IMG/VR virus record: IMGVR_UViG_3300008267_000013
Span: 23,793-87,792 of that record
Reading direction: 5' to 3' (one strand)
Length of the DNA stretch: 64,000 nt
Origin: a virus
In this document: positions 1-64,000 of the stretch, in pieces
How positions within the stretch are numbered: position 1 is the stretch's first letter
Layout: the number at the start of each line of letters is the position of its first letter
The notes under the pieces: generated by a model
The model's input: the letters and a program-made list of their open reading frames with translations, nothing else
The model's database searches: none
Told to the model about the DNA's origin: nothing
Program-made: the position numbers and the translations under genes

Positions 1-404
1 AAACATTTAGAACTCAACATAGAAATAACCGACAAGCAAGTAATAACGACGAGCAAATTAACCCAAGACTTTTCGAAGCAAGAGTTATTGGTGTTGGAGA
101 GCCGCTTAGTGCATCAGATGCAGTAAGGCAACATCATCTTGCTTCAGTTTCGTTATATGAAAATCTAATGCAGAAAGGCATATGTCGTGAGCAAGCCCGT
201 GGTGTATTACCACAGAATCTATATACAGAATATTATGGAACCTGTTCACTATCCAATCTACTTAAATTCATCGATTTAAGAACACATGAAGGCGCTCAAT
301 GGGAAATTCAGGTATTAGCTAAAGCTTGTTTAACGTTTGCAGAACGATTATGGCCTGATGTTATCAAAGCTTATTATGAGGTTAAAAATGCCAAGAACAG
401 TTAA
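1..404 (+). CDS. thyX: ThyX, FAD-dependent thymidylate synthase, C-terminal part
   Basis: The frame is open from the left edge (first whole codon at base 3), so the 5' end lies outside the window. The product shows the ThyX signature remnants: an Arg/His-rich stretch at the edge (RTQHRNNRQASNND), then REQARGVLPQNLYTEYY and LRTHEGAQWEIQ, the dUMP/FAD-binding part of the family. ThyX makes dTMP from dUMP with methylene-tetrahydrofolate and FAD. In a phage it supports DNA synthesis together with the dUTPase at 9.3 kb. The stop lies 17 bp inside the next gene. Confidence 0.85.
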   Translation, partial: TFRTQHRNNRQASNNDEQINPRLFEARVIGVGEPLSASDAVRQHHLASVSLYENLMQKGICREQARGVLPQNLYTEYYGTCSLSNLLKFIDLRTHEGAQWEIQVLAKACLTFAERLWPDVIKAYYEVKNAKNS

Positions 405-657
405 AACAATAAAAGATAATGATGGAAACGATTTAGAAGTATATACAGATAATTGCACTGTATGTTCTGTAGAGATGGTTTTTCCAAAAAGAGAAGCGGA
501 TGATCTTGAAAGCATGTTTCCTTTCCTAAGACAAAAAATTGAGGAATATAATCCTTGTATTAATTGTGCCATAGAGCAAGATAAAAAAGATAAAAAACCC
601 TTTTTAAGCCCAGAAGAGTTTGAAATTATTAGAAAATCTCTAACAAACAATCAATAA
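388..657 (+). CDS. Small zinc-ribbon-like protein
   Basis: 89 aa, unrecognised. Two CxxC pairs (CTVC and CINC) about 35 residues apart suggest a zinc ribbon; the middle is acidic and the C-terminus is charged. The ATG at 388 follows a GAGG ribosome site and overlaps the thyX end by 17 bp. An upstream ATG at 337 would lie deep inside thyX and is less likely. Confidence 0.6.
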   Translation: MPRTVKTIKDNDGNDLEVYTDNCTVCSVEMVFPKREADDLESMFPFLRQKIEEYNPCINCAIEQDKKDKKPFLSPEEFEIIRKSLTNNQ

Positions 658-660
658 AAC

Positions 661-1437
661 GTGAATAAAATAATAACTTTAGATAGAATAGTTATTGGTT
701 CTTCACTTGAAGCAGTATTATGCGCATTCTATAATAAATTAAAACTTATCTATACGCGTAATCTCCAACCAGACGTACACGATACAATTGAAGATTATGG
801 ATTGGGAACTAGCAAGCATGACGCATGGAATAAACATACGTTCCAGCTATCTCTTGCCGGCTATACGCCTTTTGGTGATAAGATAAAACATATAAGATAT
901 GTTGATAAGAATACAATAAAAGTTATCACGAAAGAAGAAGGTGTATATACTGTTATTTTTCAAGAACTATATGTGTTTGATGACCATGAATTCTTAGACA
1001 TACCGCCCCATCTTTCTTCCGATAAAGATGAAGTACGCATACTAGATTGGTTTAAAGTTGTAGAAGGTGATATATCATCACACGAATCAATACAGAACAA
1101 AAATAGATTTATAAATCAAATTATATTTTATAAAGATAAAAAAGAAGTTTGTGTTGTATCATATGTAAAAACAGAAGAGTTAGACTCTAAGCAGGAACAT
1201 CTTGTTAGAGTTAAAACAGAGAGTATATTAAGTAATCCAGGAAATGATATAATCCTTGATCATAGAGATAGACAGATATTTGATCTAGGAAAAAATATAT
1301 ATGAAGATTTTGATAACGTAACATTTTCTTATGCTGATCATAAGATCATGTATGATTTAAGAAGAGTACGTGCTAAAATCGATTATATGAAATATTTACG
1401 CATCAAGCTTGGGATAGCAAATGATAGAGACGAATAA
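661..1437 (+). CDS. Conserved-type phage protein of unknown function
   Basis: 258 aa from a GTG three bases after the previous stop. No motif recognised. The protein is mixed alpha/beta by composition, rich in D, K and Y, without membrane segments. The end overlaps the next gene by 17 bp, so the two are probably translationally coupled. Confidence 0.6.
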   Translation: MNKIITLDRIVIGSSLEAVLCAFYNKLKLIYTRNLQPDVHDTIEDYGLGTSKHDAWNKHTFQLSLAGYTPFGDKIKHIRYVDKNTIKVITKEEGVYTVIFQELYVFDDHEFLDIPPHLSSDKDEVRILDWFKVVEGDISSHESIQNKNRFINQIIFYKDKKEVCVVSYVKTEELDSKQEHLVRVKTESILSNPGNDIILDHRDRQIFDLGKNIYEDFDNVTFSYADHKIMYDLRRVRAKIDYMKYLRIKLGIANDRDE

Positions 1438-2236
1438 AGATGTAGACCATCTAGCTGGTATTATACCAATAGCCGGCCAACCATTAGGCTTTAATATGCC
1501 ATGGCATGATTCACTTATGCCAATACATGAAAACTATCATGCTGTCGAGAGAGCAGTAAATACAGCTGCAGTTGCTGGCTGTAATACAATATGGATCGTT
1601 ATGTATCGTGAAAGCCAACCAATTATAAGAAAGAAGCTTGGCGAATGGGTATATGATCCAGAATCAACTTGGAAAAATCCTTGGCCATGGCTACAATTAA
1701 AGCGTGTACCAGTATATTATGTATCTATTAATGCTGTAGATAGAAAACGCCGTGATTCAATAGCGTGGAGTTGTCTATATGGAGCCAAGGTAGCATCTCA
1801 AACTTGTAAAAAAATAAGTAAATGGATACTACCAAAAAGATTTCTAGTAGTTAATCCGTATGGGGTAATTTCAGAAGAACAGATGAAAAATTGCCGTAGA
1901 GACTTAAGAGGCTCACAAGAAATTGTGTTTAACTGGGAGGGGAATAACTTTAAAGAGAATCTCTATACACCATTTACTTTTTCTCAAAAGCAATATGAAG
2001 AATGCCGCATATATTTCAGAGATAGATATTCTGGTGACGAGACAATGCGTCACTTTAAAGAAATATTTAAACCGTTATCATTAGAAAAATATAAATCAAT
2101 AGATGCAGAGTGGTTTTATAATATAGATGATTGGAATAGTTACTCTAATTTTATTAGATCCGAGCATAATAAATTATGTGAAAGACCAAAATATTTGGTA
2201 ACCCATAAATGGTGGGGACTTATAAAGGATACTTAA
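1421..2236 (+). CDS. Nucleotidyltransferase-fold-like protein
   Basis: 271 aa. The N-terminal part (GIIPIAGQPLGF, then PWHDSLMPI, then AVERAV and AGCNTIWIV) has the order of beta strand, loop, strand seen in sugar-nucleotide NTP transferases. The usual G-x-G-T-R loop is replaced by GQPLGF, so catalytic activity is uncertain. It could equally be a structural relative of that fold. It overlaps its upstream neighbour by 17 bp and the next gene starts 1 bp after its stop. Confidence 0.5.
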   Translation: MIETNKDVDHLAGIIPIAGQPLGFNMPWHDSLMPIHENYHAVERAVNTAAVAGCNTIWIVMYRESQPIIRKKLGEWVYDPESTWKNPWPWLQLKRVPVYYVSINAVDRKRRDSIAWSCLYGAKVASQTCKKISKWILPKRFLVVNPYGVISEEQMKNCRRDLRGSQEIVFNWEGNNFKENLYTPFTFSQKQYEECRIYFRDRYSGDETMRHFKEIFKPLSLEKYKSIDAEWFYNIDDWNSYSNFIRSEHNKLCERPKYLVTHKWWGLIKDT

Positions 2237-2237
2237 T

Positions 2238-2426
2238 GTGAGTAACGAAGAAGAAGAACTATACAATAAACTTAAGAATATGAAAAGAGAGAATGAGCTT
2301 CTTATGGTTATCTATGAAGAACTTGACGAACTTATATCCAGTGGATACAATGGAAAGTTGCAAGATGAATCTACGGAAGGATTATTCTATTCCATAAATG
2401 AATATAAGAAATGGAAATCATCATGA
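2238..2426 (+). CDS. Small acidic helical protein
   Basis: 62 aa from a GTG directly after the previous stop. It is Glu/Lys-rich with a heptad-like N-terminal half, likely a short coiled coil. Function unknown. It overlaps the next start in an ATGA junction. Confidence 0.5.
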   Translation: MSNEEEELYNKLKNMKRENELLMVIYEELDELISSGYNGKLQDESTEGLFYSINEYKKWKSS

Positions 2427-2632
2427 GAACACGACACGATGATGTATGTTTGTGGTGGAAAGATTGGCATAGTTGTTCATGTGGATACCTAGAAGAGGAA
2501 GTTAGAGCAGAAAGAGTGCGAGAATGCCTAGAGATAATTCCTAATACTTTTGCTGCTTGCGGCGAACTATATGGAGATCAACCACAATATTGTTCCACAT
2601 ATTGTCTAGAGAAAGCTAGAGGTCACAAATGA
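2423..2632 (+). CDS. Cys-rich small protein
   Basis: 69 aa. Six Cys (CLWW, CSCGY, CLEI, CGEL, CSTYCLEK) suggest metal binding. The ATG at 2423 overlaps the preceding TGA (ATGA), and its own end overlaps the next ATG in the same way, so it belongs to a tightly packed operon. Function unknown. Confidence 0.5.
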   Translation: MRTRHDDVCLWWKDWHSCSCGYLEEEVRAERVRECLEIIPNTFAACGELYGDQPQYCSTYCLEKARGHK

Positions 2633-2895
2633 GCGGCGGACATTTTAACAATAATGATTATATTTATTACCGCGTATATGAATTTGCAGATCAGCTAGAA
2701 AACCACATTCAGAACAACGACAAAGAAAATGATTATGGATATTGTCCAAACTATAGTCAAGAAGTCATAGAATTTCTAAAACCAAAAGTTGAAGAGATTC
2801 GCAAGATTGCCAAACTGATGAAAGAGATTGATTATCTTTATTCTGGTGACCATGGTGAAGATTCTTTCATGAAAATTGTCAAGGAGCAACAATGA
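2629..2895 (+). CDS. MSGGHF-type small phage protein
   Basis: 88 aa. The N-terminus MSGGHFNNNDY followed by an acidic helical region (IADE/FADQLE-type) matches a small family often seen in phages whose role is unknown. ATGA overlaps at both ends place it in the 0.4-3.5 kb operon. Confidence 0.6.
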   Translation: MSGGHFNNNDYIYYRVYEFADQLENHIQNNDKENDYGYCPNYSQEVIEFLKPKVEEIRKIAKLMKEIDYLYSGDHGEDSFMKIVKEQQ

Positions 2896-3530
2896 AATAC
2901 GGAGGCGGCAGACCACCATCCAATAACTGGTCAGACAGGTACTGGAATATTAAACCAGGCGATTATATTCACGTTAGTTACTATTATTACCGTAGTGCGG
3001 CATTTGAATATGAACAACAACCAGATGAAAAAGATTATATTGTGTTAGATAAAAAGATTCAATATAATCACGATCAAGGTGTCTTATGGGATGTAAAAGA
3101 AGTTAAGACTGGTAAAGTTATCAAAGATTACCATCTCAACGAAATGACATCTATACATGATGAATGGACTGGACAAAAGCGTGCACAAGCCCGTAAGCTA
3201 ACAGAAGCAGAAGTAAGTCATATAACAAGCAATCCGTTTTACGTTGTTGAGCCTATTCCTCCACCAACACATCCAGATGATATTGTATTCCATGATCCCA
3301 AAGGTAAATATCCCAAATCAGGGAAACCAATTAAATACGATGATCCAAGGCCGGGAGAAGTCTGGTGCAATGCGGGTTGCGGTATGGGTAACGATAAGAT
3401 AATAATTAAAGATTATGAACTATGGGGAACATCACTTCCAAAAGCAGTGTCGTATACAAGACTAAATGATGATACTATTTATCGTAAGCCGTTAGAATGG
3501 TTCAAAAGATGTTTTCATAAAAGTAGATAA
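2892..3530 (+). CDS. Protein with two GD-type (SH3-like) segments
   Basis: 212 aa. Residues near 20 (KPGDYIHV) and near 155 (RPGEVWCN) resemble the [VIP]GD[IVL] start of the small GDI-family proteins at 27.8-33.5 kb, so it may be a two-domain relative; this is inference. The middle is Pro-rich (PIPPPTHP). It is the last gene of the first operon and is followed by a promoter. Confidence 0.5.
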   Translation: MKYGGGRPPSNNWSDRYWNIKPGDYIHVSYYYYRSAAFEYEQQPDEKDYIVLDKKIQYNHDQGVLWDVKEVKTGKVIKDYHLNEMTSIHDEWTGQKRAQARKLTEAEVSHITSNPFYVVEPIPPPTHPDDIVFHDPKGKYPKSGKPIKYDDPRPGEVWCNAGCGMGNDKIIIKDYELWGTSLPKAVSYTRLNDDTIYRKPLEWFKRCFHKSR

Positions 3531-3545
3531 CTGACGATACACAAC

Positions 3546-3574
3546 TTGACAGTGATTTGGAGGTCTGGTAGAAT
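3546..3574 (+). promoter_or_regulatory. Sigma-70-type promoter for the DNA polymerase gene
   Basis: TTGACA at 3546-3551, a 17-bp spacer, then TAGAAT at 3569-3574. The ATG of the polymerase gene is 40 bp downstream. Confidence 0.8.
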
Positions 3575-3613
3575 CTTTAAATTCTACTGGGCCTTTTCAA
3601 TATTGGAGATATA

Positions 3614-6600
3614 ATGTCTGATCGTAAGAAGCCATCGATTCCGTTTTATAATAGCCACGGTCACAGTACTTTTAGCATTTTTGATGGAATGGGATATCCA
3701 GATGAGCATGCAGATTTTGCTTTTCAGAATGGTCTTGAAGGTATGGCGTTTACTGAACACGGGAATATGAATTCGTTCTCTTATGCTTTTCAAAAATCCA
3801 AGAAGATGAAGGATGAAGGAAAAGATTTCCGTATTGTCTACGGTATCGAAGCATATGTTCATCCAGATATTAGCCAGTGGAAGCTTGATAAGGATAAGAT
3901 TAAAGAAGACGCTAAACTTGCAAAGCAGGTAGATGATGATGTTGGTCTTGTTGTAGAAAATGAGGCTGAAACAAAGAAAGGTATCCGTAATGTTCTCAAT
4001 GAAAGAAGCCATCTCGTACTTACAGCACAAAATCAGGTGGGACTTAATAATCTTTTTAAGCTGGTTTCTACTAGTTATCGTGGAGACAACTTTTATCGCT
4101 TCCCACGTATTGATTATGCTGCACTTAGCAAGTATAATGAAGGTATCATCGCATCTTCTGCTTGCATTGGCGGCGTCTTCGGGAATGACTATTGGCGTAA
4201 TCGTGATAACGGGGATGCAGCTGTCCTCGCAGCTATGGAAAAAACTGTTCAAAGCATGATGGATATCTTTGGTGACCGCTTCTACGGAGAGTTACAGTGG
4301 GCTAATTATCGTGAGCAACATATTATTAATCAATTTATCATTCAATTAAGTAAAGTTCACGGATTCCAACTAGTTAGCACTTGCGATGCACACTTCCCTT
4401 CACCAGATTTGTGGAAAGATCGTGAAATTTATAAGATGCTCGGCTGGATGAGTAAAAGTGAAGTCAACCTTGATACCCTACCTACAAAACTTGATGATAT
4501 GGAATACCAGCTTTATCCAAAGAATGGTGACGAGCTGTTTGCATCATATAAGCAATTTTCAAATGCTCTTGGATTTTCTTACGATGATAAATTGGTAGAA
4601 GAGAGCATTGCGCGCACCTCTGATATTCTAAAGAATCGTATTGAAAAGTATACGCCAGATACAAATATCAAGCTTCCTGATTTTGTAGTTCCGGCTGGTC
4701 AAACTGCTGACGCTACACTTGCCAAACTTGCTGTTGAGAACCTAAAAAGCACTGGTCTATATAAGAACAGCGAATATGTTGATCGCCTTAAAGAAGAATT
4801 ACATACAATTAAGGATCGTGGCTTCTCAAAGTATTTCCTTACTATGAAAACAATTTCAGACAAAGCATCTGAAATACAATTGGTTGGAAGCGGTCGTGGA
4901 AGTGGTGCGGGCTCGCTTCTTTCATATCTACTTGGTATTACACAAGTTGATCCAATTAAGTATAAACTACAGTTCTCACGGTTTATTCGAAAGGCTGATA
5001 ATTCAGGGTATCCAGATATCGACTACGACTGTGCTGATCCAATGGAAATCAAGGATATGATGATAAAGGAATTCGGTGAAAATACCGTTGTTCCAATTAG
5101 CAACTATAACACCCTACAGATTCGCTCCTTGGTTAAAGATATTTCTAAACTTTATGGTGTGGAATTTCAAAAGGTAAATGAAGTAACAAGTAAGATGTTA
5201 AACGAGGCTATTCCTACTGCAAAAAAAGATCATGGAATTACAGCCGGTGTATATAATCCAACATGGGAGGAGCTAAAGAAATATTCACCAACTCTTAATG
5301 CATACCTACAGGAATACCCAGATGTAGCTACACACGTAGAGACTCTACAAGGTCAAATTCGTAGCATTTCAAGACATGCTGGTGGCGTTCTATTTGCTGA
5401 TAACTTAGATAAGCACATGCCACTAATTAATAGCGGTGGAGTAACACAAACTCCTTGGACGGAGGGACAAACAGTACGCCATCTTGAACCATTAGGATTT
5501 ATTAAATTTGATATTCTTGGACTTGCTTCTCTACGCATGATTGAAACAGCAATCAAACATGTTTTAAAGAGAAAACTTGGTATTAATAATCCAACATTCG
5601 ATGATGTTAAAAAGTTCTATAACGAGAATCTTCATCCGAACGTTATCGATTTAAATGACCAGTTCGTGTATGAGAATATTTTTCAAAAAGGAAAGTTTAT
5701 TGGAACATTCCAATTTACTCAAGAAGGAGCGCAAAAGTTCTGTATCGATGCAAAACCAAAAAACATCGTAGATATCGCCGCCATTACTTCTATTTATCGC
5801 CCCGGTCCATTATCTGCCAACGTAGATAAAAAATATATTGAGGCTAAAAGCAATCCACAAAACATAAAATACATTCATCCTTTTGTGGAAGAAGTTACAC
5901 GTGATACTTTTGGATTTATTATCTTCCAAGAGCAATTATCATTACTGGCGCACAAGCTAGGACGTGATATTTCACTAGACGAAGGTAATGAATTGCGTAA
6001 GGTTCTAACAAAGAAGGGAACCGGCAAGGAAGCAGAAGTTAAGAATAAGCTATATAGCAAATTTATTGGCGGATGCTTAGACAAGGGTATCCATGAAGAA
6101 GATGCTATTGAATTATGGAAGACAATGGAATTCTTCTCAGGTTACGGTTTTAATCTTTCGCACGCTATTTGTTATTCAATCCTTTCGTTCCAATGCGCTT
6201 GGTTATTAAGCTATTTCCCAAGTGAATGGATGTGTTCTTTCCTTGATAAAGAACCGGAGGATCGTAAAGAACAAGCTATTTCTCTTGTTAAGAGTTATAG
6301 TTATAAGATCCGCAGCCTTGATATTAATAAATCAGGAACTGTATGGGAAGTTGACGCAGATAATGACACAACACTTGTTCAACCATTATCTTCAATCAAG
6401 GGTCTTGGCGATACTGCAATCGCTGAAATTATGAACAATCGACCTTTTAATACTGTTGAAGAGTTGCTATTCAATGAAAAGGTTGCGTATAATAAACTAA
6501 ACAAACGTGGCCTTGATGCTTTGTGCCGTAGTGGTGCGCTGAATAACTTGATGGATGACCGTTTTACTGGTATGAAGCACTTCTGGAGCGTTGTAGCTGT

Positions 6601-7042
6601 TGATCGTCCAAAGTCACTCAAGAAACTAAAAGAAAACATTGAACTATATAAACCAGAAGGTGATTTTACAGATGAGGAAAAGATAGAACATATGACAGCA
6701 CTCACAGGTGTTTATCCAATCAACCTTGTTCTTACGGAGGAAATAAGGGATAAATTAGCGAAGAAAAGCATTGCTCCACTTGGTGGAGTTGAAGAGTGTA
6801 AAGAATGTGGCCTTGTATGGTTTATACCTCGCAAAAAAGACATAAAGTCTACCAAGAATGGTAAACCATATTGGATTCTATCTGTAACAGACAGTACAAA
6901 TACGATAAGCGAAGTTAAATGTTGGGGTATTAGAGAAACTGATGTTATACACATGAATAGACCTTATCTATGTAAAATCAATAAAGATTCATATGGTTAT
7001 TCAATACGTAATTTTAAAGAACAAATACGGCTATTAGGATAG
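3614..7042 (+). CDS. DNA polymerase III alpha-subunit-like (C-family) polymerase
   Basis: 1142 aa, about the length of bacterial DnaE. An N-terminal PHP domain starts with HGHST (His15, His17) and has TEHGN soon after. The palm carries GRGSGAGS (about residues 427-434) and GYPDIDYD (about 468-475) with the catalytic aspartates. The fingers region contains YRPGPLS and, further on, GYGFNLSHA. It is therefore a replicative 5'-3' polymerase of the phage. No proofreading domain is visible inside it; the DnaQ-like exonuclease at 51.9 kb could supply that function. Transcribed from its own promoter at 3546. Confidence 0.9.
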   Translation: MSDRKKPSIPFYNSHGHSTFSIFDGMGYPDEHADFAFQNGLEGMAFTEHGNMNSFSYAFQKSKKMKDEGKDFRIVYGIEAYVHPDISQWKLDKDKIKEDAKLAKQVDDDVGLVVENEAETKKGIRNVLNERSHLVLTAQNQVGLNNLFKLVSTSYRGDNFYRFPRIDYAALSKYNEGIIASSACIGGVFGNDYWRNRDNGDAAVLAAMEKTVQSMMDIFGDRFYGELQWANYREQHIINQFIIQLSKVHGFQLVSTCDAHFPSPDLWKDREIYKMLGWMSKSEVNLDTLPTKLDDMEYQLYPKNGDELFASYKQFSNALGFSYDDKLVEESIARTSDILKNRIEKYTPDTNIKLPDFVVPAGQTADATLAKLAVENLKSTGLYKNSEYVDRLKEELHTIKDRGFSKYFLTMKTISDKASEIQLVGSGRGSGAGSLLSYLLGITQVDPIKYKLQFSRFIRKADNSGYPDIDYDCADPMEIKDMMIKEFGENTVVPISNYNTLQIRSLVKDISKLYGVEFQKVNEVTSKMLNEAIPTAKKDHGITAGVYNPTWEELKKYSPTLNAYLQEYPDVATHVETLQGQIRSISRHAGGVLFADNLDKHMPLINSGGVTQTPWTEGQTVRHLEPLGFIKFDILGLASLRMIETAIKHVLKRKLGINNPTFDDVKKFYNENLHPNVIDLNDQFVYENIFQKGKFIGTFQFTQEGAQKFCIDAKPKNIVDIAAITSIYRPGPLSANVDKKYIEAKSNPQNIKYIHPFVEEVTRDTFGFIIFQEQLSLLAHKLGRDISLDEGNELRKVLTKKGTGKEAEVKNKLYSKFIGGCLDKGIHEEDAIELWKTMEFFSGYGFNLSHAICYSILSFQCAWLLSYFPSEWMCSFLDKEPEDRKEQAISLVKSYSYKIRSLDINKSGTVWEVDADNDTTLVQPLSSIKGLGDTAIAEIMNNRPFNTVEELLFNEKVAYNKLNKRGLDALCRSGALNNLMDDRFTGMKHFWSVVAVDRPKSLKKLKENIELYKPEGDFTDEEKIEHMTALTGVYPINLVLTEEIRDKLAKKSIAPLGGVEECKECGLVWFIPRKKDIKSTKNGKPYWILSVTDSTNTISEVKCWGIRETDVIHMNRPYLCKINKDSYGYSIRNFKEQIRLLG

Positions 7043-7077
7043 ATTGGTTACTATTTAAAGTATTACGAGGAATAAAT

Positions 7078-7344
7078 ATGAAACTTGTCATCAAAAATAG
7101 ATTAAATGAAAATATAACTCCACAAATGTTAGATAGTAGTAGTTTTAGAACTGCAATTACGAATAGTTTAAAACATATGAATAACAGCCAGGATGTTAAA
7201 CAAACAGGTTTAAACATTTTAGATAGTGAGGGAAGACCAACTATTAAGGGATATTATTTGTTTAGAGATGGCGATAATTTTTCAGTTTATCACCTCAGCG
7301 ATCCTTCAAAAAAGTTTCCAATACAAATAAGCGATTATATATAG
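7078..7344 (+). CDS. Hypothetical small protein
   Basis: 88 aa; start with ACGAGG ribosome site 9 bases upstream. The N-terminus (KLVIKNRLNENI) resembles the basic-amphipathic starts of other virion-type proteins here; the C-terminal half is probably beta-rich. Function unknown. Confidence 0.5.
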   Translation: MKLVIKNRLNENITPQMLDSSSFRTAITNSLKHMNNSQDVKQTGLNILDSEGRPTIKGYYLFRDGDNFSVYHLSDPSKKFPIQISDYI

Positions 7345-7352
7345 GATAGTTA

Positions 7353-7691
7353 ATGTTAGAAACTAGACCATGGGGTTATTTCGTTGTTCTGGAGGATAGA
7401 GAAACCCACAAGCTTAAAAGAATAGTAGTCAATCCATCTGGTGCATTAAGCTATCAATCGCACAGCAAAAGGATGGAAGTTTGGACAATTATAAGCGGAG
7501 AGGGTACTTTTATATTAGATGGCATACCACAAATAGTTACAGCTGGTATGATCTGTAGGATTCCAAGAGGTTCTAAGCATAGAATGATAAACAAATCTGA
7601 TGTTCCCTTGGAATTCATAGAAGTTCAACTTGGTGAATATTTTGGGGAAGATGATATCGTAAGATATCAGGACGAATATAATAGAGTATAA
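7353..7691 (+). CDS. Cupin, mannose-6-phosphate isomerase type II-like
   Basis: 112 aa single-domain cupin. RPWGYFVVL, KLKRIVVNPSGALSYQSH and the later PRGSKHRM correspond to the cupin of type II phosphomannose isomerases, including His residues that bind metal. It could act on sugar phosphates for surface glycans or glycosylated DNA, but the substrate is not evident. Starts 9 bases after the previous stop. Confidence 0.75.
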   Translation: MLETRPWGYFVVLEDRETHKLKRIVVNPSGALSYQSHSKRMEVWTIISGEGTFILDGIPQIVTAGMICRIPRGSKHRMINKSDVPLEFIEVQLGEYFGEDDIVRYQDEYNRV

Positions 7692-7699
7692 CTATTTAT
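7692..7699 (+). promoter_or_regulatory. CTATTTAT motif, possible phage-specific promoter element
   Basis: CTATTTAT ends 4 bases before the ATG at 7704. The same octamer lies 4 bases before the ATG at 19358 and 6 bases before the ATG at 21632, in both cases directly after an intrinsic terminator. That placement suggests a -10-like element of a phage-modified polymerase; this is inference. Confidence 0.35.
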
Positions 7700-7703
7700 A
7701 AAC

Positions 7704-8039
7704 ATGAAACTAAAAATAAAAGAAAAAATTAAAGAAATCGATAATGAACAAGAAGAAGATGATCTAAAATCTCATCGTTTCGACAAACAACATTTAAAAT
7801 CTGAGGCAACTCGTCTAGATCGCATGATGCATGATTTAGCTGTACCGCTTCAAGAAAAAGTACCACTACAAATAGCTCAAGAGTATTTCTCTGTTTATGG
7901 TTCTGAGGGTGAGCGAATGAAAATAGCTGACCTTGTAGATAAAGAAGGTTTAGTTCGTATCGCTGATATATTTGTAATGGCTAAAATTCAAGATAATGTT
8001 GATTTAAGTTGGCACTTAGATAAATACAACAAGGAATAA
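7704..8039 (+). CDS. Hypothetical protein
   Basis: 111 aa, highly charged N-terminus (Lys/Glu), then a helical region with LVDKEGLVRIADIFVMAK. No recognised domain. No ribosome site is visible before the ATG, in keeping with a leaderless start from the CTATTTAT motif. Confidence 0.5.
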   Translation: MKLKIKEKIKEIDNEQEEDDLKSHRFDKQHLKSEATRLDRMMHDLAVPLQEKVPLQIAQEYFSVYGSEGERMKIADLVDKEGLVRIADIFVMAKIQDNVDLSWHLDKYNKE

Positions 8040-8044
8040 ATAAT

Positions 8045-8398
8045 ATGAAGATGACAAAAAAAGATCTAAAAGCAATTATCATGGAAGAATTACAAAACAT
8101 GCAAGAGCAACAAGACGGTTTTGAAATGGAAATTGACATGGGAGTTCTATTCCAAGGCAATATGGTTAGAGTTACAGTCTCTGAATCAGAGACTTCACGC
8201 GATAGAATAGTTATAAAAAAAATAAATGGTGAAGATGCTAAACAATTTGTAGAAGCAGTTGTACAAGAAGTACCTTTTGAAGTAGAAATGAGCAAACTCA
8301 GCAGAGATGAGCAAAATGCCTTAGCTACAGCAATGGAAAAAGAGAAAAAGGGCGAATGGTCAGACTGGGCAGCAGATCAAGCCGCTAATAGAAGATAG
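8045..8398 (+). CDS. Virion-type protein with K-x-x-L-x-x-I-I-x-E-E-L N-terminus
   Basis: 117 aa. It begins MTKKDLKAIIMEELQ after two residues, the same N-terminal motif as the proteins at 19723 and 50063. In T4-like phages comparable N-termini act as capsid-targeting or cleaved propeptides; that role here is inferred. The rest is acidic and unrecognised. Confidence 0.5.
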   Translation: MKMTKKDLKAIIMEELQNMQEQQDGFEMEIDMGVLFQGNMVRVTVSESETSRDRIVIKKINGEDAKQFVEAVVQEVPFEVEMSKLSRDEQNALATAMEKEKKGEWSDWAADQAANRR

Positions 8399-8403
8399 TT
8401 CGC

Positions 8404-8432
8404 TAGACAAGCGCCACTTCGTGTGATATAGT
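8404..8432 (+). promoter_or_regulatory. Promoter overlapping an inverted-repeat arm
   Basis: TAGACA (8404-8409), 17-bp spacer, TATAGT (8427-8432). The spacer contains the left arm of the 12-bp inverted repeat whose right arm covers the start of the gene at 8469. Confidence 0.6.
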
Positions 8433-8482
8433 TTCTTTAGCCTAATGGATAGGCAACAGGAGCAAATCATGAAGTGGCGCTT
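8409..8482 (+). repeat. Perfect 12-bp inverted repeat spanning a start codon
   Basis: AAGCGCCACTTC (8409-8420) and its exact complement GAAGTGGCGCTT (8471-8482). The right arm includes the G of the ATG at 8469. Transcripts coming from upstream can fold this stem and mask the start; transcripts from the promoter at 8404 start after the left arm and cannot. Confidence 0.75.
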
Positions 8483-8696
8483 TAATCATTCTGACCTCTC
8501 AGTTAATCCAGAAACATCAAAAATTGAATCTACAACAGCTGTAAGGATTGAAAGTGGTGGCGTTGAAATGACGCTATATGTATCCGATGTGCCAGAAGAG
8601 CATATTGTTGGAACACGTAAGGCTCTAGTGGATTCCGGTAATTTATTGCGACGTATTGGTCTTGAAATGCTCAGAAAAGCAGAGAAGATCAACTAA
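8469..8696 (+). CDS. Hypothetical protein under possible translational switch
   Basis: 75 aa starting MKWRFNHSD. The ATG at 8469 has AGGAG 6 bases upstream and is preferred to an in-frame ATG at 8445. The protein has a beta-rich first half and a helical C-terminus (RKALVDSGNLLRRIG). Function unknown. Its last base overlaps the next ATG (TAATG). Confidence 0.55.
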   Translation: MKWRFNHSDLSVNPETSKIESTTAVRIESGGVEMTLYVSDVPEEHIVGTRKALVDSGNLLRRIGLEMLRKAEKIN

Positions 8697-8941
8697 TGTC
8701 CACAAAATTACAATTAAATGTCGCCTATCATAACAAAGGCGAACCATATCCACAACATGACTTCTCACATCTAAAAAATATAGACATAACAAAACTGTCT
8801 AAACATCCTTGTTATTCTAACGGGGATATCGTAGAGAAACTAGAATCTCAATATAATAAGAATTCTAAGTTGACAAAGGGTGAGTATTTCTATTATACTA
8901 TCTTTGTAGAACATGATTTCGGGAGGAATTCATGCGAATAG
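8696..8941 (+). CDS. Hypothetical small protein
   Basis: 81 aa, coupled to its neighbours (TAATG at the start, 10-bp overlap at the end). It contains a YSNGDIVEKL segment. Function unknown. Confidence 0.45.
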   Translation: MSTKLQLNVAYHNKGEPYPQHDFSHLKNIDITKLSKHPCYSNGDIVEKLESQYNKNSKLTKGEYFYYTIFVEHDFGRNSCE

Positions 8942-9336
8942 TAGCTGCAAGTGGATATTTTAATCCATTACATGTCGGACACGTAGAATATCTTGAAAAA
9001 GCTAAAGGCTTAGGAGATAAGCTTATTGTTATTGTTAATAATGATTTTCAAGTTAAGCTGAAGGGTTCTAAAGATTTTATGAGTGAACAGGAACGGTTAA
9101 CGATTATTCGTTCACTAAGATGTGTTGATATGGCTATTCTAGCTGTTGACACAGATCCATCTGTCTGTAAATCTCTAGAGATCATCCGTCCTCATGTATT
9201 TGCCAAAGGTGGCGATAGATTCACGTACGAAATCCCAGAATCAAAGATCTGTAGGGAACTAGGAATTGCTATTGTTGACGGTCTAGGAAATAAAATTCAA
9301 AGCTCATCATGGCTATTAAGCCGGAAGGATGGATAA
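8932..9336 (+). CDS. Cytidylyltransferase-like nucleotidyltransferase
   Basis: 134 aa. GYFNPLHVGHVEYLEKAK carries the HxGH motif (HVGH) of the TagD/RfaE-C/GCT nucleotidyltransferase family, and SEQERLTIIRSL is the usual helix after it. The ISSS-type signature near the end is replaced by IQSSSWL. It probably activates a phosphorylated small molecule with CTP or ATP; the substrate is unknown. GGAGG lies just upstream of the ATG. Confidence 0.8.
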   Translation: MRIVAASGYFNPLHVGHVEYLEKAKGLGDKLIVIVNNDFQVKLKGSKDFMSEQERLTIIRSLRCVDMAILAVDTDPSVCKSLEIIRPHVFAKGGDRFTYEIPESKICRELGIAIVDGLGNKIQSSSWLLSRKDG

Positions 9337-9795
9337 ATGTCAGATGTAATACTGCAATGGAAGAAACTATCAGCAAGTGCAAAGGGTCCGCAAAAGGCGC
9401 ATGGTGAAGATGCAGCTTGGGATTTGTTTGCGGACTGTTTCAATAGTCCTTCGAATACTGGCTACATTTCAATTCAACCAGGGGAAACAAAAATTGTGCC
9501 AACTGGTCTGGCTATTATGCCGGAACAGGGTTGGTCTTGCGATATTCGTGGCCGCAGTGGAATGAATAGCAAGGGTAAATTTGCTATTCTTGGACTCGTT
9601 GATTCTTATTATACCGGTCCTTGGGGCATTGTAATACACAATGGTACAGATAAAGAAGTAACAATCCAACATCACGATAAGATCGCCCAGTTTACAGTGC
9701 AGCGTGTATACGACACACGGCTTGTAGAAGTTGAAGACTTTGATGTAAGTGGCGACAAGCGCGGTTCTCATGGGTTCGGATCAACAGGTGGCTAA
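9337..9795 (+). CDS. dut: dUTPase
   Basis: 152 aa, typical trimeric dUTPase length. Conserved motifs appear in order: DAAWDLFAD (motif 1), RGRSGMNSKG (2), LGLVDSYYTGPW (3), a Gln-phase segment DKIAQFTVQ (4) and RGSHGFGSTG (5, the Gly-rich lid). It hydrolyses dUTP to dUMP, the ThyX substrate, and keeps uracil out of DNA. Starts one base after the preceding stop. Confidence 0.92.
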   Translation: MSDVILQWKKLSASAKGPQKAHGEDAAWDLFADCFNSPSNTGYISIQPGETKIVPTGLAIMPEQGWSCDIRGRSGMNSKGKFAILGLVDSYYTGPWGIVIHNGTDKEVTIQHHDKIAQFTVQRVYDTRLVEVEDFDVSGDKRGSHGFGSTGG

Positions 9796-10196
9796 TGGGT
9801 GCTGTCAAAAATAGAAGGAATAGGCACGCTAAAAAGCGAGCAGAGCAGCGTTACAATGTATTACTTAATCGTGAAGATCGTAGGGTTATAGCAGCTAAAA
9901 TTCGTGATAATAACTCTATTTTTATTGGCAGGACCACAAGTACAAAATCTATTCATCTAGTAAAATACAAAGATGAAGAGTATATAGCAGTATACAGTTC
10001 TTCTACCAACTGTCTTGTTACGTTTTTACCAAAAGATTGTAGAATCTACAAGCAATACTTAGAATCTAAGGCGGCACAAAATGAATCGAAAACAACGCCG
10101 ACAGCTGAAAAAGCTAGCAGGCGAAAAAGCAACATCGACAATAGATTTGATGTTGAATATGCCGAGCGAATGCTCAGTCTGCCAGAATCCATATGA
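9795..10196 (+). CDS. Basic hypothetical protein with long 3' overlap
   Basis: 133 aa, Arg/Lys-rich N-terminus (NRRNRHAKKRAEQR). The last 38 codons overlap the next gene in another frame, unusual in this tightly packed but rarely nested genome, so the C-terminal part may be an extension created by stop loss. Function unknown. Confidence 0.5.
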   Translation: MGAVKNRRNRHAKKRAEQRYNVLLNREDRRVIAAKIRDNNSIFIGRTTSTKSIHLVKYKDEEYIAVYSSSTNCLVTFLPKDCRIYKQYLESKAAQNESKTTPTAEKASRRKSNIDNRFDVEYAERMLSLPESI

Positions 10197-10302
10197 TAAA
10201 ACTAATCGAGAAATGGCAATGACATGGTTTGTTGAAGTCTATAACAGTCAAAAAATAGTTAAATTAACCTGCCCAGAATGCCACAATAAAAACAATGGAT
10301 GA
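10081..10302 (+). CDS. Zinc-ribbon protein starting MNRKQRRQLKK
   Basis: 73 aa. The basic start is common among small phage proteins; CSVC and CPEC form a probable zinc ribbon. It overlaps the previous gene by 116 bp and the next by 8 bp. Confidence 0.55.
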   Translation: MNRKQRRQLKKLAGEKATSTIDLMLNMPSECSVCQNPYDKTNREMAMTWFVEVYNSQKIVKLTCPECHNKNNG

Positions 10303-10615
10303 ATACGGTACATCAAAAAAGAAATATGTATTCCATGACCATGACCATCTCCATGCGAAGTTGGTTGTTAAACTTATGGAAGATGGTATAAAGCAGGGCA
10401 TTCTCTTTAGAGAGTTTTTAAAGGCTTATTCAGAGGATAACCCTGATATACGTAAGTGGGTTGAAAATAATCCAAATATGAAAATTAGCAATCGTTCGAT
10501 GGCTAAAAGAAAGATGCAACAACGAAAGCTTGAGTTGATAAATAAAAAGTTTAACCTTGATCAAAAAGAGGTTGATGAAATATTTGACATCCTAGCGGAT
10601 GAATTTGGTGATTAA
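10295..10615 (+). CDS. Hypothetical helical protein
   Basis: 106 aa. A His/Asp-rich patch (FHDHDHLHAK) near the N-terminus is followed by charged helices. Function unknown. The stop overlaps the next ATG (TAATG). Confidence 0.5.
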   Translation: MDEYGTSKKKYVFHDHDHLHAKLVVKLMEDGIKQGILFREFLKAYSEDNPDIRKWVENNPNMKISNRSMAKRKMQQRKLELINKKFNLDQKEVDEIFDILADEFGD

Positions 10616-10863
10616 TGGACTATTTAGGATGTACGGATCAATGTCGAAAAGATAAATGCCCATGCAGCAGAGAAGCGTGCCGGCATTGGATGGATTACAA
10701 AGAAGATTTAAATTGTAGTGTTATAGCGGCTGAAGATCATGGACCTATGACACTTGAGGAAGTCAGTAAAAGAATTGGTTTAACTCTTGTACGCGTTAAA
10801 CAAATTGAAGATGCGGCAATGAATAAGATGAAAAAAAGAATTTTGCCAATACTTCATGAATAA
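10615..10863 (+). CDS. Cys-rich protein with sigma-70 region 4-like helix-turn-helix
   Basis: 82 aa. The first 35 residues hold six Cys and one His (CTDQCRKDKCPCSREACRH), a probable metal cluster. Residues about 45-75 (MTLEEVSKRIGLTLVRVKQIE) match the helix-turn-helix of sigma region 4, which contacts the -35 box. It could be a phage transcription modulator acting on host RNA polymerase; this is inference from the motif. Confidence 0.65.
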   Translation: MDYLGCTDQCRKDKCPCSREACRHWMDYKEDLNCSVIAAEDHGPMTLEEVSKRIGLTLVRVKQIEDAAMNKMKKRILPILHE

Positions 10864-10945
10864 TTTTTTACTTTTGAGGTAGTAGATACTATTTATTATG
10901 TATTTTGCCAATTTTTGGATATTATAAATCCCTAGGAGATAAATA

Positions 10946-11704
10946 ATGGCTGATAAGAAATTACTAGAAGAGGCAACTATTCGCAGATTCATGAAACTAG
11001 CGAATATTGCTCCAACTGAGAAAGGCGTACTAACTGAAGGTACCATGAAAGTTAAACTATCCGGTCAAGAACCAGCTGGTGGCCGTGCTGCGTTCCCAAT
11101 GGCTAGCCAAGGTGTACGTGGTCCAGTACGCGAAGAAGCTGAAGAGGAAATGAAAAAAGAAGGTTGGATGAAAGAAGCCGACGAAGAAGAAGCCGCTCCA
11201 GAAGCTGATGCAGCTGATATGGGCGACATGGCAGGCGACGATATGGGCGCCCCAGCGGAAGGGGGTGATCTAGAGTCTGCTGTTGCAAGCGTTGTTGATG
11301 CATTAAATGGTCTACTAGCTGCTGCGGGTATGGAAGATAAAGAAGTAGAACTAGACTCTGGATCAGAAGAAGGTGGCGAAGAAGCTGCTGGTATGGAAGA
11401 TGAAATGGCTGCTCCAATGGCCGAAGCCAAAGAAGAAGAAGAAAAAGAAGGTAAAAAAGAAGAAGAGGAAGAAGAACTAGAAGAAAGCATTGAACTAGTT
11501 GACGACACTCTTATCGAGAAACTTGTACAACGCGTATCAGCTCGTCTAGTTGCTGAAGCTCGCAAACAAAAAGATGCTAAACTAGCCGAAGCTAAAAAAG
11601 GCGGCGCTGGTAACTGGCTAGCCAAGCCAAAACACTCCAAGCCACCAAAAGCCAAAGGTAACCCAACCAAAGGTGGCACTCCATTCAAGGGTGGAAAGAA
11701 ATAG
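10946..11704 (+). CDS. Acidic virion-type protein
   Basis: 252 aa. The N-terminus (LLEEATIRRFMKLANI) is typical of structural proteins of large marine phages. A low-complexity Glu/Asp/Ala/Met middle (about residues 70-180) is followed by a basic Lys/Pro/Gly tail. Such composition fits an internal head or scaffold-like protein. AGGAG precedes the ATG and an intrinsic terminator follows. Confidence 0.55.
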   Translation: MADKKLLEEATIRRFMKLANIAPTEKGVLTEGTMKVKLSGQEPAGGRAAFPMASQGVRGPVREEAEEEMKKEGWMKEADEEEAAPEADAADMGDMAGDDMGAPAEGGDLESAVASVVDALNGLLAAAGMEDKEVELDSGSEEGGEEAAGMEDEMAAPMAEAKEEEEKEGKKEEEEEELEESIELVDDTLIEKLVQRVSARLVAEARKQKDAKLAEAKKGGAGNWLAKPKHSKPPKAKGNPTKGGTPFKGGKK

Positions 11705-11722
11705 TATTAAGCGGTAAATATT

Positions 11723-11756
11723 AAAAAGAGCGGCTGGGTGACCGGTCGCTCTTTTT
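11723..11756 (+). terminator. Intrinsic terminator, possibly bidirectional
   Basis: A 15-bp stem with loop GTGA, flanked by AAAAA on the left and TTTTT on the right, directly after the acidic virion-type gene. Confidence 0.85.
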
Positions 11757-11764
11757 GTTTGTTC

Positions 11765-11793
11765 TTTACAAGATATTTTGTAAGTGTTAAGAT
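11765..11793 (+). promoter_or_regulatory. Promoter upstream of 11811
   Basis: TTTACA (11765), 17-bp spacer, TAAGAT (11788-11793); the ATG with GGAGG lies 18 bp downstream. Confidence 0.6.
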
Positions 11794-11810
11794 GTATCGG
11801 AGGTGAAAAA

Positions 11811-12176
11811 ATGGTAGATGCTTTTATGTTTTTTGTACTTGGTGTTGTAACGATGAGAGTGTTGCAATTCCTGTTGGGTATAGTTCCAAATTATTATATA
11901 TTTAAACAAGCTGAGTACTCAGCGTTTAGAATACTGGCTGATGTTCATTTACAAAAATTAACTGTTATGAAGATAATTGAGGCTTGTTATTTTGATACAG
12001 GCAGGGGAGATGAATTTTTAGCTATACAAAATGAAGTAAATAAACGCTACAATGATATAATTAGTAAGTGTATAGAACGTATCAAGACTTCACTACCATA
12101 CAAAACTACTTATAATAATCTACAAGAAGCAATAGAAACTCTGATAGAGGAGAAAAGAAATGAACATCAAAGATGA
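11811..12176 (+). CDS. Single-pass membrane protein
   Basis: 121 aa. An N-terminal hydrophobic helix (residues about 3-25, AFMFFVLGVVTMRVLQFLLG) is followed by a charged helical cytoplasmic part. The ATG at 11811 has GGAGGTG 6 bases upstream. Function unknown. Confidence 0.6.
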   Translation: MVDAFMFFVLGVVTMRVLQFLLGIVPNYYIFKQAEYSAFRILADVHLQKLTVMKIIEACYFDTGRGDEFLAIQNEVNKRYNDIISKCIERIKTSLPYKTTYNNLQEAIETLIEEKRNEHQR

Positions 12177-12351
12177 GGCAATGCTGGAAACAATTAGAAA
12201 AATGATCGTAGAAGCAAAGAAGGAAATGGGTAATAAGAAAATCCTAACAGAAGGTAAAACGGCAAAGGAAGTATTTAATCAACACGACAAGAATCTTAAA
12301 GAATATATTCTTGAGAATGTTTTAAAGACCCTATCAGAAACACAAAAGTAA
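12160..12351 (+). CDS. Small helical protein with virion-like N-terminus
   Basis: 63 aa, all charged helix. The segment ETIRKMIVEAKKE resembles the N-terminal motif of virion-type proteins, and KKILTEG resembles a prohead-protease-like I/L-x-E site (inferred). Overlaps both neighbours slightly. Confidence 0.45.
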   Translation: MNIKDEAMLETIRKMIVEAKKEMGNKKILTEGKTAKEVFNQHDKNLKEYILENVLKTLSETQK

Positions 12352-12629
12352 TGACCGTAAAAGATCCTAAAAAAATCATTAGAAATCTTTTCGATAAATA
12401 TGCCACCAAAGAAGAAAATGTGGTGTATGCAGAAAAACTATTTATTATAAATACAGTTATAAATTATTTATTTAAAGATAAACATTATACTTCCATAGAC
12501 AAGGTAAAATTAGTTGAATATGGTGAAATTATTAATAAATATTTAAAGGATGAAGTTGACATCTACTGGAAAGATGATACACTAATGGTTGAGGATGTTG
12601 AGGGTGTTAGAAAACCTAGCGGGGTATAA
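12351..12629 (+). CDS. Hypothetical protein
   Basis: 92 aa, helical and charged, starting in a TAATG junction with the previous gene. No recognised motif. Confidence 0.5.
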   Translation: MTVKDPKKIIRNLFDKYATKEENVVYAEKLFIINTVINYLFKDKHYTSIDKVKLVEYGEIINKYLKDEVDIYWKDDTLMVEDVEGVRKPSGV

Positions 12630-12630
12630 A

Positions 12631-12933
12631 ATGAGGCCAACTGCTTGGAAGCTTTATGAATCTAATGATTGTGTTACCTACAGGATTCAATTTGATGAAG
12701 TACCTTGGAAGTTCAAGAAAGCATTGCATGAAGCTATGAAAGATTGGAAATCTGGTCCATATGGTTGGCATAAAACAACTGGTAACCAACTATATACGTT
12801 TAGTAAAGAATTTAAGAATCTGGAAGACTGGACGCAATGGGCCGAATCATTCCCTATCCAGATAACCGAGAAGCGTGTGTGGGGCGACCGGGAAAAAATC
12901 ATTCTACACGGAAAGAAGACAAAAAATGGCTAG
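12631..12933 (+). CDS. Hypothetical Trp-rich protein
   Basis: 100 aa. The ATG at 12631 is preferred to an earlier one inside the previous gene because it sits directly after that gene's stop. Five or more Trp in a small alpha/beta protein. Function unknown. Confidence 0.5.
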   Translation: MRPTAWKLYESNDCVTYRIQFDEVPWKFKKALHEAMKDWKSGPYGWHKTTGNQLYTFSKEFKNLEDWTQWAESFPIQITEKRVWGDREKIILHGKKTKNG

Positions 12934-13594
12934 AATCACAAAGAAGAGCAAGATCTCAGGTGAACAAGAAATTGCTGTTGAAGAGGATGAATCCGGAAAC
13001 CTAATTATTATGCAGCCACCAGCTGCTCCAGAGGTTAAGTTTCGTAAAATTGGTTTAATTGGCGATGTTGACGAAGAGAAAAGCGCGGACATTATTCAGT
13101 CTCTATATGCACTCAAAGAAATGGGTAGAATCGAAATCCCTCCTGCTACTAAGCGAAGCAAGCCAAAGATCTCCTATGATCCAATCGATTTTATCATCTC
13201 GACTCACGGTGGAAGTGCTAGTGATATGTTTGCGATGTACGATGTGATGCGTGATGTACGCTCAGATGGCTGCGAAATCCACACTTTTGGTGTTGGTAAG
13301 GTTATGAGTGCAGGTGTGTTGCTTCTAGCTGCTGGAACAAAAGGTGAGCGTAAAATTGGTAAGCATTGCCGTGTTATGATGCACTCAGTTATTGGTGGTA
13401 ACAGCGGCCCAATCTTTAATCTTGAGAACGAGATGAAAGAAGTACGCGCAACTCAAGAACGTTATATTCAAGCTCTTAAATCAGAAACAAAAATGTCCAT
13501 TAAACAGATTAATAATTTCTTTAATCGCCATGTTGATATCTATTTATCGGCTGAAGAAGCAGTTAAATTAGGAATTGCTGACATTGTAGTTTAA
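12926..13594 (+). CDS. ClpP-like serine protease (first copy)
   Basis: 222 aa. A ClpP/crotonase fold is shown by DFIISTHGGSASDMF, then Ser128 in KVMSAGVLLLAAG, His153 in RVMMHSVIGG and Asp204 in HVDIYLSAEEAVKLGIAD, a complete Ser-His-Asp triad. The N-terminal 50 residues are an added charged extension. In phages such proteins can act as head maturation proteases or work with a host Clp unfoldase; no capsid gene is nearby to decide. Overlaps the previous gene by 8 bp. Confidence 0.8.
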   Translation: MARITKKSKISGEQEIAVEEDESGNLIIMQPPAAPEVKFRKIGLIGDVDEEKSADIIQSLYALKEMGRIEIPPATKRSKPKISYDPIDFIISTHGGSASDMFAMYDVMRDVRSDGCEIHTFGVGKVMSAGVLLLAAGTKGERKIGKHCRVMMHSVIGGNSGPIFNLENEMKEVRATQERYIQALKSETKMSIKQINNFFNRHVDIYLSAEEAVKLGIADIVV

Positions 13595-13608
13595 GGAAGA
13601 ACATTTAA

Positions 13609-15669
13609 ATGATAAAGAAGAAAGATATAGACCTAGGCTCTATTGTTAAGCAGAGTATCTTAGAATCCAAGAAAGATCTTGGAATTATAGCAGAACAAGA
13701 GAATTCCAAAACAAATAAGAAAAAATTTGTTTACAGGGAGTTTGATCCAATAAGAGACATAAAACTAGTTGACATGAACCCCGGTGCTTGGAGTCTTGCT
13801 GGAAATCCTGATGCTAATGATATTGATGCGGTTTTACAGAATTTAGTAGAAGCCGGCGAAGACCCAATACAGAAAATCAAAAGTTTATTTAAAAATTTAA
13901 ATGAATTGATGAAAGTTACCAAAACATCAGCAGGTTTAACAATAAGTAAAAGCGCTAGAGAATTTTCGTCACAGCAAGAAAAATTTTCTCATGCACAAAT
14001 CATGAGATTACTGTACACAATGTTTGTTGAAAGTAAACCAGGTGTTACAGGAACATGGTTTGAATCTTTTATAGCTAGAGCAGTTGGAGGTTACTCCACA
14101 AACAGAGACGATATAACCATAGAAGATGTGAGAGTTGGTAATAACTTCCTAAGTTTGAAAGTTATCTCATCAGGAACTGATATAACTGGTTCCAAGTTCA
14201 ATTTAGCAAGAGGTATATTATCTGCCGAAGAAGCTGGTGGCGCTGATTCGGGAATCATATATTTAGTGTGCGTAAAAGATACAAATAGTTTTCCTATGTA
14301 TTTTGAAACATTTTCATTTAAAATAAATAAAAATAACTTTTTCAAGTTTGTTTGCAGAAAACCAAACCCAACCGCAGATGAAATAAAAGCGCAAGCAGAG
14401 AGTATTCTTGGCCGTTTTATAGACGCTTTACCAGATAACTTAAAAACTAATCCTAACTTTAAAAAAACACTATCCGAGAATCTAATATTAGAAGGAAGAC
14501 CAGTAACATCAATAAAAATAAAACAATTAACTGCCGCAGCAGAAAATTATGCTACTGATAAGCTTGGTTGGAATAAGCAAGCAGGTGATTTGATTTCACA
14601 CTTTTTCACAAAATATTTTGAAGATTTAGTTGAAAATGTTTATAGTGTTTCTTTAAATATTAAAATAGGTGATAAAAGTCTTTACGAAGCATTAAGCGGC
14701 ACTAAAGAAACTAAGGCATTATTTCCAGGATTCAATGAATTAAAAAAATTAATGAATCCAAATGATAAACCACAACAATCGTTTATAAATGACGTTCTTT
14801 ATTCTAAAATAATGCAAGGCTATTATAATCTCTCTGATAATCACAATGTGTGGTCGTTCGCGGAAACTATTGAGCCAGATAAAAATATTAGAAATCTAGC
14901 TGTAAGAGTAAATAATAGAGAAGTATTATCACCTGAAGAATATAAAATAATTGATGATCACTTAAAAAATAATAGTAGTAAATATGTAAACGCTTGGAAA
15001 ACATTTGTAGAAAATGAAAAGGTTGTTAGTTTCTTTAAATTTCTTGATGAGTTTGCTTATTATGCACAAAAAGCACAAAAAGAAGCATCATCCAGCGCCA
15101 ACCCAGAACAACCTGCTTTAGCTCAACCAGAAATCCCTAGTCAGCCGCAGACAGGACTTCAAAACAAAACTTCATCGTATATTGATCTATTCTTTAAGTA
15201 CGTTAAGACAAACTCTGAAACATTCAAAATATTAAGTCAATCAGAAAATAGTAAGCAATTAGAGGAATCTAAAAAAGATACCGGCTCAAGATTCGAAATG
15301 TCTATCAGTTTAGCTAAAACTTTAGCTAATACTTCCGAGGCTGAACTTGATGATGCGTATGATACTGTGTACGTTGATACAAAATTTTTATTGAAAGAAG
15401 GAACACAACTAGAAAATGAATTAAAAAATGATATATTTATGAAATTGTTTAAAGATAAACACGACTTAGAACAAAGATATTTACAATATTTCGCCTATGG
15501 AGAACTTGAGGGTGCTAAATTATTAACTAGTGTTGTTGATGATTTAAAGAAAGATTCTACAGATTTCTTACAGGGATTAGCTAATAAACAGCCCGTACAA
15601 GAAAATAAAAACAATAAACACTTGACAAAACAATGGGCAATGGATATATTCAATAAGTTGATCAAATAG
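13609..15669 (+). CDS. Large hypothetical protein, possible PD-(D/E)XK-like core
   Basis: 686 aa, unrecognised. Residues about 148-200 (GTWFESFIARAVGG, then DDITIEDVRVGNNFLSLKV) have the spacing E...D...xLK of PD-(D/E)XK nucleases, but the match is weak. A Gln/Pro-rich linker lies near residue 500. The N-terminus (SIVKQSILESKKDL) is like other virion-type proteins. It sits between clpP-like and groEL genes. Confidence 0.45.
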   Translation: MIKKKDIDLGSIVKQSILESKKDLGIIAEQENSKTNKKKFVYREFDPIRDIKLVDMNPGAWSLAGNPDANDIDAVLQNLVEAGEDPIQKIKSLFKNLNELMKVTKTSAGLTISKSAREFSSQQEKFSHAQIMRLLYTMFVESKPGVTGTWFESFIARAVGGYSTNRDDITIEDVRVGNNFLSLKVISSGTDITGSKFNLARGILSAEEAGGADSGIIYLVCVKDTNSFPMYFETFSFKINKNNFFKFVCRKPNPTADEIKAQAESILGRFIDALPDNLKTNPNFKKTLSENLILEGRPVTSIKIKQLTAAAENYATDKLGWNKQAGDLISHFFTKYFEDLVENVYSVSLNIKIGDKSLYEALSGTKETKALFPGFNELKKLMNPNDKPQQSFINDVLYSKIMQGYYNLSDNHNVWSFAETIEPDKNIRNLAVRVNNREVLSPEEYKIIDDHLKNNSSKYVNAWKTFVENEKVVSFFKFLDEFAYYAQKAQKEASSSANPEQPALAQPEIPSQPQTGLQNKTSSYIDLFFKYVKTNSETFKILSQSENSKQLEESKKDTGSRFEMSISLAKTLANTSEAELDDAYDTVYVDTKFLLKEGTQLENELKNDIFMKLFKDKHDLEQRYLQYFAYGELEGAKLLTSVVDDLKKDSTDFLQGLANKQPVQENKNNKHLTKQWAMDIFNKLIK

Positions 15670-15677
15670 GAGGAACC

Positions 15678-17243
15678 GTGAAGGTTTACAACAAAGAATC
15701 AGATTTAAATCAAAAAATTGTATCAGGTGTTAAAAAGTTAGCCGAAGCTGTTGGAACAACATTGGGGCCAAAAGGCCGTAATGTTATAATTCAACAAAAA
15801 GGTAAGACGCCATTCATAACAAAAGATGGAATTTCAGTCGCTTCTCATATTGAATTTGAAGATCCGTTTGAGAACGCTGGCGCTCAAGTTTTAAAGCAAG
15901 TATCGCAGAGGACAGTAGAGGATTGTGGTGATGGTACGACAACATCAACAATTCTTGCAGCTGCTGTATTAACTAAATCGCAGAAGTACATAACTGCTGG
16001 TTCTTCCCCGACAGATATTCGTCGCGGTATGGAGAAGGCTGTTGAAGGCATTGTTGCTAATTTAAAGGATCTTGCAAAGCCAATCTCAAGTGTAGAAGAT
16101 ATTGAACATATAGCGACAATATCAGCAAACGGTGATAAAAAAATTGGTAAACTAATTGCGACAGCTGTTGATAAAGCAGGTGTCGATGGAGCCATTTCTA
16201 TCGAAGAAGGCCGCGCTCTAGAAACAAAATTAGATATCGTAGAAGGATTTCAGTTTGACGCTGGTTACGCCTCTCCGCAATTTATTACCGATGAACGCAA
16301 GGGTTCTGTAAGATATGAAAACGCTCTTGTTCTCGTAACAGACCAAGATATGGAACATATTGATGATATGATCCCTGTTCTAGAGATTGCAGCACGTGAT
16401 AAGCGCCCACTTGTTATTGTTGCCGAATCTGTTGAAGGACAGGCTCTTGCAGCTCTTATCATGAACGCAGTACGTGGTACAATGCGTGTTATGGCTATTA
16501 AAGCCCCACGATATGGTCAAGAACGCAAGAATCTATTAAAAGATCTCTCAATATCAGTTGGAGCTAAGTTTATTTCCAAAGAACACGGCATGTTGCTAAG
16601 AGATGTCAAATTGGTAGATCTAGGCTCAGTTAAGAGCGTAGAATCATTAAAGAATTGGTCAACATTTGTTGGCGGAAAGGGTGATCATGAAGAAATTGAA
16701 AAGCGCATTGAATCACTTAAAAATGAAATTACTCAAACCGATGACCTATCTGAATGTAGCCGCATCCAGGATCGTATCACAAGACTCGCAGCAGGCGTGG
16801 CTATTATATCTGTTGGGGGAGTTACAGAAGTAGATATGATTGAGCGTAAACACCGTATCGAAGATGCGTTATCCGCAGTTAAGAGCGCTCAAGAGGAGGG
16901 AATATTACCTGGTGGTGGCGTAGCTCTGCTGCGTGCAATAGCAGGATTAAATGTTACAGGTGACAATCAAGATGAAGAATTTGGTATACAAATCATCAAA
17001 GACGCATGTGAAGCTCCTATCCGTAAGATAGCCGAAAACTGTAATGAAAAAGCGGATGTCATCATCAATAATTTAACTGGTCGCGATACTTGGATTGGTT
17101 ATGATTTTAAAGATGGAATATATGTAAATTTCCAAACGGTTGGAGTGCTCGATCCTGCAAAAGTAACACGCTGCGCTCTTCAAAATGCTGTGTCAGCAGC
17201 CTCAACTTTATTGACAACAAATTACGCCATTATTGAAGTCTGA
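15678..17243 (+). CDS. groEL: GroEL-type chaperonin
   Basis: 521 aa from a GTG with AGGAGG 6 bases upstream. Group I chaperonin hallmarks: TTLGPKGRNV (P-loop region), GDGTTTSTILA (about residues 84-94, catalytic Asp) and EEGILPGGGVALLRA. It lacks the Gly-Gly-Met tail. No groES-like gene is seen in the window, so it would use a host co-chaperonin or work alone, as reported for some jumbo-phage chaperonins. Likely helps fold phage structural proteins. Confidence 0.93.
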   Translation: MKVYNKESDLNQKIVSGVKKLAEAVGTTLGPKGRNVIIQQKGKTPFITKDGISVASHIEFEDPFENAGAQVLKQVSQRTVEDCGDGTTTSTILAAAVLTKSQKYITAGSSPTDIRRGMEKAVEGIVANLKDLAKPISSVEDIEHIATISANGDKKIGKLIATAVDKAGVDGAISIEEGRALETKLDIVEGFQFDAGYASPQFITDERKGSVRYENALVLVTDQDMEHIDDMIPVLEIAARDKRPLVIVAESVEGQALAALIMNAVRGTMRVMAIKAPRYGQERKNLLKDLSISVGAKFISKEHGMLLRDVKLVDLGSVKSVESLKNWSTFVGGKGDHEEIEKRIESLKNEITQTDDLSECSRIQDRITRLAAGVAIISVGGVTEVDMIERKHRIEDALSAVKSAQEEGILPGGGVALLRAIAGLNVTGDNQDEEFGIQIIKDACEAPIRKIAENCNEKADVIINNLTGRDTWIGYDFKDGIYVNFQTVGVLDPAKVTRCALQNAVSAASTLLTTNYAIIEV

Positions 17244-17290
17244 TAACTATTTATTAGAGGCGGTATTTTTCATGAAAGGGGGGTAGCGAA

Positions 17291-17611
17291 ATGGACCAAC
17301 AAAATAGCTTTAGAGATATAGAAGAAGTGATGATCGAAATTAAGATTGGAACTGAGAGAATAACCAGCAAATTAGAGCAGTTAGGCGATACCATCTCTAA
17401 GCTTGAGAGTTCCATTTCACGTATAGATAGTGCTATCTCCTCTCAAGAAAGAAGACTAATTGTTTTAGAGCAATCTGTTCCTAGAAATTTATTGGAAGAC
17501 CTAGCACTTCTGAAGAATTCACAAGCTAATCAAACAAAGCTTATGTGGCTTATAGGTGGTGCTGCTGTTTCTGGTTGGTTAAAAACAATCTTTACCTTGA
17601 TAACTCAGTAA
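17291..17611 (+). CDS. Coiled-coil protein with C-terminal membrane helix
   Basis: 106 aa. Residues 10-75 are heptad-rich; residues about 86-104 (MWLIGGAAVSGWLKTIFTLI) form one membrane helix. This layout resembles the XhlA group of holin-associated proteins; the endolysin is 7 kb away, so the link is uncertain. The next promoter's -35 lies in its last codons. Confidence 0.55.
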   Translation: MDQQNSFRDIEEVMIEIKIGTERITSKLEQLGDTISKLESSISRIDSAISSQERRLIVLEQSVPRNLLEDLALLKNSQANQTKLMWLIGGAAVSGWLKTIFTLITQ

Positions 17612-17625
17612 GAGTGTGTTACAAT
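17597..17625 (+). promoter_or_regulatory. Promoter embedded in gene end
   Basis: TTGATA at 17597 lies within the last codons of the preceding gene; 17-bp spacer; TACAAT at 17620-17625. Confidence 0.65.
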
Positions 17626-17627
17626 TA

Positions 17628-17661
17628 CCGGGAAGTGGCTTATGCTGCTTCTCGGTTTTTT
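17628..17661 (+). terminator. Intrinsic terminator in a 5' leader (attenuator-like)
   Basis: A 12-bp stem (17628-17655, three G-U pairs) followed by six T, starting at or next to the predicted transcription start and ending 13 bases before the ATG at 17674. Position between promoter and gene suggests attenuation. Confidence 0.65.
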
Positions 17662-17673
17662 ATTGGAGGATAT

Positions 17674-17991
17674 ATGAACGTTAAAATTAGTTTTACAATA
17701 CCAATTGAAGAATTACCAAATAAGATTTATGGGATTCTTAAAGAAAATGTTAATAAATTAGAAGATGCAGGTGAAATGTTAAACCAAGTATCAATAAACC
17801 AGAGTAACTTAATATCTTCTATTAAAAATATAGATTCTATAAGAAAGTTACTACTTACAGTTGATACGCAGCTTGGAGATTGCTATAATATCCTTCTTGG
17901 TTACAACAAAGCAGTAACAGAATCTTTGTATCCAAAAGAAGAAGGGGTAAATAATGCAGTCGATGTGGACAACGACTCTTCACAAGGGTGA
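17674..17991 (+). CDS. Hypothetical helical protein
   Basis: 105 aa; start with GGAGG 6 bases upstream. Ser/Asn-rich helices with heptad character in the middle. Expression would pass through the leader terminator. Function unknown. Confidence 0.5.
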   Translation: MNVKISFTIPIEELPNKIYGILKENVNKLEDAGEMLNQVSINQSNLISSIKNIDSIRKLLLTVDTQLGDCYNILLGYNKAVTESLYPKEEGVNNAVDVDNDSSQG

Positions 17992-18160
17992 TATAGTAAA
18001 GATTCCTCAGAACACTCATCTTTTTAGGGGAACATCGTTTTTTGTACCAGATAAACCAATATACGGAATAATTACAGAAGAAATAGAAGGTTATTACGAT
18101 ATTATGGTAAATGGCGAGAATTGGCTAGCCTTTAAGTGTGAAGTATACCCAGGGAGATAA
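17954..18160 (+). CDS. Small GD-motif (SH3-like) protein
   Basis: 68 aa. HKGDIVKIPQNTHLFRGTS resembles AGDLVEFIPGNYLFRGYN of the protein at 24189, so these two are paralogs and distant members of the GDI family. Probably a small beta-barrel. Overlaps the previous gene by 38 bp. Confidence 0.55.
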   Translation: MQSMWTTTLHKGDIVKIPQNTHLFRGTSFFVPDKPIYGIITEEIEGYYDIMVNGENWLAFKCEVYPGR

Positions 18161-18161
18161 C

Positions 18162-18440
18162 ATGGTTAGATTTACAGAAGTTTATCAGAAACAAGGTACT
18201 AATCAATATAGTATGAGAGAGATTACTATCAACCCACAACACGTTGTAGCCTTTAGGGAAGATCCAGGTGTTCAGTCTGCATTAAATGAAAATAGACTAC
18301 CAGAAGGTCTTTCTAAGAATATTGGCTTTACTCGTATCTATTTAAATTCAGGGCAGTTTAGTCTAAATGTTGTTGTAGCTGGTTCGCCAGAGATGGTGGA
18401 ACAAAAAATGTCCACCTCTAAGAAGCTGCTCAAGGGCTAA
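18162..18440 (+). CDS. Hypothetical protein
   Basis: 92 aa. The ATG at 18162 has GGGAG upstream and begins just after the preceding stop. Beta-rich (REITINPQHVVAFRED). No recognised domain. Confidence 0.5.
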   Translation: MVRFTEVYQKQGTNQYSMREITINPQHVVAFREDPGVQSALNENRLPEGLSKNIGFTRIYLNSGQFSLNVVVAGSPEMVEQKMSTSKKLLKG

Positions 18441-18443
18441 TCT

Positions 18444-18842
18444 ATGGCAGAAGATAATCAAGATGATGATGAACTAAAAGATTATTTTGTTGTTAAGTTT
18501 GAAAAATTCCTTCAGCTGATGGAAGAAATAGAACACAAATATCAAATACTTGCTGATTTAATTCATGAACAAGTATTAGCTACATTACCAGACTTTTGGG
18601 AAGGTACTCCTATAAAAGATCTAATGAGGTTTTTTGTAGATGTATCCGATTTAAGAGACTTTTTGGAAGATAAAATAAACAACGCTTCCGACGATGAAGT
18701 TAAGTTAGCTGCAAAATATAATATAAAAGATGTTTTGATGAAAACAGAAGAACTAGCAAGGATGAATGTCCTACTTGTTTCAGTAGAGGAGCTAGAAGCA
18801 AGAATTGAAATAGAACATAAAATTTCTATACAGACCCATTGA
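18444..18842 (+). CDS. Acidic helical protein
   Basis: 132 aa, acidic, predicted mostly helix. Function unknown. Its stop codon is part of the -35 box (CATTGACA) of the promoter for the HSP20 gene. Confidence 0.5.
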   Translation: MAEDNQDDDELKDYFVVKFEKFLQLMEEIEHKYQILADLIHEQVLATLPDFWEGTPIKDLMRFFVDVSDLRDFLEDKINNASDDEVKLAAKYNIKDVLMKTEELARMNVLLVSVEELEARIEIEHKISIQTH

Positions 18843-18868
18843 CAAGTTTAAAGTAGTGATTACACTAT
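18839..18868 (+). promoter_or_regulatory. Promoter of the HSP20 gene
   Basis: TTGACA (18839-18844) overlaps the upstream stop codon; CACTAT at 18863-18868 (18-bp spacer). Confidence 0.6.
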
Positions 18869-18877
18869 AGACATACC

Positions 18878-18912
18878 GCGCCACTGGCGCTTTTTCAAAA
18901 GGAGAAAAACGT
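18878..18912 (+). promoter_or_regulatory. Leader hairpins: terminator and possible RNA thermometer
   Basis: GCGCC-ACT-GGCGC (18878-18890) followed by TTTTT is a short intrinsic terminator inside the leader. The same U run can pair with the A run after the ribosome site AGGAG (18901-18908), which would hide it. The two folds exclude each other. A temperature-sensitive leader would suit a heat-shock gene; this is inference. Confidence 0.45.
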
Positions 18913-19275
18913 ATGTCAATACTAGTTCGTGAGTTCGACAATCTATTTAGCAGCACGGCTTCAACCACTTGGGCAGATAGCCCAAGTTATGGTGCATATC
19001 ACCAACATACCCGGGAGGATGAGATCCTTATCGAAGTACCACTTGTTGGGATGACTAAAGAAAATGTATCTGTTGATGTAAGTGATAATGTTTTAGCAGT
19101 TATAGCTAAAACTGATAACACAACACGATATACTAGAAACTTTAGTCAGAAGTGGATCCTAACAAAGGATTCTGATGCCGAGAATATTTCTGCTAAACTT
19201 GAAAATGGTTTACTTTCTGTACGTATTCCACGCACCAAACCAGCAAAGAAAGTTATTAATGTATCTGTTATTTAA
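18913..19275 (+). CDS. HSP20-family small heat-shock protein
   Basis: 120 aa alpha-crystallin domain protein. EILIEVPLVGMTKENVSVDV and the signature AKLENGLLSVRIP are clear; the C-terminal I-x-I/V element appears as VINVSVI. Such holdases bind unfolding proteins without ATP. Its own promoter, leader hairpins and a strong terminator make it a separate transcription unit. Confidence 0.88.
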   Translation: MSILVREFDNLFSSTASTTWADSPSYGAYHQHTREDEILIEVPLVGMTKENVSVDVSDNVLAVIAKTDNTTRYTRNFSQKWILTKDSDAENISAKLENGLLSVRIPRTKPAKKVINVSVI

Positions 19276-19292
19276 TAATAATTAAGTAATGG

Positions 19293-19322
19293 GCGAGCAG
19301 ACTAAAATCTGCTCGCTTTTTT
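19293..19322 (+). terminator. Intrinsic terminator after HSP20
   Basis: GCGAGCAGA / TCTGCTCGC, 9-bp perfect stem with seven-base loop and TTTTTT. Confidence 0.92.
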
Positions 19323-19345
19323 ATTGCTTTATATATATTATAAAG

Positions 19346-19353
19346 CTATTTAT
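19346..19353 (+). promoter_or_regulatory. CTATTTAT motif before 19358
   Basis: Octamer 4 bases before an ATG and 24 bases after a strong terminator, so a start of transcription is expected here; no sigma-70 -35/-10 pair is visible. Confidence 0.4.
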
Positions 19354-19357
19354 AGTC

Positions 19358-19681
19358 ATGAGATTAATATTATTAGACAAACGTGAATTAGAAATGGGTA
19401 TTGAAAAAGAGAGTACCGAACACGGAATGTCATATGAAGAAGCTCGCAGAACAGCCATTGATCACCTAAAAGAACGACCTGATTATTATTCTGTAGCTGA
19501 AAAGGCTGGCCTTGAAGAAGAGGGTCTTGAAGAATGGACTGATTCTATTTTCACTAAAGAAAAAACAGGCGGCAGAACTGGTCGTTTAAAGAAACATTGG
19601 AACAAACAAAAGAGAAGTGGTAAGAAACAATTCGCGGATATTCCAGTTGGGGCTAGCGGCGGAATGTTTACAGACGAATAG
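19358..19681 (+). CDS. DUF5661-like protein
   Basis: 107 aa. The segment ESTEHGMSYEEARRTAIDHL followed by KERPDYYSV resembles the DUF5661 family of short helical proteins. The tail is basic and Gly-rich. The ATG at 19358 directly after the CTATTTAT motif is preferred to one at 19289 that would lie in the terminator. Confidence 0.55.
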   Translation: MRLILLDKRELEMGIEKESTEHGMSYEEARRTAIDHLKERPDYYSVAEKAGLEEEGLEEWTDSIFTKEKTGGRTGRLKKHWNKQKRSGKKQFADIPVGASGGMFTDE

Positions 19682-19722
19682 TTCTGTGATACACTATATA
19701 AGTTTTATAGAAGGATAATAAC

Positions 19723-20133
19723 ATGAAGATTACAAAAGAAAGACTAGAACAACTAATCCAGGAAGAACTAGCTGTTGGTGTTATAAGCCCAGAAGAGATG
19801 AAAGGTGGCGAAGAACCACGCGATCCAGATGGCTATGAGGGCCGTATGGCAAAGCAAAATCTATGGAAAATCTGCGAATACGCCAGAACTCTACATGATC
19901 TCATAGGCGACGATGAAAATCTAGAACCATGGGTAGAAGAGAAAATTGCGGTAGCAGCATTTATGATGGATTCAGTTGGACACTATATGGAATATGAGAA
20001 ACACCGCTCACACGAAGGCTCAGAAGGTGAGATGGACCATGCTGATTTTGATGGTGGTCACGAAGAAGAGGGTGATGAGGAATATGAATTTGAATTCGAA
20101 CCCGAAGAAGGCGAAGAAGAAGAGGAACTATAA
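19723..20133 (+). CDS. Virion-type protein with MKITKxxLxxxIxEEL N-terminus
   Basis: 136 aa. Starts MKITKERLEQLIQEELA, then a helical core (about residues 40-95) and an extremely acidic tail (Glu/Asp/Gly). The N-terminus is shared with the proteins at 8045 and 50063. Overlaps the next ATG by one base. Confidence 0.55.
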   Translation: MKITKERLEQLIQEELAVGVISPEEMKGGEEPRDPDGYEGRMAKQNLWKICEYARTLHDLIGDDENLEPWVEEKIAVAAFMMDSVGHYMEYEKHRSHEGSEGEMDHADFDGGHEEEGDEEYEFEFEPEEGEEEEEL

Positions 20134-21218
20134 TGTTAACAAGAAAAGAAACTCGTAAAGTTCTTGTTGAATGGAAAAACTTTCTTCAAGAAGGTGAAGG
20201 TAAGAAAATAGCAGTTGTTGATTTAGACGGAACTGTTTTCGAGAAGGGATTAAACCTAGCAAATATCCCAGAGGGAACAGTTGCTGGTCCAATTAAATAC
20301 TTCGCCTTATCGTCTGTTGAATCATTAACTCCAAACGCTAAATCAAGCAATGGTATTTTTAATGGTAATGATGAAATATTTACTGATGTTATCAAGCAAG
20401 TTAATGATTTAAAGAAGCAAGGTCACAAGGTTGTTATGTTAACAGCTAGATCCGTTCCAAACTTCGCTGATTATAAGGCCAAAAATGATCCTAATCTTAA
20501 TTTTGTAGATTCAGGTGTTACCTTAATTGAAACTAACGGTGAGTTATTAAACAAACTAAGCCAACTTGTAAGAGATATTGGTTTAGAAGTTGATGAAATT
20601 TATCCACTAAACGCTCCCGAAGAAGGCAAAAAACATGCCAAGAAAGCAGAATCATACAAGAAAGATGCAATAATCAACATTGTCAGAGATGCCTCAGAAG
20701 TAATCATTTTCGAAGATGATAGAGAAATAAAAGTAGCTCTACAAAATAAGCTACATAAAGAGTTACCAGATGTTCTTGTTAATTTTGCAAATGTTGGCCC
20801 AGCGATAACAGATACCGCACGCGAAGAAGATGCTGCTGCCAAAGAACAGGTTAAAACTACAGCTTTAAAGGTAGTAGAAGCAATCTTTGGTGAAGGTACT
20901 TATGTAAGACCACAGGGTAGACCATCAGACACAATAGTTAAAATGCGCGATATTCTATATCCTGCACAAATTAGCAGCGAAGAAGACGACATTCTGCAAT
21001 CAGTTATTAAAATTTATACAAATGCTACAAAGAAGCTAACCTTCAAAGATTTTGAAATTGTCAGTAATCTAAAAGATAATAAAGCGCTATTAAAGAAGTT
21101 TAAAGCAGCCTATAAAGAAGCTAGTAAAGAGCAAGGGTTCACACCAGAACCTGATGAGATGGGTGATCAACTTAAAGAATCCTTAAATAAATTGAGAGTT
21201 ATATTAAAAAATAAGTAG
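20133..21218 (+). CDS. HAD-superfamily phosphatase-like protein
   Basis: 361 aa. HAD motif I VVDLDGTVF (about residues 27-35, nucleophile Asp), motif II VVMLTAR (about 105-111) and an acidic motif IIFEDDRE (about 190-197). Motif III Lys is likely among the following basic residues. The first 20 residues (RKVLVEWKNFLQEGE) look like a virion-targeting N-terminus, so the enzyme might be packaged; this is inference. The C-terminal 130 residues are helical and unrecognised. Confidence 0.7.
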   Translation: MLTRKETRKVLVEWKNFLQEGEGKKIAVVDLDGTVFEKGLNLANIPEGTVAGPIKYFALSSVESLTPNAKSSNGIFNGNDEIFTDVIKQVNDLKKQGHKVVMLTARSVPNFADYKAKNDPNLNFVDSGVTLIETNGELLNKLSQLVRDIGLEVDEIYPLNAPEEGKKHAKKAESYKKDAIINIVRDASEVIIFEDDREIKVALQNKLHKELPDVLVNFANVGPAITDTAREEDAAAKEQVKTTALKVVEAIFGEGTYVRPQGRPSDTIVKMRDILYPAQISSEEDDILQSVIKIYTNATKKLTFKDFEIVSNLKDNKALLKKFKAAYKEASKEQGFTPEPDEMGDQLKESLNKLRVILKNK

Positions 21219-21295
21219 TTTTCAGAACTAATTATATATGTAGGGAAAGGAGAATATAATTTTAACGGGCTTGATACGCCAAGGATAAACCCAGA

Positions 21296-21568
21296 ATGTG
21301 TACCATTTGTAAAAAGTTTAAAAAGGGAACGATTGATACCGACGAAGCAAGAGATTTGTTAGAGGAGTCACTAGAGTTCCTGAGTGAAGAACACATCGAA
21401 GAAGTAGAACAGATGATCTTTGAAGCAGAAGATACATATGAATACATGATGGAACGCCACCTTGATAAGCTAGAATTAGACGGTGGCCCTGGCTATGAAG
21501 ATGACGAAGATTATATTATCGAAGAAGATCTTCACGAAGAAGAAATCCCAGAAGATGATGACGAATAA
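21296..21568 (+). CDS. Acidic MCTICKKFKKG-type phage protein
   Basis: 90 aa. CxxC at the very start, EARDLLEESLEFL helix, acidic tail. Similar short proteins occur in other phages without known role. No strong ribosome site; GGAGA lies about 50 bases upstream. Confidence 0.55.
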   Translation: MCTICKKFKKGTIDTDEARDLLEESLEFLSEEHIEEVEQMIFEAEDTYEYMMERHLDKLELDGGPGYEDDEDYIIEEDLHEEEIPEDDDE

Positions 21569-21589
21569 TTTATAAGGATAGAAATACAG

Positions 21590-21617
21590 CCACCGCATAG
21601 AAATGTGCGGTGGTTTT
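21590..21617 (+). terminator. Intrinsic terminator
   Basis: CCACCGCA / TGCGGTGG stem with TTTT tail after the acidic protein gene. Confidence 0.85.
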
Positions 21618-21625
21618 CTATTTAT
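21618..21625 (+). promoter_or_regulatory. CTATTTAT motif before 21632
   Basis: Octamer directly behind a terminator and 6 bases before the ATG of the next gene; third example of this arrangement. Confidence 0.4.
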
Positions 21626-21631
21626 TACAGC

Positions 21632-22327
21632 ATGAAATTATATTTCAATCACGAAATGGGTTTTGGTAAGATGATGCATGAAACAATGCTTTATTATCCA
21701 TTTGGTGCAACATTTGAACCACATGAGCGTTCACACGCATTGGAAACAGGTTGGTTCCCCATTAATAATGTTATGTGGTTTCAAAGCCGCTCAACAAGAA
21801 TAAACTTAAAAAAGTATTCACCATCGGAGAAAGTGTTAAAGCTTTCAAAGAGCATAAAATATTATCCAGATGTCAATATGACACCTGTTAAAAAAGCGCG
21901 TCTCCAGGAGATATATGATAAATATGTCCAACATAAAGGTTTCCGCGATTTATCATTAACAGTTGATGATATGATTGCAAACTCAAGCGGACATGTGTAT
22001 TATGTACACAATAACAAGATAATAGGTTTTACATTCTATAAGATAATCGGCAAGAATTATCTCTCAATAGAGTTTGCTTGGGATTATGAATTACCAAAGT
22101 TATCACTTGGACATGTTAGTATATATTTTGAAAGTCTGTTTGCAAAAACGCAGCGTTGCGAGTATATGTATCTCTCTGCTGGTTATGAGTCATGCTCGCT
22201 TTATAAAGCAGACTATAAAGGGTTTGAGTGGTGGAAAGGGTATGAGTGGTCAGATGATGTTGACAAGTTCAAGAGCCTATGCTACATTGATGAGCAAGTG
22301 AAGATCTTGAACTTTGAGAGCACATGA
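21632..22327 (+). CDS. ATE1/Bpt-like (GNAT-fold) protein
   Basis: 231 aa. The C-terminal half holds LSLGHVSIYFESLF, then YMYLSAGYESC and YKADYKGFEWW, the order S-L-G...S...E...Y-x-G-Y...C...Y-K-G seen in arginyl/leucyl-tRNA-protein transferases of the GNAT fold. N-terminal Cys clusters of ATE1 are absent. If active it would tag protein N-termini using aminoacyl-tRNA; the substrate is unknown. Start chosen by the CTATTTAT motif. Confidence 0.5.
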   Translation: MKLYFNHEMGFGKMMHETMLYYPFGATFEPHERSHALETGWFPINNVMWFQSRSTRINLKKYSPSEKVLKLSKSIKYYPDVNMTPVKKARLQEIYDKYVQHKGFRDLSLTVDDMIANSSGHVYYVHNNKIIGFTFYKIIGKNYLSIEFAWDYELPKLSLGHVSIYFESLFAKTQRCEYMYLSAGYESCSLYKADYKGFEWWKGYEWSDDVDKFKSLCYIDEQVKILNFEST

Positions 22328-22548
22328 AGCTCCATACAATAGAAATTGGTGATCTTGTTTCACACTGCGGCATACCAAAAACGCTTGGTGTAGCATACGA
22401 ACAAGTTGATTGTCCATCAAGTGCTTTTTATGCGGTACACTGGATTGTGCATCCTGACATTGACATGTACGGCGACTATGGTATAATCGACATCAAGTGG
22501 TTGAGGCCATTCAAACCTTGGCGTGGATTCTATAAGCGAGAAGATTAA
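22324..22548 (+). CDS. Small GD-motif (SH3-like) protein
   Basis: 74 aa. IEIGDLVSHCG at the N-terminus and a following beta-rich stretch with GIIDIKWLRPF suggest a small SH3-like barrel related to the GDI family. ATGA overlap with the ATE1-like gene. Confidence 0.5.
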   Translation: MKLHTIEIGDLVSHCGIPKTLGVAYEQVDCPSSAFYAVHWIVHPDIDMYGDYGIIDIKWLRPFKPWRGFYKRED

Positions 22549-22609
22549 GATGGGATGAACGTGGAATAACCACGATCAATATCGATGAAGAAGGATGGGA
22601 GTTTGTATA

Positions 22610-22840
22610 ATGATTAAAAAACTTAAACAACTTTATTACAGATGGCTTAGAAGAGGAATGGTACCAGAAGATGAAGTTTATATTGTGTTGCGAAGACCAG
22701 ATGCAGAAATAGGGCTTGTTAATATAGAAAGTGTACATAAGACTCTAAAAAGTGCTATCTCTGGCCGCAATAGACTAATCCGCAATAGTGGCGATATTGA
22801 TGGTTACCAAATTGAAAGATATGGAATGTGGAGATCCTAA
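22610..22840 (+). CDS. Basic hypothetical protein
   Basis: 76 aa. Lys/Arg-rich N-terminus (KKLKQLYYRWLRRG). The ATG at 22610 with GGGAG upstream is preferred; 22595 is possible. Function unknown. Confidence 0.45.
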   Translation: MIKKLKQLYYRWLRRGMVPEDEVYIVLRRPDAEIGLVNIESVHKTLKSAISGRNRLIRNSGDIDGYQIERYGMWRS

Positions 22841-22933
22841 ATGTCTCAAGGCACAAGCCTCTTCGTAACTTTCCTGTTCGTGTTCATTAATGGTATCATA
22901 GCAGGAATAGCAATAGCTGGCGCAGGAAAGTAG
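22841..22933 (+). CDS. 30-aa membrane micropeptide
   Basis: Starts directly after the preceding TAA. Nearly the whole product is one hydrophobic helix (FVTFLFVFINGIIAGIAIAG) ending GAGK. Small membrane peptides in phages often act in lysis or exclusion; nothing here shows which. Confidence 0.45.
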   Translation: MSQGTSLFVTFLFVFINGIIAGIAIAGAGK

Positions 22934-22943
22934 AAGAAGTTAC

Positions 22944-22972
22944 TTGACAAGAAACAAGAAGTGAAGTATAGT
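22944..22972 (+). promoter_or_regulatory. Consensus sigma-70-type promoter
   Basis: TTGACA (22944-22949), 17-bp spacer, TATAGT (22967-22972). Confidence 0.88.
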
Positions 22973-23011
22973 AAGTCTACAACAACCGCCCTGCGGGGCA
23001 AGGAGAAAACA

Positions 23012-23254
23012 ATGGCTCGCTCAACTCGTAACACCCGTTCTACGGCTACTGCTTCAACCACCGGCAACGTACGCCGCAGCGCCAAGCGTAGCATCACCAA
23101 CTACACCTTCACCTATCAACGTGATCGTGTAAGCCGCCGTGCTGGCTCATCCTATCTAAACATTGCTCCACGGGGCGATGGGTCACCAGTTACGATGACT
23201 CTACAGGAGGCCCGCAGCCTATATAACTTCCTAGAGGCGGCACTAGGTCAGTAA
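23012..23254 (+). CDS. Small basic protein
   Basis: 80 aa. The ATG at 23012 has AAGGAG upstream and lies in the right place for the consensus promoter. Arg/Ser/Thr-rich basic N-terminus, then a short beta/alpha C-terminus. Codons are visibly richer in C/G than in neighbours. Possibly a nucleic-acid-binding host-takeover protein; this is inference. Confidence 0.55.
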   Translation: MARSTRNTRSTATASTTGNVRRSAKRSITNYTFTYQRDRVSRRAGSSYLNIAPRGDGSPVTMTLQEARSLYNFLEAALGQ

Positions 23255-23288
23255 TCCTTAACCCGTAGTATAAAAGGAATATGAAGCG

Positions 23289-23320
23289 ACACCCTGCTAC
23301 TTATACTAGCAGGGTGTTTG
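23289..23320 (+). terminator. Strong hairpin, terminator-like
   Basis: ACACCCTGCTA / TAGCAGGGTGT, 11-bp perfect stem with a short TTTG tail. Confidence 0.6.
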
Positions 23321-23337
23321 CTTAGGAGGACAGATGT

Positions 23338-23742
23338 ATGCAGGACACAGAAGAAAGTATAGCTCTTGCTAAAAAGCTATATGATAGATACCGTAGAATA
23401 TTCAAGAAACAAATTCATATAGATCACCACCCTGGCTGGTATCCTATAATAGAAGATCTAACACACGATTTATATGAGCTGTCGCTAGAATATTCAGAAG
23501 GCTCTATAAATGTGGAATGTGTACGCGATAAGATGGGTGGTTTAAGATATTATGTTGAGTATCATCTACCAGATGAAGAAATAATGGAGATTGAGAAACT
23601 TATAAGAAAGTATGAGAAACAGTCTCTAAAGACTTGCGAAGAGTGTGGCGAATCTGGTAGTATGTGTTCACCGAAGATCTTTTGGTTTGTAACACTTTGT
23701 GCTAAATGTAGAGAAAGATATGGGGATATAAATGGAAGCTAA
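23338..23742 (+). CDS. Phage protein with C-terminal zinc ribbon
   Basis: 134 aa. HPGWYPIIEDL, then CVRDKMGGLRYYVEY and CEECGESG ... CAKCRERYG correspond to a small family seen in many phages (N-terminal alpha/beta part, zinc ribbon at the end). Role unknown. Confidence 0.65.
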   Translation: MQDTEESIALAKKLYDRYRRIFKKQIHIDHHPGWYPIIEDLTHDLYELSLEYSEGSINVECVRDKMGGLRYYVEYHLPDEEIMEIEKLIRKYEKQSLKTCEECGESGSMCSPKIFWFVTLCAKCRERYGDINGS

Positions 23743-23980
23743 GAACTATTTACTAATAGCTAGAAGCGGTGATGGTTTTATGCATGAGAAGGTTAATCTC
23801 ATGTGTGACGTAGAAACAGCAAAGTTAGTTTTGAAACTAATGATGCAGACCTCCCCTCGTCTAGTTAGAGGTGAGATTATCGATGGTAATAGGACTCATA
23901 TTGGCGATTTCTCTGTTAAGCCATCTGTATTTATATACCGTGATGGCGAAACATTTTCAGAAGAAATGAGTTGGCGATGA
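23732..23980 (+). CDS. Hypothetical protein
   Basis: 82 aa; overlaps the previous gene by 11 bp and the next by 4 bp. Alpha/beta, no motif recognised. Confidence 0.5.
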   Translation: MEAKNYLLIARSGDGFMHEKVNLMCDVETAKLVLKLMMQTSPRLVRGEIIDGNRTHIGDFSVKPSVFIYRDGETFSEEMSWR

Positions 23981-24192
23981 TCAAGTTTAAGTATGAGAAG
24001 GGTGATATCGTTACTTTTACATTTGTGGAAGGCGCAACAACCTATAATAATGGTGTTGTAATCAACCGCTGGCAAACTGATGCAAAGCGCAAAGGTGGAA
24101 AGCGAGCAATTTATGAGATTGCAAGCATGAATCACTGCATGAACAGTTTCTCTATTGGAGAAAGCTGTATCTTAAAGAAGATTAGTGAATGA
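23977..24192 (+). CDS. Small GD-motif (SH3-like) protein
   Basis: 71 aa. YEKGDIVTFTF followed by GVVINRWQ and ending ESCILKKISE, the shape of a short beta-barrel of the GDI type. ATGA overlap with its upstream neighbour. Confidence 0.5.
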   Translation: MIKFKYEKGDIVTFTFVEGATTYNNGVVINRWQTDAKRKGGKRAIYEIASMNHCMNSFSIGESCILKKISE

Positions 24193-24449
24193 AATATAAG
24201 TGGTCGGCAGGCGATCTAGTAGAATTTATACCAGGAAATTATCTCTTTAGGGGTTATAATACCTCTTTCTGGCTTGAAGGGGCTGGTATAATATATGGTA
24301 TTGAGGATGATCATTACATTATAAGAGTGTACAATCTACGTAGAACATCTACTAAAAACCTTGCTACTTATGACATTGGTGAAACAATGATGAAACTACC
24401 TGCTAAAGATTGCGATATGCAGGAGTGTTTTAGATCTCTAGAGGACTAA
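24189..24449 (+). CDS. Small GD-motif (SH3-like) protein
   Basis: 86 aa. AGDLVEFIPGNYLFRG closely parallels the protein at 17954. Coupled to the previous gene (ATGA). Confidence 0.5.
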   Translation: MKYKWSAGDLVEFIPGNYLFRGYNTSFWLEGAGIIYGIEDDHYIIRVYNLRRTSTKNLATYDIGETMMKLPAKDCDMQECFRSLED

Positions 24450-24468
24450 TTATAGCAGGAGGTCTGCT

Positions 24469-25065
24469 ATGTCCTTGATTTCTGAAGAACAGCTAAAAAA
24501 GATTTTTAAAAATTGCAAAGACGATAAAATTAAATTTTATTGTGATGCTTTCAATAAAGTATTTCCAATATATGAAATTAATACACCAAACCGTATTGCT
24601 GGTTTCCTTGGACAAGTTGCTGTTGAATCAGGTGAACTTAAATACGACGTAGAACTTCCATCTAAATGGAACAAAAAGAACCCTAAAGATCCTAAGGAGC
24701 CAATTGGTACGCTATATGAGGGCCGCGCCAACCTAGGCAATAAAACGCTTGGTGATGGCCCTAAGTTTATTGGCAGAGGTATATTACAGTTAACTGGTAG
24801 AGCAAACTACGAAACAATGTCTAAAAAACTAGGTTTAGATCTAGTTAATAGTCCAGAATTGGCAGCAACACCAGAAGTCTCTACTAAGATTGCATGCCAA
24901 TACTTCAAAGATAGGGGTTTATTATCTCTATGCGATGTATGGAACCTGGATGAAGTGACACGCCGCGTCAACGGTAATGCCAAGCTTCACCTAAAAGAAA
25001 GGATAGAATATTCAGAGCGGGCATTAAAAGTGTTAAAGGATAAGAAGGAGTATGCGAACTGTTAA
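24469..25065 (+). CDS. GH19 chitinase/lysozyme-type endolysin
   Basis: 198 aa, single catalytic domain. FLGQVAVESGEL holds the first catalytic Glu, YEGRANLGN the second, and FIGRGILQLTGRANY the conserved substrate cleft segment of GH19 endolysins, which cut the glycan chain of peptidoglycan. No signal peptide, so release would need a holin. The ribosome site GGAGG sits in the loop of a small AGCAG/CTGCT hairpin just before the ATG. Confidence 0.88.
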   Translation: MSLISEEQLKKIFKNCKDDKIKFYCDAFNKVFPIYEINTPNRIAGFLGQVAVESGELKYDVELPSKWNKKNPKDPKEPIGTLYEGRANLGNKTLGDGPKFIGRGILQLTGRANYETMSKKLGLDLVNSPELAATPEVSTKIACQYFKDRGLLSLCDVWNLDEVTRRVNGNAKLHLKERIEYSERALKVLKDKKEYANC

Positions 25066-25273
25066 AGGAAGAGCGACTGTTGCTGATGTAGTTGTGATGC
25101 TATTTGTAGTAATATTTGCATTAATTGTATTACTCGGAATACAATGTAAGAAGGTTGAGCGCACTGATCACCTATCTAATTGTTTAAAGGTATGCTATCC
25201 TAAAGACGTAGACGAAGATAGTTCTAGAATATATTGTCATTGTAAGGAGAATGTTGATGAGAGCGCAAAATAA
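25052..25273 (+). CDS. Membrane protein with Cys-rich tail (lysis cassette)
   Basis: 73 aa. One membrane helix (about residues 12-31) then CxxxCYP and YCHCK. It overlaps the endolysin end and forms a pair with the next gene, which has the same layout. Location suggests holin, antiholin or spanin function; sequence alone does not decide. Confidence 0.55.
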   Translation: MRTVKGRATVADVVVMLFVVIFALIVLLGIQCKKVERTDHLSNCLKVCYPKDVDEDSSRIYCHCKENVDESAK

Positions 25274-25493
25274 AACGAAAACGAACCCTAAAGTAAATTA
25301 CTTAGGTATGCTCGTTATAACGTGGATTCTTATATTTATGACAATCCCATTCTTTTATCAGACTTGGAAAGAGCGAGCTGAGGCAAAGGCCCAGTTGACA
25401 GAATGTGAAAGAATGTGTTATCCTAGCCAAATCTTGGAAGACGGTGAAAATTATTGTTACTGTAAGCCATACGTGAAATCAAATCTTCCTTAG
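25257..25493 (+). CDS. Membrane protein with Cys-rich tail, paralog of previous gene
   Basis: 78 aa. Membrane helix about residues 17-35, followed by CERMCYP and YCYCK, matching the neighbour's C-x3-CYP...YC-x-CK pattern. A tandem duplication next to an endolysin. ATG at 25257 chosen because it falls just before the upstream stop. Confidence 0.55.
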   Translation: MRAQNKTKTNPKVNYLGMLVITWILIFMTIPFFYQTWKERAEAKAQLTECERMCYPSQILEDGENYCYCKPYVKSNLP

Positions 25494-25503
25494 AGGAATA
25501 ATA

Positions 25504-25647
25504 ATGAATCCCAGGCAATTCTATCTTATCGTGGACAAGTGGGGTAATATAATTGCATATAGGGATTTTTCTTGGTCACCAAGTGATGTGTCACCATATA
25601 AAGTTATGCACTGGACAGGAATAGTATTTGTGGAGTGGAAGAAATAA
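25504..25647 (+). CDS. 47-aa small protein, paralog of the next gene
   Basis: Starts MNPRQFYLIV with AGAGGA upstream. The end (VMHWTGIVFVEW) parallels VVKWTGKSFVEL of the next protein, so the two are related. Function unknown. Its stop overlaps the next ATG. Confidence 0.5.
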   Translation: MNPRQFYLIVDKWGNIIAYRDFSWSPSDVSPYKVMHWTGIVFVEWKK

Positions 25648-25889
25648 TGGTTCTTAAATATTTTTATCGTGTCTACGACACAGAAAGTGAGATACCGATG
25701 ATTCTTAATCCGTGTTATGTTGTTGTTGACAAAGATGGTGATTTTGTTGACGCCTCAAGCGCCAAACTGCCACCATCTGCTCTTGATCACGTTTTGGAAC
25801 GAGTCAATAGACAATTTCCAGAGAACAAACCATTTCGAGTTGTTAAATGGACAGGTAAAAGTTTTGTAGAACTAACTCCTGTAACTTAA
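25647..25889 (+). CDS. Hypothetical protein
   Basis: 80 aa from an ATG in a TAATG junction; an earlier GTG at 25635 is possible. Beta-rich with CYVVVDKDGDFVD and a WTGKSFVEL end shared with the 47-aa neighbour. Confidence 0.5.
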   Translation: MVLKYFYRVYDTESEIPMILNPCYVVVDKDGDFVDASSAKLPPSALDHVLERVNRQFPENKPFRVVKWTGKSFVELTPVT

Positions 25890-25903
25890 AGGATTTAATA
25901 TAA

Positions 25904-26119
25904 ATGTGGAATATTGCAGTTGTAAGTAAAACTAACAAAGATGATATTAAATGGTTTGTAAATGGATATGATGGCCGTCCGTTAAGATTTATAGAGTATG
26001 GTACAGCTGAACGTGAAGCTCTATATATGAATAACGGAACTGCTGGTGCAATATTTCTTGAAGATGATCTAGAATATCGTGTTATACTAGAACAGAAAGA
26101 AGCATGGTATGACAATTAG
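25904..26119 (+). CDS. Hypothetical protein
   Basis: 71 aa, alpha/beta, possibly a distant relative of the two preceding genes. Overlaps the next start by 11 bp. Confidence 0.5.
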   Translation: MWNIAVVSKTNKDDIKWFVNGYDGRPLRFIEYGTAEREALYMNNGTAGAIFLEDDLEYRVILEQKEAWYDN

Positions 26120-26309
26120 GAATAGCGCTATATGTTTAGAATGCAATACAGAAGTGGAGAGTAAACACCGCCATGACTACGTTAGATGCCCTTGTGGTAA
26201 TGTTGCTGTTGATGGCGGTAAGGATTACTTTAAACGTTCTGTACGAAACGTTGCAATGTTTAAAGACACAAGTATCTGTGAAGCCAGAGGGGACAATGGA
26301 ACTAACTGA
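26109..26309 (+). CDS. DUF7695-like zinc-ribbon protein
   Basis: 66 aa. IRNSAICLECNTEVESKHRH followed by CPCGNVAVDGGKDYFKR fits the small phage/bacterial family with C-x2-C and C-x-C ligands. Role unknown. Confidence 0.65.
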   Translation: MTIRNSAICLECNTEVESKHRHDYVRCPCGNVAVDGGKDYFKRSVRNVAMFKDTSICEARGDNGTN

Positions 26310-26541
26310 TAAACAATATTTTTGTTTTACAAACTATACATATGATAAAGAATTTTATGTTATGACCACAAATGCTTCCGAGACAGGTGAATGGGAAACA
26401 TGCGTATTTTGTAACGACCCAGTCACAGGTGTCAGGGACTTTGAAAGTTTGGTTGAGCAAATAAGATTCAATTCACAAGATGAAGCAAAACAAATGCATT
26501 CTGATGTTCTTTACAAGTGGAATACACTTGGAGTAGTTTAA
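26296..26541 (+). CDS. Hypothetical protein, paralog of 27546
   Basis: 81 aa. FYVMTTNASETGEWETCVF matches YYVSTSSSQQNWETKVF of the protein at 27546. The ATG at 26296 overlaps the upstream end. Function unknown. Confidence 0.5.
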   Translation: MELTDKQYFCFTNYTYDKEFYVMTTNASETGEWETCVFCNDPVTGVRDFESLVEQIRFNSQDEAKQMHSDVLYKWNTLGVV

Positions 26542-26542
26542 A

Positions 26543-26866
26543 AATATAAATGGTAGTTGGCTTAATGGTAGCCATCTTTAATCAGTGAGACAAAATCCCG
26601 AGGCGTATGCTAGCAATCCAAATACTGGACAGAATGCGAAAGCCCCGAAAAATACTTCTTACGAACCCCGATAGAGTAAGAGGTTATTGTAACAACGGTG
26701 TTGTACGTTTAGTAGGGTAACTGTGGCTAGCTGAGAGGAGGCCCGGGTTGGGGAATGGGACAAATGGACTGACTGAACTAACCACTTCGTTTTAATTAAC
26801 AGGTGGAGCCGATAAAAAGGCCGATACAAGTCCATCTCTTAGGTGTAACAACAGGCCATTTATATT
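26543..26866 (+). ncRNA. Unassigned structured RNA of about 320 nt
   Basis: No long open frame. The ends pair in a perfect 11-bp helix: AATATAAATGG (26543-26553) with CCATTTATATT (26856-26866). Inside are a GGC/GCC hairpin (26559-26573), a CTTCTTAC/GTAAGAGG stem and an ATGGACT/AGTCCAT stem. An intrinsic terminator follows at once. It does not fit tmRNA, RNase P RNA, 6S RNA or a group I intron as far as can be judged by eye. A weak promoter may lie in the end of the preceding gene. Confidence 0.6.
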
Positions 26867-26896
26867 GCCCTCCTCGTAAGGGGAGGGTTTTTTATT
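26867..26896 (+). terminator. Intrinsic terminator of the structured RNA
   Basis: CCCTCC / GGAGGG stem with TTTTTTATT tail. Confidence 0.88.
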
Positions 26897-26902
26897 GGTA
26901 GC

Positions 26903-26931
26903 TTGACTTGATATAGACTACCATGTAGAAT
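26903..26931 (+). promoter_or_regulatory. Promoter giving a leaderless transcript
   Basis: TTGACT (26903), 17-bp spacer, TAGAAT (26926-26931). The ATG at 26939 is 8 bases after the -10, at the expected transcription start. Confidence 0.8.
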
Positions 26932-26938
26932 GTACCCT

Positions 26939-27559
26939 ATGGAAAACAACATCGTTAACGATCCACAAATTAATGATCGACTCCAGCAGCTTCTACAGAA
27001 ACCATTAACTCCCAAGCATTTAAATGTAATAAAATCATTTAGTGATTTCTGGAGTAAGTATCAATATTTAACTATCAAGCAAGTTTCTTTTCTGGACAAT
27101 ATAGAATCAAGTTATAATGATGACTATAACTCTTGGAGAGCAAACTTCGGAGATGATAAAAAAGAACTACTAAAGATGGCGGTTAACTATTACCAAAATA
27201 GTCAGTATTTTATGGAGATTGTAAATAATTATTACATGGACAAAAATTACATTCCAACTCGTAGACAATACGAAAGAATGTGTGAGAATAAGTATGTAAA
27301 GCGAGCCATAGGATATTACAAGTCTAATCCATTATATGAATTGGGCGACATAATTACTCCTAGAGCTCGTTATCTTTATAAAATAAGCGATACTTTAACC
27401 GTAGGTATAATCAATAAAATTGGTGAACCTTCGTTTCTAAACGGAACCAGATTGTACGATGTAATGTGGTTAGGCGGAACAAAATTTTCTAAAATGTTTG
27501 AGAGAGAAATAAAAATTTACAGACACCCCAAAAAGGAGAAGAAAGATGGCACAACGTAA
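26939..27559 (+). CDS. Two-domain protein: helical N-terminus plus GDI/SH3-like C-terminus
   Basis: 206 aa. The ATG at 26939 is chosen because the ATG at 26930 lies in the -10 box. Residues 1-130 are helical (LTPKHLNVIKSFSDFW...). From about residue 133 LYELGDIITPR begins a longer form of the GDI domain, ending VMWLGG...EIKIY. It heads the GDI gene array and may show the ancestral domain arrangement; the same layout recurs at 43199-44098. Confidence 0.6.
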   Translation: MENNIVNDPQINDRLQQLLQKPLTPKHLNVIKSFSDFWSKYQYLTIKQVSFLDNIESSYNDDYNSWRANFGDDKKELLKMAVNYYQNSQYFMEIVNNYYMDKNYIPTRRQYERMCENKYVKRAIGYYKSNPLYELGDIITPRARYLYKISDTLTVGIINKIGEPSFLNGTRLYDVMWLGGTKFSKMFEREIKIYRHPKKEKKDGTT

Positions 27560-27791
27560 CATTACAGAAGATGGCAAATACTATGTTTCAACTTCTAGTT
27601 CTCAGCAAAACTGGGAGACCAAGGTGTTTATGATTGATAAGGATGGCAAGATGCTCTTTGATGTTGCTCTTGAGGAAAAGAATTATTCCAACGAACACGA
27701 GGCTGATGTTGGTCACAAGAAGGTTCTTGCAAAATGGTGTGGCAGAATCGACGCCGAGGAAGAGTTGGGTATAGGGGAAGGCGGTTATTGA
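27546..27791 (+). CDS. Hypothetical protein, paralog of 26296
   Basis: 81 aa. Shares the YYVSTSSSQQNWETKVF segment with the protein at 26296. AGGAG lies upstream; overlaps its neighbours at both ends. Confidence 0.5.
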   Translation: MAQRNITEDGKYYVSTSSSQQNWETKVFMIDKDGKMLFDVALEEKNYSNEHEADVGHKKVLAKWCGRIDAEEELGIGEGGY

Positions 27792-27973
27792 TTTTGTTTG
27801 TTCCCGGTGATATTGTAGAGAAAAAATATAAACCATTTCGTCTTATAAGGCACTTTATGGTTGTCGAAGGTGAACATCCTTATTATAACTGTTATGATAT
27901 TGATAGTGAAAACTTCGTAAAAAATATCCTTCTTTCTAATACATTGTTGTGGAAAGTTGAAAAATTAGCCTAG
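27788..27973 (+). CDS. GDI-family member 1
   Basis: 61 aa from a TTG in a TTGA over the preceding stop; an ATG further upstream would lie inside the previous gene. FVPGDIVEKKY, then HFMVVEG, ending EKLA. Confidence 0.55.
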   Translation: MILFVPGDIVEKKYKPFRLIRHFMVVEGEHPYYNCYDIDSENFVKNILLSNTLLWKVEKLA

Positions 27974-27982
27974 GTTTATAAT

Positions 27983-28210
27983 ATGTATAATACAGGTGAT
28001 ATTCTAGAAAGAATTATAATAAGTAACATAGATAGAATGAATCCTATATTTAGAGATGACAATATACATTTCTTGATAGTTGATAAAAGAGAATATTTTC
28101 TAGAAGTATCTGGCAAGTGTGCAGTTATTTACACACTTATGTCACTAAAGACCAATCAACATCACACAATCAGTTTGAGAGATACACGTAATTGGAAAAA
28201 AGTAGCATAA
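27983..28210 (+). CDS. GDI-family member 2
   Basis: 75 aa. MYNTGDILERI, HFLIVDK, YTLMSLK, ending NWKKVA: all landmarks of the family. Confidence 0.65.
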   Translation: MYNTGDILERIIISNIDRMNPIFRDDNIHFLIVDKREYFLEVSGKCAVIYTLMSLKTNQHHTISLRDTRNWKKVA

Positions 28211-28226
28211 TAGGTGACACCATGAG

Positions 28227-28436
28227 ATGGAGCAGGAAGAAAAGATAAACGGAGTTGGCGATATAATAGTAGAATGTTATATGAATAGCGTTCGCGGCGA
28301 GCAACATTATATTATAATAGATCAAAACTATTATCAATATGAATTACTGCCACTAAATGCAGCCAATAAAGATTATCAATCATCGTTCCTGTTATTAAAA
28401 AGTACGGTTGTCATGTATTATATAAGAGTCGCTTAA
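28227..28436 (+). CDS. GDI-family member 3
   Basis: 69 aa. GVGDIIVECY, HYIIIDQ, ending YYIRVA. Followed by a TAATG junction. Confidence 0.6.
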   Translation: MEQEEKINGVGDIIVECYMNSVRGEQHYIIIDQNYYQYELLPLNAANKDYQSSFLLLKSTVVMYYIRVA

Positions 28437-28825
28437 TGAGATATAACATAGGAGATGTTATAGAAGCAGATTATGTATCGCATAAGCAAATATATTACAT
28501 TAAAGATATAATAGCAGATGAATACATACTAAGAACAATAGATGGTGATTTACAAAGAGATCTTCATTGTCTGCTAACAAATGTTAGCAATATAACGTAC
28601 AAAAAGGTTGATATGTCGCTTACTAAAGATATGATGATATCAGTAGATTCAGAAATTCAATATTATAGCAACCAAGAACTAATTACTTATAATATATCAT
28701 ATACTGAATTAAACAATAAATATCCTAATTCTTATTTTAAATACAGAGTAGATCGTAGTACAGAAGAGCTATTAACCAGAGGATTAGAACCATCTGATGC
28801 CAGTAAAAGCAGAGGTGATAGTTAA
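28436..28825 (+). CDS. GDI-family member 4 with C-terminal extension
   Basis: 129 aa. YNIGDVIEADY, IYYIKDI, ITYKKVD close the usual domain near residue 60; about 70 more residues follow that match no other member. The extension overlaps the next gene. Confidence 0.55.
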   Translation: MRYNIGDVIEADYVSHKQIYYIKDIIADEYILRTIDGDLQRDLHCLLTNVSNITYKKVDMSLTKDMMISVDSEIQYYSNQELITYNISYTELNNKYPNSYFKYRVDRSTEELLTRGLEPSDASKSRGDS

Positions 28826-29000
28826 TGTAGGTGATATTATTAAAGTAAAGAGTGCTGAAACAGAATTCAGTGGCCTCTACCTAGTATTAGAAATAAAATC
28901 AACTCAAGGAATAAAAATATATAATCTGCAGGATCTAAGATTCCCAGACACATTCTGGACTTTTTTTAGCGATGATGATATATTGGAAATACTGGCGTAA
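28797..29000 (+). CDS. GDI-family member 5
   Basis: 67 aa. NVGDIIKVKS, LYLVLEI, IYNLQDL, ending EILA. The start may instead be a GTG near 28816. Confidence 0.55.
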   Translation: MPVKAEVIVNVGDIIKVKSAETEFSGLYLVLEIKSTQGIKIYNLQDLRFPDTFWTFFSDDDILEILA

Positions 29001-29003
29001 AAA

Positions 29004-29240
29004 ATGATGCCTTCACACGATAGATTAAGAGAAGTAAGATACGATGTGGGCGATCTTGTCAAACGTTATAATATGCTTGACTCGGATAAAGAGGCCACAT
29101 CATGCGTATATTTAATACTAGCTGTAAATATCGATGAAGAAGGTTGGGTCTGGTACTACTGCTACAGTTTCGGATCAGGTACATATCGTGAATTTTTGAT
29201 GGATGATAATTCCGCTCGTAAATATGTTAAATTAGCGTAG
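29004..29240 (+). CDS. GDI-family member 6
   Basis: 78 aa. YDVGDLVKRYN, VYLILAV, YYCYSFGSG, ending YVKLA. Confidence 0.6.
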   Translation: MMPSHDRLREVRYDVGDLVKRYNMLDSDKEATSCVYLILAVNIDEEGWVWYYCYSFGSGTYREFLMDDNSARKYVKLA

Positions 29241-29252
29241 AAAAGAGGACAT

Positions 29253-29468
29253 ATGCGTAAATTTAAAGATGGTGATAAGGTATCTGTTAAATCGTGTGAA
29301 GAATTAGAGATGCCATGCAGCGTTGAGGGTCTTGATGATTGGATTCCAAAATTAACCTCTTTGGATGGTCGTACTATTTATATGTATAAAGTAACTGGTC
29401 GTCACGCAAAGCGCGGTAATGCAGTATCGGTTCGCGTATCAGAAAGTCAATTAGAACTTTGGAGTTAA
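29253..29468 (+). CDS. GD-motif protein, divergent array member (7)
   Basis: 71 aa. FKDGDKVSVKS and a beta-rich body ending QLELWS. It lacks the KVA end and the YxLI strand, so it is either a distant member or an unrelated SH3-like protein. AGAGGA ribosome site present. Confidence 0.5.
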   Translation: MRKFKDGDKVSVKSCEELEMPCSVEGLDDWIPKLTSLDGRTIYMYKVTGRHAKRGNAVSVRVSESQLELWS

Positions 29469-29469
29469 T

Positions 29470-29655
29470 ATGAAAAGTTTTGAGTTGGGTGATATTGTAC
29501 ATGATTTTGAATATGACCAATATTATCTAATCACACACATTAAACAATCAGATACATATAAGTACCTGTATTCATTGATGGATTTAGAAGATTCATCAAG
29601 AGTTATAGGGGCATCACTAGCAAATCTTAAAAAATTATACAAGAAGGTAGCATAA
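29470..29655 (+). CDS. GDI-family member 8
   Basis: 61 aa. FELGDIVHDF, YYLITHI, LYSLMDLE, ending YKKVA. Confidence 0.65.
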   Translation: MKSFELGDIVHDFEYDQYYLITHIKQSDTYKYLYSLMDLEDSSRVIGASLANLKKLYKKVA

Positions 29656-29656
29656 A

Positions 29657-29812
29657 ATGAGCTCCGAAAGATGGATAAGATTGATATTATCATCCATAGT
29701 TGGAGCAACTGCTTATGTAATTATAGCAGTTATATACACGCATTATAAAACTCACGATAAATATACGGTCTATAATAAGTCGCCGCTAACAATAGGGCCG
29801 TATAAAAAATGA
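29657..29812 (+). CDS. 51-aa membrane protein within the array
   Basis: Starts one base after the previous stop; membrane helix about residues 7-27 (RLILSSIVGATAYVIIAVIY), basic tail. ATGA overlap with the next GDI gene. No family recognised. Confidence 0.5.
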   Translation: MSSERWIRLILSSIVGATAYVIIAVIYTHYKTHDKYTVYNKSPLTIGPYKK

Positions 29813-30030
29813 GCAACGAGCGAATATTTAAGCCGGGGGATATAATAAAGTATATACCAGACAAAGATAGCAAGATAAAAGAAGCCTTTGAACAGGAACT
29901 ATATATAGTTATATCAGCTGGTCCTTATATATTTGAAGAGGGTTTCCAAATGGTTGAAAAAATGCATCTGATATCTGGTGTTATACAGATGCGTCCCATA
30001 ATGATTAATAGATGGGAAATATTGGCTTGA
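29809..30030 (+). CDS. GDI-family member 9
   Basis: 73 aa. FKPGDIIKYIP, LYIVISAG, ending WEILA. Confidence 0.6.
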   Translation: MSNERIFKPGDIIKYIPDKDSKIKEAFEQELYIVISAGPYIFEEGFQMVEKMHLISGVIQMRPIMINRWEILA

Positions 30031-30203
30031 AGTTTAGAGTAGGTGATATAATAAGAGCAATCAATAAATCAACTGGTATATATGTTCACTTCCTAATTTA
30101 TAGGATTGAAAAGTGGCACTATGTAGCTTACTGTATTGAAGATGGTATGCCAAGCGTATCAATCAGTCCAATATACGATAATGATTTTGAAAAGGTTGCT
30201 TAG
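30027..30203 (+). CDS. GDI-family member 10
   Basis: 58 aa from a TTG overlapping the previous TGA, or from the ATG at 30012. FRVGDIIRAIN, HFLIYRI, YCIEDG, ending FEKVA. The last codons carry the -35 (TTGCTT) of the promoter for 30255. Confidence 0.55.
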   Translation: MKFRVGDIIRAINKSTGIYVHFLIYRIEKWHYVAYCIEDGMPSVSISPIYDNDFEKVA

Positions 30204-30254
30204 ATCAGTAAGTTGTGCTATAGTATTTAAACTAACTAACTCAAGGAGGAAAAT

Positions 30255-30479
30255 ATGAGCAAAGTTAGCATCGTACTAAGTATTGCCGTTGGATTGTGGT
30301 CAGCGACTGCTCTTGGAGTCGGTACCGCATGGTTGTTCAGTAGAACTAGACCAGTACAAGTTGTAAGACTCGACAATAACTGTGTAACTGTTCAGCAGGG
30401 TATGTTTCACCGACTAGAATGTTATAACAGCAATGTTCCACCTCATGATCCCGTGGAACAGATTGGTTATGCAGAGTAA
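30255..30479 (+). CDS. Small exported or membrane-anchored protein
   Basis: 74 aa with a hydrophobic N-terminus (residues about 4-28) after a single Lys and no clear cleavage site. Promoter TTGCTT-17-TATAGT just upstream and GGAGG at the start; an intrinsic terminator follows, so it is a unit of its own inside the array. Confidence 0.55.
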   Translation: MSKVSIVLSIAVGLWSATALGVGTAWLFSRTRPVQVVRLDNNCVTVQQGMFHRLECYNSNVPPHDPVEQIGYAE

Positions 30480-30504
30480 TAATAAATAGATATAGCCAAT
30501 TCAG

Positions 30505-30535
30505 CGGCTGGTGTGTGAACACCAGCCGTTTTTAT
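30505..30535 (+). terminator. Intrinsic terminator
   Basis: CGGCTGGTGT / ACACCAGCCG stem with TTTTTA tail. Confidence 0.92.
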
Positions 30536-30542
30536 TATCTGC

Positions 30543-30571
30543 TTGACAACAAACATACGTTGACCTATACT
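30543..30571 (+). promoter_or_regulatory. Consensus promoter, near-leaderless start
   Basis: TTGACA (30543), 17-bp spacer, TATACT (30566-30571); ATG 9 bases later at 30581. Confidence 0.85.
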
Positions 30572-30580
30572 ATCAACACG

Positions 30581-30808
30581 ATGGATACACCACAGGTTGG
30601 CGACATATGGAAGAACAACTGGTCAAGTAACCTCAACACACATAATTGCGGCGAAACTCACTACCTATTGATAAAGAAGGTAGAGCCCGACAACTCCAAG
30701 GATACAAAGTGGGTAGCATTTTCTTATAAGAGATATAAGGAAGTACTCATCTATATTGATAACTATTCAAATGAGATAGTTACAAATAGTTTCACAAGGG
30801 TATCTTGA
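30581..30808 (+). CDS. GDI-family member 11
   Basis: 75 aa. PQVGDIWKNNW, HYLLIKK, ending FTRVS. The ATG at 30581 fits the promoter; an earlier ATG would lie upstream of it. Confidence 0.65.
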   Translation: MDTPQVGDIWKNNWSSNLNTHNCGETHYLLIKKVEPDNSKDTKWVAFSYKRYKEVLIYIDNYSNEIVTNSFTRVS

Positions 30809-30809
30809 T

Positions 30810-30992
30810 ATGCTATCATCAACTATAGAACCTGGTGACATCTGGAAGAATGATAACTCACAATTCCATAATATCATTATTGAACCCGACATCGTAAACC
30901 CTTGGTGGATTACATGGGTTATTGAATTGGGCGAATATAATCTCTATCATAAAGATGATTTTGATATGCGTTGGTGGAGGAAAGTAGCATGA
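30810..30992 (+). CDS. GDI-family member 12
   Basis: 60 aa. IEPGDIWKND, NIIIEPD, WVIELGE, ending WWRKVA. Confidence 0.65.
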   Translation: MLSSTIEPGDIWKNDNSQFHNIIIEPDIVNPWWITWVIELGEYNLYHKDDFDMRWWRKVA

Positions 30993-31192
30993 GTAGCAGA
31001 GACGCAAAGTGGGATGTTGGCGATATTATCAGAGAAGAATGGGGTGACGAATCAAGGCATTTCCTAATAATGAGTGTATGTTTGTGGGAAACAAGTATTG
31101 ATACTTATGAGTGTCGTGTTTTAGAGACAGGACAAACCATGAACATAACTCCACATTATAGTCCACCAAACATGTTGAGAAAAGTCGCATGA
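30989..31192 (+). CDS. GDI-family member 13
   Basis: 67 aa, ATGA start. WDVGDIIREEW, HFLIMSV, YECRVLETG, ending LRKVA. Confidence 0.65.
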   Translation: MSSRDAKWDVGDIIREEWGDESRHFLIMSVCLWETSIDTYECRVLETGQTMNITPHYSPPNMLRKVA

Positions 31193-31413
31193 GGACTCTT
31201 AAATTCAGCATCGGAGATATCATAACACGCGGCAAGCCACACCATGATATGTTCAAAGATAATTGGCGTAAGTTCTATCTTATACATGATATAATCTATG
31301 AAGAAGAGCAAAAAGAATATAGATATTGTTTATACAGTTTCCAAACAGGTTCTTGGAGCGGCTATTTCCCAGCAGGTGAACTTGTAGAACCTTTTCTATT
31401 CAAGGTAGCCTAA
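31189..31413 (+). CDS. GDI-family member 14
   Basis: 74 aa, ATGA start. FSIGDIITRGK, FYLIHDI, YCLYSFQTG, ending LFKVA; TAATG end. Confidence 0.65.
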   Translation: MRTLKFSIGDIITRGKPHHDMFKDNWRKFYLIHDIIYEEEQKEYRYCLYSFQTGSWSGYFPAGELVEPFLFKVA

Positions 31414-31592
31414 TGAATCCACAAGTTGGTGACATATGGAAGATAGGAGATCACTATCATTATCTTGTCTTAGAAGAGAGACTTGACTACTGGGGGGAGA
31501 AGCAGTATTATATGTACATCCTTGAGAGAGACATGTACGACTGCCTCTCATTAGATTTAATAGAGTGATGGAATGGTACAAAAGTGGTGTAA
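31413..31592 (+). pseudogene. GDI-family member 15 with an in-frame TGA
   Basis: The frame MNPQVGDIWK...HYLVLEER...YMYILERD stops at TGA 31566-31568 (51 aa). Reading on gives W-N-G-T-K-V-V and a TAA at 31590-31592, exactly where the next gene begins. KVV matches the family ending, so the TGA is probably a recent Trp-to-stop change, or less likely is read through. Confidence 0.6.
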
Positions 31593-31802
31593 ATGTCTAA
31601 ACCTCATCAAGTTGGTGATGTTGTCATGGTTGAAAATGACTGGATTGCTTATGAGAATGGTAGTTTGGTTTACGAAACAGGACAAAATCATTATCTTATA
31701 CTTGAACGCTGCGATTATACCTGTACCTATACAACGATTCATCTGCAAAGCGGCAAGCATATCCTTACAAGTATGTTAGATAACGCAACAAAGGTCGCCT
31801 AA
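31593..31802 (+). CDS. GDI-family member 16
   Basis: 69 aa. HQVGDVVMVEN, HYLILER, TTIHLQSGK, ending ATKVA. Starts directly after the TAA of member 15. Confidence 0.65.
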   Translation: MSKPHQVGDVVMVENDWIAYENGSLVYETGQNHYLILERCDYTCTYTTIHLQSGKHILTSMLDNATKVA

Positions 31803-32038
31803 TGGAACTCAAGAATATCCTACTTCTCGATAAAAACAAGAAAGTGTATTATACACATTATGAAGTTGGAGATATTCTTAGACACGAAGCAGAAATTAGT
31901 GCTCATTATCTGGTAGAAGATATACGCGTAGAAGATAATCTTGGAGTTTACTCGCTTAGAGTTCTTGAAAATAACGATATCTTTTCATGGGACGTAGAAA
32001 TAGTAGATAAAGCCCGCAAAATCAAGAGGGTCGCATGA
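31802..32038 (+). CDS. GDI-family member 17
   Basis: 78 aa with a 20-residue N-terminal lead, then YEVGDILRHE, HYLVEDI, YSLRVLEN, ending IKRVA. Confidence 0.65.
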   Translation: MELKNILLLDKNKKVYYTHYEVGDILRHEAEISAHYLVEDIRVEDNLGVYSLRVLENNDIFSWDVEIVDKARKIKRVA

Positions 32039-32235
32039 TGGAACACCAATACGAGCCCGGTGATATTCTTGCAGTTGATGAACCTTGGTCCAATGAAACA
32101 TTTTATTACTTGATAGAGGGTGAGCTTGATTCTGTTCATGCGTACATGGAATTAATGTATCCTTACCGCTGTCTAAGTGATGGCAAGACAGGATGGGGTA
32201 AATTCAATGCGCCTTCAACAAGGAAAGTCGCATGA
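32035..32235 (+). CDS. GDI-family member 18
   Basis: 66 aa, ATGATG start over the previous stop. YEPGDILAVDE, FYYLIEG, YRCLSDGK, ending TRKVA. Confidence 0.65.
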   Translation: MMEHQYEPGDILAVDEPWSNETFYYLIEGELDSVHAYMELMYPYRCLSDGKTGWGKFNAPSTRKVA

Positions 32236-32417
32236 TGAATATGTTCCAAATAGGTGATATAGTAAAATGTACAACTACTAACATGATAGAACACATGCTC
32301 ATACTTGACACACAACCAGACTACTGGTATATTGTCCTGTGTCTAGAATCCGGCTTTACAAAAACACATAAGATGTGGCCGAATCAAATCCCAAGAGTAT
32401 ATATGAAGGTCGCATGA
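32232..32417 (+). CDS. GDI-family member 19
   Basis: 61 aa. FQIGDIVKCTT, HMLILDT, YIVLCLESG, ending YMKVA. Confidence 0.65.
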   Translation: MMNMFQIGDIVKCTTTNMIEHMLILDTQPDYWYIVLCLESGFTKTHKMWPNQIPRVYMKVA

Positions 32418-32620
32418 TGTTTAAAACCAAGTATCAGATTGGCGACATTATCGAGGGTAGTCACATACCTGGCGCAAAAATACACCTGCTAATTGAAAAC
32501 ATTACCTATATGGGCAAGAAGCCATTTGAGTATTGTGTACGGAATCTTGAAGAAGATTTGATATATGAAAAGTCAGTAGAAAGAACCGATAAAAGTCTTT
32601 ATTACAACAAGGTTGGCTAG
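32414..32620 (+). CDS. GDI-family member 20
   Basis: 68 aa, ATGA start at 32414. YQIGDIIEGSH, HLLIENI, YCVRNLEED, ending YNKVG. Close to member 23 (YQIGDIIRVEV...YCVRDLES). Confidence 0.65.
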   Translation: MMFKTKYQIGDIIEGSHIPGAKIHLLIENITYMGKKPFEYCVRNLEEDLIYEKSVERTDKSLYYNKVG

Positions 32621-32621
32621 C

Positions 32622-32650
32622 TTGACAACCCTAACCTCTTGCGCTACTAT
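32622..32650 (+). promoter_or_regulatory. Promoter, leaderless start
   Basis: TTGACA (32622), 17-bp spacer, TACTAT (32645-32650), then ACAACC and the ATG at 32657, the expected transcription start. Confidence 0.8.
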
Positions 32651-32656
32651 ACAACC

Positions 32657-32881
32657 ATGACGCCACGATACGAACCCGGCGATATCCTTCACCATTCAGG
32701 TATGGAAGGTATTGAGTTTTATTGTTTGGTGATGGACGTTGAGACCGTATCAAACTGTATTATAAACGGTAACTACGAACATCGTAGAATTTATACTCTT
32801 CTTTGTATGGATGACGGAGAAGTGTATAGATTCAATACAGCAAACATTGATTGTAGTGTTTATTATAGGAAGGTTGCGTAG
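32657..32881 (+). CDS. GDI-family member 21
   Basis: 74 aa. YEPGDILHHSG, FYCLVMDVE, YTLLCMDDGE, NIDCSVYYRKVA. Nearly duplicated, together with its promoter, as member 22. Confidence 0.7.
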   Translation: MTPRYEPGDILHHSGMEGIEFYCLVMDVETVSNCIINGNYEHRRIYTLLCMDDGEVYRFNTANIDCSVYYRKVA

Positions 32882-32882
32882 C

Positions 32883-32911
32883 TTGACAACCATCACTTCT
32901 TGAGGCACTAT
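32883..32911 (+). promoter_or_regulatory. Promoter, leaderless start (duplicate)
   Basis: TTGACA (32883), 17-bp spacer, CACTAT (32906-32911), ACAACC, ATG at 32918; copy of the promoter at 32622. Confidence 0.78.
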
Positions 32912-32917
32912 ACAACC

Positions 32918-33142
32918 ATGAAGCCCCGATACGAACCCGGTGACATCCTTTATCATCAAGGCAGCGGCTTTGGTGAATTTTATTGTTTAGTTATGGATAT
33001 CGAACACAAGACAAGACCAGATCCAAGAGGTAGAAAGTGGCCTTTTGATGTCTACGTTCTTCTTGGTATGGATGACGGCGAGACTTATACAATAAGTACT
33101 CAAAATATTGACTGTAGTGTATACTATAAAAAGGTTGCATGA
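32918..33142 (+). CDS. GDI-family member 22
   Basis: 74 aa. YEPGDILYHQG, FYCLVMDIE, VLLGMDDGE, NIDCSVYYKKVA. Differs from member 21 mainly between the two beta strands in the middle. Confidence 0.7.
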   Translation: MKPRYEPGDILYHQGSGFGEFYCLVMDIEHKTRPDPRGRKWPFDVYVLLGMDDGETYTISTQNIDCSVYYKKVA

Positions 33143-33345
33143 CAAAGTATCAGATAGGCGATATCATCCGTGTTGAAGTTTCTCACAGAGAAGAACCACT
33201 CATCTTCTTGATTGAAGATATTATAAATGAAAATCGGCGCGATGCCGCCCTATATTGTGTTAGAGATTTAGAATCAAACGAGACAAAGAAAGTGTTTAGC
33301 AACACCCTAGATAAACGCGATCTAACCGTTTGGAAGGTGACCTAA
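33139..33345 (+). CDS. GDI-family member 23
   Basis: 68 aa. YQIGDIIRVEV, IFLIEDI, YCVRDLES, ending VWKVT. ATGA start, TAATG end. Confidence 0.65.
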   Translation: MTKYQIGDIIRVEVSHREEPLIFLIEDIINENRRDAALYCVRDLESNETKKVFSNTLDKRDLTVWKVT

Positions 33346-33539
33346 TGGAACCTCAAACTGGGGACATATGGGAATACAATTTCGACACACCAGATTATCA
33401 CTTAACATATAACCTGTTGGTGCTAGGGAGCGGCATCATGTTCAGCAATTATTATCTGTGTCTTATACTAGAAACAGGTAGCATACAAGAGGCAAGTTTC
33501 ATGCCAACACCCAAAGAAACATACGAGAAGGTTGCATGA
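33345..33539 (+). CDS. GDI-family member 24
   Basis: 64 aa. PQTGDIWEYNF, YNLLVLG, YLCLILETG, ending YEKVA. Last gene before the convergent non-coding region. Confidence 0.65.
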   Translation: MEPQTGDIWEYNFDTPDYHLTYNLLVLGSGIMFSNYYLCLILETGSIQEASFMPTPKETYEKVA

Positions 33540-34436
33540 TTTAAAAAACGAATAGGTAGAAGAAGTAGGAGGACGGGGGGGTCACAAAACCAAAGAAGGT
33601 ACTATTTATATATAGAAAACAAAGATAGGTTCCATGCTGAGAAGACGCACGGTGATCACCACAAAAGAAAAGGTGATCCACAGCCAAGCGGACGCATGGA
33701 CTGTGTCCATCTTCAAAGTGCAAACGAACCAGTTGATGGACGCCGGAAGCAGGATCTGAACCCTGAACCGGCTAAAAAGAGAATGAAAAACCCCACAGTC
33801 CACAGGGCGTGGAACCCCTGATAGTTTTCAAGAGGCGGCAATCACCAGGGACAAAAGATTGCTGACCACTTGGTTGGACAGATCAACTGGGGGTTTTGTT
33901 ATTAAACTAAAAGCTGGTTAGGCCCATGGTGCTGATGATGGAGCCGCAAACTAACAAACAAAAAAAGATCCAGCCACCAGTAGAGGTAGGAGGACCAGTC
34001 CCAGTCATAGAAGTAGAAGATCCTGGAGAGAGGTGAGGTATAGCACTACAAGTAGAGTAGGATAAGCACTAGTGCCAGTAGAGGTAGGAGTATACCAGGA
34101 GGGGAGGGAGTAGAGGGGAAACAAATAGATCCCATACCCACCCATCCATAAGGTAGAGGGAGTAGGGGGAGGGGTATGACTAGGTAAAGTTCTATAGCAA
34201 ACCCAGTATAATAAAAAGTGGACGAGATGGACCGGCGAAGCGGTCCTGCTCTCCCAGTTGAGGAAGAGGAAAGAATCAGATGCTAGTAAATAAGCATACT
34301 GCCCTTATACAATAGGTTGTGGTAATTGAAAAAAAGGTATACAATTGCTTATTATAAGTTATTATCTACTGGTTAAATGTGGCAATTGGTGTCAAAGCGG
34401 GGCAAGAAGTGGCATCGAGTGCCAACACAGCTTTAG

Positions 34437-34620
34437 CCCTTATTTTATAGGGTTTTCGAACAAGCCCATCCGGAAACCCCTTATTTTAAGCTAGATTGTG
34501 ATAAATTTTATTTTTATAACATGGATCCCCTATAGATTAAGACATAATAGAATAGCCCCTTCACCATTAAGCCTAAAATAAGGCAAAACGTGATTTCACA
34601 AAATGCCTTAAAATAAGGCA
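34437..34620. repeat. Four copies of CTTATTTTA in two orientations
   Basis: CCCTTATTTTA (34437), CCCTTATTTTAAG (34478), then CCTAAAATAAGG (34572) and CCTTAAAATAAGG (34606). The last two form small palindromes. Iteron-like, function unknown. Confidence 0.55.
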
Positions 34621-34814
34621 CTTCCGAATATTAGACGTATATGTTGAATATATGATAAATATATATTATATGCGGCACCCCTACTCTAATAAATTTAGTA
34701 TACCACCGATGTTGGCAGGTGTCCAGTAGCGTCTATTCAATAGATATGGAAAAAGGGTAAAGGGTGGGGGCTAGCCGGGTCAGTAGTCCTTTTTTTTGTT
34801 AGATAGGGCAGGAA

Positions 34815-34876
34815 GAAAAAAGGATATAGCAGGGGCCTAGCCCCCTCCGCTCCCCCCTTTATTAACAGGGGAGGGA
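34815..34876 (-). terminator. Double-hairpin cassette 1
   Basis: On the minus strand: CCCTCCCC...GGGGGGAG hairpin, then GGGGGCTAGGCCCC and a U run. Lies just after the stop of the AAA+ gene. A partial copy (GGGGGCTAGCC) lies at 34765. Confidence 0.7.
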
Positions 34877-34893
34877 AGGCTTGACTCGCGGTG

Positions 34894-35955
34894 CTACTCC
34901 TTCTTCTTGACACCCGCCAGCATGGAGGTGATGAACGGCTTGACACCCTCCTGCTTGTGGAACTTGAGAACAAACGGAAGCAGTCCCTTGCTGCTGTTCA
35001 TGTTGGTGTAGAACTTCATAGCTGCCTCAGAGGGCAGGGAGAGGAAGTACTTGCGGAGGTTTTCCATATGGTCAGCCTCCATACTGTCACCCAGCTTGCC
35101 GCTGTCGATGATCTTGTCAACCATCGCAACGTGATCGTTCAGCTTCCAGCCCTTCGTCTTTGCCTTGCCCTCCAGAATATCCTCAACCGTCACCTGAGAC
35201 TCATACTTATCGGCAAAGTCTCGGAAAGAAACAGCCGCCTCGAAACCAACGAAACCCGTGGAGATATTGAAAACAGTTGAAAGGTTACGCTTGAAATCAC
35301 CCTCCATCAGCTTGCCAGCCTCAATTGTGCGGCTCAATCGCTCCCAGCTACGACGGGAGGGATAAACCTTGCCCGGTTCAAACTCCTTTGTATGCTCAAG
35401 GTGCGCCTTATTGTGTCGGATAAAATCAACAAGGATGGGGTTGCAGCGATCCTTTGCATAATCAATCCAATCCTCAACAGACGGCTCAACATCAAAAACA
35501 GTCCAGCGGTCCAGTTCGGCAGGGTCCATATCGTTGACCTGATACTGAGCAGCGTGGATTCCACCGTTGACAGCAGCAAACAGCAGGGTATCGGGATGCA
35601 GCCTGTGACCATTAAGCTGTCGGCTGTCCGCAAGCTGGAAGAAGCCCTGCCGCACCTCAGTTGTCGCACGGTCAATCTCGTCCATGAACAGGACAACAGC
35701 CTCGCTGCACGCACGCTTGTACCAATCGGGGGGATTCCAAGCGGTCGAATCGCCGTCAATAACAGGCAAGCCAACAAGATCGCCCTCGCTCATCTGCGAG
35801 GCTCGACGTTCCACTACCGGCAAACCCTTCTTCTCGGCAAACTGGTACACCAGTTCACTCTTGCCGACACCGTGACGACCCCGGATCATAACAGGGTAAC
35901 GGCTATCAGCGATCATGTGGACAAAAGAATTAAACGTCTTGAAATCAACAGCCAT
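34894..35955 (-). CDS. MoxR-type AAA+ ATPase
   Basis: 353 aa. Walker A GRHGVGKSE (residues about 26-34), Walker B VVLFMDEID (about 87-95), sensor-like FAAVNGG and an Arg-rich segment after it (AELDRWTVFDVEP), as in MoxR/AAA_5 proteins. These ATPases usually act with VWA-domain partners to remodel protein complexes. The gene downstream of a VWA protein gene on the same strand (36175-37347) makes such a pair. Promoter TTGACA-17-TATTGT on the minus strand near 36090. Confidence 0.82.
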   Translation of the reverse strand: MAVDFKTFNSFVHMIADSRYPVMIRGRHGVGKSELVYQFAEKKGLPVVERRASQMSEGDLVGLPVIDGDSTAWNPPDWYKRACSEAVVLFMDEIDRATTEVRQGFFQLADSRQLNGHRLHPDTLLFAAVNGGIHAAQYQVNDMDPAELDRWTVFDVEPSVEDWIDYAKDRCNPILVDFIRHNKAHLEHTKEFEPGKVYPSRRSWERLSRTIEAGKLMEGDFKRNLSTVFNISTGFVGFEAAVSFRDFADKYESQVTVEDILEGKAKTKGWKLNDHVAMVDKIIDSGKLGDSMEADHMENLRKYFLSLPSEAAMKFYTNMNSSKGLLPFVLKFHKQEGVKPFITSMLAGVKKKE

Positions 35956-36105
35956 TGTCGGACCTCGTTGACGGCTCCATGCCGTCCATGTGGGAGAAGT
36001 TACAACGTGCAGATGGGGTTGTCAAGCAGTTGGTGGGTGGTGCATCAGCCGCGAACAGGTACACAATATTGCATGGGGGGGTTGGTGTCAAGTTGAGCGA
36101 TCATA

Positions 36106-36170
36106 TAAAAAGGGATGGGCTGCGGGGCTAGCCCCCCTTCAAGCACCTTTTATCGGTGCCATCGGGGGTA
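36106..36170 (-). terminator. Double-hairpin cassette 2
   Basis: Minus strand: GGCACCGATAAAAGGTGC hairpin, GGGGCTAGCCCC hairpin, then CCCTTTTTATA. Follows the stop of the VWA gene. Confidence 0.75.
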
Positions 36171-36174
36171 CACT

Positions 36175-37347
36175 TTAACCCTTCTTGCTATTCTTCACTT
36201 CAACAACAATCTCGTTTGTCTGGAAGTATGGACTCTCCTTACCGGCACGGTCAGTCATCCACATACGTCGGACACGGCAAGGAACAGGCGCAGGAGCCTG
36301 CATATCGGTTAAAACAATAAGCCCATCAATTTCGGGGTGCTTGTTGACCCACTTGGTTGGTGCATCGAAGTCGGTGCCGCCGCACATAACACGCTCAGTC
36401 CTGTGCTTCTGTCCTTTCTTCCATTCATACACCAGCTTATCGCCTACCTCAGTATCAAAAGGTACAACGGTGAAAGTTACCAGCTTCGACAGACCATTCA
36501 ATTCAGCAAAGAACATGGAAAGCATCTCGTCGCTAACAGAACCGCTCTGGTCAATAGCAATTGCAATATGTGCAGAATGGTTTGTCTTGCGACCGGGATG
36601 GATATATGGGAACCGCTTGTTGATACGCTTGATTGTGTTGGAACGATTCGCCCGCTGTGCGTTGCCAATAAAGTTGCGGAGGATTGCACGCCAATCAACC
36701 GATCCGTTGACGAATTGCAGGATCGCCCGCTTAACGTCCTCGTGCATATTGCCGAATCCACGGCTAGACTTGGAGGCTTCCTCGACGCCCTTCTTCATAG
36801 CCTCACGCAGACGCTCCCGTGCAATAGCCTTGCTGTCACCGTTCGCCTCGTTCTCTCCCCATCCATCGTGATCGTCAAAGGAATCCTGACCATCACCAAA
36901 GTTGGGATCATTCTCTGCCTTCTCCTCCAACAGCTTCATATATTGTTCAGCCGAGAGGTAATCATCGAAACCAAACTTGGACGGGAAAACACCAAACTCT
37001 GGAATCTCGTCCTTGATATGGCAGTTGATCGACATATCAGTTGCCATGTTCCACATACGGCTCACTTGCTTGCCATCAGGGTTGCGGCTCAATACGTGTT
37101 CAAAGATCAAGTGGTAGAACTCATGCTTGAGAACACCCGTTCGCTGCTTGTCGGGCAATCCATCAAAGAACGCTTGGTTGTATGCCATATCAAAGAAGCC
37201 GTCATCGGTGATACGAACACCAGCAGTAGGAATATTATTGTTAGGGTGCTTGTTGACAGACCGGCTCATAGCAGCAAAGAATGGCTCCTCACGCAGAAGC
37301 CGGAAAACATCATGCTCAAGGTTGTAGTCGCTCAAGGTTGTCTCCAT
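36175..37347 (-). CDS. VWA-like metallopeptidase-type protein (DUF2201-like)
   Basis: 390 aa. HEFYH at residues 75-79 is an HExxH zinc site; D266-Q-S-G-S270 is the MIDAS motif of a von Willebrand A domain (AIDQSGSVS). This order fits the DUF2201 family, usually encoded beside MoxR ATPases. The pair probably forms a remodelling chaperone; its target is unknown. Codon use is richer in GC than in the plus-strand genes. Confidence 0.8.
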   Translation of the reverse strand: METTLSDYNLEHDVFRLLREEPFFAAMSRSVNKHPNNNIPTAGVRITDDGFFDMAYNQAFFDGLPDKQRTGVLKHEFYHLIFEHVLSRNPDGKQVSRMWNMATDMSINCHIKDEIPEFGVFPSKFGFDDYLSAEQYMKLLEEKAENDPNFGDGQDSFDDHDGWGENEANGDSKAIARERLREAMKKGVEEASKSSRGFGNMHEDVKRAILQFVNGSVDWRAILRNFIGNAQRANRSNTIKRINKRFPYIHPGRKTNHSAHIAIAIDQSGSVSDEMLSMFFAELNGLSKLVTFTVVPFDTEVGDKLVYEWKKGQKHRTERVMCGGTDFDAPTKWVNKHPEIDGLIVLTDMQAPAPVPCRVRRMWMTDRAGKESPYFQTNEIVVEVKNSKKG

Positions 37348-37411
37348 GCCGCTCTGTGCGGCGTCCAGTCAATCTATGGCAAGCATCGGCACTTGTCAAG
37401 CTGGGCTGGTG

Positions 37412-37475
37412 GAAAAAAGATGGGTCAGAGGGGGCTGGTCCCCCTTCACCACCGTTTATTGGTGGCTCGGGGCGG
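37412..37475 (-). terminator. Double-hairpin cassette 3
   Basis: Minus strand: CCACCAATAAACGGTGG hairpin, GGGGGACCAGCCCCC hairpin, then TTTTTT. After the stop of the gene at 37479. Confidence 0.8.
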
Positions 37476-37478
37476 CAG

Positions 37479-38108
37479 CTAGGCGATGGGCTTCCAACCG
37501 TAGACCTTTTTGTCGAGCCGATCATGGCCTTGGAAGTCTCGGAGAACTCTACCCATATCGGGCTGTCCATCGTTTGAGGGTGATAACAGCTTTGGGGGGT
37601 GGTCCCAACTATAGAGCGGACGGCTGTAGTCCTTTAGAGTGGGATGGAGCAGGCTGCGATCAAGGGTTGTGATGCAGATTGGTGCGGTGATGTTACGGCT
37701 CATATCATGGAGCGGCATAACGTTGATGTTGATATGAGCAACGTGTTGGTAGCGGATCAAATCATCACAACCATTGGGAGTTTCGGGATAGTACCCACTA
37801 GCAGACTTTAAGATGGTACGAACAGTTTTCTTGTACTTTACATTACGGTACTCAAGGTAGTTACCAAAATAGCCGTGTACGCACTCATTGGGATCAGAGA
37901 TGATGCAGTTAACATAATCGCCAGCATGATAATCATATGCTTCAATGATGGCACCTGATCCATATCCGCTGGCAATCAGGAGCTGCACTTGACGCAACCG
38001 CTCGCCTCCAACATGACGCCTAACAGCTTCAATCTGTGACAGGCGAACTCGGCAGACAGACTGGTTGTGATTGTACTCGCGGCAGTATCCACATTGACGA
38101 TCACCCAT
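37479..38108 (-). CDS. CCHC zinc-knuckle protein
   Basis: 209 aa. CGYCREYNHNQSVC at residues 7-20 is an exact C-x2-C-x4-H-x4-C knuckle, a nucleic-acid-binding motif. The remainder is unrecognised. GGAGG precedes the ATG. Last gene of a five-gene minus-strand operon that starts at 39015. Confidence 0.65.
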   Translation of the reverse strand: MGDRQCGYCREYNHNQSVCRVRLSQIEAVRRHVGGERLRQVQLLIASGYGSGAIIEAYDYHAGDYVNCIISDPNECVHGYFGNYLEYRNVKYKKTVRTILKSASGYYPETPNGCDDLIRYQHVAHININVMPLHDMSRNITAPICITTLDRSLLHPTLKDYSRPLYSWDHPPKLLSPSNDGQPDMGRVLRDFQGHDRLDKKVYGWKPIA

Positions 38109-38118
38109 GATTGGCCTC

Positions 38119-38310
38119 CTAAGCAGCTATATAGAACGGATTGTCGGGTAGGTCAAGTCCAAAAGGGCTTGTGTAGGTTGAATACGTCCCATCGTTCAAT
38201 ACATAGATATGTAGCTGGTGGACATCGTTTGGATATACCTTATCCTCATAGATTAACCAGTATGTCCCATCATGCTTTCTACATAGGATATCACCAACTT
38301 GGACCATCAT
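38119..38310 (-). CDS. GDI-family protein (minus-strand cluster)
   Basis: 63 aa. VQVGDILCRKH, YWLIYED, IYVLNDG, ending FYIAA. Shares the core of the tandem array but lies 5 kb away on the other strand. Confidence 0.6.
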   Translation of the reverse strand: MMVQVGDILCRKHDGTYWLIYEDKVYPNDVHQLHIYVLNDGTYSTYTSPFGLDLPDNPFYIAA

Positions 38311-38642
38311 GCCTTGCCCTTGTGGTTAGCTACACCAGAAAAGGTTGCCACAGTTTCGAACTTGATACCAGTTTCCTTGGCACGATATGCCAATTGACAG
38401 TTCTTACCTGTATTCAGGCCGCTATTAGCCGCCCAATAACGGAGGTAGTCTTTTCTATCATCCTGTGATTGGAACCGCAAGATCTGGACTTGGGCCTGCT
38501 TACCCTCTCCAGAAGAGATACCAGCATAACGAACAGTAGACTCCTCAGAACAAATTTCACAATGGGTGGAGAGGCCACCAGCACGACGCTTGGCAGGCGA
38601 ACGATGATCAAACTGTTCGCCGCACACTTGACAGGTTCTCAT
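38307..38642 (-). CDS. Zinc-finger protein
   Basis: 111 aa. CQVCGEQFDHRSPAKRR and HCEICSEE give a probable C-x2-C...C-x2-C site; basic residues around it suggest nucleic-acid binding. The ATG at 38642 overlaps the previous stop (ATGA). Confidence 0.55.
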   Translation of the reverse strand: MRTCQVCGEQFDHRSPAKRRAGGLSTHCEICSEESTVRYAGISSGEGKQAQVQILRFQSQDDRKDYLRYWAANSGLNTGKNCQLAYRAKETGIKFETVATFSGVANHKGKA

Positions 38643-38830
38643 GCTAACTTCCTCCACTTAATTCTTTCAAACTGATTATCCAAGTCCATGAACCAATCCC
38701 CAACCTCACCATCTTCAAGTTTCAAGCACAGATGGTAATCGAGATCATCGATATAGTCAAGCACAAGCAGGGTGGCAGTTCCATACTGGGGATAACTATA
38801 TTCCCAGATGTCACCAATGTTGACAGTCAT
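38639..38830 (-). CDS. GDI-family protein (minus-strand cluster)
   Basis: 63 aa. VNIGDIWEYSY, TLLVLDY, YHLCLKLEDGE, ending WRKLA. Very like array member 24 in the first strand (TGDIWEYNF). Confidence 0.65.
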   Translation of the reverse strand: MTVNIGDIWEYSYPQYGTATLLVLDYIDDLDYHLCLKLEDGEVGDWFMDLDNQFERIKWRKLA

Positions 38831-39015
38831 GCCAGCACCTTAAACTCTGCCATGCCAAACTGGTATCTAACGTTTCTACCATTAGTCAGCGAGATAGTAT
38901 CGTAAATATATCCATCTACATCCTTATCAAGCCTGACAATAAGAAAAATATTATCGTCTCTATCCCAATCGTACTGGACAATATCCCCGACATGGCACAG
39001 CGGTTCGTTGCTCAT
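38827..39015 (-). CDS. GDI-family protein (minus-strand cluster)
   Basis: 62 aa. CHVGDIVQYDW, IFLIVRL, YDTISLTNG, ending FKVLA. First gene of the operon; promoter at 39022-39050. Confidence 0.65.
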   Translation of the reverse strand: MSNEPLCHVGDIVQYDWDRDDNIFLIVRLDKDVDGYIYDTISLTNGRNVRYQFGMAEFKVLA

Positions 39016-39021
39016 GAGAGA

Positions 39022-39050
39022 AACCTACAGCGGGGCAGTTGGGTTGTCAA
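39022..39050 (-). promoter_or_regulatory. Promoter of the 39015-37479 operon
   Basis: Minus strand TTGACA (39050-39045), 17-bp spacer, TAGGTT (39027-39022). The ATG is 6 bases further, so transcripts would be nearly leaderless. Confidence 0.7.
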
Positions 39051-39063
39051 GCGGCAGAAAACG

Positions 39064-39112
39064 ATAAAAGGGTAGGAGAGGGGGACTAGCCCCTCTCGTA
39101 GCGGGTATTTCT
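39064..39112 (-). terminator. Double-hairpin cassette 4
   Basis: Minus strand: ACCCGCTACGAGAGGGGCTAGTCCCCCTCTC then CCTTTTAT. Ends the tRNA operon just after tRNA-Thr. Confidence 0.7.
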
Positions 39113-39115
39113 AGA

Positions 39116-39190
39116 TGGTGCTTTCGGGAAGAGTTGCACTTCCATCACGAACTTTACAAGAGTTGTATTTTGCTATTAAACTACGAAAGC
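39116..39190 (-). tRNA. tRNA-Thr (anticodon TGT)
   Basis: 75 nt on the minus strand with encoded CCA. Acceptor GCTTTCG/CGAAAGC, anticodon loop CTTGTAA, T-stem GGAAG/CTTCC. The T-loop TGCAACT lacks the usual T at position 55, and the anticodon stem has one mismatch. Confidence 0.8.
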
Positions 39191-39262
39191 TAGGAGTAAT
39201 AAGCACTAATTACATTATATAGTATACCACAAATAGAATAGTATTTAAATGTTTTTTGTTGT

Positions 39263-39334
39263 TGGAGGCCCGTGAGCGAGTTGAACGCTCTTAGCAGATT
39301 TAGAAGATCCGCCGCTGAATCCGTCAGACGGGCC
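39263..39334 (-). tRNA. tRNA-Arg (anticodon TCT)
   Basis: 72 nt on the minus strand with CCA. Acceptor GGCCCGT/ACGGGCC, anticodon arm CGGAT-CTTCTAA-ATCTG, T-arm GAGCG-TTCAACT-CGCTC. The D-arm is short and irregular. It lies 5 bp from the stop of the HNH gene. Confidence 0.75.
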
Positions 39335-39339
39335 ATAAA

Positions 39340-39855
39340 CTATCTTTTCTTGCTCAGACGTTCTTTTTTCTTTTTTTCATTATTGGCAGATTTGCATAAT
39401 TCACACCTACATTTTCTATATTGATAGGTATTAGGTGTTCCGTGAACCCAAGTAGAGGGATCACTTGTTGTACCACCTCTGGTGGTTACTTGTTTTGTCT
39501 GTCCGTATTTTCCGGCACACTCTCTAGAACAGAATGGACCAGCTTTGCCCTTCTTAATGTTTCCTCTTACATCACGCGCTTCTCTTATAAATTCTTTTTC
39601 ACAAAGTGGACAAATATGTTTACTAAGTTCAGCAATAGGAGCGTGCATCCTACTATGTTCTTCTCTTGATAGTATCTCTAGGTTCTCTATCCTATTATCT
39701 AGTTTGTTTTCATTTAGATGATGCACAACTTCATCAGTAGTCAGTCTCCTACCAATATGTTGTTCCATAATCCAACGATGTTCTAGATAATATCTAGATT
39801 TACCATCTATCTTAACGCAAATATACTTGTAACCTTCTTTAGAAACGTGTGGCAT
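39340..39855 (-). CDS. HNH homing-type endonuclease
   Basis: 171 aa. LEHRWIMEQHIGRRL, DEVVHHLNENKLDNRIENL and EEHSRMH form an HNH domain like those of free-standing phage homing endonucleases; Cys pairs follow (CPLCEK, CSREC, CRCELC). It sits between tRNA-Leu and tRNA-Arg in the same operon and is less GC-rich than its surroundings. Confidence 0.82.
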   Translation of the reverse strand: MPHVSKEGYKYICVKIDGKSRYYLEHRWIMEQHIGRRLTTDEVVHHLNENKLDNRIENLEILSREEHSRMHAPIAELSKHICPLCEKEFIREARDVRGNIKKGKAGPFCSRECAGKYGQTKQVTTRGGTTSDPSTWVHGTPNTYQYRKCRCELCKSANNEKKKKERLSKKR

Positions 39856-39924
39856 AATTACCTCCTATTAGCCCCTCTACCATAATTAGTTAGTTGTGGC
39901 GGAAAAGGCTAACAGGAGGTGTCA

Positions 39925-40221
39925 TGGTCCCAGCTGAGCGAGTCGAACGCTCAATCCCGTAAGGGCGGTTGATTTTCTTACCACTTCAGCTTTCGCTGCC
40001 ATCTTTCGATGTTTGTGGTCTGGACTATGCCTTCACCTTTTAATCTTTCGATCAGTCAGGTGGGTGCCGTCTAGTCTCTACACGTTCTAGATATTTCTAT
40101 CTAGCTTCGCTCGGCGTTGCCAGTTAAGGGTTCACCGAATTTGACACCATTCAGATAGAGGATTTCGCCTCTACTGCTCAATTAAATAAGTCAACTGTGT
40201 ATGCCATTCCACCAAGCTGGG
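39925..40221 (-). tRNA. tRNA-Leu (anticodon TAA) with group I intron
   Basis: Exons 40221-40188 and 39976-39925 (34 + 52 nt), intron 40187-39977 (211 nt). Joined exons give acceptor CCCAGCT/AGCTGGG, anticodon arm GTTGA-CTTAAAA-TCAAC, a long variable arm and T-arm GAGCG-TTCGACT-CGCTC, then ACCA. The intron has the paired GACTA...TAGTC (P7) and ends GTGGTAAG. The insertion site, between anticodon bases 34 and 35, is that of the well-known cyanobacterial and plastid tRNA-Leu intron. Confidence 0.85.
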
Positions 40222-40257
40222 TTAATCTTAGTTACTAATTTTCAAAGAAGTACTCAG

Positions 40258-40549
40258 TACGACCCCTGGGAATTGAACCCAGACTCTCTCGATTATCCTG
40301 CCACTATGGCTTTCGCCACCCTTTCGGTTTGTGGTCTGGACTATGCCTTCATCTTCGCCATTACGCGGTCAGACGGGTGATTATAGTCTCTGCACGTCCT
40401 GCTTTCGCAGTTTCGCTCAATGTTGGGACGGATAACTAATTGCAAGTATATCCAGACCGTTCGTTGAATTTACACCATTCAGTATAATATTTCTACTATA
40501 CTGCTCATATTTCTAAGTCGAGTGCTTTCACCAATTAAGCTAGGGTCGT
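40258..40549 (-). tRNA. tRNA-Ile (anticodon TAT) with group I intron
   Basis: Exons 40549-40515 and 40296-40258, intron 40514-40297 (218 nt). Joined: acceptor ACGACCC/GGGTCGT, anticodon arm CTCGA-CTTATAA-TCGAG, T-arm CTGGG-TTCAATT-CCCAG. The intron has GAGACTATA...ATAGTCC (P7) and ends GTGGCAGG. CCA is not encoded. Placing the splice one base earlier would give GAT, but alignment of the intron ends with the Leu and Asn introns supports TAT. The flanks add a near-perfect 14-bp extension to the acceptor stem. Confidence 0.8.
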
Positions 40550-40582
40550 ACTCAGTACTTCTCTTTCAACCTTACAAGAGGC

Positions 40583-40611
40583 AGTCTATCACACCTCCGT
40601 CACACTTTCAA
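40583..40611 (-). promoter_or_regulatory. Promoter of the tRNA operon
   Basis: Minus strand TTGAAA (40611-40606), 17-bp spacer, TAGACT (40588-40583), 34 bp before tRNA-Ile. Confidence 0.6.
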
Positions 40612-40685
40612 GTTCTTTCTCAAACTTTCTTTTGATTCCCTGCCGGGGCAGAACTTCAACCACCAGCAGGGATCAACTTCAACCT

Positions 40686-40714
40686 ATCTTAGTGGCTATC
40701 GGGCGGGTTGTCAA
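40686..40714 (-). promoter_or_regulatory. Promoter embedded in the end of gene 40689
   Basis: Minus strand TTGACA (40714-40709), 17-bp spacer, TAAGAT (40691-40686). The -35 is read as the Leu-Asp-Asn codons at the end of the DUF1566-fragment gene. Confidence 0.75.
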
Positions 40715-40847
40715 GTGATCGGACACAACGAACCCGGTTCGTATTGCTCACGCCGTCGTTGCGCGGGTTGCCGTAGCCGAAGTCCAAGCCCCTGCCATGC
40801 TCCACATCGGCCAGCCGCTCGATCTCGTCCAGTTGCTCGGGGGTCAT
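40689..40847 (-). CDS. Short protein carrying only a DUF1566-like variable C-terminus
   Basis: 52 aa. MTPEQLDEIERL resembles the start of the preceding coiled-coil gene; from about residue 20 the sequence LDFGYGNPRNDG...NRVRCVRS aligns without gaps with the C-terminus of the DUF1566 protein at 41041-41463. Differences fall in codon positions 1 and 2. It ends LDNPPDSH, where the codons double as a promoter. ATGA start. Confidence 0.55.
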   Translation of the reverse strand: MTPEQLDEIERLADVEHGRGLDFGYGNPRNDGVSNTNRVRCVRSLDNPPDSH

Positions 40848-41044
40848 TTCCACTCCGTAAGACCACGAATGGCGAAGAGCTTGTCGCACGCCGCCTTCCA
40901 GTCCATCTCTTTCCGCTCCAGCAGGAACTCAAGCCTCACGATCTCGGCGTTCGCTTGCCGCAGGGCTTTGATGAGCTTCATCGGGATACCGTTCGGGTCC
41001 GACGATGCCAGAAGCTCGTACTCGTTCAGTTGCTGTGGGGTCAT
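40844..41044 (-). CDS. Coiled-coil protein
   Basis: 66 aa. MTPQQLNEYELLASS, then a charged helix (ALRQANAEIVRLEFLLERKE). It lies between the two DUF1566-type genes with ATGA overlaps on both sides, so all three are one operon. Function unknown. Confidence 0.55.
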   Translation of the reverse strand: MTPQQLNEYELLASSDPNGIPMKLIKALRQANAEIVRLEFLLERKEMDWKAACDKLFAIRGLTEWK

Positions 41045-41463
41045 GACTCACCTCCAACAGAACGGACACAACGGACCCGGCGCGTAATGCCCACGACGCT
41101 GCTGTACGTGTTGCCGTGGTTGAAGTACACGCTCCACGCGAGCGCTGTAAGGCCGGACACGGGAGACGACGACCAGAACCATTCACTGGGGCAGTCAGGA
41201 AACACGCTGCACGCTGGATTGTGTGTCTCGTAGTCCACAAGAGACAGAAGCTCCCTGACCGTGGGCAGCCGCCACCCATCACCCAGAGAAGCGGCATATG
41301 CCTTGGCCCCTTCCCAAGTGAACTCCCTATCCGGCACGTCCGCCTGCCACTCAAGATCACCCACCTTCACGGTGCGGATAGATGGTCTACTCTGTGCAAC
41401 CTCCATATCAGCAAGACGTTTTTCGAGCATGGCAACACGGGCAGATAAATCTTTAACAGTCAT
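41041..41463 (-). CDS. DUF1566-like C-type-lectin-fold protein, candidate variable protein
   Basis: 140 aa; start at 41463 with GGGAGG upstream. An N-terminal coiled coil (SARVAMLEKRLADME) leads to a DUF1566 domain: DGWRLPTVRELLSLVDYE, EWFWSSSPV, AWSVYFNHGN and the ending RVRCVR. This fold and ending are typical of target proteins of diversity-generating retroelements. No reverse transcriptase or template repeat is seen in the window. Likely a host- or ligand-binding surface protein. Confidence 0.7.
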   Translation of the reverse strand: MTVKDLSARVAMLEKRLADMEVAQSRPSIRTVKVGDLEWQADVPDREFTWEGAKAYAASLGDGWRLPTVRELLSLVDYETHNPACSVFPDCPSEWFWSSSPVSGLTALAWSVYFNHGNTYSSVVGITRRVRCVRSVGGES

Positions 41464-41483
41464 ATGCGCCTCCCTATCCACCC

Positions 41484-41512
41484 AATCTAGTCACTATCAG
41501 GCGGGTTGTCAA
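41484..41512 (-). promoter_or_regulatory. Promoter of the DUF1566 operon, embedded in a gene end
   Basis: Minus strand TTGACA (41512-41507), 17-bp spacer, TAGATT (41489-41484). The -35 codes for Leu-Asp-Asn of the gene at 41487-41768. Confidence 0.8.
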
Positions 41513-41768
41513 GTAGTTCTTCAGTTTCCTCGTCATAGAAACCGATGTTGCCGCCGGTCACATCGTTCAAGCCCTCTACGAATCCAGCAACGAAGTCCTC
41601 ACTGTAACCGTTCCTGCGGTACTCGTCAAGAAACAGATTCATCTTTTCAATGATGTGCTTGCGAGCAAAAGCCTGCCCAGCCTCATTGCCATGCAGGTTA
41701 TCCTCAACCATCTGCTCACTATACTCGGTCATCTCGCTGCTGTCAATCTCAGTCACGATGTTATCCAT
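41487..41768 (-). CDS. Acidic hypothetical protein
   Basis: 93 aa from the ATG at 41768. Acidic helical protein with FVAGFVEGLNDVTGG, ending ELLDNPPDSD, the same promoter-coding tail as the gene at 40689. Confidence 0.5.
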   Translation of the reverse strand: MDNIVTEIDSSEMTEYSEQMVEDNLHGNEAGQAFARKHIIEKMNLFLDEYRRNGYSEDFVAGFVEGLNDVTGGNIGFYDEETEELLDNPPDSD

Positions 41769-42048
41769 CACTAGCCTCCGTTGGAAAGTGGCATCCCATA
41801 TGCCAACACTCGCACTCACGTTCATGTTCCCACAGGCACCGTCGAGCCTGTTCAAAAGGTACAGGATCAATCGACACCATATGTGGATGCTCAGATGAAA
41901 TTACATCTCTACACTTGTCACAGAGCATTGGTTGGTGAGGATCACGCAGCATCTGGTCGCTACGGATCCGGCATCTACGGCAAGCCGGCAGCAACCCTTT
42001 CAAGTTTGTCACGGCAACCTGCACCGTTGATTCCCTAATCTTAGCCAC
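41761..42048 (-). CDS. Zinc-binding-type protein
   Basis: 95 aa from a GTG with GGAAGG upstream. CRRCRIR ... CDKCRD, then a second Cys/His cluster (CECWHMGCH). Probably binds metal; function unknown. Confidence 0.5.
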   Translation of the reverse strand: MAKIRESTVQVAVTNLKGLLPACRRCRIRSDQMLRDPHQPMLCDKCRDVISSEHPHMVSIDPVPFEQARRCLWEHERECECWHMGCHFPTEASDG

Positions 42049-42062
42049 TCTTCACCTTCCTG

Positions 42063-42275
42063 TCAAGCGTGCAACTCGTATGTGTAGTTTTTATCCATCG
42101 TGTTGAGATAACTTGTGCTGTACTCGTCTCGATCCATGTCATAGATAGAGTAGTACGGCTTACCGTTGATATCAAGAGTAACACCAGTAACAAGAAAATA
42201 TCTTGTTTCCACATGGTGTTGCTCGGAACCATAGACCCATGTGTTCTTCACAATGTCACCGATCTCGTATGTCAT
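42063..42275 (-). CDS. GDI-family protein (minus-strand cluster)
   Basis: 70 aa. YEIGDIVKNTW, YFLVTGV, YSIYDMDRD, ending YELHA. Own promoter at 42282-42310. Confidence 0.65.
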   Translation of the reverse strand: MTYEIGDIVKNTWVYGSEQHHVETRYFLVTGVTLDINGKPYYSIYDMDRDEYSTSYLNTMDKNYTYELHA

Positions 42276-42281
42276 AGATGT

Positions 42282-42310
42282 ACTTTAAAGCTGCCACCCA
42301 CCGTTGTCAA
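42282..42310 (-). promoter_or_regulatory. Promoter of 42275 gene
   Basis: Minus strand TTGACA (42310-42305), 17-bp spacer, TAAAGT (42287-42282), 6 bases before the ATG at 42275: another nearly leaderless start. Confidence 0.8.
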
Positions 42311-42322
42311 GCAGGATGATCA

Positions 42323-42386
42323 GATAAAAGGTTGATGTGAGGGGGCCAGCCCCCCTGCACCCAGCTTTTTCTGCTGGGCCGGGGAT
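42323..42386 (-). terminator. Double-hairpin cassette 5
   Basis: Minus strand: CCCAGCAGAAAAAGCTGGG hairpin, GGGGGGCTGGCCCCC hairpin, then CCTTTTATC. It follows the old 3' end of the gene now ending at 43199. Confidence 0.8.
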
Positions 42387-42392
42387 GGCTAA

Positions 42393-42442
42393 TGTTACTC
42401 GCGCTTCTTTAGGCCGTTCTTAAAAGTTGGGCGTTTCCATTT
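42393..42442 (-). pseudogene. Displaced 3' end of the 43199-44098 gene
   Basis: On the minus strand this stretch reads W-K-R-P-T-F-K-N-G-L-K-K-R-E-stop, matching the C-terminus WHERPSYKNGLKKR of the gene on the far side of the HNH insert. Confidence 0.75.
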
Positions 42443-42471
42443 TTTTATACTATTTATTTTAGGAGATAAAA

Positions 42472-43197
42472 ATGACAGAAGAACAAAAAGCTTTAAAAAA
42501 AATAAAAGATAAGGAATATAGAGGTAAAAATAAAGATAAAGCAAAAGCTTGGAGGGAAGCTAATAAAGAGTACATTAAGGAATATAGAAAAAAATATTAT
42601 GAAGAAAATAAAGATGAATTATTAGAATATTATAAAAAACAGAGAGAAGAAAATCCTGGGGAGAATACTGAGCGCTGTAAAGAATATAGAAAAAATAACT
42701 TAGAAAAATTAAGAGGATACGATAGACAAAGAAGGAAGGAAGGGAAGAAAAAAGAATCCGATAAGAAATATCGCGATAAAAATAAAGATAAAGCTAAGGC
42801 ATATAAAAAAGAATATTCTAAAAAAAACAAAGATAAATTAAATGAATACAAAAAAGAATATTTGAAAGATAACCCAATGTATAGGACCCATAATCAATTT
42901 TCAAATGCTATACGAGATCATTTAAAAAAACTTTCAATTAATAAAACACGCAATTGGGAAGAATTAGTTGGTTATACCTTAGAAGATCTTATGAAGCACC
43001 TTGAATCGCTTTTCAAAGAAGGCATGACTTGGGATAACTATGGCAGTTATTGGCACATTGACCACGTTCGTCCCAAGTCATGGTTCATCTTTGAATCAGT
43101 CGAAGATCAAGCGTTCAAAGACTGCTGGGCATTGTCCAATCTTCAACCTTTGGAGGCTAGTCTCAATTGCTCTAAAGGTAACAGATACGAAGGTTAG
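42472..43197 (+). CDS. HNH endonuclease inserted at the 3' end of a minus-strand gene
   Basis: 241 aa. A long Lys/Glu/Tyr-rich helical N-terminus (about 1-125) is followed by MTWDNYGSYWHIDHVRPKS, FKDCWALSNLQPLEASLNCS and KGNRY, an HNH domain. It is AT-rich and on the plus strand within a GC-richer minus-strand block. CTATTTAT and AGGAG precede the ATG. A copy of the neighbouring gene's 3' end lies on its left (42393-42442). Confidence 0.82.
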   Translation: MTEEQKALKKIKDKEYRGKNKDKAKAWREANKEYIKEYRKKYYEENKDELLEYYKKQREENPGENTERCKEYRKNNLEKLRGYDRQRRKEGKKKESDKKYRDKNKDKAKAYKKEYSKKNKDKLNEYKKEYLKDNPMYRTHNQFSNAIRDHLKKLSINKTRNWEELVGYTLEDLMKHLESLFKEGMTWDNYGSYWHIDHVRPKSWFIFESVEDQAFKDCWALSNLQPLEASLNCSKGNRYEG

Positions 43198-43198
43198 T

Positions 43199-44098
43199 TT
43201 ATCTTTTCTTTAGGCCATTTTTATAAGACGGCCTCTCATGCCACTTGATAATCTTTTCAGCAACGTGTTCAGTCCCATCCTTGCCAAACCACAGAACCTC
43301 GATTAGCTTGCTGCCCTTGCCAGCACGCCAGCGACGTGTTTCTGCTGTTACCTTCATAACGGTGCCGATACGCTCAACCTCCTTGCTGGGAGTAGGAGTT
43401 GCGCCCCGGTGGACAACATCATAGTTGGAAACCCACAGGGGATCATGCCCATCATGCCCAATATAGGGATCACGCAGCTTGACAAGATCACCCGGCTCAT
43501 ACGGAGTGTCACGGTTCACTTCACGATAATGTGCAGCCTCATGGTGAGAAGTTACCGTGTTGAACATAAGGTAGGTTTCTGGACGGTTGCGATAACGCTC
43601 AGTCAGAGCTTCCGCAGCACTCCTTTCCTCCTGAGTTGAACTGTACTGGTTAACCTGCAAGCTGTTACCATAGCGATCATGCAGCCAGTATGAACTGTTG
43701 AAGAACTGCTTGTAGAAATCCTGCAAGTCCTCACGCTCGTCATACTCCTTGAGGAACTGTTCGTTTACTTCATCAAAAGCAGGGCTGGAGAAATAAGCGT
43801 ACTCAACACAACGCTCAAAGTTCCAGTTGGTCTTGACAACAGATCGGAAGTTTTCCTCGTTCACTTCCCAACGGTTGAATCGCTCGTCATAATATTCCTT
43901 TACCGTGTAAGGAGTCCCATCCTCATGGACTCCATAATAATGATTATGCTTCTGTGAACCGCGAACGACACACATATCCTTGATATTCTGTAGAGTGTAG
44001 CCCCGCGCAGGGTCCAGCATGATGCTGGCAATATTCTGTCGCTTGAGAGGGAACTTGGTGTTGGGAACAAACTTAACAATCTTCTTCTGACGCGCCAT
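43199..44098 (-). CDS. Protein with C-terminal GDI/SH3-like domain
   Basis: 299 aa. The first 200 residues are charged and unrecognised; from about residue 203 YEPGDLVKLRD, later RIGTVMKV and LIEVLWFG form a long GD-type domain like that of the protein at 26939. The stop is 2 bp from the stop of the HNH gene. Its last 15 codons are duplicated at 42393. Confidence 0.6.
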   Translation of the reverse strand: MARQKKIVKFVPNTKFPLKRQNIASIMLDPARGYTLQNIKDMCVVRGSQKHNHYYGVHEDGTPYTVKEYYDERFNRWEVNEENFRSVVKTNWNFERCVEYAYFSSPAFDEVNEQFLKEYDEREDLQDFYKQFFNSSYWLHDRYGNSLQVNQYSSTQEERSAAEALTERYRNRPETYLMFNTVTSHHEAAHYREVNRDTPYEPGDLVKLRDPYIGHDGHDPLWVSNYDVVHRGATPTPSKEVERIGTVMKVTAETRRWRAGKGSKLIEVLWFGKDGTEHVAEKIIKWHERPSYKNGLKKR

Positions 44099-44131
44099 GT
44101 GTCACCTCACCCGTCCATCGGGGATATTGAC

Positions 44132-44160
44132 AATCTATAACGGGATGCTGCTGCTGTCAA
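44132..44160 (-). promoter_or_regulatory. Promoter embedded in gene end, drives 44098 gene
   Basis: Minus strand TTGACA (44160-44155), 17-bp spacer, TAGATT (44137-44132); the -35 codes for Leu-Asp-Ser in the gene at 44135. Confidence 0.78.
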
Positions 44161-44425
44161 GCGCCTGCTTGCAATCTTCGCAACAATCTTTCGACAACTC
44201 TTTCCACGGTACCTTTGGCAGATTAAGGATTGCTTTTCTAACCTGCTCCCGCACACCATAATGAAAACAGTTTATTATATTGTAAGAGGTAAAGTTTCCA
44301 ACTCCTCTGGGGGTTACATTATGTGTGATTGTACATACCAGTTCAAAATCAGACAGTGCGATTAGCTCGCTCGCCAGTTTCTTCAAGCCTTCCTCGTCTA
44401 GCTTGTTTGACGGTATCCGCATCAC
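44135..44425 (-). CDS. Hypothetical protein
   Basis: 96 aa. A helical N-terminal part and CCEDCKQ near the end, finishing ALDSSSIPL where the codons overlap the next promoter. Function unknown. Confidence 0.5.
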   Translation of the reverse strand: MMRIPSNKLDEEGLKKLASELIALSDFELVCTITHNVTPRGVGNFTSYNIINCFHYGVREQVRKAILNLPKVPWKELSKDCCEDCKQALDSSSIPL

Positions 44426-44441
44426 GTCCTCCTGTCCACTC

Positions 44442-44470
44442 TATATAGAGCAGGCTGCTTCGCCTGTCAA
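44442..44470 (-). promoter_or_regulatory. Promoter of 44425 gene
   Basis: Minus strand TTGACA (44470-44465), 17-bp spacer, TATATA (44447-44442). Confidence 0.75.
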
Positions 44471-44485
44471 GCTGGCGGGGCATAA

Positions 44486-44546
44486 GAAAAGGGAGTAGAG
44501 GGAGGGCTAGCCCCCTCAGCCAACCTTTAATTCCCAGCCGGGGAGG
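44486..44546 (-). terminator. Double-hairpin cassette 6, between divergent genes
   Basis: AAAAGGG...GGGCTAGCCCCC...CCCAGCCGGGG in the same polarity as the other copies, but here no minus-strand gene ends beside it; it lies between divergent promoters. Confidence 0.6.
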
Positions 44547-44599
44547 TTGACTAGAAGGAGGGGGCGGGGTACATTAAGAACATCAGGAGGACGGAACAA

Positions 44600-44719
44600 A
44601 TGGACTGGGACAACTTAGACGAGGAGATGGAGTGGGAGGGGGAGGACTGGTGTTGGGATGATGATATGCCGACTCCCGTTCACAATGCTTGGTGGTACGA
44701 CTTGACTGCTGAAGGTTAG
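44600..44719 (+). CDS. 39-aa acidic Trp/Asp-rich micropeptide
   Basis: Preceded by AGGAGG and by TTGACT-17-TACATT near 44548. The product is rich in D, E and W (MDWDNLDEEMEWEGEDW). The last codons contain the -35 of the next promoter. It could be a DNA-mimic-like inhibitor; no proof. Confidence 0.5.
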   Translation: MDWDNLDEEMEWEGEDWCWDDDMPTPVHNAWWYDLTAEG

Positions 44720-44730
44720 TGTACTAGATT
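44702..44730 (+). promoter_or_regulatory. Promoter embedded in micropeptide end
   Basis: TTGACT (44702), 17-bp spacer, TAGATT (44725-44730), upstream of the gene at 44791. Confidence 0.7.
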
Positions 44731-44790
44731 AACTTTTACGGGGCAATTGAGCCTCACACAAGCTGGCTAATCCAGCATCGGAGCAAGACA

Positions 44791-45108
44791 ATGGCTGCTA
44801 CCCGCGAGAACGTTCTGGCTGCTATCGTGAAGTACGTTGAGGATCATGGTCGCCGCGCCCCTGCCAAGGCTATCGCTGAGGCTGTTGGTGACAAGCTGCC
44901 GGTTGTGCAGGGCATCATCAAGGAGCTGGTCGCTGCTGGTTCTATTGAGTCGAGCCGTGGACGCAACGGCGGTGCAAAGCCCTCTGGTCAGAACATTGAC
45001 AAGGTTGAGGTTGAGACTGCTGCGTCCGACGAGGACATGGCCGCACAGTTTGCGGCACTTGTCAACCAGCTTGAGCAGGATGCAGAGGCCCAGGCCGCTG
45101 TTGGTTAG
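44791..45108 (+). CDS. Small winged-helix-like protein
   Basis: 105 aa. ENVLAAIVKYVEDHGRRAP, then AIAEAVG and VVQGIIKELVAAGSIESSRG have the pattern of a winged helix-turn-helix (helix, turn, recognition helix, wing). Acidic helical tail. GC-rich codons. Probably binds DNA; target unknown. Confidence 0.6.
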   Translation: MAATRENVLAAIVKYVEDHGRRAPAKAIAEAVGDKLPVVQGIIKELVAAGSIESSRGRNGGAKPSGQNIDKVEVETAASDEDMAAQFAALVNQLEQDAEAQAAVG

Positions 45109-45131
45109 TTAACAATAGCAAAGGGTACAGG

Positions 45132-45165
45132 GGCCGCTCTCCATGTCGGGGGGCGGCCTCGTTGC
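45132..45165 (+). terminator. Hairpin after 45108
   Basis: GGGGCCGC / GCGGCCTC stem; tail is not U-rich, so termination is uncertain. Confidence 0.4.
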
Positions 45166-45227
45166 ATAGGTGCCTAAGATAGCACCCCCACCGCAGTAGA
45201 CAAGGGTGAATAAACTTTTTTTAGCAG

Positions 45228-45298
45228 GTAAAAAAGAGGGGTCGAAGAGGGCTAGCCCCTCCCGATTCCCGTTTTTTTCTGTAGACTCCCGGCGGGCT
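45228..45298 (-). terminator. Double-hairpin cassette 7, between plus-strand genes
   Basis: AAAAAAGAGGGG...GGGCTAGCCCC...CCCG-TTTTTTT...CGGCGGG, same polarity as others although both neighbours are on the plus strand. Confidence 0.55.
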
Positions 45299-45340
45299 CT
45301 CGACTACTTTGACAATGTACCCACCACGGAGGAACACAAT

Positions 45341-45997
45341 ATGGCAAAGCTCCCTTGGATTCTCGGCAATGCGAAGTTGCAAAAGACTAGCGGCAATGGG
45401 TTCGGACGTGTTATTGGGTACGGGATCCCCCCAGACTTCGACTTCGAGGTTGACGGGAGTAACTTTAACACGTGTCCTGGTGCTCTTGCCTGTCGTGCCG
45501 TCTGCTATGCAAAGCAAGGCGCATATAACTGGCCGGCAACCAAGGCGGCGCGTCAACGTGCTCTTGAATCCACCCTCAGTCAATCGTTCGTTGACGATGC
45601 GGTCGCGGACCTTAAGCGGATGCGCGGCGTTGGTGTTGTACGTATCCACGACAGCGGTGATTTCTATTCGCAGACGTATCTGGACAAGTGGGTTGCAATT
45701 GCCCGTGCGTTCCCCAATATTATCTTTTACGCCTACACCAAGAGTGTCACGCTTGACTTCACAGGCATTCCCGAAAACTTCCGCGTCACCTTTTCGCTGG
45801 GTGGTAAGTATGATTCACAGGTTGACCTGAGCAAGCCGCACTCCCGTATCTTCACAACGCATGAGGATATGGAGCGGGCGGGATATGTAGACGGCGGCAA
45901 AAGCGATGCCCCGGCGATTCAAGGGCTGGTCAAGATCGGCCTCCCTTGGCACGGTGTTAAGAATCTAACAGACTCTCAAAAGAAGTTTTTCCGATAG
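45341..45997 (+). CDS. GP88-like phage protein
   Basis: 218 aa; ATG at 45341 with GGAGG upstream. NTCPGALACRAVCYAKQGAYN and VVRIHDSGDFYSQTYLDKW match the conserved Cys cluster and R-x-H-x-S-G-D motif of the phage GP88 family; FYAYTKSV also fits. The biochemical role of that family is not established to my knowledge. GC-rich codons. Confidence 0.72.
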   Translation: MAKLPWILGNAKLQKTSGNGFGRVIGYGIPPDFDFEVDGSNFNTCPGALACRAVCYAKQGAYNWPATKAARQRALESTLSQSFVDDAVADLKRMRGVGVVRIHDSGDFYSQTYLDKWVAIARAFPNIIFYAYTKSVTLDFTGIPENFRVTFSLGGKYDSQVDLSKPHSRIFTTHEDMERAGYVDGGKSDAPAIQGLVKIGLPWHGVKNLTDSQKKFFR

Positions 45998-46016
45998 TGT
46001 AAAGCCCCACGGTGTC

Positions 46017-46080
46017 CAAAAAAAGGATGCCGAAGGGGGCTGGCCCCCTACCCCACCACTTTTCTGATGGCAGGGAGGGA
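46017..46080 (-). terminator. Double-hairpin cassette 8
   Basis: Lies between convergent genes; GGGGGCTGGCCCCC and CCACCACTTTTCTGATGG hairpins, A run on the left, T run (TCTTTTTT) 10 bp to the right, so it could stop transcripts from both sides. Confidence 0.7.
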
Positions 46081-46136
46081 GACCAGTCTTTTTTAGATAA
46101 GGAAACGCACGTTGCCCCTATTCTACCGCCCTAGAG

Positions 46137-46349
46137 TCAACGTGGAGACGCGATCGTCATCTTTGCGACACGGTATCGCCTAATAACCTTGCCGCCCTTC
46201 CTGAGGGGATTAACGTTGTTTAATTCCTGACAGCATGAGCGGGCATTCTTTCGCATGGTGAAGATAGCATCCTCGATCCGGCGCCAATTATTGCCAACAC
46301 GCTTTAGAACGGTATAGATATGATTCTTCTTTGTTGTCTTAATCGTCAT
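46137..46349 (-). CDS. Small basic protein
   Basis: 70 aa, Lys/Arg-rich (TIKTTKKNHIYTVLKRVG). AGGAG lies upstream; the start could be one codon earlier. Overlaps the end of the acidic gene before it. Confidence 0.5.
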   Translation of the reverse strand: MTIKTTKKNHIYTVLKRVGNNWRRIEDAIFTMRKNARSCCQELNNVNPLRKGGKVIRRYRVAKMTIASPR

Positions 46350-46566
46350 CATCCATCTCCTCATCTGGCATGTCGTCAAGCTCTTGAGCGGCACGGTTAG
46401 CTAGAAACCCCATCTGTTTAACTTCATCGTCAGAGAAGTCATCTAGTTCAATATCTAAACCATATTCATCCTTGATCTCCAGGATTGATACCCGCCCGGT
46501 ATGTGAGACCTCGGCCAGAATATCATATTGACCAAAGTCATCCCGGAAGTTATAGTTGACGCGCAT
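46339..46566 (-). CDS. Acidic small protein
   Basis: 75 aa, beta-rich N-terminus and an Asp/Glu tail (DDMPDEEMDDDD). Function unknown. Confidence 0.5.
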   Translation of the reverse strand: MRVNYNFRDDFGQYDILAEVSHTGRVSILEIKDEYGLDIELDDFSDDEVKQMGFLANRAAQELDDMPDEEMDDDD

Positions 46567-46567
46567 T

Positions 46568-46744
46568 CTAGATCCCCTCCTCTACAACGATGTATGAAAC
46601 ACCTGTAGACTTGAGGCGACTGTTTAATACCTCCGCTCGATCAATAGCGGCCTGCTTATCCTTGAAACGTAGCGGCTGGCCATCGAATTGGACAACATGT
46701 CCGCCACTTGCGTAGATTGCTTTTATAACCCAATTTGTTTGCAT
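46568..46744 (-). CDS. 58-aa hypothetical protein
   Basis: ATG with GGAG 6 bases upstream, directly after the stop of the 47158 gene. MQTNWVIKAIYASGGHVV, then LRFKDKQAAIDRAEVLNSR, ending VVEEGI: an alpha/beta mini-domain. Part of the 47400-46137 operon. Confidence 0.55.
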   Translation of the reverse strand: MQTNWVIKAIYASGGHVVQFDGQPLRFKDKQAAIDRAEVLNSRLKSTGVSYIVVEEGI

Positions 46745-47158
46745 TTATTCTCCTGTGCCTTGAGGCACGTTATCATCAGTCTCGATCTTGGACTTGTTAC
46801 GGCGAATCCTCTTCCTCTTCAATTCGCGGTCATATTCAATAGAAAGGCAGCTCATCTTCTCAGGAACAGGAACCTCCCGTGCCTTAGCCTTGCGTGAGCC
46901 GCAGTTATCACACTTCGCACAGTCAAGGTGGTTGATACCACGGCAGCTACTATTAACGCACCGCCATGCGAAACCAGCCCGCACAAGAATACCACCAAGA
47001 ACAGCATACTCGTCTGCATCGTAGTTGTCAAGGTCAACAGCAGCAATCAGTCGATCAACAAAACCTTCGGTGAATTGCGTCTTGAGACGAACAGCAAAGT
47101 TATTCTTTCCACCCTTCTCGATCTCAGTCTGTGCGTCAACACTCTCGATATTATCCAT
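46745..47158 (-). CDS. Protein with RanBP2-type-like zinc finger
   Basis: 137 aa; ATG at 47158 with GGAGG. WRCVNSSCRG...CAKCDNCGSRK in the middle resembles a W-x-C...C-x2-C finger; the tail is basic (RELKRKRIRRNKSK). Likely binds RNA or protein; inference. Confidence 0.55.
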   Translation of the reverse strand: MDNIESVDAQTEIEKGGKNNFAVRLKTQFTEGFVDRLIAAVDLDNYDADEYAVLGGILVRAGFAWRCVNSSCRGINHLDCAKCDNCGSRKAKAREVPVPEKMSCLSIEYDRELKRKRIRRNKSKIETDDNVPQGTGE

Positions 47159-47172
47159 GGCAACCTCCAAAG

Positions 47173-47400
47173 TTAGTTAGCGTGACGGTAGTTAGCAGCA
47201 TCCCACTCAACAGGCAAGCTAATCTCATAATGCACATATTGTTGCCAATCAGCATAACCAAGCGACTGTGCGAGGCGGTCACGCTCCTCAACACTCATCA
47301 TGTCGTCGGTGCGACCAACAATCTTCTTGACCTTGTTGTAAACCATGTCAAACATAACAACCCCCAAGGTGAGCCAAGCCATGATCATATAAGTCGGCAT
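47173..47400 (-). CDS. Small membrane-anchored protein
   Basis: 75 aa; ATG at 47400 with GGGAGG. N-terminal membrane helix (MIMAWLTLGVVMFDMVY), soluble helical remainder. Confidence 0.55.
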   Translation of the reverse strand: MPTYMIMAWLTLGVVMFDMVYNKVKKIVGRTDDMMSVEERDRLAQSLGYADWQQYVHYEISLPVEWDAANYRHAN

Positions 47401-47458
47401 CTGTGTCCTCCCGTTCAACTGAAGCTATATTCTCATGAGACGGGGATGGTTGCAACAA

Positions 47459-47524
47459 AGAAAAAGATGTAAGCGGAGGGGCTAGCCCTCCCCGGTCCCG
47501 GTTTATATTCAGCCGGGTGGGAGG
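47459..47524 (-). terminator. Double-hairpin cassette 9
   Basis: Minus strand CCCGGCTGAATATAAACCGGG hairpin region, GGGGAGGGCTAGCCCCTCC, then CATCTTTTTC. Follows the stop at 47530. Confidence 0.72.
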
Positions 47525-47529
47525 CAATC

Positions 47530-47679
47530 CTACAAGAAGAACTTGACAACGAATGCAGTTGCAACGCCACCAGTCAAGGCACCAAGGAGGAGCGAATAAC
47601 GCACAAGATTAACAACCTGCTCATCGTTGAAGGAATAGGAGATGGAGTTAACAGACGACAGACGCTTTGAGACGCGCAT
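47530..47679 (-). CDS. 49-aa membrane protein
   Basis: ATG at 47679 with GGAGG. Basic N-terminus, then a membrane helix (YSLLLGALTGGVATAFVVKF). Confidence 0.55.
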   Translation of the reverse strand: MRVSKRLSSVNSISYSFNDEQVVNLVRYSLLLGALTGGVATAFVVKFFL

Positions 47680-47784
47680 GAGAAGCCTCCAGGGAGTTGG
47701 TGAGTCTTTGTAGATCATGGCAACCGCCGGAACATATCATACCATTGCTGGACAAGCAACGCATAAGTTTCTGTGATGGAACCG

Positions 47785-47898
47785 CTACTCTTCTTCTTCG
47801 TTGGCTTCTTCCCGCCAGTCCTCTTCCTCTTGGCGATTGTACTCTTTTTTTGATCGGTGTGGTCCACTTTTTGTTACCCCTTGGATGATGCGAACCAT
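47785..47898 (-). CDS. Possible 37-aa acidic/basic peptide
   Basis: MVRIIQGVTKSG... ending in a Glu-rich run. It follows the 48151 gene on the same strand, but no ribosome site is evident and the start is a guess. Confidence 0.3.
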   Translation of the reverse strand: MVRIIQGVTKSGPHRSKKEYNRQEEEDWREEANEEEE

Positions 47899-47905
47899 GT
47901 GAATG

Positions 47906-48151
47906 TCACGCGTTCTTATTCGTGAACTTCCAGCCATCAGGCGCCGTTTCATTCCACACCTCGCGTGCATACTCGGGGTCGATCACATCAAGGTCGGCAA
48001 AAAGATCAGAAACAACTTTATAGCTATCACGACCCTTGGTCCACACGCCATGATCGTCGCTGTAATCATACCACCAATCATGACGGCTCATCACGTTGCG
48101 GAGCTGGGTGGCAACAGTTTCACGGTCCTTGAGGATGGGGAGATTGTTCAT
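47906..48151 (-). CDS. Hypothetical protein
   Basis: 81 aa with GGAGA 7 bases before the ATG. Trp/Asp-rich centre (HDWWYDYSDDHGVW) and EYAREVWNETAPDGW. Function unknown. Confidence 0.55.
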   Translation of the reverse strand: MNNLPILKDRETVATQLRNVMSRHDWWYDYSDDHGVWTKGRDSYKVVSDLFADLDVIDPEYAREVWNETAPDGWKFTNKNA

Positions 48152-48220
48152 CTGTGTTCTCCTAGCAGCACCGTGCTGCCTATGAACTGATATTACGTCA
48201 GGACGGGTCAGCGTACAAGA

Positions 48221-48284
48221 TAAAAAAACGGTGATGAAAAGGGGCTAGTCCCCCTTGCCAACCCTTTTATGGGCTGGTGGGGGC
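48221..48284 (-). terminator. Double-hairpin cassette 10
   Basis: Minus strand CCAGCCCATAAAAGGGTTGG, GGGGGACTAGCCCC, then GTTTTTTTATC. Follows the stop at 48321. Confidence 0.8.
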
Positions 48285-48320
48285 ATCCCATATGTTGCGG
48301 CTGGGTGGTACCGCCGGGGC

Positions 48321-48659
48321 CTAATACACCCCTTCCAGTTCTGCACTTGTATCATACCATGCGGCCAGAGGGCAAGCCTCATCCTGCCAGTCGGTCATCT
48401 CCTCATAAGCCTCACGGCTGTCAACCTTCTGACACTCATGGAGGGCCATGAGTTCAACAGGCGGCGGAGCGATGTAACCAACAACACCCTCACGCTCCAG
48501 AGCCTCCTCGCGCTCGACAAGCTCTTCGGCTTCACGGTCAGTCATGGGGGGAACCTCGTCAGAGAAAAGGTGCTGGTGGGCTTCGGTCAAGGTCATGGTG
48601 TCTCCAAGATTGCGACAGCGGCGCAGGGCTTCAATGAAGTTGGTGTCGTGGTGACGCAT
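48321..48659 (-). CDS. Acidic hypothetical protein
   Basis: 112 aa; ATG at 48659 with GGAGA. Glu-rich helices (DREAEELVEREEALERE). Promoter at 48682-48710. Confidence 0.5.
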   Translation of the reverse strand: MRHHDTNFIEALRRCRNLGDTMTLTEAHQHLFSDEVPPMTDREAEELVEREEALEREGVVGYIAPPPVELMALHECQKVDSREAYEEMTDWQDEACPLAAWYDTSAELEGVY

Positions 48660-48681
48660 CTTTTGTCTCCAGAGTTGATCT

Positions 48682-48710
48682 AGTCTAGTGTCCTGCAATC
48701 TAGTTGTCAA
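48682..48710 (-). promoter_or_regulatory. Promoter embedded in end of 29-aa membrane peptide gene
   Basis: Minus strand TTGACA (48710-48705), 17-bp spacer, TAGACT (48687-48682). Confidence 0.78.
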
Positions 48711-48789
48711 GCCGGTACATGGCGGCAACAATGATGAGGGCAACTACAAGGGAAGAGAAAAAGATGTTCATGATGCGGTCGTTGTTCAT
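48700..48789 (-). CDS. 29-aa membrane micropeptide
   Basis: GGAGT precedes the ATG. MNNDRIMNIFF then SSLVVALIIVAAMYRLDN: one membrane helix, ending in the codons that make the next promoter's -35. Promoter TTGTCA-17-GAATAT upstream. Confidence 0.5.
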   Translation of the reverse strand: MNNDRIMNIFFSSLVVALIIVAAMYRLDN

Positions 48790-48854
48790 GTTTGACTCCG
48801 TGTCGTGCGCTGTTGATGAAGTGATATTCTCATGGAACCGGCAGGGTGACAAGA

Positions 48855-48917
48855 TAAAAAAAGGGTGCAGGATAGGGGCTGGCCCCCTCTGCCAATCCTT
48901 TTTGGACTGGCTGGGGT
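48855..48917 (-). terminator. Double-hairpin cassette 11
   Basis: Minus strand CCAGTCCAAAAAGGATTGG, GGGGGCCAGCCCC, then CCTTTTTTTATC. Follows the stop at 48924. Confidence 0.82.
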
Positions 48918-48923
48918 CTTAGC

Positions 48924-49127
48924 CTATCGGGGTTCGGAGTCCTTCACCAGCTGTTCAAACTGGTCATACACCCGCTGCCGGTTGCCGTTCAGTTTGTAGA
49001 CACGTTTAACGTGGGCATACATGGAACCCCCTCTGTGCTTCAATCCAGCAAGCTCTAGCTTCAGAGCCGAAAGCTGGGTCCGCATATGATACCAGTTGAT
49101 CGATTGCAGGCCCGTGATCAATGACAT
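48924..49127 (-). CDS. Basic helical protein
   Basis: 67 aa with AAGGAG 5 bases before the ATG. Charged helix, Arg-rich end (YKLNGNRQRVYDQFEQLV). Overlaps the upstream gene end. Confidence 0.5.
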   Translation of the reverse strand: MSLITGLQSINWYHMRTQLSALKLELAGLKHRGGSMYAHVKRVYKLNGNRQRVYDQFEQLVKDSEPR

Positions 49128-49264
49128 AGCTTCTCCTTCTCGTCCCCATAATCACCAGAGCAGCAGGGGCCGCAGATTGCAACCTCCTGTCCATTGATCG
49201 CCCCAACAACACCATGCAGGGAGGGATCGAAGTAGACCCCGCAGCAGTTGCACCTCTTGTCCAT
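49118..49264 (-). CDS. 48-aa zinc-ribbon protein
   Basis: ATG at 49264 with GGGAGG. CNCCGVYFDPS and CGPCCSGDYG give two Cys pairs. Function unknown. Confidence 0.5.
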   Translation of the reverse strand: MDKRCNCCGVYFDPSLHGVVGAINGQEVAICGPCCSGDYGDEKEKLCH

Positions 49265-49323
49265 TAGAGCGACCTCCCGGGGTTGGTGGCAACAGCCACG
49301 ATGGCAATGATGATAAACGTCAT
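49264..49323 (-). CDS. Possible 19-aa hydrophobic peptide
   Basis: MTFIIIAIVAVATNPGRSL, stop overlapping the next ATG (TAATG). Similar in kind to the 29-aa membrane peptide but no clear ribosome site. Confidence 0.3.
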   Translation of the reverse strand: MTFIIIAIVAVATNPGRSL

Positions 49324-49328
49324 TGAGA

Positions 49329-49574
49329 TCAAAGGTCACACTCCTTCCAGCTCATGCCATTCATCGCCATGAGCTGACGCAGCCCACCCTGCTGGCAGCT
49401 CGTTGTCACACTATAACGTCCGCTGTTCAATGTCAAGACACCATCCTTCCTACAGAGTAGCGGAGTGTTATAAGAAAAAATGATGCTGCCATCAGTCCAG
49501 ATCGAAGTGGACTTGCGGCAAGTCTTGCCTGCGTTCCAAGCATTGAAGGCATCCTGAACATTCTTGCGGGCCAT
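49329..49574 (-). CDS. Hypothetical protein
   Basis: 81 aa; ATG at 49574 with GGAGG. Beta-rich middle (SIWTDGSIIFSYNTPLL, GVLTLNSGRYSVTTS). First gene of the leftward 49574-48924 unit. Confidence 0.55.
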   Translation of the reverse strand: MARKNVQDAFNAWNAGKTCRKSTSIWTDGSIIFSYNTPLLCRKDGVLTLNSGRYSVTTSCQQGGLRQLMAMNGMSWKECDL

Positions 49575-49640
49575 GGCATCCTCCGTTGTGTGCCGTCTTG
49601 ATGTGTCTAATCTCTCATGGGTTGACTGCCTTGGCAAGAA

Positions 49641-49698
49641 GAATAAACGATTGCTTGTGGGGGCTAGCCTGCCACGATCAACCTTTTTCCTGGGCAGC
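49641..49698 (-). terminator. Double-hairpin cassette 12, degenerate
   Basis: GGGGGCTAGCC followed by CC...CCTTTTTCCTGGG; imperfect, at the right edge of the GC-richer block. Confidence 0.45.
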
Positions 49699-50062
49699 AT
49701 ATAAACTTTTTTAAAGCTTGACTGGCATGAACACTTTTATTTTTATGTATGGGGTGGTGGGGAGGGGAGGTGGTCATACTGCAAGATGTCACAATATAAG
49801 TCCCTAGAGATATTAAAAAGGGTTAAAAACGGGCATAACCCTCGCACCAACTCCCGGAAAAATTCTCATTTTTGAAACATATAATATTTTAAGAAAACTT
49901 TAACATGTGTTATATTAATCGTCAACAAAAATTTTTTTAAAAAATTTCTAGGATTTCTTCTTGTCTACTGTTTAAATAACTGGTAGTCTATATACAATAT
50001 ATTTTGTTATCTTTATTTAAAAAAATATCTACTTATAGTATACAGGAGAGCAATCAAATATT
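49699..50062. other. Divergent AT-rich intergenic region
   Basis: No gene. Minus-strand genes lie left, plus-strand genes right. It contains GGGTGGTGGGGAGGGG, TTGACT at 49719, a GGGTTAAAAACGGGCATAACCC pair and long A/T tracts around 49930. Promoters for both sides or an origin are possible. Confidence 0.45.
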
Positions 50063-50830
50063 ATGAAGATAACTAAAGAATACTTAAAGCAAGTAATAAA
50101 AGAAGAACTAAATAATCTTGAAGAAGCTTCTTTTTTAGATAAGCTAGCAAATACAGCTCGCAATGTTGTATCCCCTATCAAAAGAGTAAGCTTGTCCCCA
50201 ACTGGTGCTGCTGCTGTTTCAAATGATGAAACCGTTATTCGTGACATACTATCATCTAAGCATGTTGATGTTGTTAATGGTTTTAAAGCAACAGTTACTA
50301 ATTTTTTGATGCCCGGTAAAGCAACCAGCGTTGCTAATATGTTTAGCAATTTAAAGAAACGTTTTCCATTTGGAGATAAATTTTATACATCACTTCAAAA
50401 TTACTTGGGTTATTCTGGTAAAACAACTCCCGGCACAGCTAACATAGAGAAGTTTAAAAAACTTATTGATGATATAAAGCCAGGGCAGACTAAAAAAATA
50501 AAAGAAGCTGATGTTCCTGGGGCCTTATCTGATAGAGAAAGGGATGCTTCCGTAAGATCAACTGCTTCAAAATACGGCTTATCAGCTGGTGATGCCGTCA
50601 AAGCGGACGATATCGACAAGGCTCTAACAACCTTAGCCACCGATAAAACAAATTTAACACCAGATGAGATGGCAGATGTTGCTTCTAAAAAAGGTCTTGG
50701 GGCAGATAAAAACATTCTTGATAAAATGACTTCCTCTGCTTCTGCACAACAATCCTCAGCCAGCCCCACAACCACATCATCACCGGCGACCAAAGTTCCA
50801 CTTGCATTACGTCGTCTTAGAGTTAAGTAA
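50063..50830 (+). CDS. Virion-type protein with MKITKxxLKxxIKEEL N-terminus
   Basis: 255 aa. Starts MKITKEYLKQVIKEELN; the body is mixed, the C-terminal third is Ser/Thr/Pro/Ala-rich and ends basic (LALRRLRVK). Belongs with 8045 and 19723 by its N-terminus. Confidence 0.55.
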   Translation: MKITKEYLKQVIKEELNNLEEASFLDKLANTARNVVSPIKRVSLSPTGAAAVSNDETVIRDILSSKHVDVVNGFKATVTNFLMPGKATSVANMFSNLKKRFPFGDKFYTSLQNYLGYSGKTTPGTANIEKFKKLIDDIKPGQTKKIKEADVPGALSDRERDASVRSTASKYGLSAGDAVKADDIDKALTTLATDKTNLTPDEMADVASKKGLGADKNILDKMTSSASAQQSSASPTTTSSPATKVPLALRRLRVK

Positions 50831-50860
50831 TCAAATAACATTACAGAAAGGTAGTATATA

Positions 50861-51097
50861 ATGAATTCTCAAGTCAATCAACAACGTATGAACGTAGATC
50901 TATCAAATGCTCTTGATATAGTTTGTGAAGAGTGTGGCTGCAAGACCTTCCGTGAGGTTGCTTTTATCAAAAAAGTTTCTGCTCTTGTTTCGCCAACCGG
51001 CAAGGAAGCTGTTGTTCCTGTTGGAACTTTCTGCTGTTCCTCATGCGGTCATGTGAATAAAGAATTCGATCCATTCCACAAACCAGTTGCGCCCTAG
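50861..51097 (+). CDS. Zinc-ribbon protein of a T4-like-phage type
   Basis: 78 aa. IVCEECGCKTFREVAFIKKVS, SALVSPTGKEAVVPV and CCSSCGHVN fit a small conserved protein seen in marine T4-like phages. Two CxxC pairs bind metal. Role unknown. Confidence 0.65.
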   Translation: MNSQVNQQRMNVDLSNALDIVCEECGCKTFREVAFIKKVSALVSPTGKEAVVPVGTFCCSSCGHVNKEFDPFHKPVAP

Positions 51098-51159
51098 GTT
51101 CCTTTCTGTTAGAGTGCAGTTTGGAAGTTTCACTGGTCTCAACCATGGAGGTTTTCTTG

Positions 51160-51399
51160 ATGCACCGTGCTGCTCTTGCAAGAGAAGTTGTCAATCATCA
51201 ACCCTCAAATGTGCTTCGCACTGCTGGTTCCCGAAAAAAATTTGGGCGCGAGCTTTGCGAGGCACTTCAATTTTGGAGCTTTGAAGAAATGCAATCTTTT
51301 GTTGAAGAGATGCGCGGCTTGAATTTTCGGCTGGCTGAGGATCGACAACTTTTTGTTCAGTTCCTTTCATCTTGGATTGGGATTGGAGATAGAACATGA
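51160..51399 (+). CDS. Hypothetical protein
   Basis: 79 aa; ATG at 51160 with GGAGG 8 bases upstream is preferred to 51145. Basic helical first half, acidic second half. Overlaps the HNH gene by 4 bp. Confidence 0.5.
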   Translation: MHRAALAREVVNHQPSNVLRTAGSRKKFGRELCEALQFWSFEEMQSFVEEMRGLNFRLAEDRQLFVQFLSSWIGIGDRT

Positions 51400-51923
51400 A
51401 GGTTCTTACGCTCTCTAGCACATATGAGCCGCTTGGTGTTATAGATTGGGAGAAAGCAATCACGCTTGTTTTTTCAGGCAAGGTTCATGCTGTCTCTGAA
51501 TATGATCGGGAGATTCATTCACCAACTTGTTCTATGAAAATTCCATCTGTTGTTGCTTTCAAACACAGCAAAGGTCGCAGAGTTAAGTCTGTTAGATTTT
51601 CTAGAAAGAACGTTTGGATTCGCGACGAAGGCCGTTGTCAATATTGTAAATCACATGTGTCCATCAAAAGTTTTACACTTGACCATGTTGTGCCAAGAAC
51701 ATTAGGTGGTTCAACTATTTGGACAAATGTTGTTACTTGCTGTGCATCCTGTAATCAAAAAAAGGGTGACAAATTGCTACATAAATGTGGCATGACTCTA
51801 TATAAAGTACCAACAAAACCTTCTAGTCTACCATATGTACAAGATGTAGAATTTTTTTATAATTTTCAAAATACGGTCCCTGAGGATTGGAAGTTTTGGC
51901 TTGGAGAGGACTGCTGTAAATGA
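51396..51923 (+). CDS. HNH endonuclease (McrA-like type)
   Basis: 175 aa. IRDEGRCQYCK, SFTLDHVVPRTLGGSTIW, then VTCCASCNQKKGD: the HNH core with two CxxC pairs, and an N-terminal domain (VLTLSSTYEPLGV). This bacterial-type HNH family is not typical of homing genes; it may cut or nick DNA in phage metabolism. Coupled to the DnaQ gene (ATGA). Confidence 0.8.
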   Translation: MKVLTLSSTYEPLGVIDWEKAITLVFSGKVHAVSEYDREIHSPTCSMKIPSVVAFKHSKGRRVKSVRFSRKNVWIRDEGRCQYCKSHVSIKSFTLDHVVPRTLGGSTIWTNVVTCCASCNQKKGDKLLHKCGMTLYKVPTKPSSLPYVQDVEFFYNFQNTVPEDWKFWLGEDCCK

Positions 51924-52519
51924 TTATAACTTTTATCGATACTGAAACAACTGGGCTGGATCTTATGCAGCATGAGGTTATCGAACTTGGAATGCTTCGT
52001 GTTCATGTCGATAAATCCTGGACTCATTCCAAAATGGAATGTTTTGAAGCCAAGATTAAACCTAAATTTATTAAACGAGCATCACCACAAGCTTTGAAAG
52101 TCAATGGTTATACAGCTGATAAATGGAAAAAAGCTATCAAGGCAATAGATGTTTTGCCAATTTATAAAGAATGGGTTGAGAGTTCTGATTACCTTGCTGG
52201 TCAAAATTTAATTTTTGATTATAATTTTATTAATCAACTTTTTGATCGTGAAGAAATAGAACGTCCACAATATCCCAAGTATTTTGATACTAAGAAAATG
52301 GCGGAAGAGCTTGTCAAGAACGGTACAGTTAAAAGAACTTCATTAGATTATCTATGTGAAAATTTTAATATACATACAACCGGTAGAGCACATACCGCTC
52401 TAGCCGATGTTATGCGTACTTTTGAATTGTTTAAAAAATTATCTGAAACAGTTAAACCAAACGCATTATCGTTTAATAAACCATATGATCCTTTCGCGGA
52501 GCGTGAAAAAAATGGCTGA
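51920..52519 (+). CDS. DnaQ-like 3'-5' exonuclease
   Basis: 199 aa. Exo I FIDTETTGLD (Asp7, Glu9), Exo II NLIFDYNF, Exo III HTALADV: the DEDDh family. It is the likely proofreading partner of the C-family polymerase at 3.6 kb, although an RNase-T-like role is possible. Confidence 0.85.
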   Translation: MIITFIDTETTGLDLMQHEVIELGMLRVHVDKSWTHSKMECFEAKIKPKFIKRASPQALKVNGYTADKWKKAIKAIDVLPIYKEWVESSDYLAGQNLIFDYNFINQLFDREEIERPQYPKYFDTKKMAEELVKNGTVKRTSLDYLCENFNIHTTGRAHTALADVMRTFELFKKLSETVKPNALSFNKPYDPFAEREKNG

Positions 52520-52700
52520 TCCTTTAAAAGATTTGACACCTGATGAAAGAAAGATAGTCAACATTTTGTCATATGGATCACCAGCTGCCAAGCAAGAAGT
52601 TATAATTAAATTGATCTATCTTGGAAAACCAGAAGTATTAGCTAAAGTATTAAATTCAATGTCTGATGCTGATTATTATAAAGTTATGCCTTCTGGATAA
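52512..52700 (+). CDS. Small helical protein
   Basis: 62 aa from an ATG overlapping the exonuclease end. LTPDERKIVNILSYGSP and later helices; no family recognised. Confidence 0.5.
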   Translation: MADPLKDLTPDERKIVNILSYGSPAAKQEVIIKLIYLGKPEVLAKVLNSMSDADYYKVMPSG

Positions 52701-52724
52701 CTAATTATTATAGGAGGGTATTTT

Positions 52725-52895
52725 ATGATTCCTGCCTATATCATCGAAAGTGATAGAAAAAAGCAACAAAATGAAGAAGGAATACAACTAGAAATACCCG
52801 ATTACACTAGAGAATATGAAGAATATTTAAAGCATAAACAAGAAGAAACCGAGCAACAGCAGCCTGAAACAGTAATTATAATAGATATTTATTAA
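52725..52895 (+). CDS. MIPAYIIE-type small protein
   Basis: 56 aa with GGAGG 7 bases upstream. MIPAYIIESDRKK then a Glu/Gln-rich stretch and VIIIDIY. Short proteins beginning this way are common in phages and bacteria; role unknown. Confidence 0.6.
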   Translation: MIPAYIIESDRKKQQNEEGIQLEIPDYTREYEEYLKHKQEETEQQQPETVIIIDIY

Positions 52896-52903
52896 AATAA
52901 AAG

Positions 52904-52944
52904 ACTACTTATGGTATATATTTAAAACCATAGGTAGTTTTTTT
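52904..52944 (+). terminator. Intrinsic terminator
   Basis: ACTACTTATGG / CCATAGGTAGT stem (one G-U) with seven T; the next ATG follows 3 bases later. Confidence 0.9.
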
Positions 52945-52947
52945 ATT

Positions 52948-53526
52948 ATGCTTGATGCCGAAACACAACAATTAGCACGCAGCTTATATAAATTTATGAA
53001 AAAAAAGTTTGGATTCACTTCCAAACCACATATTAAATTTAAATATAGCGAACAAAATGCCGCTAATCATCTTGGGATGACTGGTCACTACGACCCTGAT
53101 TCTGAAGAAATAGTTATATTTTGTGCAAATCGTCATCCAAAAGACATCCTACGGTCACTAGCACACGAACTAATGCACCATATTCAAAAACATGAAGGCG
53201 TGTTAAACCCCGAAGACGCAGCTTCAGAGGGTGATCCAAACTATATCGTTCACGATAAATACTTGGAAAAGATTGAAGCTGATGCTTTTGATCGTGGTAA
53301 TATTGCATTTAGATTCTGGGAGGCGGAACAAAAAATGAATGGTCATGATAAATTATTAAATCAAGAAGAGCAAGTTCAAAAAGAAAATAAAGAAATTAAT
53401 GTTAATCCTGCACTAAAAGATTCAGTAGTATATGTAAAAGATGATAGAGCTTGTAATGATCTATACAACAATAGAGAAGAAACTGTTTTTCAAGATCTAT
53501 TAAAGAAATTTGGGATTAAAAAATAA
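52948..53526 (+). CDS. Zinc metallopeptidase-like protein
   Basis: 192 aa. RSLAHELMHHIQKHEG contains HExxH, followed by EADAFDRGNIAFR, a possible third ligand helix (E-x-x-A-x). The layout suggests a short gluzincin-type protease. The ATG directly behind the terminator suggests a start of transcription near it. Confidence 0.7.
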   Translation: MLDAETQQLARSLYKFMKKKFGFTSKPHIKFKYSEQNAANHLGMTGHYDPDSEEIVIFCANRHPKDILRSLAHELMHHIQKHEGVLNPEDAASEGDPNYIVHDKYLEKIEADAFDRGNIAFRFWEAEQKMNGHDKLLNQEEQVQKENKEINVNPALKDSVVYVKDDRACNDLYNNREETVFQDLLKKFGIKK

Positions 53527-53528
53527 CA

Positions 53529-54653
53529 ATGGCTACTAAAAAAATACAAGAAATGAATGCAGCTGGTGGCGGTTCTGTCGGTTCTGTACAGGGTACAGCA
53601 GGTGGTTTTAGACGCCGTTATAACAGAGCAGCAAAAAATAAAGGGCAACCATTTCAGGTTGCCCCGGAAGTTACTGGTGAGAGCGTGTTACGTGAAGCAA
53701 TACGTAAATTAGTATTCCTAAATCGCATTAAATATCACGAAGAAAATGTTAAACGCGAAATGCAAGAGCAAAAATTACGTAAAGTAATTCGTTATTTGTT
53801 AAGAGAAGGTGACGACGCTCTTGAGGGTGCTCTTGATACAACTGGGCAAACCGCTGCATTTAAATTTTTACAAAAAGTAGAAACAACGACTTTTAAAAAT
53901 TTCTATAGTAATCTAAAAACTTCTAGAAAACAAAGAAGAGAATTTAAAAAAATGTATCTAACCGGTGTTAAGGTATACCTTGATGCCCTCGATCAACAAT
54001 ATTATATTTTAAACCCGCAAGCCAAACAGGGCGGTTCAGCACCAGCTATGCCAACTGGAACACCAGTTTCACCTGTGGCAGCACCAGTAGCAACGGCTCC
54101 TATAGCTGAGGCTACAAAGCCAGTAAATCCTGCTGCATCAGGTGTAGCAGACAGTATTTCATCTGATACTGGACACATACAAAAGCAGGCTATTAGTGCT
54201 GCTGTTAGTCCAAATGTCTCTGCGTCTGGCGATGAAACAATTAAAGCAGCAATCGAAAACGCTAAAGATGCTCTAAAAGCAGACTTAGCACAAATAGATA
54301 ATCTGTATTTTAACTTAAGTTTTAAAGAATTTACTACTAACACAGGTAGATCAACCAGTGATCGTAGAGATTTTAGACTATTTTTAATAGGCGATGAAGG
54401 AACTGTAGGAAACTTACAAGTTAAATTTAAACAATATAATCTTGCCAATCCAATTAAGAATACAATACCAGACGATATCCCAGACGAGGATTCAGACGAA
54501 GCAAGTCCAATTCTTGATGTGCCGAAAGATAGCGCAGCAGGCAGCGCTCCACCTCCAGAAGCACCGGCAGCAGGAGCAACACCACCACCACCGGCAGCAG
54601 ATGGAGCTCCAATTCCGCCTCCTGAAGGTGAGCAACCACCAGAACAAGCATAA
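53529..54653 (+). CDS. Virion-type protein with Pro/Ala-rich tail
   Basis: 374 aa. Helical basic N-terminal part (ESVLREAIRKLVFLNRIKYH), Pro/Ala linker at about 170-200, a mixed domain with LSFKEFTTNTGRS, and a Pro/Ala/Glu C-terminus. Fits a structural or internal head protein; inference. Confidence 0.5.
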   Translation: MATKKIQEMNAAGGGSVGSVQGTAGGFRRRYNRAAKNKGQPFQVAPEVTGESVLREAIRKLVFLNRIKYHEENVKREMQEQKLRKVIRYLLREGDDALEGALDTTGQTAAFKFLQKVETTTFKNFYSNLKTSRKQRREFKKMYLTGVKVYLDALDQQYYILNPQAKQGGSAPAMPTGTPVSPVAAPVATAPIAEATKPVNPAASGVADSISSDTGHIQKQAISAAVSPNVSASGDETIKAAIENAKDALKADLAQIDNLYFNLSFKEFTTNTGRSTSDRRDFRLFLIGDEGTVGNLQVKFKQYNLANPIKNTIPDDIPDEDSDEASPILDVPKDSAAGSAPPPEAPAAGATPPPPAADGAPIPPPEGEQPPEQA

Positions 54654-54665
54654 AGGAAAAATAAA

Positions 54666-54983
54666 ATGAATACTTTAAAAAGAAAAAAATTATATAGAAT
54701 AAACATGGCTACCAAAAATGTATCTGACACTGTAGCAGAAGTTGCTCCAAAAGTCGAACAACCTGTAGCAGAAGTTGAAAAACAGCTTCCGGTAGCATTA
54801 AAAGACGAACCAGTTGTTGCTGTAGAGGTAGTTGAAGCGGTAGAGATGCCAGTAGCAGAAGTAGTAGTTACAGAAGAAGTACAAGAAGAAGTAATAACAG
54901 ATACAGAAGAAAATAAAGAAGTAAAGAAAAACGTACTTCCTAAATTTAAAAAATTCAAAAAAGATGTTGAAGTAGGAGAGTAG
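54666..54983 (+). CDS. Val/Glu-repeat protein
   Basis: 105 aa. Basic start, then Val/Glu/Ala/Pro repeats (PVAEVE, PVVAVEVVEAVE). The last codons contain TTGAAG, the -35 of the next promoter. Confidence 0.5.
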   Translation: MNTLKRKKLYRINMATKNVSDTVAEVAPKVEQPVAEVEKQLPVALKDEPVVAVEVVEAVEMPVAEVVVTEEVQEEVITDTEENKEVKKNVLPKFKKFKKDVEVGE

Positions 54984-54995
54984 TTACTGTATACT
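54967..54995 (+). promoter_or_regulatory. Promoter, leaderless start
   Basis: TTGAAG (54967) in the previous gene's end, 17-bp spacer, TATACT (54990-54995); ATG 8 bases later at 55003. Confidence 0.75.
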
Positions 54996-55002
54996 GTTCT
55001 TC

Positions 55003-55350
55003 ATGAAAACTATATTTGAAGAAACAGCAGAGAGAATAGGTAAATTAGTAGCAGAAAAGAACGTAGCTTACGGAAGTTCTTTTTCACAAGCTCACAAAAT
55101 TCTAGAGGTGCTGTATCCACAAGGTATAGCACCTCATCAATTTACTGATGCACTTGCAATTATTAGGGTAGTAGATAAGCTTTTTAGAATCGCAACTAAA
55201 AAAGATGCTTTTGGAGAAAGTCCTTGGCAAGATATTGCTGGCTATGCAATACTTGGTGTAGTAAAGGCTGAAAATGAATCCAGACAGATGGATACTGAAC
55301 GAAACAAAAAGATGGACCTCCTTACTGAAGAAGCTGAGGAAAGAAAATAA
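55003..55350 (+). CDS. Nmad1/DUF1599-like protein
   Basis: 115 aa. KNVAYGSSFSQAHKIL, IIRVVDKLFRIATKKDAFGE and SPWQDIAGYAIL match a small helical family linked with nucleotide modification or MazG-like functions. Leaderless start. Confidence 0.6.
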   Translation: MKTIFEETAERIGKLVAEKNVAYGSSFSQAHKILEVLYPQGIAPHQFTDALAIIRVVDKLFRIATKKDAFGESPWQDIAGYAILGVVKAENESRQMDTERNKKMDLLTEEAEERK

Positions 55351-55372
55351 AAGTAGTGAAGAGTTTGAGGTT

Positions 55373-55714
55373 ATGTTAAATAATCTTACATTAGAAGAAT
55401 TAATTGCAATGAAGTTAGAATTATCTTCTAAAACTCTAAGAAGCCCATTATTTGGTACCCCTATCTGGGAGCATATACCACAGATAGTGCAAGATGCTGT
55501 ACTAGTGTTTGCTATATCCACTACACAAACTTACAATGAAGCTGCAGCATTTCTTGGAATGACACCATATAAATTATTTAGATTAATAAAAAAATATAAA
55601 ATTGATAACTACTTAGATTTAAATTATAAAGAAAAGTTTTGGAAGCGTAGAGAAGAAAAAGCCAGACAAAAACAGGAATATTTAGATGGTAAAAAAAATA
55701 CAGAGCAAGTCTAA
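55373..55714 (+). CDS. Protein with Fis-like C-terminal helix-turn-helix
   Basis: 113 aa from an ATG with GAGG. TYNEAAAFLGMTPYKLFRLI near the end looks like a Fis/HTH_8-type DNA-binding unit. A start at 55274 would overlap the previous gene by 77 bp. Confidence 0.5.
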   Translation: MLNNLTLEELIAMKLELSSKTLRSPLFGTPIWEHIPQIVQDAVLVFAISTTQTYNEAAAFLGMTPYKLFRLIKKYKIDNYLDLNYKEKFWKRREEKARQKQEYLDGKKNTEQV

Positions 55715-55874
55715 TACGTTTAAAAAAGTCTTAATATCTCTAGGCATTGGTGCTATGATTAGCACAGTTGTATGGTTAGTTCTTGACAGAAGAGCAGTTC
55801 ATAATATGGTATGTCAAATAGTAGCTGTAGATGAACAAGAAGGCATTGTAGCAGTTAGGTGTTTGGCAAAATGA
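55686..55874 (+). CDS. Small membrane protein
   Basis: 62 aa. Basic start, membrane helix about residues 15-32 (VLISLGIGAMISTVVWLVL), then a soluble VDEQEGIVAVRCLAK tail. Confidence 0.55.
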   Translation: MVKKIQSKSNTFKKVLISLGIGAMISTVVWLVLDRRAVHNMVCQIVAVDEQEGIVAVRCLAK

Positions 55875-56014
55875 GTATGTTTGCAGTATGTTTTATGATA
55901 CAATGTGCTAATGTATGTGCAGAAATTATTGTTAATAACGATGCTTCATATTCTGTTGGAGAGTTTAAGATTGTAAATTATGATGAGGAGTGCTTAAGAA
56001 ACGAAAATAAATAA
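55871..56014 (+). CDS. 47-aa small protein
   Basis: ATGA overlap with the preceding gene. Hydrophobic Cys-containing start (MFAVCFMIQCANVCA) that may be a signal sequence, then a short acidic part. Confidence 0.5.
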   Translation: MSMFAVCFMIQCANVCAEIIVNNDASYSVGEFKIVNYDEECLRNENK

Positions 56015-56020
56015 ATTTAT

Positions 56021-56058
56021 GGGGATATAGCTCAACTGGTAGAGCACCGCGTTTGCAA
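56021..56058 (+). pseudogene. 5' half of a tRNA-Ala gene (anticodon TGC)
   Basis: GGGGATA-TA-GCTC...GAGC-A-CCGCG-TTTGCAA is a canonical tRNA up to the end of the anticodon loop; the expected CGCGG, T-arm and TATCCCC never follow. The break is next to the HNH gene on the other strand. Confidence 0.7.
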
Positions 56059-56062
56059 AAGA

Positions 56063-56584
56063 CTAACCCCATCTTCCTGATTTTGTTAAATAATGTTGTT
56101 CATCGTGACATCTAGAACATAAAATAATTAAATTATCTAAAGAATTGTTTTCTCTATTTCTATCTTTATGATGAACTTCTAAAATTTGAGGAATCTTGTT
56201 ATAACCACACTCAGCACATTCGTTAGGAAAATTTCGAAGAGCTATTTCTCGATAGTTGCTAGAACCACCAGAATAATGTGGAGGATGAATTTCTTTTAAA
56301 CCAAATTCTAATCTTTGTGCTAAATCTTTATGTTCTCTACAGCAAAAATGTAAATTTGATTTAGATGTCTTTTTTTTAGAATTATTTTTGTAGAACATTA
56401 CATGACAATAACTACATTCGACATTAGGTATATTAATTTTAGCGTTTCTTTCTAAGTGAGTTTTAGAAACACCAATTTTTGAACATTTTTTAGAACAATA
56501 TTTAGCATTGCCTCTATTTACTTCACGTGATTGTGCTTGAAAAATTTCCTTACATTCCTTACAAATTTGTGATATAGTTTTCAT
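56063..56584 (-). CDS. HNH homing-type endonuclease interrupting tRNA-Ala
   Basis: 173 aa. Three Cys-pair modules (CKECKEIF...CSKKC, CSYCHVMF...CCREH) precede an HNH core: CAECGYNKIPQILEVHHKDR, NSLDNLIILCSRCHDEQH. Its stop lies 5 bp from the truncated tRNA-Ala. AT-rich. Confidence 0.82.
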   Translation of the reverse strand: MKTISQICKECKEIFQAQSREVNRGNAKYCSKKCSKIGVSKTHLERNAKINIPNVECSYCHVMFYKNNSKKKTSKSNLHFCCREHKDLAQRLEFGLKEIHPPHYSGGSSNYREIALRNFPNECAECGYNKIPQILEVHHKDRNRENNSLDNLIILCSRCHDEQHYLTKSGRWG

Positions 56585-56598
56585 AGTTAACCTTTAGT

Positions 56599-56677
56599 GG
56601 GTCGCGGGACTGCATAGTGTGGTCACCTGTCTTGCACACAGGAAATCAGCTCGAAGCATTATCGAGGCGATCCACCA
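56599..56677 (+). tRNA. tRNA-Ala-like (anticodon TGC), atypical
   Basis: Acceptor GGGTCGC/GCGATCC with a G3-U70 pair (the Ala identity element), anticodon arm CCTGT-CTTGCAC-ACAGG, encoded ACCA. The D-arm and T-loop (AGCATTA) are irregular, so it may be a decayed or unusual tRNA. Confidence 0.5.
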
Positions 56678-56874
56678 CTAATATATAGTGGAGAAATATA
56701 AATTTACACCAAAATAATTAATCTCCACCACTGAAGAGAGCGCATAAGAGCATGCCCCTGACGCTGAAGTCTTATGCGGTTAACGCGACGGAAAAGGGAT
56801 GCATACCTGAGTACAGACTCTCTCTTATATTGCAATATAAATCATTTGCGTCTGGAATAGACGAAGGAGGCAAG
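56678..56874 (+). other. Non-coding leader with stable stem
   Basis: Contains CCACTAATATATAGTGG, and a nested structure: CGCATAAG/CTTATGCG (8 bp) inside an AAGAGAG/CTCTCTT closing stem (about 56732-56835). It precedes the gene at 56875; a leader RNA element or a decayed RNA gene. Confidence 0.4.
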
Positions 56875-57150
56875 ATGAGTGATGAATCAGAGCAAGTTGT
56901 TAATGGTGACCCTTGGACCAATGAACGTTATCTATCTTCTTATGAAGAGGCGACATTTTTAAGAGACAGTCTAAAGGCAAGGGACCATTCTGGAACTCTA
57001 CAAGTTAAAATTAAGCGATGCGGTGTTGGTGGAACTTTATATGTTGTTAAAAGCCGCCAATCTAAAGAACTACGTGCCGCTACAGCTGCTGTAGAAGAAG
57101 AACTAAACGCCCCCAAACCAGCCAAGAAATCAAAAAAAGCTAAAAACTAG
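56875..57150 (+). CDS. Hypothetical protein with Lys-rich tail
   Basis: 91 aa; ATG at 56875 with AAGGAGG. Acidic start, TLQVKIKRCGVGGTLYVVKS beta region, and a basic end (PKPAKKSKKAKN). Confidence 0.55.
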   Translation: MSDESEQVVNGDPWTNERYLSSYEEATFLRDSLKARDHSGTLQVKIKRCGVGGTLYVVKSRQSKELRAATAAVEEELNAPKPAKKSKKAKN

Positions 57151-57159
57151 GGGTATAAA

Positions 57160-57756
57160 ATGTTTAGATTAACTTCAGAACAAGAACAAACCAAAACCAA
57201 GGCCGAGGAAGCAGAGGACGAATCCTCAGTAGAAACATCTGGATGTAAGATATTTTATTATTCAGAAGTCAATAGAGACTCTGTATTGAGTCTAAACAGA
57301 CAACTTATCGACCTTTCAAATAAATTATTAAACGCTTCAAATGTTTATGAAATCCCAGTACCACATATTAAATTACATATAAACAGTGGTGGTGGAAGTT
57401 TACTTGACGGATTCGCAGCGGTGGACTATATTAAAGCTTGCAAGGCCCCGGTTCACTCAATTATTGATGGAAGCGCTGCTAGTGCGGCAACTCTTATGAG
57501 CGTGGTAGCACAAAAACGTAGCATTCATAAGCACTCATTTATGCTTATCCATCAATTATCGGGCGGTATGTGGGGTAAATACGAAGATATTGTTGATGAT
57601 TTTAAAAATTCTACAAGGTTTATGGAGACAATCAACACTATATATACCCAACATACCAAGATCCCTGCTAAAGAACTAAAAGAAATGTTAAAAAGAGATT
57701 TGTGGTTTGACGCAAAAACTTGTCTCAAGTATGGTCTTGTAGACGAAATTATCTAA
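57160..57756 (+). CDS. ClpP-like serine protease (second copy)
   Basis: 198 aa. LHINSGGGSLLDGFAAVDYI, Ser108 in DGSAASAATLMS, His131 in MLIHQLSGG, Asp180 in KRDLWFDAKTCLKYGLVDE. Closer to true ClpP than the copy at 12926. The N-terminal 28 residues are an acidic extension. Likely associates with a host Clp ATPase or acts alone; unknown. Confidence 0.85.
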   Translation: MFRLTSEQEQTKTKAEEAEDESSVETSGCKIFYYSEVNRDSVLSLNRQLIDLSNKLLNASNVYEIPVPHIKLHINSGGGSLLDGFAAVDYIKACKAPVHSIIDGSAASAATLMSVVAQKRSIHKHSFMLIHQLSGGMWGKYEDIVDDFKNSTRFMETINTIYTQHTKIPAKELKEMLKRDLWFDAKTCLKYGLVDEII

Positions 57757-57771
57757 AGGAGAAAGTAAGTA

Positions 57772-57957
57772 ATGAAGAAAGTAATTTTAGTAGCAATTCT
57801 AGTAAGTGTTATCGGTTTTGTAGCTGGCTGTGTAAATGATCCAACTGTAGATCAACGTACCATGACTGATACTTCAACTGATACAGGCAGCGAAGTAAGT
57901 GTAGACGTAACCAGCACCTCAACTGGTACCGAAACAAGTACAGAAGTTGCGAATTAA
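57772..57957 (+). CDS. Small lipoprotein
   Basis: 61 aa. Signal peptide with lipobox (FVAGC, Cys20), then a Thr/Ser/Asp-rich tail. Candidate outer spanin or superinfection-exclusion lipoprotein; no partner is evident. Confidence 0.75.
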   Translation: MKKVILVAILVSVIGFVAGCVNDPTVDQRTMTDTSTDTGSEVSVDVTSTSTGTETSTEVAN

Positions 57958-57966
57958 TAATAAAAG

Positions 57967-58041
57967 GCGGGTGTAGTTCAGTGGTAGAACTTTAGTTTTC
58001 CAAACTAAATGTCGCTGGTTCAACCCCAGTCACCCGCTCCA
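57967..58041 (+). tRNA. tRNA-Gly (anticodon TCC)
   Basis: 75 nt: acceptor GCGGGTG/CACCCGC, D-arm GTTC...GAAC, anticodon arm TTAGT-TTTCCAA-ACTAA, T-arm GCTGG-TTCAACC-CCAGT, then TCCA. Canonical. Confidence 0.93.
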
Positions 58042-58134
58042 CTTGAGATGTCCGTTGAAAGTTCTAGTCCATAATGAAGACCTCAACGCCGAGAACAAAA
58101 CGGAAGGCGCTGGTCAACTTAACAAGGAGAATAA

Positions 58135-58359
58135 ATGTCGCTAAAGCATGACTTCTGCCACAATAGAAAAATGAAATTAATTGCTTATGAAGAAATGATT
58201 GATGAGAAAAGTTACATTTTTATTCGTTGTGCTGGAGAAGAAATGCGTATGCCAATAGCGGCATGGCGTGAATTAAATGCAGCATGGAATGAAAAAGCAT
58301 GGGATGAAAAATTTGATGTTCTACAAGACTGCATCCCAGAAATTCAGGAAGAGCTATAG
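58135..58359 (+). CDS. Hypothetical protein between tRNAs
   Basis: 74 aa with AAGGAG upstream. KSYIFIRCAGEEMRM beta part and a Trp-rich helix (AWRELNAAWNEKAWDEKF). Function unknown. Confidence 0.5.
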   Translation: MSLKHDFCHNRKMKLIAYEEMIDEKSYIFIRCAGEEMRMPIAAWRELNAAWNEKAWDEKFDVLQDCIPEIQEEL

Positions 58360-58364
58360 TTTAT

Positions 58365-58655
58365 TGGTCAGTAGCCAAGCGGCAAGGCAGCGAGCTGTAA
58401 ATTAGCAGCGTTTGATAGAAATATCAAAATGAAAAGATTGTAATATCAAGGAACCCTCTGTTTGAACTTTAAACGTGGCAATCTTGAGCCAAGCAAAAGT
58501 AGAAATACTTTTGAAGGTGCAGAGACTATAATCAGTCCATCTTAACGTAAAGCCGAAGATGATGGAATAGTCCAGACCACAAACCGAAAGGGTAGCGAAA
58601 GCTATAGTGGTAAGTAACTCGCCTAGCGTAGGTTCGATTCCTACCTGACCAGCCA
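58365..58655 (+). tRNA. tRNA-Asn (anticodon GTT) with group I intron
   Basis: Exons 58365-58398 and 58615-58655, intron 58399-58614 (216 nt). Joined: acceptor TGGTCAG/CTGACCA, anticodon arm GCGAG-CTGTTAA-CTCGC, T-arm GTAGG-TTCGATT-CCTAC, GCCA. P1 pairs GCTGT with GCAGC (U-G at the splice site); P7 is GACTA...TAGTC; the last intron base is G. Unspliced, the loop reads GTA and mimics Tyr. Confidence 0.88.
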
Positions 58656-58660
58656 ACCTA

Positions 58661-58703
58661 ACAACCACTAAGTGCCTAAAAAACATTTAGTGGTTGTTTT
58701 TTT
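58661..58703 (+). terminator. Intrinsic terminator after tRNA-Asn
   Basis: ACAACCACTAA / TTAGTGGTTGT stem with seven T. Confidence 0.9.
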
Positions 58704-58772
58704 CAACATTATAAACACTCAAGCTACTATAGTTGAGACACTAACAAAGCGGTTAAACCGCAAGGAGAAAAT

Positions 58773-59177
58773 ATGTCACGTTTCATGATCGCACTATCAC
58801 TAGCTCTACTATCTGTATCAGCCCGTGCAGTAGAAACAACCACAACACAATCTACTGTCGGAGTTTCTACTTCATCACCAAACCAAACTACTCAATCAAC
58901 TGATGGCGGTAAGAGAGATAATCATGGTCAAAGAGTAAAAGAAGTAGCTACTGGTGACACTAAAGGTAACGATAAACGCGATGAAAACCGTGAGGTTAGA
59001 CAAGAACGTCGTGAGTTACGTCAAACACGTAGAGATGAACGTCGCGAGCGTCGTGAACAACGCCGTACCGAACGTCTAGAAACCAAAAACACCTCAGTTA
59101 CAACGGAAGTTTCAGTTGTTAATGGCGATAAACACGAAGGCTCTGGTCGTAAAGACCGTGAATCAGGTAAACGCTAA
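58773..59177 (+). CDS. Exported Arg/Glu-repeat protein
   Basis: 134 aa. Sec signal (FMIALSLALLSVSARA, likely cut after Ala19), Thr/Ser-rich segment, then dense Arg/Glu repeats (RQERRELRQTRRDERRER). Repeats suggest a long charged helix. It would act in the periplasm; function unknown. AAGGAG and a weak promoter upstream, terminator after. Confidence 0.6.
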   Translation: MSRFMIALSLALLSVSARAVETTTTQSTVGVSTSSPNQTTQSTDGGKRDNHGQRVKEVATGDTKGNDKRDENREVRQERRELRQTRRDERRERREQRRTERLETKNTSVTTEVSVVNGDKHEGSGRKDRESGKR

Positions 59178-59208
59178 CATAGAATTTAAATAAAATATTC
59201 TAGAAACT

Positions 59209-59240
59209 GAGCCAACTTGAAAGAGTTGGCTCTTTTTTTG
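59209..59240 (+). terminator. Intrinsic terminator
   Basis: GAGCCAACT / AGTTGGCTC stem with eight T. Confidence 0.93.
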
Positions 59241-59246
59241 TCTACT

Positions 59247-59275
59247 TGACGAGCAATACAGTAGTTGCTATAGTC
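59247..59275 (+). promoter_or_regulatory. Promoter for 59325 operon
   Basis: TTGACG (59247), 17-bp spacer, TATAGT (59270-59275). The leader contains a GATGCTTG/CAAGCATC hairpin (59284-59304). Confidence 0.82.
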
Positions 59276-59324
59276 TTCTTCTTGATGCTTGACAGGCAAG
59301 CATCAACTACCGTGGAGCAAATTA

Positions 59325-59522
59325 ATGTCTGATAAGATTCCTTACGTTCAAATGAAGCTTGTATTTGAAGAGATGATGAATTCTACATTTGGAGAAATGG
59401 GGAAGCTTGTTCATGGGTGGTCAAAGGATGAATTTCTTGCCAATTACAAGGAAGAAATGATTGCTGAAACGGAAGAAGAGACATATGATATTGTATTAAC
59501 TGCCCCAAACACCCTACAGTAG
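59325..59522 (+). CDS. Acidic small protein
   Basis: 65 aa with GGAG 7 bases upstream. Helical, Glu/Met-rich. First gene of the SPOUT methyltransferase operon. Confidence 0.5.
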   Translation: MSDKIPYVQMKLVFEEMMNSTFGEMGKLVHGWSKDEFLANYKEEMIAETEEETYDIVLTAPNTLQ

Positions 59523-59530
59523 AGGCACAA

Positions 59531-59803
59531 ATGAGTCACACAAAGCAAGAGGCATACAATATAATTGGTCAAATTAGGTGTGTTAGCGCTGAAGATGTGG
59601 GCGATGGCACAATGAAAGTTGTTTTTGACTATGATGAAAAGTTTAAAGATGAATATAAGCGACTTTTTAATCTAAAAAGATTCTCAAAAAAGCATTTTGA
59701 ACAGCAGTTAGAACAAGCAATCAAACATTTTGCTGAAAAAATAGAGCTTGAAACTGGTTTACGTGAACTGCGTGAAGATGTCATCAAGACACTTGAGGAT
59801 TAA
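59531..59803 (+). CDS. Hypothetical protein
   Basis: 90 aa; GGTGTMKVVFDYDEKF beta part and charged helices. Its stop is followed directly by the methyltransferase ATG. Confidence 0.5.
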   Translation: MSHTKQEAYNIIGQIRCVSAEDVGDGTMKVVFDYDEKFKDEYKRLFNLKRFSKKHFEQQLEQAIKHFAEKIELETGLRELREDVIKTLED

Positions 59804-60355
59804 ATGACTGATAATTCTGAAATCCAGGGCCTTAATGTCAGTGACAAGTACAAGTTTGATCGTCTAACTCGCTGGACAAAGGATCTTATCAAGAAGGATC
59901 TCCAGCAAAACGCATTTCCATATGCTGTATGTATGGAAAACTGGGCCGGTGACTTTAATTTAAGTAGCTGCATAAGGGCAGTAAATGCTCTTGGTGGTTC
60001 TGAAATGTATTATCTTGGTAGGAAGCATTATGATAAACGCGGAGCGGTAGGCACATATAACTATACGCAGGTGTCGCATCTTTCTACAAGAGAAGAACTT
60101 TTAAGGTTAAAAGAAAAATATGTACTTGTTGGACTTGAAAATACAGTTTCGAATCCACAATCACTTTATGATTACACATGGGATAAAAATTCTTTAATTA
60201 TCGCTGGTGAGGAGGGTATTGGCATTACACCGGAAACTCTAGAATTATGTGATAAGTTTGTTTATATTCCTCAATACGGCTCAGTGAGAAGTATGAATGC
60301 AGCTGCGGCAGTAAGTATTGCTTTATATGATTACACATCAAAATTTAAAAAATAA
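59804..60355 (+). CDS. SPOUT (TrmH-type) RNA methyltransferase
   Basis: 183 aa, the short length of the SPOUT core. Motif 1 NLSSCIRAVNALG, motif 2 IIAGEEGIGITPETLELCD, motif 3 IPQYGSVRSMNAAAAVSIALY, which form the trefoil-knot SAM site of rRNA/tRNA 2'-O-methyltransferases. The C-terminal third is present again as a remnant at 61281-61586, beyond an HNH gene. Likely modifies tRNA or rRNA during infection. Confidence 0.85.
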   Translation: MTDNSEIQGLNVSDKYKFDRLTRWTKDLIKKDLQQNAFPYAVCMENWAGDFNLSSCIRAVNALGGSEMYYLGRKHYDKRGAVGTYNYTQVSHLSTREELLRLKEKYVLVGLENTVSNPQSLYDYTWDKNSLIIAGEEGIGITPETLELCDKFVYIPQYGSVRSMNAAAAVSIALYDYTSKFKK

Positions 60356-60388
60356 TGATGTGTTCCAAAAGTACCAACTAATTATTTT

Positions 60389-61306
60389 ATGGAAAATAAA
60401 ATAAAATGTGTTAAATGTAAATTAGAAAAAGAAAGTGCTTCATATACTTTAAACACTGGGGATAGATATTCAAAAACTTGTTTAGAGTGCAGAAAAAAAT
60501 TAAATAAAGAAAAATATCTTAGAAGAAAAAAAACTTTATCTATAAAAGATAAAATTATAAAATATGAAGCTTATTATGATGAAAACAATGTTTTAATAGC
60601 ACAAAAATGTGCTAAATGTTTTTTAATTAAAAGCTTAGATAATTATTTTAAAAATAAATCAAGAAAAACAGGTTTTGATAAATATTGTAAAGATTGCCGC
60701 CATACCAGTAGAGTCAATCGTTCTGAAGAAAAAGCAAAAATAGAAAGACAAAAAAATAATGAAAGATATCATAAAAACAAAGAAAAAATAAATAAAGACA
60801 TAAAAAATAAAAGAAAAAACGACAAAAAATATATAGAAAAATACCTATCTTATAAAAAAAAATATTACTCTAAGGAAGAAAATAAAATTAGACGAAGACT
60901 TAAATATAAACAATATCATAAAAACAAACAAAAAAATGATCCTTGTTATAGAATGATGTTTGTTATGCGAACTAGATTGCGCAATGAAATAAAAAAATCA
61001 CTAGGTAAAAAAACTAAAAAGTTTAGTGAATTTTTAGGAATCGACTATGTTTCTTTTAAACAATATATAGAAAAACAATTTACGGAGCATATGAGTTGGG
61101 ATAATTATGGTACTTATTGGGTAATAGACCACATAAAACCGTGTTGTTCATATGATTTAACAATTGTCGAACAACAACAAGAATGTTTTAATTATAAAAA
61201 TTTGCGGCCTTTAGAAACAAAAGAAAATTTAATAAAGGCAGGCGAAGATAGAAAATTATCAATTAAAACAAACAAAAAAATATGTTATCCACCTAAAGAC
61301 GCGTGA
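60389..61306 (+). CDS. HNH endonuclease inserted into the SPOUT gene
   Basis: 305 aa. N-terminal Cys pairs (CVKCKLEKE, CLECRKKL, CAKCFLIKS, CKDCRHTS), a Lys/Asn-rich helical middle, and the HNH core MSWDNYGTYWVIDHIKPCC, YKNLRPLETKENLIKAGED. Very AT-rich. Its end overlaps the displaced methyltransferase fragment. Confidence 0.85.
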   Translation: MENKIKCVKCKLEKESASYTLNTGDRYSKTCLECRKKLNKEKYLRRKKTLSIKDKIIKYEAYYDENNVLIAQKCAKCFLIKSLDNYFKNKSRKTGFDKYCKDCRHTSRVNRSEEKAKIERQKNNERYHKNKEKINKDIKNKRKNDKKYIEKYLSYKKKYYSKEENKIRRRLKYKQYHKNKQKNDPCYRMMFVMRTRLRNEIKKSLGKKTKKFSEFLGIDYVSFKQYIEKQFTEHMSWDNYGTYWVIDHIKPCCSYDLTIVEQQQECFNYKNLRPLETKENLIKAGEDRKLSIKTNKKICYPPKDA

Positions 61307-61586
61307 CCAGTTGCTCAAGCTTAGGGAGGAATACGAGCTTGTGGCTATTGAAAATACTGTGCCGTCTGCTGTTGCTCTGGCTAACGCTGAATATAAGCGT
61401 CCTCCTCTATTTATATTGGGCGAAGAGGGTGTCGGAATCACTCCAGAAACCCTTGAACTTTGTGAAAAGTTTGTATATATTCCTCAGTGGGGAAGTGTTC
61501 GTAGTCTCAATGCTGCTGTGGCTGGCAGTATCATTATGAATGATTTTGTGACTAATCATGCGCATAAATTTTCAAATAAGAATTAA
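61281..61586 (+). pseudogene. Displaced C-terminal part of the SPOUT methyltransferase
   Basis: The frame HLKTRDQLLKLREEYELVA...GEEGVGITPETLELCEK...IPQWGSVRSLNAA aligns with HLSTREELLRLKEKYVLVG... of the intact gene. It lacks motif 1 and has only TTG at 61311 as a start. It is the original gene end cut off by the HNH insertion. Confidence 0.85.
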
Positions 61587-61612
61587 AAGTTTATACTACA
61601 TATTGTAAGATG

Positions 61613-61647
61613 AAGGCACCGGATAAGATTCATCGGTGCCTTTTTTC
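61613..61647 (+). terminator. Intrinsic terminator
   Basis: AAGGCACCG / CGGTGCCTT stem with T6 tail; the original terminator of the methyltransferase operon. Confidence 0.92.
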
Positions 61648-61667
61648 TTATCAAAGGAACCATTTAA

Positions 61668-62993
61668 ATGGCTAAAAAAACCGGCAAGAAGATCTACGTT
61701 ATAGATACTAACGTATTTCTAAGTGATTTTAATGCTGTATATGCTTTTAAGGATAACGATATTGTTGTTCCTATAAAAGTTCTTGAAGAAATTGATAAGC
61801 ACAAAAAGCGCCAAGATGGTGTTGGTGCTAATGCGCGTCAAGTTATTCGCGTATTTGATGCTTTAAGAGAAAAGGGTGAGCTAACTGCAGGTGTTAAAAT
61901 TAGTGGCAAGAAAGGGACTTTAACCGTTAAAGGCTACGGCCCCGTAAGTCCATTACCAAGTGAAATGTCAATACAAGACCCTGATAATCAAATACTTGCA
62001 ACCGTTAAAACTGTAATAGCTGATAGTCCGGAAGCAAAAGTTATTCTCGTATCTCAAGATATTAATATGAGAGTTAAGGCTGGTGCTCTTGGAATTACAG
62101 CCGAAGATTATACAACAAATCAAATTGTTGAAAAGATGGAAGAAATCTATACTGGATTTACTTCTTATCTTGTCGATGATCATTTAATTGATCGTTTCTA
62201 TGCTAACGAACGTATATTTGTAGACATAAAAGATATATCCCTACAACCAAATCAATATGTAATGTTAGTTTCAAATGCTAACGAAAAGAAAACAGCACTA
62301 TCTAGATTCAGAAACTACAATCATCCACTCTCAAAAGTAAGAGAATATCGTGATGGTATCTGGGATATTCGCGCTAAAAATAAAGAACAACAATTTGCTT
62401 TTGATCTATTAATGGACCCAGAGATAAAGATTGTTTCGCTTGTAGGTCTTGCTGGTTGTGGAAAAACTCTAATAGCCCTTGCTGCCGCACTAGAACAAAC
62501 TATAGCAGCAGAAATTTATAAGAAAATTATTGTTTCGCGACCCGTAGAGCCAATGGGACGCGATATTGGATTCCTACCTGGCACTCTAGAAGAAAAAATG
62601 GCACCTTGGGTTGCTCCAATTCAAGACAATCTTGAGTTCCTTATGGGTGACGACAAAGAGCATCTAAAAATGCTACAAGAAAAAGGAACTATTGAAGTTG
62701 AAGCACTAACATTTATTCGTGGTCGTTCTATTTCAAAAGCTTTTATTATAATTGATGAAGCACAAAACTTAACAATGCATGAACTAAAAACAATCATCAC
62801 TCGCGTTGGTGAAGATACAAAAATTGTTCTAACTGGTGATATTGCTCAAATTGATAATCATTTTCTAGATGCCACCAATAATGGTCTAACTTATGCTGTA
62901 GAAAAGTTTAAACCATTTGAATTAGCTGGTCATGTAACCTTGCAAAAAGGTGAAAGATCTGCGGTTGCCAGTCTGGCTGCTAATGTTCTTTAA
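61668..62993 (+). CDS. PIN-PhoH (PhoH2-type) ATPase/ribonuclease
   Basis: 441 aa. PIN domain at the start (VIDTNVFLSD, VLEEIDKHKK, later SQDINMRVKA) and a PhoH domain with Walker A GLAGCGKT (260-267) and Walker B IIDEAQN (about 361-367). Such fusions unwind and cut RNA. The C-terminus is ERSAVASLAANVL; a second version of this end is fused to the following HNH gene. Confidence 0.9.
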   Translation: MAKKTGKKIYVIDTNVFLSDFNAVYAFKDNDIVVPIKVLEEIDKHKKRQDGVGANARQVIRVFDALREKGELTAGVKISGKKGTLTVKGYGPVSPLPSEMSIQDPDNQILATVKTVIADSPEAKVILVSQDINMRVKAGALGITAEDYTTNQIVEKMEEIYTGFTSYLVDDHLIDRFYANERIFVDIKDISLQPNQYVMLVSNANEKKTALSRFRNYNHPLSKVREYRDGIWDIRAKNKEQQFAFDLLMDPEIKIVSLVGLAGCGKTLIALAAALEQTIAAEIYKKIIVSRPVEPMGRDIGFLPGTLEEKMAPWVAPIQDNLEFLMGDDKEHLKMLQEKGTIEVEALTFIRGRSISKAFIIIDEAQNLTMHELKTIITRVGEDTKIVLTGDIAQIDNHFLDATNNGLTYAVEKFKPFELAGHVTLQKGERSAVASLAANVL

Positions 62994-63042
62994 GTTGCTT
63001 TTTCAAATTTTCAACACTATGTAATGTAGTGGAGGAAATAAA

Positions 63043-63654
63043 ATGATTAAAAAAATAACAAAAGAAGGAACATGGAAAGAAAAAAGAGTATTGGTAGAAT
63101 GTGAAATATGTCACAAAGAAAGAGAAGTTGCCTATAGAGTAGCAGTAGATAAGAGCAATCTAATTCATAGATGTATTTCTTGTGCAACAATTAATACACA
63201 GACAGGCCTGAAAAGATCAGAAGAAACTAAAAAAAATATAAGTAGAGCTCTTAGAAAAATAAATAATGGTGGAATTAGATATAATCAATCTGGTGGTTAT
63301 AAACAAATATTAGTCGATAATGATCATCCAAGAAAAAAAGATAGAAAAGGCGGTAGCTACATTTTTGAGCATATATTGACTATGGAGCAAAAAGTAGGAA
63401 GATTTCTTGAAAAGCATGAAATAGTACACCATATAGACAAAGATAAACAAAATAATAACATAGAAAATTTACACTTATTTTCTGGAAACAACAATAAAGA
63501 ATCATCACAAATGCATAACGCAGCACATGAAAGTTTAGAACAAGTAGGTATTGAATTATATAAACTTGGTCTAGTTAAATTCGTAGATGGAAAGTACAAT
63601 CTACCAGAAGAAATCAAACAAGCAGTCGCTAGTCTAGCTGCCTCGGTACTCTAA
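63043..63654 (+). CDS. HNH endonuclease fused to displaced phoH 3' end
   Basis: 203 aa. CEICHKE...CISCATI zinc module, then FEHILTMEQKVGRFLEKHE, IVHHIDKDKQNNNIENLHLF (HNH). The last ten residues, AVASLAASVL, repeat the PhoH C-terminus (AVASLAANVL), so the gene reads through into the old phoH end. GGAGG upstream. Confidence 0.83.
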   Translation: MIKKITKEGTWKEKRVLVECEICHKEREVAYRVAVDKSNLIHRCISCATINTQTGLKRSEETKKNISRALRKINNGGIRYNQSGGYKQILVDNDHPRKKDRKGGSYIFEHILTMEQKVGRFLEKHEIVHHIDKDKQNNNIENLHLFSGNNNKESSQMHNAAHESLEQVGIELYKLGLVKFVDGKYNLPEEIKQAVASLAASVL

Positions 63655-64000
63655 TGAAGCAATATATAATTGAATCAGCATCAAAAGCGCAAAATTCTCA
63701 AAAAGAATTTACTCTTTTTAAAAGAATTACCGTACAGGTAACAGATCCACTACCAGATGGTATTAATTTAAAAAAAATATTAAAGGATGTAGAAAGAAAT
63801 ATTCCTGAACATGTAGTTTCTGATGTTGATTCGATTTATATTGGAAATTATAAAATGCTGCAAGACCGACAGGCTGATTCCATATATGTTAATGGATCAA
63901 TACTTATAACCAACAATCAGCCAAGCGAAATAGAATTATATAGTACTTTTATACACGAAATCGGACACGCAGCTACTGAAATAGCCAAAGATTTTATATA
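63654..64000 (+). CDS. Metallopeptidase-like protein, 3' truncated by window
   Basis: 115 codons visible, starting MKQYIIESASKAQ in a TAATG junction. STFIHEIGHAATE near the end is an HExxH zinc motif. The N-terminus is of the virion-type kind. Continues past the right edge. Confidence 0.65.
   Translation, partial: MKQYIIESASKAQNSQKEFTLFKRITVQVTDPLPDGINLKKILKDVERNIPEHVVSDVDSIYIGNYKMLQDRQADSIYVNGSILITNNQPSEIELYSTFIHEIGHAATEIAKDFI

Follow-up and report, generated by a model that had tools for sequence, protein, structure and literature searches.

The window analysed here is a stretch of 64,000 nt (positions 23,793-87,792 of the IMG/VR record IMGVR_UViG_3300008267_000013), and all coordinates refer to it. 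In this large environmental phage, a tiny barrel-shaped protein is present in about 27 copies, which have diverged until nothing but the core is common to them. An iterated profile gathers 28 small ORFs of the window into one family, of which 24 are on the plus strand within 27734-33539 and four are on the minus strand. The paralogous genes form a tandem array with close packing; most of the proteins have 50-80 residues, and they are predicted to be SH3/Tudor-like barrels.

On the plus strand, the array begins with 27788..27973, where TTG 27788 is the probable start within ORF 27734-27973 and the Arg-rich stretch ahead of it is probably not translated. It continues with 27983..28210 (ending in KVA), 28227..28436 (RVA), 28436..28825 (a weak member, extended further at its C-terminus past KKV), 28797..29000 (ILA), 29004..29240 (KLA), the conserved small gene 29253..29468, 29470..29655 (KVA), 29809..30030 (a divergent member ending in ILA), and 30012..30203 (KVA). 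Two small ORFs inside the array, 29657..29812 and 30255..30479, are not members and look by eye like membrane segments. A terminator-like hairpin found by scanning (30503..30530) divides the array, and a promoter-like site, TTGACA-17-TATACT (30543..30571), lies 9 bases 5' of the ATG at 30581. Beyond it are 30581..30808 (GDIW type, RVS), 30810..30992 (GDIW, KVA), 30989..31192 (KVA, overlapping the preceding gene by 4 bases), 31189..31413 (KVA), 31413..31568 (GDIW), 31593..31802 (KVA), 31802..32038 (RVA), 32035..32235 (KVA), 32232..32417, 32417..32620 (KVG), the duplicated pair 32657..32881 and 32918..33142, 33139..33345 (KVT), and the last plus-strand member, 33345..33539 (GDIW, KVA), with no gene directly after it. 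Likely starts were corrected to 30581, 30989, 32417, 32657, 32918 and 33345.

The minus-strand members are 38119..38310, 38639..38830 (GDIW), 38827..39015 and 42063..42275; a promoter-like site ends 6 bases 5' of the ATG of the last, and a Pfam HNH_3 gene lies near them (39340-39855). To the left of the array is a GH19 lysozyme (24469..25065, plus strand), which neighbour comparison places there in four related phages as well. The convergent right neighbour in four of five phages is a MoxR-type AAA_5 ATPase (34894..35955, minus strand; the G051 record stops before it), adjoined by a DUF2201 metallopeptidase/VWA-like protein (36175..37347, minus strand). The phage also has two ClpP-like genes.

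Family membership and fold

Membership was assessed by leave-one-out profile tests with the 28 candidates, the 237 other ORFs of the window and 40 shuffles per member. The score was at least 15.8 bits in 25 of the 28 tests; the best other ORF in any test reached 5.6, and the top shuffle over all tests 18.9. In their own tests, 24 of the 28 outscored all shuffles and all other ORFs of the window. Member 28227 was borderline (15.8 bits vs 15.9 for its own shuffles), and 28436 (6.0), 29809 (9.8) and 29253 (-0.5) scored below theirs. The iterated profile, built from 78 related loci and the window at E 1e-3, recovered all 28 at E of 4.2e-4 or lower (29809 at 2.5e-06), and reversed decoys gave no match to it up to E 0.1. 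One later round recovered 27 of the 28 and dropped 29253. This gene has a partner at 61% identity in L008 (8785-9015) that lies outside the family set, and it is probably a conserved single-copy neighbour rather than a member of the array. Leaving it out gives 23 plus-strand and four minus-strand members. A sequence-only reading of this DNA had proposed the family with 23 plus-strand genes; mutual profile similarity in both kinds of search bears the family out, the ORF positions agree, and the count fits once 29253 is excluded. The four minus-strand members that it named were confirmed by profile, and the strong expansion and divergence that it described are likewise supported.

The same reading had listed weaker relatives (17954, 22324, 23971, 24189) and two long proteins carrying the domain (26939, 43199). 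The array profile recovers none of these six, although some of the leave-one-out tests gave 22324 a score of 9.2 bits and 24189 one of 9.8. In profile-profile comparison, all six match a set of MKVGDLV-type sequences, chosen by a GD regular expression, with 67-95% probability (67% for 26939 and 85% for 43199). Against the array profile, 22324, 23971 and 24189 reach 63-89%, the last over 13 columns only, compared to 0.1-0.7% for eight single-sequence controls, which covered the array profile and not the MKVGDLV set. For the long proteins 26939 and 43199, which reach 27% and 26% against the array profile, presence of the array domain is weakly supported.

Two members that are 23-30% identical, 32232 and 38639, were modelled with pLDDT of 94.2 and 94.3. 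Both models form the same five-stranded SH3/Tudor-like barrel with strands in like order, so that the proposed SH3-type fold holds in the two divergent members modelled. The closest solved folds are KOW, the NusG C-terminal domain, PWWP with ssDNA and the UvrD Tudor domain, among many generic barrels; the structural matches are weak throughout (Foldseek E no better than 0.016, Z up to 7.3), at the generic level for small barrels. In the family profile, the conserved residues are G and D (103/105 each), L (91/105) and Y (74/102), and conservation is limited to positions of the core type and the GD turn. Profile positions 9-17 and 25-28 carry approximately 0.2-0.6 bits, the C-terminal part being poorly covered there. 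Most members are acidic: the median pI is 5.2 and the charge averages -2.9, with 20 of the 28 negative, four neutral and four positive. A role as DNA mimics was considered for the negative mean charge but rejected in view of the positive and neutral members.

Searches of Pfam, NCBIfam, PADLOC and PDB sequences yielded isolated weak matches only, with no convincing Pfam or NCBIfam family, and the profile searches gave no match to one well-characterised family of fixed function. A Pfam scan of 25 members listed 11 families at E up to 0.5, among which there was no KOW or NusG profile and none of the MazF, PemK or CcdB toxins; MazF/PemK had been considered because of the GDIW start. PHROG matches over the barrel are weak (phrog_7591, 26123, 26175 and 1945, PHROGs with no function given), the best being that of 29470 to phrog_7591 at 2.2e-06, and any one PHROG was reached at E 0.05 by just 1-3 of the 25 members. 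No member matched a known counter-defence protein; the best PADLOC value was 0.0029 (one of 25 members), PADLOC holding defence genes and not inhibitors. No particular phage inhibitor family was present in the VIA-align listing, which excludes nothing. Neither megablast of 26500-43500 nor tblastn of two members matched any of 50,697 phage records, and no published description of the array was found in PMC, whose scope does not include subscription papers.

Duplication, gene ends and regulatory sites

The earlier suggestion of a recent block duplication of members 20-23 with their promoters stands in part. One gene-length unit is duplicated, namely 32657/32918, with a spacing of 261 bases, 77-78% DNA identity over 143 and 81 bases and 60% amino acid identity; 32417 and 33139 have in common only a 27-base start. 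The promoter-like site TTGACA-17-TACTAT (32622..32650, 6 bases 5' of the ATG at 32657) has a copy with a weak second hexamer, TTGACA-17-CACTAT (32883..32911), which the scans missed and which was recognised by eye and from the repeat. The pair has dN 0.38, dS 1.20 and dN/dS of approximately 0.31 (NG86), and with dS near 1.2 the duplication is not very recent. No positive selection was detected in this pair, the sole one close enough to measure, and its dN/dS of roughly 0.3 argues against positive selection as the driver of variation.

The array genes are tightly packed. Just ahead of the stop, the codons are rich in purines (AAGG- or AGGAAAG-like) and lie immediately 5' of the next ATG; the KVA end doubles in part as the ribosome-binding sequence of the next gene. 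AAG encodes 11 of 17 terminal Lys residues, compared to 211 of 548 at other positions (p 0.04). The share of terminal Ala increases with overlap, from 25/46 with no overlap to 20/28 at TAATG and 28/31 at ATGA junctions. Because of the purine-rich end codons, the AAG bias and this dependence on overlap, the idea that KVA is purely a protein signal is weakened. Terminal Ala is found in 73 of 105 members and 14 of 152 control ORFs, the controls being unfiltered ORFs of at least 100 aa with spurious ones included and the Fisher value overstating independence since the members are related. Ribosome binding would account for some of this excess but does not call for Ala, and terminal Ala persists in 25 of the 46 members that no following gene overlaps, which bears on a reading of the end as a protein handle. 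Terminal Ala is also uneven among phages (26/28 in G045, 22/28 in this phage and 6/15 in G007). In G074, the DNA pattern GAA-NNT-NGG-TGA is common to 11 of 13 pattern-selected gene ends, two of which belong to unrelated genes, and the SESR ends are the start of the next gene read out of frame. Such repeated gene-end DNA would be compatible with recombination at gene borders. Searches with two gene-border patterns matched 76 and 36 stretches, with family matches only in L133 (G005), L140, L197 and L219 (all G045), L203 and L215.

Promoter-like sites near the array number 45 (shuffle mean 32.0, sd 5.1), a modest excess that supports the promoters claimed in the sequence-only reading to that extent. 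Terminator-like sites show a larger excess (15; shuffle mean 4.7, sd 2.1).

The locus in related phages

The array recurs beside the lysozyme in five phages, with 28 distinct members in this phage (G000), 28 in G045, 20 in G051, 15 in G007 and 14 in G005. It is absent 3' of the lysozyme in the four relatives viewed (L002, L005, L004 and L007), whose records may be fragments. The lysozyme, ATPase and DUF2201 genes are 58-77% identical to their counterparts in G007 and G005 (73%, 77% and 69%, respectively, in G007). Reciprocal best matches of family members are few: one between 28 and 15 members with G007 (other ORFs: 10 between 44 and 20), one between 28 and 14 with G005 (other ORFs: 8 between 44 and 54), and three between 28 and 26 with G045 (other ORFs: 9 between 44 and 26), the sets of other ORFs holding many spurious ORFs and proteins of 60 residues lowering the power of BLAST. 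Only G007 gives a clear contrast; in the comparison of G005 with G045, the family (4 between 14 and 26) did better than the other ORFs (7 between 54 and 26). The one partner in G005 is that of 31413, at 50%. Where partners exist, median identity is alike in the three G000 pairs (36-50% for the family vs 42-53% for other ORFs). Some small neighbours have clear L008 partners (24189, 59%; 25635, 70%; 26109, 65%; 29253, as above), and some other neighbours are also poorly conserved (37479, 31% and 25%; 22324, 38%; 43199, 34%). In a family tree of 53 columns, 80 of 102 inner branches are unresolved, and the members of G000 and G005 do not cluster. Other arrays contain larger ORFs whose sequences, judged by eye, resemble endonucleases (L008 5817-6764 and L234 5662-6573), with no Pfam match at 0.001.

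Interpretation and comparison with known systems

We interpret the array as a changing repertoire of small binding proteins. Turnover of its members is likely, and we do not rate it higher because the reciprocal-match contrast is not uniform. Its members would be gained, lost and swapped when repeated gene borders recombine, and the small proteins would use their unconserved surface to bind various partners of the host (or of the phage). A role against the host, in takeover or counter-defence, is a tentative proposal, in which binding would most probably block host functions or defences and the set of each phage would be that selected by its recent hosts.

The variation in copy number and membership among related phages, the borders repeated as DNA in G074 and member 28436, which lacks a normal end, would also be expected if short repeated borders merely duplicated a dispensable barrel gene, with most copies decaying and no diversified function. 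However, the fold-core positions are highly conserved over 105 members, the duplicated pair has a dN/dS near 0.3 and large arrays are retained in five phages, and we consider such a by-product rather unlikely. The nearest solved folds would suit binders of nucleic acid or RNA polymerase, that is, KOW/NusG/Tudor-like regulators of transcription or translation with each copy tuned to its site. Since those matches are weak and generic, and the mostly acidic members speak against a plain nucleic-acid binder, this is unlikely. Some phage barrels are virion parts and the array adjoins an endolysin gene, as might be expected of subunits or variants of one structural or assembly component, but the identified neighbours (lysozyme, AAA_5 ATPase and DUF2201 protein) are not virion parts and the array is missing at the locus in the four possibly fragmentary relatives. 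We regard such a component as most improbable.

A repertoire of binders could be given a common handle if the variable barrel surface picked different host proteins and a shared hydrophobic-Ala C-terminus, resembling ssrA-type tails, passed what the barrel had bound on to a host or phage Clp protease; this extension is very improbable. For the repertoire itself, a lineage keeping 14-28 divergent copies at one locus, with differing sets, offers a natural series, open to comparison, for asking what the barrels bind and if phages keep whole sets of small binders instead of single inhibitors.

Of the structural clusters confined to phages, those of SH3/Tudor-like barrels rank among the largest (PMC12487901). 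The small-barrel clusters of bacterial viruses in the Viral AlphaFold Database share with the array their fold class and their small phage proteins; the likeness is one of fold class, and the passage of that paper on these clusters does not mention tandem arrays. Amplification of a counter-defence gene is described for tifA in T4 (PMC9391042), and SegB-driven amplification for T4-like phages (PMC13096335). Those copies, as these sources present them, arose in laboratory evolution, whereas the copies of the array are old and highly divergent and would have a counter-defence role only by inference. The genes of the array may likewise have been multiplied by recombination, with one clear duplicated unit in the window and the repeated borders in G074, and the HNH_3 gene lies near the minus-strand members.

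Membership of the array and its modelled fold

The record is an environmental virus of 87,792 bases, of which the window takes bases 23793-87792. All ORFs named by the sequence-only reading were found in place. We scored each of the 28 candidates, named here by ORF start, against a profile built from the others, and compared the scores with those of the 237 other window ORFs and of shuffles. At least 15.8 bits was reached by 25 of the 28 candidates, and the other 237 ORFs had at most 5.6 bits. All shuffles of their own test were outscored by 24 candidates; 28227 scored level with its shuffles, and 28436, 29809 and 29253 scored under theirs. An iterated profile from 78 related loci and the window recovered 28 of 28 at E 4.2e-4 or better, with zero matches to reversed-sequence decoys up to E 0.1. 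The ORF 29253-29468 was lost in one later round of iteration and has a 61% identical partner in a relative; judged by sequence, it is probably a neighbour of the array and not a member. Without it the profiles give 23 members on the plus strand and 4 on the minus strand, the same count as in the sequence-only reading, which had proposed a real family of about that size. By these profile scores the array is real.

Scans of Pfam, NCBIfam, PADLOC, PHROGs and PDB sequences with the members gave isolated weak matches and nothing more. The best were PHROGs without assigned function, with phrog_7591 at the top (E 2.2e-06; E 0.05 or lower in 3 of 25 members), and one member matched a PHROG annotated primase (E 0.049).

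The model of 32232-32417 (60 family sequences as input) is a five-stranded barrel with pLDDT 94.2 and pTM 0.78. That of 38639-38830 (minus strand, W-type; 31 sequences, partly different from the first alignment) has equal strand order, with pLDDT 94.3 and pTM 0.78. The two are 23-30% identical across the two alignments. The matches among solved structures were Tudor, KOW, PWWP and SH3 domains, all of them weak, and uncharacterised phage proteins matched in large number at E 0.025 or worse. The proposed SH3-type barrel thus holds at model level in two divergent members. The modelled barrel is a widespread shape and says nothing on function.

Recurrence and probable turnover in related phages

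Relatives of the ATPase gene that flanks the array on the right (34894-35955, Pfam AAA_5) occur at 72 loci, those of the lysozyme gene on the left (Glyco_hydro_19) at 6. The array alignment matched at E 0.01 in 9 of 45 records, with many matches only in the window's phage G000 (26) and its relatives G005 (13) and G007 (13). A gene-border DNA scan led to G045 (24 array matches) and G051 (17 with a wider alignment). The wider alignment gave at least one match in 23 of 36 records, including the already searched G004 and G005. One iterated profile gave 105 distinct members: 28 in G000 (29253 included), 28 in G045, 20 in the partial stretch of G051, 15 in G007 and 14 in G005. The lysozyme gene precedes the array in all five phages, and the array ends against the convergent ATPase gene in G000, G005, G007 and G045. 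No array was found downstream of the lysozyme gene at loci L002, L005, L004 and L007, where by eye a ClpP-like gene follows; G001 and G002, which are among the 6 lysozyme records, each show a single match to the array profile in another place. The window's phage itself has two different ClpP-like protease genes (12875-13594 and 57160-57756; Pfam CLP_protease, 2.7e-29 and 7.5e-31).

Identity of G000 to G007 and G005, respectively, is 73% and 64% for lysozyme, 77% and 64% for the ATPase and 69% and 58% for a DUF2201 protein; values for other array neighbours reach lower (among them 37479, 31% and 25%; 22324, 38%; 43199, 34%). By BLASTP at 1e-4, 6 of 27 members (29253 left out) match in G007 or G005, and 4 of these all match one single protein. 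Reciprocal best hits of G000 members (set sizes in brackets) number 1 with G007 (28/15), 1 with G005 (28/14), 3 with G045 (28/26) and 0 with G051 (28/20); G005-G045 gives 4 (14/26) and G007-G045 0 (15/26). Other ORFs of at least 60 aa, many of them spurious, give 10 (44/20), 8 (44/54), 9 (44/26), 4 (44/44), 7 (54/26) and 5 (20/26) in the same order. By these counts the contrast between members and other ORFs is clear with G007 and absent for G005-G045. The changing membership between phages rests on this comparison of relatives.

In the tree built from all 105 members few branches are resolved. Taken overall, members of the same phage cluster (50 changes, where shuffled labels average 61.9; 0 of 200 shuffles as low), which comes from G045, G051 and G007, while G000 and G005 are not clustered; one branch of 8 rows, 7 from G045, has SH-aLRT 98. 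This points to old paralogs mixed with lineage-specific expansion. Only one pair in the window is close, 32657 and 32918; its dN is 0.38 and its dS 1.20 (NG86), a pattern of purifying or relaxed selection as estimated from the sequences. Since dS is near 1, the duplication is not very recent, which corrects the sequence-only reading, where it was called recent.

Gene packing, gene ends and promoter-like sites

The 25 plus-strand junctions, which take in two non-member ORFs and 29253, comprise 11 overlaps of 1 or 4 bases, 2 larger overlaps, 6 gaps of 1-12 bases and 6 longer gaps. The final codons of members are frequently AAGGTNGC or AGGAAAGTNGC, ribosome-binding-like for the following ATG. Ala is the last residue of 73 of the 105 members and of 14 of 152 control ORFs; among members it is commoner at overlapping genes, still occurs in 25 of 46 members without overlap, and uses all four codons, led by GCA (45/73). 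In our reading the KVA-type end has two uses, in the last strand and in translational coupling. A putative further role, for example as a protease tail, is possible; a passage of PMC9382460 mentions ssrA variants with LVA ends.

The record G074 holds a run of MKVGDLV-type genes. In profile comparison with an MKVGDLV set, chosen by a GD expression, the array family matched at 90% probability over 41 columns. The gene border is kept as DNA in G074: 11 of 13 pattern-picked gene ends are GAA-NNT-NGG-TGA, overlapping the next gene's start, and 2 of the 11 sit on unrelated genes. Along the run (L236, 1673-6394, minus strand) SESR-like ends are the next start read out-of-frame. Larger ORFs lie within or at the end of arrays at L008 (5817-6764), L234 (5662-6573) and L238 (18231-19790), and possibly take part in array change; the first two are endonuclease-like by eye, with no Pfam match at 0.001.

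Consensus matches to a promoter-like TTGACA-17-TANNNT stop 6-9 bases short of the ATG at 30581, 32657 and 42275 (30543-30581 and 32622-32657 for the first two, distance to ATG included). Another with TTGACT precedes 26939 (26903-26939), a weaker copy was seen by eye before 32918, and a terminator-like hairpin (30503-30530) precedes one site. With this spacing, putative transcripts would begin on the ATG or close to it, which suggests leaderless or near-leaderless mRNAs; the scan, of consensus matches only, also gave sites at many other ATG distances. A 51-base intergenic unit, 61-71% alike, recurs at 36086, 42305, 44465 and 45998; by eye it consists of a GC-rich hairpin together with TTGACA on the minus strand, a putative terminator-promoter unit of the GC-richer part (about 34-51 kb). 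Two minus-strand group I intron matches (Rfam RF00028), 116 bases apart at 39997-40198 and 40315-40524, score 51.4 bits (cut-off 50) and 34.7 bits (under cut-off) and have a 29-base repeat in common (97% identity); an HNH_3 gene (39340-39855) lies near.

Possible roles of the array

The array combines a conserved small scaffold, a free surface and a high copy number with changing membership at a fixed locus. We tentatively take this pattern to fit a candidate set of small binders directed against hosts, a reading that falls somewhat short of even chances and is held slightly lower because the reciprocal-hit contrast is uneven across relatives. A near-neutral expansion seems rather unlikely, and that the members are regulators we consider unlikely. 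PMC9391042 and PMC13096335 describe the amplification of counter-defence loci in T4-like phages, which shows that multiplying genes can serve phages for such a purpose.

Follow-up and report, generated by a model that had tools for sequence, protein, structure and literature searches.

At a locus in an uncultured viral genome, a complete SPOUT methyltransferase gene is a mosaic of two lineages, an HNH endonuclease gene follows it, and beyond this lies the displaced native end of the methyltransferase gene. This arrangement recurs around endonuclease genes at other targets. Judging from the sequences compared here, we think it very probable that such loci are products of homing, in which an HNH gene arrives with a diverged but working version of one end of its target gene, this version replaces the end that was cut, and the old end is displaced.

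The window, that is, the whole stretch of DNA analysed, comprises 64,000 bases (positions 23793-87792 of the 87,792-base IMG/VR record IMGVR_UViG_3300008267_000013, an uncultured viral contig). It is AT-rich outside a region of higher G+C at about 34000-50000, in which many short G-rich repeats (AGGGGGGCTGGCCCC-like) follow genes. A row of many small paralogous genes with a common N-terminal motif, YxxGDI(I/L/W), occupies 27500-33500. Two group I introns score above the Rfam gathering score, one at 58387-58595 (+) near a tRNA-Gly gene (57967-58041) and the other at 39997-40198 (-) near a tRNA-Thr gene (39116-39190); both are possibly tRNA-associated, and the latter intron is separated from its tRNA gene by an HNH_3 gene (39340-39855, -). 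An HNH_5 gene at 51396-51923 (+) has close homologues in most related phages, and resembles a core gene more than a mobile endonuclease.

The SPOUT methyltransferase locus

The first locus, locus A, has the following features.

59804-60355, + strand: complete SPOUT (SpoU/TrmH-like) methyltransferase gene (PF00588, E 1.6e-22)
59804-59941, + strand: part of this gene assigned as native, the 5' part, codons 1-46 (from clade-invariant sites, tree and nucleotide identity)
59942-60355, + strand: part of this gene assigned as foreign, the 3' part, codons 47-183 (from clade-invariant sites, tree and AU test)
60389-61306, + strand: EndoVII-like HNH endonuclease gene (PHROG 1035 'endonuclease VII', E 3.8e-12; GC 0.23)
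61283-61586, + strand: displaced SPOUT 3' end assigned as native, codons ~90 to stop (PF00588, E 2.5e-16)

The first-pass annotation had placed at this locus a SPOUT gene, then an HNH gene, then a diverged second copy of the SPOUT C-terminus, and all three are present: both SPOUT segments match PF00588, and their C-termini share 58% identity over 90 amino acids (E 9e-35). A stop-anchored comparison of the two ends scores 84, where the 99th percentile of the null is 27. The displaced C-terminus has an open frame from 61236, with homology running from about 61283 to 61586, and the final codons of the HNH gene run into this displaced DNA, the HNH stop codon lying inside it.

An alignment of the EndoVII-like HNH proteins shows an invariant D247-H248...N271...N280 core and near-invariant cysteines at C74, C77, C100 and C103. 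On the strength of this D-H..N..N core and of matches to PHROG 1035, we assign the endonucleases of locus A and of locus B (below) to the EndoVII-like HNH enzymes. A structure model of the HNH protein has a pLDDT of 76 and a pTM of 0.40; in a search of the PDB with this model, the best matches, Hpy99I (E 0.33) and I-HmuI (E 2.2), were not significant.

Scans of viral contigs yielded 15 relatives of the SPOUT gene. One was too incomplete for judging; in the other 14 the gene is uninterrupted. The first-pass annotation had predicted that the fragment would belong with insert-free relatives and that the replaced end would resemble another lineage, and both expectations were borne out. The displaced fragment is 75-84% identical in amino acid sequence to the C-termini of the three closest relatives, L012, L015 and L018 (84% for L012), in which the gene is continuous, whereas the end of the intact gene is only 57-63% identical to them. 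Likewise, the fragment matches 181 of the 196 sites that are invariant among these three (92%). In a sliding comparison, nucleotide identity changes sharply near 59941, at codon 46 inside the intact gene; across 59846-59909 it is 65-83% to L012 and L018. The intact gene matches 57/63 of the invariant sites before codon 46 and 199/292 after it, a difference for which the Fisher p of 1.7e-4 is optimistic, the breakpoint having been picked by scan. Trees place the two parts oppositely: codons 1-46 cluster with L012 and L018 (support 85/82), while codons 47-183 cluster with a second lineage, L007-L010 (support 95/97), and forcing the latter part into the native clade is rejected by the AU test (p=0.007). 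From the opposite tree placement, the site matches and the affinity of the fragment, we conclude that the intact SPOUT gene is a chimera, and that the fragment at 61283-61586 is the old end of the recipient lineage's gene. GC3 values of 0.39 for SPOUT codons 1-89, 0.19 for the last 94 codons and 0.36 for the displaced fragment agree with this conclusion.

The proposal of the first-pass annotation that the endonuclease gene arrived together with a replacement 3' part of its target is thus supported, and its extent must be revised. The swap is not confined to the last third of the gene: the foreign part begins at about 59941 (codon 46) and makes up some three-quarters of it. In addition, about 43 native codons (~47-89) are missing from both the intact gene and the fragment.

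An intact copy and a fragment flanking an HNH gene would also result from tandem duplication of the target, followed by HNH insertion in one copy and deletion. This history, the one that the first-pass annotation had named as fatal to its own, predicts relatives with two full tandem methyltransferase genes, and none of the 14 related loci has them. Nor would it explain why the intact gene itself combines sequence from two lineages that meet at codon 46. The layout is also found at unrelated targets, and at one of these, the terS gene of phage MPK9 discussed below, the relatives show a single copy only. We therefore consider a duplication very improbable.

Further loci in the same virus

The first-pass annotation had stated that the pattern recurs at two further loci in the window, and we find it at both, with anchored scores of 55 (locus B) and 42 (locus C). 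At locus B the endonuclease gene lies on the opposite strand to its target.

43199-44098, - strand: target gene with no function assigned, its last ~45 bases being the putative replaced 3' end (ends WHERPSYKNGLKKR)
42472-43197, + strand: EndoVII-like HNH gene (PHROG 1035, E 8.8e-13; alignment)
42395-42442, - strand: putative displaced target end, KWKRPTFKNGLKKRE plus stop (anchored score 55-56)

The displaced copy here is short, at 48 bases, and its score of 55-56 is again to be set against a null 99th percentile of 27. Neither the contig scan nor the phage collection contained a close relative of the target gene; a 39% homologue is present in the related genome G011, in an alignment that stops short of the gene end. 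With homologues only as distant as this, it is by analogy that we take the displaced copy to be the probable old end of the target.

Locus C concerns the phoH gene, and lies directly downstream of locus A.

61668-62993, + strand: PhoH gene, PIN plus PhoH ATPase (PF02562/PF13638)
62961-62993, + strand: putative replaced PhoH 3' end, at least the last ~33 bases (from anchored comparison with the displaced copy)
63043-63654, + strand: HNH_3 endonuclease gene, its C-terminus an in-frame fusion with the displaced PhoH end (PF13392, E 8.6e-11)
63622-63654, + strand: displaced PhoH 3' end assigned as native, AVASLAASVL plus stop (anchored score 42; TAATG overlap)

The score of 42 exceeds the same null 99th percentile of 27. 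Over 33 bases, nucleotide identity does not discriminate which end is foreign, and the gene overlap alone does so: the displaced end keeps the TAATG stop/start overlap with the next gene that is seen in an uninterrupted relative, L017. Because this native overlap is retained, we read 63622-63654 as the old PhoH end. Four related phages (L013, L014, L016 and L017) have a gap of ~1.2 kb between the SPOUT and PhoH genes, which we considered as a candidate HNH element and rejected; it is occupied by purB (adenylosuccinate lyase), near 5500-6830. In another related phage the PhoH gene carries an intein (L009:5609-8146).

A fourth locus in this virus lies outside the window, at record bases 16345-18031 (L068:16345-18031), and has a score of 112. 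Its order is a displaced 28-codon 5' end of nrdB, an EndoVII-like HNH gene and an intact nrdB, which is the mirror image of the loci above, with the new end at the 5' side.

Could the two ends at these loci be alternatives joined by splicing, through a group I intron or an intein? Introns often house HNH genes, group I introns are present elsewhere in this virus, and a related phage has the PhoH intein. Against this, no Rfam intron is found at locus A, where just 33 bases separate the SPOUT stop from the HNH start and the target is complete unspliced, and at locus B the HNH gene is on the strand opposite to its target. We regard splicing as extremely improbable.

Recurrence in other phages

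The first-pass annotation had suggested that the pattern may be a general strategy, and the nrdB locus, together with loci in unrelated phages, lends this support. In a related phage, G008 (L054:5731-6560), a GIY-YIG gene stands between a 12-codon 5' fragment of purA and an intact purA; the 12 residues are identical in both copies, and the DNA is recoded. A 3' copy was found by the stop-anchored test next to none of some 24 other endonuclease genes of the related phages that were fetched. A blind all-against-all search of related phages for partial duplicates was swamped by tandem paralogues and GC-rich out-of-frame matches and was dropped; because of this noise, the start- and stop-anchored tests were restricted to the flanks of endonuclease genes.

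We then surveyed 277 HNH loci, EndoVII-like and HNH_3, from IMG/VR and GTDB genomes. To pass, a locus needed an intact gene end no more than 100 bases from the HNH gene on one side and, on the opposite side, a partial copy whose end lay no more than 100 bases away; other ORFs of the same loci served as controls. This strict flank test was passed by 14/277 HNH loci and by 5/535 control ORFs, an excess that persists without the three window loci (p=0.0055). The figure of 14/277 is only indicative, and not an unbiased frequency, as it was drawn from the best-scoring HNH loci with a test devised once the first cases were known. One of the five passing controls is itself an endonuclease gene, of the GIY-YIG type, beside a flap-endonuclease-like gene.

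Read by eye, the survey gave five cases with a new 3' end, namely L288 (helicase), L257, L377, L387 (cytosine methyltransferase) and L406, and five mirror cases with a new 5' end, namely L135 (terminase large subunit), L196, L336, L357 and L389 (DNA methyltransferase). Both ends of target genes are thus affected, the 5' end in the mirror cases and the 3' end in the others. As at locus C, the HNH reading frame of L288, L257, L377 and L406 includes the displaced end. Six matches were rejected: L217, L221 and L392 are arginine-rich and out of frame, L202 is an HNH-HNH tandem, and L364 and L319 were also set aside, the last as unconvincing. The intact end is lower in GC than the displaced copy at 10 of 12 informative loci, a shift towards the AT-rich HNH genes that is expected if the intact end came with the endonuclease gene. 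Each case inspected has one displaced copy, with no clusters of the kind that repeated homing would leave. Contig searches found no donor contig bearing the cassette.

Of 12 cultured phages checked that carry an EndoVII-like HNH gene, the layout was seen in one, Pseudomonas phage MPK9 (OP868670). Here the HNH gene directly precedes terS, and the first 30 codons of the HNH gene correspond to the native terS 5' end, which is uninterrupted in phages YA3 and HB2107-3I; these 30 amino acids are identical to those of YA3 and differ by one change from those of HB2107-3I. In MPK9 terS itself, codons 1 to ~66 are foreign, with 42-66% nucleotide identity to YA3 and HB2107-3I over most of their length, and the gene after about codon 66 is native, with 84-100% identity to YA3. 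Immediately upstream, MPK9 agrees at 300/300 positions with HB2107-3I, whose site is empty. By these comparisons MPK9 is a mirror case for which the empty site is available; MPK9 and the empty-site phages share one laboratory Pseudomonas host strain, which makes this a testable system.

The uncultured source of the window contig raises the question of a metagenome assembly chimera. Four HNH-centred cases on one contig, recurrence in independent contigs and a cultured isolate whose flank is 100% identical to that of an empty-site isolate speak against this, and we give it a negligible probability.

Mechanism and known systems

In the homing reading that we prefer, the cassette would pair an HNH endonuclease gene with a copy of one target-gene end that has diverged but still functions. 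When a phage without the cassette co-infects, the HNH enzyme would cut its target gene; at locus A the cut would probably fall between SPOUT codons 46 and 90. The broken target would be repaired on the donor, the crossover falling in the gene's conserved 5' portion, so that the donor 3' end and the HNH gene are copied into the recipient, and the second broken end would be joined behind the HNH gene. The target would stay open and functional, and would presumably no longer be cut, because the new end differs. A cassette in a mirror case would lie upstream of the target and supply a new 5' end.

There is a variant of this explanation that keeps the same history and gives a different reason for it. 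The endonuclease gene may merely sit beside its target, the adjacent donor end being dragged in as a co-conversion tract with no role in immunity, and the far side joined illegitimately, as by-products of one-sided repair. Co-conversion around phage homing endonucleases is well established, and the far junctions are untidy: locus A lacks about 43 codons and has the HNH stop within displaced DNA, and several loci have an HNH reading frame that takes in the displaced end. However, the replacement ends are complete to the start or stop at every locus seen, 5' and 3' alike, and the purA ends encode the same 12 amino acids in different DNA, as expected if a new end must differ from the sequence that is cut. 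Plain selection for a working target could also account for complete, recoded ends. Our judgement is that a by-product of this kind is a serious possibility, albeit somewhat improbable, and that the new end may serve the cassette by protecting the target from its endonuclease.

Prophages e14 and phage 21 integrate in the 3' end of icd and restore it, displacing the old end; unlike the cassettes proposed here, they use a site-specific recombinase rather than an endonuclease and repair. With the free-standing endonucleases of T4-like phages (SegA-G, MobA-E), the cassettes share a position between host genes and spread by donor repair with co-conversion, but replaced target ends are not among the features described in the parts consulted of a review of those enzymes (PMC2988022). 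In the open-access literature searched, we found no description of the layout in phages.

The closest parallels come from a rare kind of selfish gene that has hitherto been described in fungi. The mobile ORFs of Glomus mitochondrial atp6, atp9, cox2 and nad3 and of Allomyces atp6 (PMC3630166) likewise combine an inserted C-terminus with an endonuclease gene and displace the native C-terminus, they occupy several targets per genome, and the endonuclease is sometimes in phase with target sequence. They differ in encoding LAGLIDADG or GIY-YIG enzymes, in residing in fungal mitochondria and, as described there, in affecting only 3' ends. The WHO elements at FBA1 in Torulaspora and Lachancea yeasts have been proposed as a third structural class of homing elements (PMC7282813, eLife 2020). 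As in the phages, the endonuclease gene lies beside rather than inside the host gene, on either strand; the host gene is chimeric with a foreign end, and the displaced native fragment is on the far side; and trees of the host gene's 5' and 3' portions conflict (PMC7282813). The phage loci show an adjacent intact host gene, a native/foreign chimera (SPOUT and MPK9 terS) and a displaced end that is continuous in empty-site relatives. Unlike the WHO proteins, which are intein-derived with zinc fingers (PMC7282813), the phage enzymes are HNH (EndoVII-like or HNH_3) or GIY-YIG, and the matches to PHROG 1035 and PF13392 place the HNH enzymes apart from the WHO/HO/VDE type. WHO elements replace 3' ends and form clusters (PMC7282813), whereas in phages 5' ends are replaced as well, no clusters were seen and the targets are many; cleavage has been demonstrated for WHO (PMC7282813), while for the phage enzymes it is predicted. 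The phage cassettes thus appear to work like WHO elements without being members of the WHO protein family.

The usual classification of homing elements distinguishes those concealed within introns or inteins from those that stand alone between genes. We think it probable that a widespread class of self-immune homing elements, not described before, exists in phages and brings a replacement 5' or 3' target end, and that this class has its origin in two or more nuclease superfamilies (HNH and GIY-YIG), independently of the fungal WHO elements, such that the two ends of essential genes (terS, terL, nrdB, phoH and methyltransferases) evolve separately. If so, this could account for the mosaic ends of essential phage genes, and the third class would be a general one, with the WHO layout extending in phages to 5' as well as 3' gene ends and to other nucleases.
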